A DNA stretch of 26,226 nt, taken from contig NW_014013350.1 of NCBI RefSeq assembly GCF_000611645.1, positions 3,067-29,292 of the forward strand, given 5' to 3'. Positions 1-26,226 of the stretch are shown here, piece by piece (position 1 is the first letter of the stretch; every line of letters begins with the position of its first letter). The DNA is from Monoraphidium neglectum (Eukaryota; Chlorophyta; Chlorophyceae; Sphaeropleales; Selenastraceae). The translations under genes and the position numbers were made by a program. The notes under the pieces were generated by a model that was given only the letters and a program-made list of their open reading frames with translations, did no database searches and was not told where the DNA came from.

Positions 1-120
1 GGATAAGGTCGAGCTTGATGCATTGCACGTCGATAGCCTTCGCAGGCACCATTGAATCGAGGTGACTAGGAAGTGCGGGCCGCGGGCGGGGGCGCCCGCG
101 GCGGCGGGCGCGCCACGCAC

Positions 121-1563
121 CTTTTTTGACGAAGCGGCGATGTTGGCTGTGTCCGCCGTCATGGGGATTCCCTCCTCCAGAAAGAGCCGGCGCATCACAG
201 GAATGCTGCCGCCAGTCGCCGCCGCGGCCACCACATCATCGAGTCCCTCATGGTACTCTGGGATCAAGGGCGCCCCCCTTGCAAGCGCCCACTCCAGCAT
301 GCCAATGTCGCCCACCTCCGCAGCGCCCAGGCAGACTTCGTCCCCCAGCGGGCAACCAGTATCATACGCATATGTGAGCGCAGCCATGCCGCCACCACGA
401 GCTGCAGCGTTGGTCGTGTCGCCGTCCCACGGCACCCCGTGCTTGCGCAGCAGCGCGAGCATAGCGACGTCGTTGCGCCTCGCCGCCTCCCTGCAGGCGT
501 GCCTTGCTGCGTCCCCCAAGGTGCAGCGCCCCGGCTCCAGCAGCCACTGCACCATTGCGGCATCCCCCCTGGCCGCAGCGCAGACGAGTGCCCGGGATTC
601 CAAGGGAAAGGGCACCATGCTGCTGGGCTGGCCCGTGCCGTTGCTGCCGCCGCCATTGCCACTGCTGCTGCTCATGTCGCCGCCTTTGCTGCCGCCGTTG
701 TCGCAGCAGTGCCGGAACAAGATCTGCAGGCACTCAAGGCTGCCCCTCTCGCTGTCTCCCGCAGCCCCCATGACCGCGCCCTTGCCCACCCGAGCGCCGT
801 CCGCAAGCGCCCAGCGCAGGAGCTCCGAATGCCCGCCCTCTGCTGCTGCGGCGGCAATGTCGTCGTCGCATGGCGCGCCTTTCCGCCTGAGAAACTGCAG
901 CGCAGCCAGGTGGCCGCCGCGCGCCGCGCGAGCGCAAACCTCTGCTGTGAACTCACACCACCCCTCCGGCCACCGCGTGCGCTCCTCCTCCAAGTACCGC
1001 AGGGCCCCGACTTGCCCTGCTGCCGCGGCCGCGCATGGAACGCGCCAGGCCAGGCAGCCGGCGTCCAGCAGCAGGCGCAGCGCGCCAAGCGCGCCGGCGG
1101 CCGCGGCGGCGGCGGCGGTGTCAGCGTCGAACCTGCAGATGCCCTCGGCCTGCACCCAGCGCAGCGCCTCGATATCGTCGTGGCACGCGGCGGCTGCCAG
1201 GTAGGCTTTGAGCTCAGGCAACGCGCCATCACCCAGGACGCGTATGAGAGCTGGCAGCCGCTCCCGCGCGTGCCACAGCGGCACAAACCGGTCGCGCACA
1301 CGGGTGCCATCTTGGCGAGATCGTCCCACGCGCGGCTGTTTGGCGGCCCAGGCGCGCCAGTACCGGCTGAGGCGGGGTATGGTGATGTGCATCAGGCTGA
1401 GGGGCAGCGCCGCAAACACCAGCTGCAGCGCTGTCGTCTCTGTTTCGACGCACGCAGCTGAAGCTTGCGCCGTTGACGGGGCACTGTCTGGCACGGCTGG
1501 AGGGCTGTGCGGCTGATCAGTGCCGCCCGGTGGCTTGCATGGCTCCTGATTATTTGAAGACAT
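121..1563 (-). CDS. ankA: F-box-like/ankyrin-repeat protein, exon 1 (gene continues past the left edge)
   Basis: The minus-strand frame is open from an ATG at 1563 without a stop to base 1, because the intron happens to stay open. By comparison with its paralogues, exon 1 ends at 121 with a lysine codon, followed by a GTGCGT donor at 120. That gives 481 residues here. Exon 2 (about 130 residues) must lie beyond base 1. Residues about 40-75 resemble an F-box (Leu-rich helix, LPLSLMHITIPRLSRYWRAW). After it come repeated 33-36-residue ankyrin-like units with AAxxG...LRWL/LLLDAGC signatures, interrupted by a Gly/Ser-rich linker. F-box plus ankyrin proteins are usually substrate adaptors of SCF ubiquitin ligases; that role is inferred from family resemblance only. 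No lesion is visible, so the gene is probably functional. The start is chosen because the MSSNNQE-PCKPPGG N-terminus is shared with ankB. Confidence 0.8.
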
Positions 1564-3354
1564 TGCGCTAAGGTGGCTTGTGAACGTTCTACACCGTCTG
1601 CGATGGCCTGGTCGAAACCCTCAGCCTGGGCAATTCGCCTTGATTGATAGATCTACCGGTACAGTATGATGAATTGAGTCTCAGCAGTTGCTAGAACTCG
1701 CGGGTAAACGAGCTCGTTGCAAAACGTAGGCTCCCGTCTGCTACACGTCGCGGCACAGGTGGCGGCCGCTCGCCCGCCTGGCAGCCAGCTGCGTGGCAGG
1801 TGGCGGCCTCTGCTGTACAGCCCGGTCCACACACGGGTGGCCCACCCTGGCTTCGCAAGCGACTGCACCTGGTCCTTGCGCTGCCTGCTATTGATGCATG
1901 GCGCTCTGGAAGACAGACGGCTGCATCGTGCGTGCAACAAGGGCTGGTTTGATACACCGTACCCTACCATACACATACGCGCTTTCGCAGCGGCCGGCGC
2001 ATTGTGTCAACGGGATGCTGCGGTGTGCCGTTTGGATCGCTCGCAACACACATTCGCCACTATCCAGCCACCTGCACCTGTGCGTTGACACTCGATTAAT
2101 TCAACGTCTAGTGTTGGCTCTCAGCCGTGCTACCATCAGCGGCGCAGATAAACCGCAGTCCAGCCCAGCATGCAGGCAGCAGCACGGTTGGGGCAGGACG
2201 CGTCTCGGCTCAACCGCCGGCTGCACAGCATGCCCGCATCTTCCCTGCCCTTACACCATCCCTCACTGCCTGGCGCCGCCCGCTTCGCGCAGAGCGCCCT
2301 GCCAAACTGAGGAACTTGCGGCGCCCCAACGTGCGGGTGGCATGTGCCAGGACTCACGTCGCCCAGCCACATCAGCGCTGGCCACGACATCTACCGCTGG
2401 CGCGCGGACCTGGGGCTCGCAAGTGATCCGAGCACTCGTGATGTCAGACTGATTCGAGGGTCCGGCACGAAGGAGCACACTCAAGCTTCTCAAAGCGAGC
2501 CGCGAGCTTTGCCGTTCTCTATCTGTACAGGGTGTTTGGGCTGGTTTCAAGGCTGACCTGGCACGTGCAACCCCCCTCCCCTTTCAGTCCCAACTGCCAC
2601 ACGCACCCTGGCCCTCATCCCACAGAACGACACCGGTCACCGCGCTGCCTTGGCAGGTGTATCGACAGTCGCAGTTAAGGAGGGTAAGCAGCAGTGAGAT
2701 TTGGCGACCAACATTTGGGTGTTTTCGCAGTGAGGCTAGGGGTGAACATGTGACAGCACGCCTGCTGGACGAGCTTTGTGCAACATCAACGAGGCTGACG
2801 AATCGTGACAGGCTGGCGCACGAAACTGCTGCATGCACAAACAACGCACAAGGACGGCATGAAAATGCGGGGGGGTTGATCAGCCTCTGCCTTCCATTAA
2901 TATCCAGCGGGGCAGATGCGGCGCATGTTGTGACGCTCCCGGGGTGCGAGTGCATCTGGCAATAGAGATTACAATTGTGCAGTCGGCGCGCAGCAGCGCC
3001 GCGGCGCCTGTGGTCATCGCTGCAAGGCCCTTGAGACGGGATCTCGCAGTGGATGCAATATGATTACTGGATGCCAGTCGCATGCGGAGTCCGAATGCAC
3101 AGCTCAGGACCATGCGGCAGGACGATAGCACAAGTACATGCCAGGAAAAGTCCCTAAAAGCCAGAGCAAGGCCGCACAGCATGCCACGCGCAGTGGGCTC
3201 TGATGAGCAGCCAGCTCTGGGTGTCGGAGTTTTCAAAGGCCCTGGCTGGCCGCAGAGTGCACACCGGCACCCGTTGTGAACAAAAAGCACTCAACACCCC
3301 CCTAATCACTGGCCGCTCGCCAGTGTCCGGCGACGCCGCAGCCGCGGCCGCAGC
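1564..3354. repeat. Intergenic spacer between ankA and ankB (unit of the tandem array)
   Basis: No gene of its own is supported. The stretch holds the 5' flank of ankA (from 1564) and the 3' flank of ankB (up to 3354). It is similar along its length to 5451-7312, and more loosely to 9471-10650. Shared landmarks include the AACGTTCTACAC block just upstream of ankA/ankB, the GGCAGCCAGCTG-GTGGCAGGTGGCG block near 1780, a block near 2160-2400, and CTGACCTGGCACG near 2555. Short reading frames in it are conserved about equally on both strands, as expected for shared DNA rather than coding constraint. Confidence 0.6.
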
Positions 3355-5450
3355 CTATCCAGCGCCGCCGCCGCCAATCGCATCCAGCTCTGCCCGCGCC
3401 GCGTCCGCCACATCCCACTGCCCGTGAATTGCAGCGATCCGCTCGATACCCGCGGCGTCCCAGGGGGCCGGCGGGTCCTGCGCCCGCATCCACCGCACCA
3501 GACCCCAGTGGCCCCTCTTCCCTGCCTCGTAGCAGGCTCTCTCCCAGGGGCACCCATGGGCCCTGAGCAGCTCCATGACGTCACGGCGGCCCTTGCAAGC
3601 GGCGTAGATGCACGCGGAATCATCCATGGGAGCGCCTACGTCTATTGCCCACCGCAGCCCCTCCAAGTCGCAGGAGTGTGCGAGCCCTCCAACCACCTGG
3701 TGATTAAAGGGGCAGCCGTGGGCGTGGAGCCACTGCACGGCCTCCAACTGCAGGGGGGACGCGGGAGGGTGGGTGTAAAGTCCAGCTTGACAGCATTTCA
3801 CGTTGATGGCCTTTGGAGGGACCATTCAATCAAGGTGGCTAGGCGTTGGTAAGGGAGTGCAGGCGTGGCGCCCCCACCAGCTGGCGCGCCTGAGCAAACT
3901 CCAGCAATGCAAAGGGCGCGCGAGGCCGGAAAGGGAATACGAAATAGGAAGTGCGGGCCGAGGGCGGGGGCGCCCGCGGCGGCGGGCACGCCATGCACCT
4001 TCTTGTTCCAAGCGGCGTTGCTGGCGACGTTTGCCGTCATGCGGATGCCCTCCTCCAGAAAGAGGCGGCGCATCACTGGGATGCTGCCGCCAAACGCCGC
4101 TGCCCAAAACATATCGTCGAATCCCTCCTCGTCTTCAGGGATGAAGGACGCCCCCCTTGCGAGCGCCCACTCCAGCATGGCAAAGTCGCCCAACTCCGCA
4201 GCGTAAACGCAGACGCGGTCCCCCAGCGGGCAACCATTATCATACGCATACACGAGCGCAGACGTGCCGCCACCTGCTGCTGCAGCGTTGGTCGTGTCGC
4301 CGTCCCACGGCACCCTGTGTTTGCGCAGGCGCGCCAGCATGGCGACGTCGTCGCGCCTCGCCGCCTCCACACAGGCGCTACTAGCTGCGGGCCCCAAGGT
4401 GCAGCGCCCTGGATCCAGCAGCCACTGCACCATGGCTGTGTCCCCCCTGGCCGCAGCGCAGGTCAGTGCATCAGGCTCCAGAGGGAATGGCCCCGTGCTG
4501 CTGGGATGGCCTTCGCCTTCACTGCCGCCGCCGAATTGGCTGCTGCTGCTGATGCCGCCGCCTTTGCTGGCGCCCCCGTCGCAGCAGTGCCGGAACAAGA
4601 TCTGCAGGCACTCAAGGCTGCCCCTCTCGCTGTCTCCCACCGCCTCCTTGACTGCCCGCTCGCCTGCTGGAGCGCCGTCAGCGAGCACCCAACGCAAGAG
4701 CTCTGAATGCCCGCCTCCAGCCGCGGCAGCGGCGGTTGCGTCGTCGCACGGCGTGCCTTGCTGCCTGAGGAACTGCAGCGCAGCCAGGTGGCCGCCGTGG
4801 GCCGCGCTCGTGCAAGCCTCAGCTGTGAACTTACACCGCCCCTCCGGCCACCGCGTGCGCTCCTCTGCCAAATAACGCAGGACCCCGACTTGCCCGGCTG
4901 CCGCGGCCGCGCCTGGAGCGCGCCAAGCCTCGCAGCCGGCGTCCAGCAGCAGGCGCAGCGCGCCGAGCGCGCCGGCGGCCGCGGCAGCGGCGGCAATGTC
5001 CTCGTCAAAACTGCAGATGCCCTCGGCCTGCACCCAGCGCAGCGCCTCTGTGTCATCGTGGTACGCGGCGCCCGCCAGGTAGGGTTTGATATGAGGCAAT
5101 GCATCGTCTTTCAGGACACGTATGAGAGCTGGCAGCCGCTCCTGGGCGTGCCACAGCGGCACAAACAGGTCGGTGTCGGGCACACAGAAGTCCTCGGCGT
5201 CAGATCGCCCCACGACGCGCGGCTGTTCGGCGGCCCAGGCGCGCCAGTACCGGCTGAGGCGGGGTATGGTGATGTGCATCAGGCTGAGGGGCAGCGCCGC
5301 AAACACCAGCTGCAGCGCTGTCGTCTCTGTTTCGACGCACGCAGCTGAAGCTTGCGCCGTTGACAGGGCAGTGTCTGGCAGGGCTGGAGGGCTGTGCGGC
5401 TGATCAGTGCCGCCCGGTGGCTTGCATGTCTCCTGATTATTTGAGGACAT
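3355..5450 (-). CDS. ankB: intact F-box-like/ankyrin-repeat protein, two exons
   Basis: Exon 1 runs 5450-3999 (484 codons) and exon 2 3747-3355 (130 codons plus TAG). The 251-nt intron has a GTGCATGG donor at 3998 and a CCCTGCAG acceptor, phase 0; the predicted protein is 614 residues. Residues about 44-73 form the F-box-like segment. The remainder is a run of roughly a dozen divergent ankyrin-like repeats (AAAxGxxxxLRWLLxxGAP type), with a Gly/Ser-rich linker near residues 295-330. Exon 2 contributes the most regular repeats, with WLHAHGCPF, RWAIDVGAP and ELLRAHGCPW motifs. The start ATG is the first in frame and matches ankA. Ignoring the intron gives an alternative 550-residue product ending at 3798, which would drop the conserved exon 2. 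Function is inferred only: protein-protein scaffold or SCF adaptor. No signal peptide or membrane segment is seen. Confidence 0.87.
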
Positions 5451-7312
5451 TGCTTTGAGGTGGCTTGTGAACGTTCTACACAGTCTGCGATGGCCTGGTC
5501 GAAACCCACAGCCTGGGCAATTCGCCTTGATTGATTGATTGATCTACCGGTATGATGATGATTTGAATTTCAGTGTTAGTTGGCCAAATTCACGGATAAA
5601 CGAGCTCGTTCCTAAAGACCACGTAGGCTCCAGTCTACTAAATACCTTTGCCGCACGGGTGGCTGCCGCTTGGCGCCAGCAGCTCACTGCGCCGGCCCGG
5701 CAGCCAGCTGCCTGGCAGGTGGCGGCCTCCGTGGTACAGTCCAGCTCACCCTCGAGTGGCCCACCCTGGCTCCGCATGCCCCTGTTTAATGAACCGCCAG
5801 CGGTTGATGCAGGGCGCTCTGTAAGACCGACTGTTGCCCCACGCAAGAAGGGCTGGTTCGTATGCCACGCCATCCATTCGCACTCTCACAGCAGCCGGCG
5901 CACCTCGTCAACATGGCACTGCGGTTTGGATCACCCGCAACACACATTCGCCACAATCCAGCCACCTGCACCTGTGCCTTGACCCCCCATTATCACAAGT
6001 CTAGTTTTGGCTCTCTGCCGTGCCACCATCAGCAGCGCAAATAGACCGCGCGCACTCCAGCCCAGCACGCAGGGAGCAGCACGGTTGGGGCAGGACGCGT
6101 CTCAGCTCAATCGCCGACTGCACGGCATGCACGCATCGCTCCCTACACTTACACCATGCCTCACTTCCTGCCGCCGCCCGCTCCGCGCAGAGCGCGCTGC
6201 CAAATTGAGGAACTTGCGGCGCCCCAACATGCGGGCGGCGTGTGCTGTGACTCACGCCGCCCAGCCACATCGGCGCTGGCCGCGACGTCTACGGCTGGCG
6301 CGCGGGCCTTGGGTTCGCAAGTGATCTGAGCTTTCATTATGGTTATGATTCAAGGGTCTGGCACCAATGAGCACAGTCAGGCTTGTTGAATCCGCGAGCT
6401 GCGCCTCTCTCTGCACAGGGTGTTTTGGCTGGTCTCATCTCTGACCTGGCACGCGCAACCCCCCTTCCCACTCAGTCCCAACTGCCACGCACCACCACCA
6501 CCCTGGCCCTCATTCTCAGCATGAGACCGGGCGCCTCGTTGCCATGGCAGGTGTTTTGACAGTCGCGGTGAAGTCAGGTAAACGGCAGTCCAATTGGATG
6601 GCCAACACAGCGTTGAGTCTGCAGTGAGGCAACGCGCAAAAGGTGACATCAGGACATCCTGCTGGACGCGCTGTGTGCCGGATCAAAGAAGCTGACGAGT
6701 CGTGACGTGCTCAGGCATGCGCCTACCACATGCACACACAACACACAAGAGCGGCAAGGAAATGCGTGGGCCGCCTGTTTGGGTCAGCCTCTGCCTCCTC
6801 AAACGATCTACCGGCGGGGCAGGTGCGGCGCATGGTGTCAGGCTCTCGGGCGCAGGTGTGTATGGCAATGGAGATACAATTTGTGCGCCCTGCGCACAGC
6901 GGCACCACGGCGCCTGTGGTCGTGGGTGCAAGGCCCTTGAGACGAGATCTCGCATTGGATGCAAGAAGGTTGCTGCGGTCCAATCACATGCGGCAGCCGC
7001 ACGCACCGCTCAGGACCGTGCAGCGGGACGGCAGCCGACAGCAGTGCATACTAGGCAAAAACCCCAAAAACCAGAGCAAGCCCGCGCAGCACGCCACGAC
7101 CAATGGCCGTCGGTGCGCAGCCAGCTCCTGCTTCGCGGCTTGGGGATCAGACATTGCAAAGGCCCTGGCTGGTGCGACGCCCGCAGAGTGCACACGGGCG
7201 TCCGTTGTGCCCGACACGCACTCTGCAACGCCCCTGATCGCCGCTTGCCAGGATCCAGCCCCGTCGCAATTGCAGCTGCAGCCGCAGCCGCAGCCACAGC
7301 CGCAGCCCCAGT
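5451..7312. repeat. Intergenic spacer between ankB and ankC (unit of the tandem array)
   Basis: No gene is supported. This is the 5' flank of ankB and the 3' flank of ankC, collinear with 1564-3354. Just upstream of ankB is a (TTGA)n stretch (about 5527-5543) that is shorter in the ankA flank. Just past the ankC stop, the strand read forward carries a short GCAGCC repeat (about 7271-7305). A conserved element with AAGGCCCTTGAGACG near 6930 also occurs near 3030. Confidence 0.6.
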
Positions 7313-9470
7313 TTACAGGGCAGCGCCGCCGCTGCCAATCGCGGCGTGCGCATCGAGCTCCGCCCGCGCCGCGTCCGCCACATCCCACTGCCCGTGCATT
7401 GTTGCGATCCGCTCCATCTCCGCTGCGTCCCAGGGCGCTGGCGGGTCCTGCGCCCGCATCCACCGCACCAGACCCCAGTGACCTTTGCGCGCTGCCCAAC
7501 AGCAGGCGTCTCCCCAAGGGCACCCATGGGCCCTGAGCAGCTCGATGACGTCACGGCGGCCCTTGCAGGCGGCGTAGCGGCAGGCATATTCATCAGGGGG
7601 AGCGCCAGCGTCTATCGCCCATTGCAGCCCCTCCAGGTCGCAGTACACCGCGAGATCTGTGATCACCCGGCCGTCAAAAGGGCAGCCGTGGGCGTGGAGC
7701 CACTGCAAGGCCTCCAACTGCAGGGGCAGTGCATGCGGCACCACAGGTGTGAGGGGCCAAGCGCGGGTTGCTCAAAAGCAGGTTGTAAGGGGCTGAGGTC
7801 TAGGGACACACGGGGCATTGGTGACAGGGAGCGGCACACCCACCAGGGGGGGCGGCGCACCCACTAGGGGCGGCGGCCGTGTGGGGCTGCACGCGTGGCG
7901 TCCCAATTAGCAGGCGCGCCAGGGCAAACCCCCTCCATGCAAAGGGTGCGCGAGGCCGGGCAGGTGGTGTGCTGCAAAGCAGGCGGCGCGCGGGGGTGTC
8001 CGCAGCAGCGGGCGCGCCGCGCACCTTATGTGATTCAGCGGCGGCGTTGGCTGCGTCCGCCGTCATGGGGATGCCCTCCTCGAGAAAGACCCGGCGCATC
8101 ACTGGGATGCTGCCGCCCCACGCCGCTGCATGCGCCATGTCCTCGAGTCCAGTGGCTTTGTCCGAGATCAAGGACGCGCCGCGCGCCAGCGCCCACTCCA
8201 ACAAGCCAGCGTTGCCCGCCCATGCGGCAACTTGGCAGACGCGGTCCCCCAGCAGACAACCGCTATCATAGGCATAGGTGAGCGCAGACATGCCGCCTGA
8301 AGCTGCTGCGACAGAGGTCGTGTCGCCGTCCCAAGGCACTCCGTGAGAGCGCAGCAGCGCGAGCATAGCGACGTCGTTGCGCCTCGCCGCCGCATGGCAG
8401 GCGCACCGGGCCGCGGGCCCCAAGGTGCAGTGCCTGGGATCCAGCAGCCACTGCACCATTGCGGTGTCGCCCCTTTCCGCAGCAAAGGCCAGTGCCCGGG
8501 GACCCAGGGGAAACGGCGCCACGCTGCTGGGTTCGTCCGCATCTTTGCTGCCGCCGCCGCCATGGCTGCTACTCCTGATGCCGCTGCCTTTGCTGCTACC
8601 CCCCTCGCAGCAATGCCGGAAGAGAATCTGCAGGCATTCAAGGCTGCCCGTATCGCTGTCTCCGACTGCCTCCATGGCCGCCCGCGCGCCTGCCGGAGCG
8701 CCGTCTGCAAGCGCCCAACGCAGGAGCTCCGATCGCCCATCCCGTGCTGCTGCGGCGGCAGTCCTGTCATCATACGGCGCGCCTTGCTGCCTCAGAAATT
8801 GCAGCGCAGCTAGGTGGCCGCCACGGGCAGCGCACGCGCATTCCCAAGCTGAGAATTCACACCACCCCTCAGGCCACCTCATGCGCTCTTCTGCCAAGTA
8901 GCGCAGAACCCCGACTTGCCCGGCTGCTGCGGCCGCGCCTGGAGCGCGTGAAGCCTCGCAGCCGGCGTCCAGCAGTATGCACAGCGCGCCGAGCGCGCCG
9001 GCGGCCGCGGCCGCGGCGGCTGCGTCAGCGTCGAACCTGCAGAGGCCCTCGGCCTGCACCCAGCGCAGCGCCGCGATGTCGTCGTGGCACGCGGCGGCTG
9101 CCAGGTAGAAATAGAGCTGATGTAACGCGTTGTCTTTCAGGACGCGTATGAGAGCTGGCAGCCGCTCCCGCGCGTGCCACAGCGGCACAAAAAGATCGCG
9201 CACACAGAAGCCATCGCCGCCAGATCGCCCCTGGACGCGCGGCTGGTCGGCGGCCCAGGCGCGCCAGAACCGGCTGAGGCGGGGTATGGTGATATGCATC
9301 AGACTGAGGGGCAGCGCCGCAAACACCAGCTGCAGCGCTGTCGTGTCAATTTCGTCGCATGCAGCTGGAGCTTGCGCCGTTGACGGGGCACTGTCGGGCA
9401 GGGCTGGAGGGCTGTGCGGGTGAGCAGTGCCGTCCGGTGGCTTGCATGGCTCCGGGAGACCTATATCCAT
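7313..9470 (-). CDS. ankC: intact F-box-like/ankyrin-repeat protein, two exons
   Basis: Exon 1 is 9470-8025 (482 codons) and exon 2 is 7717-7313 (134 codons plus TAA). The intron spans 7718-8024 (307 nt) with a GTGCGCGG donor and CCCTGCAG acceptor, phase 0. The predicted length is 616 residues. Domain order matches ankB: short Pro-rich N-terminus, F-box-like helix region (ALQLVFAALPLSL...RLSRFWRAW), then ankyrin-like repeats with an interrupting Ser/Gly-rich linker near residues 290-320. The N-terminus (MDIGLPEPCKPP) differs from ankA/ankB and is closer to ankD across the head-to-head junction. No frameshift or stop occurs in either exon, and the splice sites are good, so it is probably functional. 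The cellular role is unknown; a ubiquitin-ligase adaptor is the best guess from architecture. Confidence 0.87.
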
Positions 9471-11143
9471 TGGTGTATGCTGGCTTATGGGCGTCCACCC
9501 GCTATGAGAAGGTCGTGGCGTAGATCAGGGGCGATTCGCTTTTGATGAGTCTCAGAATAGGACAGAAGTCGCGGTGAACGAGCGATGATCCTTGCAACAG
9601 ACACGCCCAGGCTCCAGGTTCCAGGTACATGGCTGTGCCGCACAGGTACTTGCCGCTCAACGCCAGGAGTTGACGGCCAGGCCTGTTCACGGCGCCTGCC
9701 CGGCAGCCAGCTGCCTGGCAGGTGGCGACCTGCCAACTCGGTGGTGTAGTTTTATCCACCCACGAGTCCAACCTGGCTTCGCATGGTCCTTACGCTGCAT
9801 GTCGTCAATGTAGGGCGCTCTGGTGTCAACACCGACGCTAGCATCGTGCAAAAAGGGCTGGCTTGTATGCTACACGCGCTCTCGCAACGACCGGTACATT
9901 GTGTCGATGCTTCTCTGCGGTTTTGACCGCCTGAACACACATGTGCCGCAGTCCAGCAACCTGTGCCTGTGTCTCGGCACTCGGAAATACAAAAGTCTGT
10001 AAATCTGTTGTTGTTCGTTGCCGTGCCACCATCAGCAGGGAAGACCGCAGTCCAGCACAGCATGCAGGCAGCAGCACGGTTGGGACATGGCGCGCCTTGG
10101 CTCAAACGCTGACTGCACGGCGTTCACATGTCATTCACCTCCCCTCCCCCTGTCCCTCACTTCTTGCCGCTGCCCGCTCCGCTCATAGCGCCCTGCCAAA
10201 AAAGAGAAACGCGCGGCGCCCGACCGCGCGGTTGGCGCGTGCCGGCAATCACGTCGCCCAGCCACATCATCGCTTGTTACGGCGTGAGCCGCTGACGCAT
10301 GGGCTGGGGTTTGCAACCGATCTGAGCGCTCGTGATGGTTCATGGGTCTGCTGGGCGCGTCAGGGCGCAGCCAGATGAGCAGGGGGAGGGACGGCGGGGG
10401 TAGCAGCGGCGGACGCAGCTGGGTGAAGTTTGCTGATGTAAGGGGGAGCAGTTTTTAGCGGCGCGCAGGCAGCTGATGCTGGACGATCTCATTAAGGGCA
10501 CCAATCAGCACAGTCGAGCGTTCCGAAGCCGTGGGGTTTGCATCTCCCTGCGCAGGGTTGTGGGGCTGGTTTTTTGTCTGACCTGGCACACGCACCCCGG
10601 CTCTCGTTGCAGTCTCAACTGCCACACACACCCTGAACCTCATCCCCCTTCTCGCCCGCCATGCCCCACAAAACGAGGAGGGACTCCTCGTAACGCCGGC
10701 CAGCCCAGGGGTCCAGGCCGGCTGCAAGCGCGATGATAGCGTTGCACAGGGACCCACTACACCACGATCAGACAATTGTTTTCTGGTACGTATGCCCAAC
10801 ATCGACGGCAAGCAGGAGAAAAATGAGGCACTGCCGTATGCGAGGCAAGGCGGGGTCGCCTGTTGGCCATCCGCAACGCAGAGTTGGCCCGTGGCCACCA
10901 GCACCTGCCAAGAAGCTAGCTGCCAGGCCGACGCCCAGGAGCCGCCAGGCCGCCAGGGGCCAGATGCGTGCCTCACAGCCATGCAAGTCCACGCCACCTG
11001 GAGCGTAGTCAGCTCTTCTACAAATATGACAGCTCGTTCTTTCGCGAGTTGCGTCAACTGCTGAAAATTCCCTGTTTTATACCGAGGGTCACCAAGACGG
11101 TCTTGACCTGCCCGTTGCGTGTGAAAAATTACAAGTCAGTCCA
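9471..11143. promoter_or_regulatory. Shared 5' region between divergent ankC and ankD
   Basis: This 1.67-kb gap separates the start of ankC (minus) from ankD (plus), so it must hold both promoters. From 9471 to about 10650 it resembles the 5' spacers of ankA and ankB in the same orientation. From about 10870 on it carries the reverse-complement version of the block (CACCTGCCAAGAAGCTAGCTGCC against the ankB-side form), as expected for an inverted copy. No coding region is supported. No convincing TATA box was identified. Confidence 0.5.
10673..10691. repeat. Perfect 8-bp inverted repeat near the array's inversion junction
   Basis: ACGAGGAG, a three-base GGA loop and CTCCTCGT form a perfect short hairpin. 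It sits almost where similarity to the minus-strand units ends and the inverted plus-strand unit begins. It could be a chance palindrome or a scar of the inversion. Confidence 0.55.
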
Positions 11144-13248
11144 ATGGATGTGGTTCTGCGGGAGCCATGCAAGCCACATGAAGGCACGCCACAGCCGCAC
11201 AGCCCTCCAGCGCCGCCCGACAGCGTCGCAACTGGTACGACAGCGCTGCAGCTGGTGTTTGCGGCGCTGCCCCTCAGCCTGATGCACATCACCATACCCC
11301 GCCTCAGCCGGTACTGGCGCGCCTGGGCTGCCAGCCAGCCGCACGTCGTGGGGCGATCTGGCGGCGAGGACTTCTGTGTGCCCGACACCGACCTGTTTGT
11401 GCCGCTGTGGCACGCCCAGGAGCGGCTGCCAGCTCTCGTTCCTGTCCTGAAAGACGATGCATTGCCTCATATCAAACCCTACCTGGCGGCCGCCGCGTGC
11501 CACGACGACATCGCGGCGCTGCGCTGGGTGCAGGCCGAGGGCCTCTGCAGGTTCGACGCCGGCGCCGCCGCCGCCGCCGCCGCCGCCGGCGCGCTCGGCG
11601 CGCTGCGCATGCTGCTGGACGCCGGCTGCCCGGCCTCGCACTCTCCAGGCGCGGCTGCGGCAGCCGGGCAAGTCAGGGTCCTGCGGTACTTGGCAGAAGA
11701 GCGCACGCAGCGGCCAGAGGGGTGGTGTGGATTCACGGCCTGGGCATGCGCGCGCGCCGCCCGTGGCGGCCACCTGGCTGCGCTGCAGTTTCTCGGGCAG
11801 CCAGGGGCGCCGTACGATGATGCGACCGCTGCCGCCGCGGCAGGAGGTGGGCATTCGGAGCTGCTGCGTTGGGCGCTTGCAGACGGCGCTCCGGCAGGCA
11901 GGCGGGCGGCCATGGAGGCGGCCGGAGACAGCCAGAGGGGCAGCTTGAGTGCCTGCAGATCTTGTTCTGGCACTGCTGCGACAAGGGCGGCAGCAAAGGC
12001 GGCGGCATGAGCAGCAGCCATGGTGGCAAAGGCACCGAAGGCGAGGGCCATCCCAGCAGTATGGGGGCGTTTCCCCTGGAGCCCAGGGCACTGGCCTGCG
12101 CTGCGGCCAGGGGGGATGCAGCAATGGTGCAGTGGCTGCTGGAGCCAGGGCACTGCCCCTTGGGGCCCGCAGCCAAGCACGCCTGCAGGGAGGCGGCGAG
12201 GCGGAATAACGTCGCTATGCTTGCGCTGCTGCGCGCGCACAGCGTGCCGTGGGACGGCGACACGACCGACGCTGCAGCAGCAGGTGGTGGAGGCGGCATG
12301 TCCGCGCTCACGTATGCATATGATTATGGTTGCCCGCTGGGGGACGAAGTGTGCTTTTGCGCCGCATGGGCCGGCGATATTGCCATGCTGGAGTGAGCGC
12401 TGGCGCGCGGGGCGCCGTTGGTCCCAAATAAGGAAAAACAACTCGAGGACATGGCATTTGCAGCGGCGTGGGGCGGCAGCATTCCTGTGATGCGCCGGCT
12501 CTTTTTGGAGGAGGGACTTCCCATCACGGCAGACGCAGCCAAGGCCGCGGCTCAATCAAACCAGGTGCGTGGCGCGTCCGCCGCTGCGGGTGCCCCAAAG
12601 TGCTGTTCACGCTTGCTAATTGACGTTTCCTACCCACGTACCCAGATCGCGCCTGTCCTGTGAATGGGGGTCGCTCACGTGCTGCGGCTCATGAGGACCT
12701 CCTGCAGCCCCCCATGTATGGCGACCTCCTCAGGTGCGTGCCCCCTACTTGTCAATCAATGCCCCCCACTTCCCTTGACTTTTACTCAAGCACCTGAATC
12801 TGACACGCCCGTGCTCCCGGCTGACCCCTCTCATGCACCACCCTTGCAGTTGGAGGCCTTGCAGTGGCTCCACGCCCACGGCTGCCCCTTGGACCGCCGG
12901 GTGACCTCGGGGCTCGCGTCGTCCTGCGACCTTGAGGGGCTCCAGTGGGCGTTAGACGCTGGCGCTCCCATGTACGAGCGAGCCTGCATAGGCCCCGCTC
13001 AGCATGGACGCCGTGACGTCATCGAACTGCTCAGGGCCCATGGGTGCCCCTGGAATGACGCCTGCTACCAGGCAGCGCGAGCAGGGCACTGGGGCCTGGT
13101 GCGGTGGATGCGCGCGCAGGACCCGCCAGCCCCCTGGGACGCGGCAGAAATGGAGCGGATTGCAGCAATACACAGGCAGTGGGATGTGGCGGACGCGGCG
13201 CGGGCGGAGCTGGAAGCGCACGTGAATGGCGGCGGCGGCGCTGGCTAG
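11144..13248 (+). pseudogene. ankD: F-box-like/ankyrin-repeat gene with one frameshift and one nonsense change
   Basis: Exon 1 would run 11144-12564, followed by a GTGCGTGG donor, a 285-nt intron, a CCCTTGCAG acceptor, and exon 2 at 12850-13248 (132 codons plus TAG), with the same architecture as ankB/ankC. Two lesions break it. First, one C is missing near 11945 (GGCAGCTTGAG, where all paralogues have GGCAGCCTTGAG), which ends the first frame at 12010 after 288 residues. Second, the homologous frame then meets TGA at 12394-12396 where paralogues encode Trp (LEWALARGA). Beyond it the frame resumes and is clean through exon 2. The otherwise well-preserved sequence suggests recent inactivation; assembly errors could explain one lesion but less easily both. 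A truncated N-terminal F-box plus a few repeats could still be made. Confidence 0.82.
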
Positions 13249-13845
13249 GCAGTGGCTGCGACCCTGGGGTGGTAGGAGAATATTGGGGAGCAGCAGAGGC
13301 TTTGGATCAACGCATCTGTGGGCATAAATTGCAGAGTGGTTTGCGTGCTCCCTGTATGTGGTTGAGGACTGGTCCGGGACAATTGTGCTTGCACGCATTG
13401 CTGGCTGCAGCGGGCCGTGGAACCCGAGCTGGGGCTGCGCGTGCGTGCTGCATGTGTGCAACATGCGTACATTTTCTGCTGGCATCAGCTGCGAGAGCAG
13501 AAAGATGATGGGCACTAGCCCTTGCCATGGACCATGGGCCACGGCACACTCTTGCCGGTAACTAGTAAAGGCATTCAACATCTAAACAAAGAATCTTTGC
13601 AGAGTTTTGCCCTCACTTAACCAGCTGCAGCTTACCCGCAGTCAATCGCTCAGTCGGCCTCCGTCAAAGTTCGTGTTGTGCGGGGACCCCAGCTTTCAAC
13701 TCCAGCTGCCCTTGGGTGCAAGTGAATGTAGACTCGGCTGGGCCGCTGCCCAACTGGAGAGTGCCCCAGCCAAGTGTCTCACATCAGTGTCGAGAGTGGG
13801 TGCGTGTACGCGTGCGTGTGTGCGTGTGTGCGTGCGTGGGTGCGT

Positions 13846-13928
<83 letters not shown>

Positions 13929-14305
13929 CGCGCTTGGACTTCACGTGCGGTGCCTCAACCCGCAGGAGAGCGTGAGCAGCTCAGCGCAAGGACGAGACGC
14001 TGTTGCATGCAAGAAGAGGTTGGGTGACACACGGCATGCCCATCGCTGGTGGTTTACTGCATGGAAGGACTGTACGCTACAGTAATGTGCCAGACCCACC
14101 TGATGTGAAGCTGCCAAAGGGGCCAAGTGGTGCTACTGTAGCAGAGCGCGGTGTCGCACAGCATGGTAGTAGCTTCCTCCTGATAGCATTCAAATTGCTT
14201 ATGTCGTTTGTCCTCTCTAGATCACACCCCGCCTGTAGAAAGCAGTACGCCCATTCGCCGGAACGTGCCCGCCGTGGGCATACCTTGGCCAGAAAACTCG
14301 GAGCA
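13249..14305. other. Spacer between ankD and ankE
   Basis: No gene is supported. It holds the 3' flank of ankD, the alternating TG/CG tract at 13841-13933 and the 5' flank of ankE. Reading frames across the microsatellite translate into Cys-Val or His-Thr runs and are artefacts. Confidence 0.6.
13841..13933. repeat. (TG)36 microsatellite flanked by CG alternation, 93 nt of pure purine-pyrimidine alternation
   Basis: From 13849 to 13920 the sequence is uninterrupted TG, followed directly by CGCGCGCGCGCGC to 13933. A second alternating stretch, 13801-13838, precedes it after a GGG break. Such tracts are length-unstable and are the classic sequence type for left-handed Z-DNA. Confidence 0.95.
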
Positions 14306-16450
14306 ATGCATAAGGGTGATCAGGATCCATGCAAGCCGTCCGAAAACACGACACAGCCGCCCAGGCCTCCAGCACCGCCCGACAGCGCCCCTGTCGTGCC
14401 TGCGCTGCACGCTTCATTCGGGCTGCAGGACACAACAGCGCTGCAGCTAATTTTTGCGGCGCTGCCCCTCAGTCTGATGCACATCACCATTCCCCGCCTC
14501 AGCCGGTACTGGCGCGCCTGGGCCGCCGACCAGCCGCGCGTGGCAGGCACCAACCAAGATCAACGGGTCCGCACAGCTGACAGGTTTGTACCGCTTTGGC
14601 ATGCGCGGGAGCGGCTGCCAGCTATCTCGCGCTTACGGACACGCGGGCGCGGCCTTGAGGTGGCGCGCATGCAGAGTACATACCTAGCAGCTGCCGCGTG
14701 CCACGACGACACCGCGGCGCTGCGCTGGGCACAAGCCAACCGCCTCTGCGGGCGCGACGCACTAGCCGCCGCCGCCGCTGCGGCCGGCGGCGCGCTTGGC
14801 GCACTGCGCATGCTGCTGGACGCCGGCTGCCCGGCCTCGCGCGCTCCAGGTGCGGCCGCAGCAGCCGGGCAAGTCGGGGTCCTGCGGTCCTTGGCAGAAG
14901 AGCGCAAGCGGCAGCCAAAGGGGTGGTGTAACCTCGCGGCTGAGGATTGCGCTCGCGCGGCTCGCGGCGGCCACTTGGCTGCGCTGCAGTTTCTCAGGCA
15001 GCAAGGCACGCCGTACGACGACGCAACCGCCGCTGCCGCGGCAGGAGGCGGGCACTCAGAGCTGCTGCATTGGGCGCTTGCGGATGGTGCCCCGGCAGGC
15101 GTGCGGGCGGCCATGGAGGCGGTTGGAAACAGTAAGAAGGGCAGCCTTGAGTGCCTGCAAGTCTTGTTCCGGCACTGCTGCGACAAGGGCGGCAGCAAAG
15201 GCGGCGGCATCAGCAACAGCGGCCATGGTGCAGGCAGCAGCAAAGGCGCGGACCATCCCAGCAGAGCGGCGCCGTTTCCCCTGGATCACAGCACACTGGC
15301 TTGCGCTGCGGCCAGGGGGGGATGCAGCAATGGTGCAGTGGCTGTTGATGCCCAGGCGCTGCACTGTTGGGCCCGCGGCCCGACGTGCTTGCGAGGTGGC
15401 GGCGAGGCGCAACGACGTCGCTATGCTCGCGCTGCTGCGCAAGCACGGGGTGCCGTGAGACGGCGACACGACCGACGCTGCAGCAGAGGGGAGCGGCATG
15501 TCTGCGCTTGTGTATGCGTATGACAATGGTTGCCCGCTGGGGAACCACGTCTGCTATGGCGCCGTGAAGGCGGGCGACATTGCCATGCGGGAGTGGGCGC
15601 TGGTGCGCGGGGCGCCCTTGATCCCGGCACTGCAAACAGGTGCCGAGGTCATGGCGTATGCAGCGGGATATGGCGGCAGCATTCCAGTGATGCGTCGGCT
15701 CTTTCTGCAGGAGGGCATCCCCATGACGGCAAGTGCAGCGAAGGCTACCGCTGACCAGGGTAACGTGAGCAGCTTTCAACGCCGATCATGCCGTTCGCCG
15801 CCCGCGAGGTCCCGGCTTGTGCATAATCGGTTCAACCGCCAATCTCCCAGACATCCTGAAGCTTTCCTGAGGCCAAGAGATTTCCCAATTAGGTGCCTGC
15901 AATTCCTGAATTTAGACTTTTGCTCGTCAAGCTCTTGCATGACTTGTCTCCATGCCTCATGTTGTGGCGCGAAGACAATGTACCCCAAATCCGTCTTAGC
16001 GCATCCCCAATAGCCCCACCCGCGTTCCGTGCGCCAACCCTGCAGTTGGAGGCCTTACAGTGGCTCCACGCCCACGGCTGCCCTTTCGACAGCCAAGTTA
16101 CGCATGGCCTGGTCTCTGCCTACAACTTGGAGGGGCTGCGGTGGGCGATAGACGCTGGCGCCCCTGTGGTTGACTATATATGCTGTTGGGCCGCTTGCAA
16201 GGGCCGCCGTGACGTCATCGAGCTGCTCAGGGCCCATGGGTGCCCCTGGTATGACGCCTGCTGGGAGGCAGCGCAAGAAGGGCACTGGGGCCTAGTGCGG
16301 TGGATGCGCGCGCAGGACCCGCCAGCCCCCTGGGATGCGGCGAAGATGGAGTGGCTTGCAACAGTGCACGGGCAGGTGGATGTGGCGGACGCGGCGCGGG
16401 CGGAGATTGGAGCACACACTGTAATTGGCGGCGGCGGTGTTGCGGGGTAG
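14306..16450 (+). pseudogene. ankE: F-box-like/ankyrin-repeat gene with one frameshift and one nonsense change
   Basis: Start is set at ATG 14306 (MHKGDQDPCKP), matching the PCKP position of the paralogues, although the frame is open upstream to 14003. Exon 1 would end at 15764 before a GTGAGC donor; exon 2 is 16046-16450 (134 codons plus TAG) after an ACCCTGCAG acceptor; the intron is 281 nt, phase 0. Lesions: a run of seven G at 15315-15321, where ankD has six, shifts the frame within AAARGD and ends it at 15523 (405 residues). In the restored frame, TGA at 15456-15458 replaces the Trp codon of GVPWDGDTT. After that the frame is clean to the end. The segment after LIRVL is also altered (SRLRTRGRGLEVARM). 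The homopolymer indel could be a sequencing error; the TGA is less easily dismissed. Confidence 0.8.
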
Positions 16451-17002
16451 GCAACGCCTGTAGCTCTGATGCGACCAGGCCGTTGAGGTTGTTGTCCTGG
16501 GAGCAGCAAAGCATGCGTCCGCATGCAGTGCATGGCAGGATTTCTCAGGTCATGGCTGAGGCAATACTGCTCGTGCTTTGTGTTGTTTACTTCTGCCGCG
16601 CGCCGCCTTGCCTTGGCATGGTGCTGGTCTGCATGTGCAGTAGGCACTGCCTGCAGTTTTTGCGAGCGCGAGCAAGCTCTGCGTGCCATTGCCGTCATCT
16701 CACGATCAGTATTTCCCCCAGAATCCGATGTGTTACTGTGCTCTTCTGCATCTGTAAGCAGGTGCGTTGACATTTCAGACCAATTGCTACCCTACGCCTT
16801 GATTGCAAACAGCCACACCCAACCCACCAAAGGGTGGGCAACAAACACGCACACGGTGCATATTGTCACGGTCAAAACAGAGCCGGCTGCAAACTTCGAC
16901 TCAGCCGCAGCCTCAGCCCAGACAGCGGCGAACGCAGACGCGTATCGGCCGCCGCGAGTCATGTCATGCAGGTGGTGAGTCACAAGAAACTTTGCCGGCT
17001 GG
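16451..17002. other. Convergent spacer between ankE and esterase-like gene 1
   Basis: This is the 3' flank of ankE (plus) meeting the 3' end of the SGNH gene (minus). It is collinear with 21281-21839. Both copies hold a paired GCATGC element (16511-16516 and 16521-16526; 21333-21338 and 21343-21348) after AGCAGCAAA. No gene is supported. Confidence 0.55.
16753..16757 (+). terminator. Candidate polyadenylation signal TGTAA of ankE
   Basis: TGTAA, the usual green-algal polyadenylation signal, lies about 300 nt after the ankE stop in the sense orientation. A five-base motif occurs often by chance, and the ankF copy has CGTAA at the equivalent place. Confidence 0.3.
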
Positions 17003-17456
17003 CTACTTCTCCAGATCTGCAAATGCCGGCCCAGGGTTTTCTCGGTCAAAGTCTGTGAACAAAGGGAACTGCCATGGCATCTTCACAGGGTCCATTTCGG
17101 GTATCTGGGCCTGTTTGGGAGGTTGCACATTTGCAATATTGCATTTGCAGTTGTGATGAACAGGACGAGCAAGTGTAATGATGCAGGTGGGCAGGGTGGT
17201 CGTCGAAGGAGTTGTTGTGTGTGATATTGCAGCCGCCCCTGCACGCAAAAGGGCACGCAACACCATTTGTTGGGGGTCATTTATGAGGACGCAAATGCCA
17301 CACATACACACACACACATACGGTCTCACGTTCTCTCTCTCACACAACATGCACACACGAACACATATTTTCTCACCCTCTCTTTCTGTCTCTCTCACCT
17401 TTTCTCTCCTTTATCCCCTCTGTTGTGTGCATACACTCGCGCACGCATATGCGCAT

Positions 17457-17490
<34 letters not shown>

Positions 17491-18665
17491 GCATACACAC
17501 ACACCTTGATTGTGCTGAGGACATCATTGAACAGCTTGTCGTTGCCTCCAGCTGCGGGCAAGATCGGGGGGCAGATGCGTGCCGCAGCAGCAAGTCTCTT
17601 TGACAGCTCCAGCCGCTTGTCACGGGCCCCCGCGTCGCCGGCGGCGGCGCAAGCCGCATACTTGCGATCTCCAAGTCGTTTCGGCGCAACGCCCGACTAG
17701 CGCCGACCGGACAGGATTTCGCCATTCATGATTTTCCATCGACTCACGCCCAAGGTGCAGCTTGTCTGGGTTGATGAACTTGGTCTGCCAGTCCGGCACG
17801 CGCTGCCAGGTCGTGAAGATGTCCAGCACCGTGGCGTTGTGCTTCCTGCCCAGCGCCTGCAGCTGGTCCACATACAGCTGGCTGTTGGCCAGGCTGCGGG
17901 CGCCCTGTGGGGTGAAATTTGATGGGGCCAGAAAGTCCAGCAAGGTACTGTACAACGAATTGGCGGGACGCCACATCAGCGCGGTGCGCATGTTGCTGGA
18001 TGCACGGCGCATTGGAAACAAGGAGCCGGCGAGACCTCAAGGGGAGGCTGCCCGGTGTACGAGCGCAGGACGGCCAAAAGACCCCGCACGCAAGCGGCGT
18101 CTGTCTGTCACCGCGCGCCGACCCACCGGCTTGCCGGGCGTCTCCACCACGGGCGGCGGCGTGATGAGCAGCCAGTGCCTGATGCCCTGCTCGTTCCCTT
18201 TTGACACAATGGCGTCCACATTCTCAAAGAACTTCTCGGGTGAGATGTACGCCTTGCTGCGAGCACAGAGGGTCCCGGTTCATGGCGCAGCAGGTGAGGA
18301 GAGCTTGCGCCGGCCGCGGCATGCTCAACCAGACGCCCACGCCACAAAAGGCAGCAGCTGCTCCACCACCCACGAACAGGCCACGACGACCCGCCCCACG
18401 CGCGCCCACAATGCAAGTTGGCAACCCTCAAGACGGCCGCTTCGCCCGCCCAGGGGATCGGGCGGCCGCTGGTAATCTCATGGCGACCCGGCTGGCCCCT
18501 CCCGCCGCCCCGCCTGCCCAGGGCGGCCTCACCCGGCGGCTTGCTTGACCTGACTGTCCTTCACCCCCAGGAATGCGATGCCCATTATGGGGTTTGTCAC
18601 GTCAAACAGCTGGCGCGAAGTTCAGCAGCGCGCGTTTGGCACGCGGATGGAGTCAAACGTGTGTT

Positions 18666-18721
<56 letters not shown>

Positions 18722-20000
18722 CAAGGGGGGAAAAGCGCACCGCACGACTTGTCTGTGCGTACAAGGGCACCAAGGGGCTGGGGCGGCCTGCATTTGGCCG
18801 AAGCACACCTTGTTTCAACTGCTGCCCTCAGTTGCCTGCCAGCCCCCAAGCGAGTGCAACCTCCGTTTCCCCTCCGCCTCGCTCTACCCCGTTCCTTCCC
18901 TGGCCCCGCCTCGGGCCCCAGCCGCCAGCCCGCCACCCCTCACCCCTCACCGAGTCCAGCATGTAATCCACAAAATAGTTGGTGAAGTAGCCCCCAAAGC
19001 CGCGATTAATGAGGTCGGCCTGCACATTGGCGGCAGGGGGGTGGCCAGGGGTGGGTCCGCGTGCGATGCAGGCTGCACATCCGCTTGGAGTGGCGGAAGC
19101 ACCCCCGTGCTTGGTGGGACAATGGCAAGCAGCAACACAACTGCCTACCTCCGCGCTGCAGAGGAAACCCTAGCTCCCGACGGTTCCCGACTCGGCGTTC
19201 GGGCGCGCACTGGCCGCCTGCTGGGCCCGAAAAGGCGGCGGAGTGCCCGAACAGCCGACCGGCTTCACTTTTGGGCTGTCGTCTCCCCCAACACCCCCCT
19301 TCCCAATCGCCACGCGTACCAGTTGGCCCCTAAACCACTTCTGGCATGCTCACCCCTCCACCGCAATGCAAGGGTTCTCCTCCCCTGATTGCTAAATGAG
19401 GGGCTGTGCGACAGAAAACTCGGGTCCCTGCCCCACACCCACCTTTCGCGCGTAGGGCCCGACCAGCTTTGACGCCCAGCCGCCGAGGTTGTAGCTGAAC
19501 CCGCTCTCCGTGAGGCCGTCGCCGACCAGCACTATCGACGGCCGGGACCTGGCCACGCGGGACCGCAGGGAGCGGTGCGGGACGGCCCCGGGCGCGCCGT
19601 CGTCGGCTGACAGCATCCGCACCGTCATAACATCTTGATGGGCCACGCTGGCGCGCTGCAAAGTCGAGGGGTCAAGCGCGAATGGAGTTAATGAAGCCGT
19701 TGGCGGGGTTGAGACGTGACGAGATAAGTGAGGCGTGTGCTCTGGTACACATGCGGGCCGATTGAACCGCAGAATTCCCTGCTAGCGGCTAGCCCGCATG
19801 CAGCAGCAGTGTGATGTGAATGCGCGCGCAAGCCGGCCACGGGTGTGCGCGGCCAGCCAGCGCACCTTTGCCTGCAGCCCCATTCCAACTCCGAGCCCTA
19901 CTGCTAATCCGGCTATCAGGGCTAGCGCGAACGCCCCTATAAACCATTTCTCGGTGGTCGTTCTAACACCTTTCGGCTCCCCCAGCAAGTCTCCGCTCAT
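17003..20000 (-). CDS. Membrane-anchored GDSL/SGNH esterase-like protein 1 (IAH1 type), catalytic Ser and Asn replaced
   Basis: Eight exons: 20000-19866, 19655-19443, 19019-18951, 18609-18533, 18256-18127, 17904-17748, 17551-17505, 17110-17003; all introns are GT-AG and every junction is in phase, giving 311 residues. Residues 19-42 (after TTTEKW) form one hydrophobic Gly-rich segment, a likely signal anchor. The SGNH fold follows: block I reads VLVGDGLTES with Gly92 where the family has the nucleophilic Ser; block II is INRGFGGY (121-127); block III is FLGVKDS with Lys156 in place of Asn; block V DKLHLGPGGN keeps Asp255 and His258. Family order and the MPWQFP-FTD C-terminal tail match isoamyl-acetate-hydrolysing esterase-like proteins. 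Hydrolase activity is therefore doubtful although the frame is intact. The start is the ATG conserved with copy 2 (MSGDLLGEP); an in-frame ATG 15 nt upstream exists. Confidence 0.85.
17458..17487. repeat. (CA)15 microsatellite in intron 7 of esterase-like gene 1
   Basis: Read on the gene's strand it is a TG repeat starting only about 17 nt inside the intron whose donor is itself GTGTGTGTG (17504 downward). Other CA-rich stretches lie at about 17300-17320, with a pyrimidine-rich stretch at 17331-17420. Confidence 0.9.
18673..18720. repeat. (GT)24 microsatellite in intron 3 of esterase-like gene 1
   Basis: 48 nt of uninterrupted GT, preceded by impure GT. On the gene's strand it is a CA repeat ending about 63 nt before the exon 4 acceptor. 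The matching intron of copy 2 (23470-23785) has only a short, interrupted GT stretch near 23510-23570, so the repeat expanded or decayed after duplication. Confidence 0.95.
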
Positions 20001-20484
20001 TGTTGATGCTGTCATGATGTATGAATACGTCTACCCGCCTCTCACTCAATATGCTGGCCATTGACGGAGCCGTGCTGTGATGCAGCTCGGAAATCGGAAC
20101 AGCAACAATGACCGTTGTCTGGGGACCATGCTTTCTGTGCTTTGCGGCAGGTCACCCGTGAGAAATGGGTTGTTTGAGTATGTGTCAAGGTTTATCAATG
20201 GCAGTGGTTAGTCATGAATTCGTGCCGCTTTGCCGAACTGCCGGGATTGACCGAAGCGGCGGGTATGGCAGCACCAACGGCAAGCCTGCCGCAGCCCCAG
20301 CAACGCGGCAAGCTGCCGGTTTTCCTTGTAAGCATGGCTGCTTGTCAAACGGTAGAAGGATGGTGGGTAGGGATTGCAAGCTAACAAGGGGACACAGCAG
20401 GCCAGGCAAACGTCGACACTCCCTTAGGCCCCCGAGATGACATGCGTGGTCGGCCGAGAAATCGGCAGAGAGGTGGTCTGCCAA
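20001..20484. promoter_or_regulatory. 5' region of esterase-like gene 1
   Basis: This region is collinear with 24743-25195. Conserved stretches include CTCACTCAATATGCT about 40-50 nt upstream of the start, CGTGCCGCTTTGCC near 20220, and GCAACGCGGCAAGCTGCC near 20300. It must contain the promoter; no TATA box was recognised. An open frame at 20165-20440 has a partial counterpart at 24908-25156, but the alignment needs compensating indels, so it is not called a gene. Confidence 0.45.
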
Positions 20485-21280
20485 GGACATGGCGATTGCA
20501 GCGGGGTACAGCGGCAGCATTCCAATGATGCGTCAACTCTTCTTTGGAGGAGGGCCTCCCCACGACGGAGGACGCAGCCCCTGTCGCTGCTGGCCTGGGA
20601 AAAGGCGAGCTTTAAAACCGCGGTTCGCCGCCCGCAAGTCCCCCGCATGCACATGGTCGATCCAGCTGCCGGTTTCCTGGACTTCTTGAGGCTGTCCTGA
20701 TGCCTGGCCATTTCGCACTTGGGTGCCTACAATCTCTGGTTACAGACTCTGCTTATCAATGCACTCTTGAATTGCTAGTCTCCCAGGGCAGTCATGCACA
20801 AAGATTCCCTCCCAAGCAAAAGGTTCTTAGCAAGTCTGTGAAAGCCATGTCGCCCTTGCTGCGCCACCCCTGCAGTTGGAGGCCTTGCAGTGGCTCCACG
20901 CCCACGGCTGCCCCTTTGACAGCCAAGTCACCTGTGGGCTGGTCTTGGCGCGCAACTTGGAGGGACTGCTGTAGGCGATAGACGCCGGGGCCCCCCAGCG
21001 ACTACTTATGCTGCCGCGCCGCTCGCAGTCGACACTGTAACGTTATCCAGGTGGTAAGGGTGCACGGGTGCCTTAAGTATGGTGCCTGCTACCAGGCAGC
21101 GCGAGCAGGGCAATGGGGCTTGGTGCGATGTTTGGATGCGGGCGCGGGACCCGCCAGGCCCCTGCGTGGGATGGATGCGGCGAGGATGGAGTGGCTTGCG
21201 GTAATTCACGGGCAGTGAGATGTCGCGGACGCAGCACGGACGGAGCTCGAAGCGCGCGCCGCATCTGTTTCGGTGTGATG
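20485..21280 (+). pseudogene. ankF: 5'-truncated, decayed ankyrin-repeat copy
   Basis: It begins abruptly inside exon 1 at the MAIAAGYSGSIPMMR segment (ankE has MAYAAGYGGSIPVMR). It has a one-base insertion in CTCTTCTTTGGAGG, continues through an intron still alignable to ankE (GTTCGCCGCCCGC near 20625), and reaches a TGCAG acceptor at 20875 with exon 2 from 20876. Exon 2 starts well (LEALQWLHAHGCPFDSQV) but hits TAG at 20972-20974 where ankE has Trp, and then decays with several indels. There is no promoter or F-box region of its own. The truncation point coincides with the duplication junction. Confidence 0.85.
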
Positions 21281-21839
21281 GGCAACGCTTTGATCCGGCC
21301 GGGCTGTTGAGAGATTGCGCAGAAGCAGCAAAGCATGCTTTCGCATGCAGCGCAGGGCGGGGTCTCCCAGGTCGCGCCTGTCTTGATGCTTGCGGTGCTT
21401 TTCCTATTTGCTGCCACCGCCAGCCGCCTTGTCTCTGCATGATGCTGTGCCGCAGTGTGAGCTGGCGCTTCATTTTTTTGAGGTCCCCGCAAGCCCGAGC
21501 AGGCGCTCTGTCCCCTTGCCCTCATCCTGTGGGTCAGTCATCTTAGACATACTTGCACTTTTCTCTTCTTCAACCGTAAGAAGAGGCGGTGAGCCTTCAT
21601 ACCGCACGCTACCCTGCACGCTACCCTGCACCTTACTTGATGCAAACAGCTACGCCTAAACAACCAAAAGCCATCAACAAACACGCACGTGGTGCATTTC
21701 GTCATGGTCACAACAAAACCGGCTGCAAACATTGACTTGGCCGAAGCCTGCGCTCATTCAGCAGCGAATGGGCACGCATATGGGCCGCTGCAGGTCATGT
21801 CATGGGTGATGAGTCAGGGTCTTGAACTCTGCCCATTGG
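21281..21839. other. Convergent spacer between ankF and esterase-like gene 2
   Basis: It is collinear with 16451-17002 and includes the paired GCATGC element and an AACCGGCTGCAAACATTGAC block matching the ankE side. No gene is supported. Confidence 0.55.
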
Positions 21840-24742
21840 CTACTTCTCTAGATCTGCAAATGCCAGCCCAGGATTCTCGTGGTCGATGTCAGTCATCGAA
21901 GGGAACTGCCAGGGCATCTTTACTGGGTCCATCTCGGGTATCTGGGCCTGTTTGGGAGGTTGCAATTGTGTGATGTATTTTGCGGTCATGACGGGTAGGA
22001 CGAGCGAGAGTAGTAATGCAGGTGGGGGCAGGGCAGTTGGCAAAGAGGTTGAGTGTAGTGGTGCATCTGTCCACGCATGCAGTAGGCCATGCGGCGCAAA
22101 ATTATCAAGGTCCTTGAGGATGCAAGTGCCACACGCACATACCTTCCCATTTGACACACAAACACCACACTCACACGCACAACTCATCTATCCCTCCCTC
22201 CCTCCCTCCCTCTCTCTCTCTCTCTCTGTGTTTCTCTCCCCCTCTCCCTCTTACTCCATCTTCCGCTCCCTCTCACTCCATCTTGTGCAAGCATGCACTT
22301 TCATACGCAGGCACGTGCACATACACACACACACATGTGCGCGCGCGCACGCGCAAACGTGCGAACAGACACACACACGCCTACCTTGATTGTGTTGAGG
22401 ACATCATTGAACAGCTTGTCGTTGCCTCCAGCTGGGGTTGAGGTTTGGGGGCGGATGCACTTAGCAGCAGCAAGTCTTTATAGACAGCTCCAGGTCGTCC
22501 CGGGACGTCGCGCACCGACGGCGGCGCTAGCCGCACTCTCCTCACCCCAAAGTCATTTCGGCACACCCCGGCCGACGAGCGCACTATCAAAAATGACTAC
22601 ATTTGTGCATGGTCTCCAATCGACTCACGCCCAAGGTGCAGCTTGTCCGCATTGATGAACTTGGTCTGCCAGTCCGGCACGCGCTGCCAGGTCGTGAAGA
22701 TGTCCAGCACCGTGGCGTTGTGCTTCCTGCCCAGCGCCTGCAGCTGGTCAACGTACAGCTGGCTGTTGGCCAGGCTGCGGGCGCCCTGTGGGGCAAAATA
22801 TAATTGGCCCAGAAAGGATGGAATAGGTATAATGTATTGGCGGGCAGTCACATCAGCGTGGTGTCAACATTACTGGACACTTGGCGCGTTGCAAGACACG
22901 GGCTGCCGCGAGCTTGAGGGCGAGGCTGCGGGACAATGGAGCGCGGGACGGCCAGAGGCACTGGGCGTACATGCCAAGGGCGCCATCTGTCTTGCCGCGT
23001 GCCGGCCCCACGGACCCACCGGCTTGCCGGGCGTCTCCACCACGGGCGGCGGCGTGATGAGCAGCCAGTGCCTGATGCCCTGCTCGTTGCCCTTCGACAT
23101 GATGGCGTCCACGTTCTCAAAGAACTTCTCCGGCGATACGTACGCCTTGCTGCAAAGGGAGGATCCCCATTCACGGCGCAGTAGGTGGGAAGAGTGTGCG
23201 CAGGCCAAAAGGAATTCGCGCGGACGTTCACGCCACGGAAAGCAGCACCCGCTCCACCACCCGTCACCAGGCCCCAACGCCCCGCACCCCGCGCTTGCAG
23301 GTTGCAGGCCGGCGACGAAGGCGGCCGCAGGTCCGCTTATAGCACCCGTGGCTGACAACTCCGGCCGCCCGGCCTGCCCAGGGCAGCCTCACCCTGCGGC
23401 TTGTTTGACCTGGCTGTCCTTCACCCCCAAGAATGCAATGCCCATTATGGGGTTTGTCACATCAAACAGCTGGGGAAGGTTGCGTTTGGTGGAGCGGTTG
23501 GGGTCAAGAGTGTGTGTGTGTGGTGTCTGTGTGGTGAAGTGTGCATGTATGTGTGCGGTCGACAGTGGAACAGCACACCGCAAACTTGTGTGTTCACACA
23601 AGGGCACCAAGGGGCCGGGGCCGCCGGCATTTCGCCCAAAGCACACATGTTTCTAACGCTGCCCTCCGCTGCCTCCCAGCCCCAAAGCGAGAGCACTCTC
23701 CGTTTCCCCTCCGCCTCGCTCGACCACGCCCGCTCCCCGGCCTCTCCTCAGGCCCCAGCCGCCAGCCCACCCCCTCACCCCTCACCGAGTCCAGCATGTA
23801 ATCCACAAAATAGTTGGTGAAGTAGCCCCCAAAGCCGCGATTAATGAGGTCGGCCTGCACATTCGCAGCAGGGGGTGGCATCGCATGCGGCGCAGGCTCC
23901 ACATCCGCTCGGACAGGCGGAAGCAACCCGTGCACATTGGAAAGCCGCAACACAACCTCCTGCTGGGCCCGATGGGGCGGCGGGTCGCCCGAACAGCCGA
24001 CCGGCTTCGCTTTCGGGCTGTCGTCTCCCCCAACACCCCCCTTCCCGATCGCCACGCGCACCAGTTGGCACCTAAACCACTTCTGGCATGCTCGCCCCTG
24101 CACCGCAATTCACAGGTTGTCCTTCCCTGACCGCTGAGGAAGGCGCTGTGCGACGGAAAACTCGGCCCCTGCCCCACACCCACCTTTCGCGCGTAAGATC
24201 CGACAAGCTTTGACCCCCAGCCGCCCAGGTTGTAGCTGAACCCGCTCTCCGTGAGGCCGTCGCCGACCAGCACTATCGACGGCCGGGACCTGGCCGCGCG
24301 GAACCGCAGGGAGCGGTGCGGGACGGCCCCGGGCGCGCCGTCGTCGGCTGACAGCATCCGGACCGACTCCACATCCTGCTGCGCCACGCTGGCGCGCTGC
24401 GAAGTTGAGGGGTGCATCGCAAATTGACTTTAAAGCCGTTGGTGCGGGTGGCAAGCTGCAAGATATGTGGCAAGTGTGCTCCGGTACACATGCGGGTCGA
24501 TTCGACTGCCGGTTCGTACTGCCAGGCGGCTTGCAGCAGCACTGTTCTGTGAATGCGCGGGCGAGCCTGGAAGCGCTCTGCAACGGGTGTGCATTGGCCA
24601 GCCGGCGCACCTTTGCCTGCAGCCCCAGCCCAACTCCGAGCCCTACTCCTAACCCGGCTATCAGGGCTAGCGCGACCGCCCCTATCAACCATTTCTTGGT
24701 GGTCGTTCTACCCGTCGGCTCCCCCAGCAGGTCTCCGCTCAT
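21840..24742 (-). CDS. Membrane-anchored GDSL/SGNH esterase-like protein 2 (IAH1 type), catalytic Ser and Asn replaced
   Basis: Eight exons with the same phases as copy 1: 24742-24611, 24396-24184, 23854-23786, 23469-23393, 23149-23020, 22785-22629, 22431-22385, 21947-21840; 310 residues, stop TAG. The start MSGDLLGEPTG is conserved with copy 1; an upstream in-frame extension (MRWWLDAFLHHKST) has no counterpart there. One hydrophobic Gly-zipper-like helix (about residues 19-41) precedes the SGNH domain. Block I is GDGLTES (Gly for the nucleophile Ser), block II INRGFGGY, block III GVKDS (Lys for Asn), block V DKLH with Asp and His kept. By eye about 92% identical to copy 1 and about 97% across exons 3-7, while introns differ far more. 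All splice sites and frames are intact, arguing for a maintained but probably non-hydrolytic protein. Confidence 0.85.
22191..22227. repeat. Pyrimidine tract (CCCT)n(CT)n in intron 7 of esterase-like gene 2
   Basis: TCCC repeats run into CT repeats, and a further CT-rich stretch continues to about 22275. On the gene's strand it is a purine (GGGA/GA) tract. Copy 1 has a weaker pyrimidine-rich stretch in the same intron. Polypurine mirror tracts of this type can form triplex DNA. Confidence 0.85.
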
Positions 24743-25819
24743 TGTTGATTTGTGATGTAAGAATGCGTCTAACCACCACCTCACTCAATATGCTAGCCGC
24801 TGACGGAGCCGTGCGGCGACGAAGCTCGGAACAGCAACAACGACCGCGGTCTGAGGATGCTTTTTGTGCTTTCCGGCAGGTCACCCGGATGCAGATGAGT
24901 TGTTAGGATGTTTGCCAAGTGCTTGACGGTTGTGATTGGTCAGGAAATCGTGCCGCTTTGCCAGAGTGCCCAAATGACCAAAGCGGCGGGTACAGCAGCT
25001 GTGAGCAGCCACGGCAGGCCTGCCGCAGCCCCGGCAACGCGGCAAGCTGCCACCTTTGCAAACTCTGACTGCGTGCCCGATACTAGAAGGATCATGCGTA
25101 GGGACATGCAAGCCAAGGGGGCACAGCAAGTCAGGCAAAAGTCAAAACTCGCCTGAGACCATCTGTAAAGGTCAGATGGTCTGCCAAGACACAGGTAGGT
25201 GGGTTATAGGAGGTTCTGCAGTCACGGTGTGGCTGAGTGCTGCTTCAGCTGCCTTGTAAGCAGACACCATCATCGGCCTTTGACGTGGCGATGCAGTGAC
25301 AAACAGGCACGGCACCTTCAAAACATGGTTTTTCAGGCCTGAATGAAATCAAACGCTTGCATTAGCTGTACAACATCAACTACATGGGTTGCTGTGCTAC
25401 CGACTGTGCGGGGGCATGCGGAGCGGCGAGTGGACTGCCGATTGACCATGACCTCAGGGGTGCAGTGCAATCCAGGCCTCACCTTGAGTGAGTGCCGCAC
25501 CAATGGGCTTGCAAATTAGTCAGTGTGATGGCAGTGAGCGGAGCTGGCAGCAATGTGGCCAGCGCATTGCTCTGGGCCTTGGACTGGCCACTGCTGTTTG
25601 TTCGCACCACCAAAGTGCTGCTTCACTGTGCCGCTTGGCGATCACTTCGCTGGGCCACGTGTCTTTCTCAATTACTCTCTACGGAAGTAATTTTGCAAAC
25701 AAAGTCTGTCGATCCACGACGATCTGCGGTACAGCGACCTTCGCGCACTAGCGCAAACCCAACCCCAGCGGACTTTGTCGCGAAGTTGTGACTGCATGTG
25801 AACATCACAGCGTGTGGCT
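24743..25819. other. Upstream region of esterase-like gene 2 and unique spacer before the carrier gene
   Basis: 24743-25195 is the duplicated upstream region of the SGNH gene. From about 25196 to 25819 the sequence has no match elsewhere in the window and no supported gene; it must include the promoter of the carrier gene starting at 25820. Short open frames there (for example 25492-25791) have no recognisable motifs. Confidence 0.5.
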
Positions 25820-26032
25820 ATGGCATCGCCGGCGCCGGCGCCGGACCAGCAGCTGCTGCAGGCGCCGGCACCCGCCGCCTCGCCACCGGTGCCGCCACCA
25901 ACGACAGCGGCGCGCCCGCGCGGGGGCGCCTGGGACGGCGCTAAGATGTTCTTGGCGGGCGGCTCGGCGGGCGCGGTGGCGCGCACCTGCACCGCGCCGC
26001 TTGATAGGATCAAGCTCCTGTTCCAAGTGCAG
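25820..26032 (+). CDS. Mitochondrial-carrier (SLC25) family protein, first exon only
   Basis: From ATG 25820 the frame gives 71 residues to a GTGCGAGC donor at 26033 (VQ-CAG before it, phase 0). The first 40 residues are Ala/Pro-rich and low complexity. Then GAWDGAKMFLAGGSAGAVARTC leads into PLDRIKLLFQVQ, the Px[DE]xx[KR] signature ending the first transmembrane helix of a mitochondrial carrier repeat. Carriers of this family have three such repeats and six helices and move nucleotides, cofactors or metabolites across the inner mitochondrial (sometimes plastid) membrane. The TAPLDRIK form is common in adenine-nucleotide/CoA-type carriers, but the substrate cannot be set from one helix. The rest lies past the window's right edge. 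It is unique here and marks the end of the duplicated region. Confidence 0.85.
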
Positions 26033-26226
26033 GTGCGAGCAGCGCTGTGGCAGACCGAGGGCATCAGCACCCGTTGCCTGCGGCTGCCGGGATCACCACA
26101 CCGCTTGCCAGCCATGCACAGGCACTCAACAAACATAATGAATGATGCGGCAACATTTTGCTGGCGAATCCGCCTCTCTCAATGCCCACCGATCCTCATC
26201 AAGACCCTCACATGACGCTCCCACCC

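Follow-up and report, generated by a model that had tools for sequence, protein, structure and literature searches.

A conserved clade of algal IAH1-type SGNH proteins with Gly and Lys at the catalytic Ser and Asn positions: a likely pseudo-esterase lineage

Two genes of Monoraphidium neglectum, here called A and B, encode IAH1-type SGNH proteins that have Gly at the position of the nucleophilic Ser and Lys at that of the oxyanion Asn, and both belong to a clade of algal proteins that shares these residues. The genes lie in a window of 26,226 nucleotides (contig NW_014013350.1, positions 3,067 to 29,292 of the forward strand), which is the whole stretch of DNA that we analysed. The best reading of the sequences is that they would represent a conserved algal pseudo-esterase lineage; this pair of genes with Gly and Lys is not unique. 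In its full form, this reading is one that we consider rather probable, though far from assured: A and B are members of an old clade that would have lost hydrolysis once and stayed under purifying selection, and their proteins would be held at a membrane with a putative ligand-binding pocket.

Gene models and catalytic-site residues

Genes A and B each run from ATG to stop over eight exons (Table 1). Gene A matches the deposited model MNEG_2456 (P0001, 257 aa) with 100% identity, covering 83% of the query; this model begins within exon 2 and thus lacks exon 1. Exon 1 of A is supported because a similar N-terminus is present in P0002 of M. minutum. In the available main text of the M. neglectum transcriptome paper (PMC5556983), MNEG_2456, GDSL and esterase are not mentioned. 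Long (GT)n/(CA)n runs occur at 18660-18720 (intron 3) and 17458-17504 (intron 7) of A and are shorter or broken in B.

Predicted fold and Pfam profile place both proteins in the SGNH/GDSL superfamily. Lipase_GDSL_2 matched them with 39.0 and 37.0 bits (cut-off 32.9), and Lipase_GDSL with 20.6 and 22.8 bits, just under its cut-off of 23.6. Foldseek and VIA-align matches were headed by 3mil (yeast Iah1p), and IAH1 is thus the closest among solved structures.

An earlier note on this DNA had described GDGLTE (codon GGC) instead of GDS[LI]TE and GVKD (codon AAG) instead of GAND in both genes, a retained Asp and His in block V, and 16 exons with intact frames and splice sites. Reading the codons and splice sites confirmed all of this: block V is DKLH in A and B, each of the 14 introns has GT-AG ends, and neither frame is interrupted. 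Compared with a competent hydrolase, the Ser of block I and the Asn of block III are absent, and the Gly of block II and the Asp-x-x-His of block V are present. In the alignment, G123, G126, D255 and H258 are common to the GDG clade and the canonical group; one of the two glycines would be that of block II. A different exon 2 or 4 supplying GDS or GAND, which the note had listed as a point to check, is rejected: when the three coding-strand frames were scanned for motif patterns across the two gene spans and the sequence separating them, no GDS[LIVTYNFM] and no hydrophobic-x-GxND turned up. Motifs divided by a splice junction escape such a scan.

Table 1. Features of the two genes, their surroundings and the canonical pair (window positions unless a contig is given)
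Feature	Position	Strand	Description
Gene A	20000-17003	minus	ATG to stop, 311 aa, 8 exons
Exons 1-8 of A	20000-19866, 19655-19443, 19019-18951, 18609-18533, 18256-18127, 17904-17748, 17551-17505, 17110-17003	minus	
Exon 1 of A	19866-20000	minus	short N-terminus, then hydrophobic Gly-rich FIGAFALALIAGLAVGLGV, putative membrane anchor
Block I of A	19517-19515	minus	GDGLTE, Gly92, codon GGC, SGNH nucleophile position
Block III of A	18561-18559	minus	GVKD, Lys156, codon AAG, oxyanion Asn position
Block V of A	17755-17766	minus	DKLH, Asp255-His258; Lys256 replaces Gly of canonical DGLH
Gene B	24742-21840	minus	ATG to stop, 310 aa, 8 exons
Exons 1-8 of B	24742-24611, 24396-24184, 23854-23786, 23469-23393, 23149-23020, 22785-22629, 22431-22385, 21947-21840	minus	
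Exon 1 of B	24611-24742	minus	equivalent putative anchor
Block I of B	24258-24256	minus	GDGLTE, equivalent Gly, codon GGC
Block III of B	23421-23419	minus	GVKD, equivalent Lys, codon AAG
Block V of B	22636-22647	minus	DKLH
Decayed last-exon copy of gene left of A	20631-21380	plus	75.9% identity to 15801-16558
Mitochondrial-carrier gene, first exon	25820-26035	plus	Mito_carr 31.1 bits, cut-off 22.3
Canonical IAH1-type pair, opposite orientation	L020 (G000:C1043) ~45-1660	minus	
	L020 (G000:C1043) ~3200-4980	plus	

A clade with Gly and Lys in algae

Protein searches, in which approximately 8,000, 8,000 and 3786 candidates were scored, gave 43 distinct proteins (numbered P0001 onwards). At the block I position, all 12 readable clade members have Gly (A, B, P0002, P0003, P0004, P0006, P0008-P0012, P0015). 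Lys stands at the block III position in 14 of 14 (A, B, P0002, P0003, P0004, P0006, P0009-P0012, P0015, P0024, P0025, P0026), spelled GVKD in 12 of them, GTKD in P0003 and GVKE in P0012. The assignment of P0008, P0015 and P0024-P0026 to the clade is by similarity alone, since these sequences are incomplete or broken by introns. The members come from M. neglectum, M. minutum and Tetradesmus obliquus, and from metagenome and other records; B and P0004 of Tetradesmus are 46% identical with the motifs retained. P0006, P0009, P0010, P0011 and P0012, from metagenome and other contigs, form a second GDG subgroup, with a single open frame and a long Gly-rich C-terminus.

In an unrooted tree of 32 rows, calculated with the three trait columns excluded, the ten longer GDG rows are one side of a branch with a support of 100/100 and a length of 1.29. 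On the opposite side, with the remaining 22 rows, Ser is found in all 21 readable cases and Asn in all 22. As the tree is unrooted, the direction of the change, presumably a loss of Ser and Asn, is taken from what is usual in the superfamily and not from the tree. Gly92, Lys156, Asp255, His258 and the block II glycines are invariant in the ten clade rows. IAH1-type esterases (Iah1p/3mil and the algal P0013 and P0014) have Ser, Asn, the HVP His and the block V Gly, whereas the clade differs at all four positions: the HVP His (18/20 in the canonical group) is Tyr or Phe in 10/10 clade rows, and the block V Gly (18/19) is Lys or Arg in nine of the ten, with Gly in P0003.

A change private to A and B is thus rejected by relatives that share Gly and Lys. 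The search of algal proteins for GDG and GVKD, which the earlier note had suggested, found close relatives with both changes. Its conclusion that the identical changes predate the duplication stands, but they are not merely a property of the pair, as they characterise an algal clade of much greater age. Similarly, it knew of no described counterpart of the pair; in the literature, covered here as open PMC papers, we found no IAH1-type algal clade with Gly and Lys, but the pair itself is not unique since the changes are clade-wide. Furthermore, the residues contradict the database names "SGNH hydrolase-type esterase" and "lysophospholipase L1-like esterase" (P0001 in UniRef, P0002, P0006).

No GDG relatives were detected in prokaryotes or viruses: none of 33 motif stretches from genome_contigs and 46 from viral_contigs, collected with pattern-limited scans, was related by tblastn, and phage records gave no match to the GDG form. 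For Chlamydomonas and Volvox, the protein searches named no clade member among the candidates scored, and canonical members from there were likewise unnamed.

Within the M. neglectum genome, a Pfam search found six matches on five contigs beyond the genes of the window, two of which exceed the cut-off; this census of SGNH genes is partial, as it covered 34.6 Mb compared to approximately 68 Mb of diploid genome in the available text of PMC3890519. Contig C1043 carries a canonical IAH1-type pair, with GDSLTE and GTND in the paralogue on the minus strand and GDSITE, GAND and DGLH in that on the plus strand. More distant SGNH genes are found on C82 (two genes, GDSLTE and GTND), C912 (GDSITQ and a GIND match) and C841 (GTND, block III only). 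A weak match under the cut-off on C378 (L023, G000:C378:5523-5858, minus strand) has no GxND in the matched stretch, where it reads AALWD, and has DRMH further on; this block III exception apparently lies outside the IAH1 type, in another SGNH branch. A serine-esterase fold has seemingly lost its chemistry once and been long retained beside working-type paralogues of the same genomes. The clade offers a clear natural example in which to ask what purpose a dead esterase pocket serves.

The former active site and the N-terminal segment

A Streptomyces SGNH lipase becomes inactive when its Ser, Asn or His is replaced by Ala, whereas the block II Gly tolerates Ala (PMC10779480, available text). 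With both Ser and Asn gone, Ser-type hydrolysis should be lost according to known SGNH chemistry, and the clade should be without it. We propose that an old green-algal clade of the IAH1 type lost ester hydrolysis most likely once, by changes from Ser to Gly and from the oxyanion Asn to Lys, and that the altered protein would have been retained afterwards by purifying selection. The pocket retains the block II Gly and the block V Asp and His and gains the block III Lys and usually a Lys or Arg in block V, which suggests that it is still constrained. This putatively basic pocket, as read from the alignment, would most likely bind an anionic or acyl ligand and not act as a catalytic site. The invariant Asp and His, for which a plain scaffold has no need, could nevertheless point to residual or new chemistry.

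The best 19-residue hydropathy values for the N-terminal segments are 2.40 in A, 2.41 in B, 2.19 in P0002 and 2.41 in P0008. Signal-peptide-like N-termini were found in P0004 (1.61) and in P0006, P0009, P0010 and P0012 (1.95-2.06). In P0003 no 19-residue window exceeds 1.5, and an N-terminal anchor is thus not common to all clade members; the partial proteins P0028, P0033 and P0034 have a hydrophobic tail at the end. The canonical algal P0013 and P0014 are likewise hydrophobic at the N-terminus, so that secretion or anchoring is not specific to the clade. The hydrophobic segment suggests a signal anchor that probably holds the protein at a membrane, with the SGNH domain outside the cytosol. 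The absence of Ser and Asn, purifying selection, a single origin in the tree and the hydrophobic N-terminus together make a membrane-anchored pseudoenzyme, as had been proposed earlier, the best-supported interpretation; the loss of activity would follow from the residues, and a retained function is indicated by selection.

Alternatively, the proteins might serve as a scaffold or partner for other proteins, with the pocket retained for fold stability only, an explanation that we consider unlikely but not far-fetched. Such a role has been suggested for Arabidopsis ERMO3/MVP1/GOLD36 (At1g54030), an apparent GDSL pseudoenzyme with Gly (G59) at the nucleophile place, which interacts with the PYK10 complex and works regardless of that residue, as the G59S version still complements the mutant (PMC3498303, available text). 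In addition, the Gly-rich membrane segment could, judging from its hydropathy, oligomerise. However, ERMO3 presumably belongs to another part of the GDSL family than A and B, and its published description, which we compared in place of its sequence, mentions no Lys change in the text available (PMC3498303). Furthermore, the residues that are invariant in the ten clade rows, from Gly92 and Lys156 to Asp255, His258 and the block II glycines, fit a working pocket better than a scaffold. In plants, five of 46 mutated GDSL sequences were altered in catalytic sites and are most likely pseudoenzymes (PMC4757993, available text). These have lost catalytic residues like the algal clade, but they are scattered sequences, counted as motif-scan false positives; no clade with Gly and Lys is mentioned in the text available, and the term GDG has 0 occurrences in the main text. 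Together with ERMO3 they show that GDSL pseudoenzymes are already a known kind, including one from Arabidopsis with Gly in the nucleophile position (PMC3498303 and PMC4757993).

Another possibility, which we regard as improbable, is a new enzyme in which Lys156 would occupy the space freed by the change from Ser to Gly beside His and Asp, forming a Lys-His-Asp site with non-Ser chemistry. Gly and Lys co-occur in all ten clade rows of the tree, where Asp and His are invariant; however, both changes fall on one stem branch, so that the pairing may represent one event and is no proof of coupling. We know of no SGNH enzyme with a Lys-His-Asp mode of action. Such a centre might catalyse a new reaction or, equally doubtfully, form an acyl or phosphate receptor site at the algal membrane surface; if the Lys-His-Asp idea were true, a very common hydrolase fold would have been put to a new purpose.

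Duplication and selection

A and B are the result of one recent tandem duplication inside the conserved clade. Of 930 aligned coding bases, 64 are different between the two copies; dS is about 0.2-0.3, and their introns are 80.1% identical overall. The comparison of dN/dS, proposed earlier as a check, gave an omega of 0.03-0.09 for the core, far below 1 (residues 83-276 of A; 0.075 with NG86, 0.094 with LWL85, 0.032 with YN00). For the whole gene, omega was 0.178 (NG86), 0.180 (LWL85) and 0.101 (YN00); the 81 N-terminal codons are weakly constrained (0.55, 0.48 and 0.40 with the same methods), and the 35 C-terminal codons gave 0.12 (NG86, LWL85). The core differences comprise 22 synonymous and 6 nonsynonymous ones (binomial P 2.4e-9), none of them within the motifs. 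Furthermore, 933 aligned exon bases contain a single indel, of 3 bases and thus not frame-breaking, compared to 82 indels in 1831 aligned intron bases, a rate that predicts 41.8 in the exons; the selection and indel tests assume independent sites and indels, and indel counts vary with the alignment.

Between A and B, the last exon of the array, which belongs to the gene left of A, is present as a second, decayed copy. The two stretches align with a score of 624, whereas 50 shuffles reached no more than 90. The alignment has 18 gap openings, and reading the decayed copy in the register of the left one meets a stop; the ends given for both stretches are simply those of the slices that were aligned. 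The duplicated unit was thus larger than the esterase-like gene, and the gaps and the stop show that the flank decayed, whereas the esterase-like gene was retained. The decayed exon is an internal control for decay beside the kept gene.

That diploid haplotypes were joined in tandem by the assembly is very improbable. M. neglectum does have a diploid genome (PMC3890519, available text); however, the window contains no N, the introns are only 80.1% identical and dS is about 0.2-0.3, and what lies upstream of B is a decayed exon in place of a second intact flank. The clade-wide change to Gly and Lys would stand regardless. Hardly credible, finally, is that A and B are non-functional relics or redundant copies heading for loss: two catalytic residues are gone and paralogues with intact motifs are present in the genome, but the low core omega and intact frames reject relic pseudogenes, and the motifs kept in B and Tetradesmus P0004 and the decay of the neighbouring duplicated exon also speak against it.

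Neighbouring genes

Several related genes form an array over positions 1-16450 of the window, on both strands; among the ORFs listed are long ones that contain SLMHITIPRLSRYWRAWAA and LEALQWLHAHGCPF segments. The ORFs adjoining gene A (13976-15520 and 15893-16447) matched no Pfam family, so that the name ankyrin is unsupported for them. ORF 7803-9524 of the array has ankyrin repeats (Ank_2, 40.4 bits, cut-off 27.3), and a mitochondrial-carrier gene begins to the right of B (Table 1).
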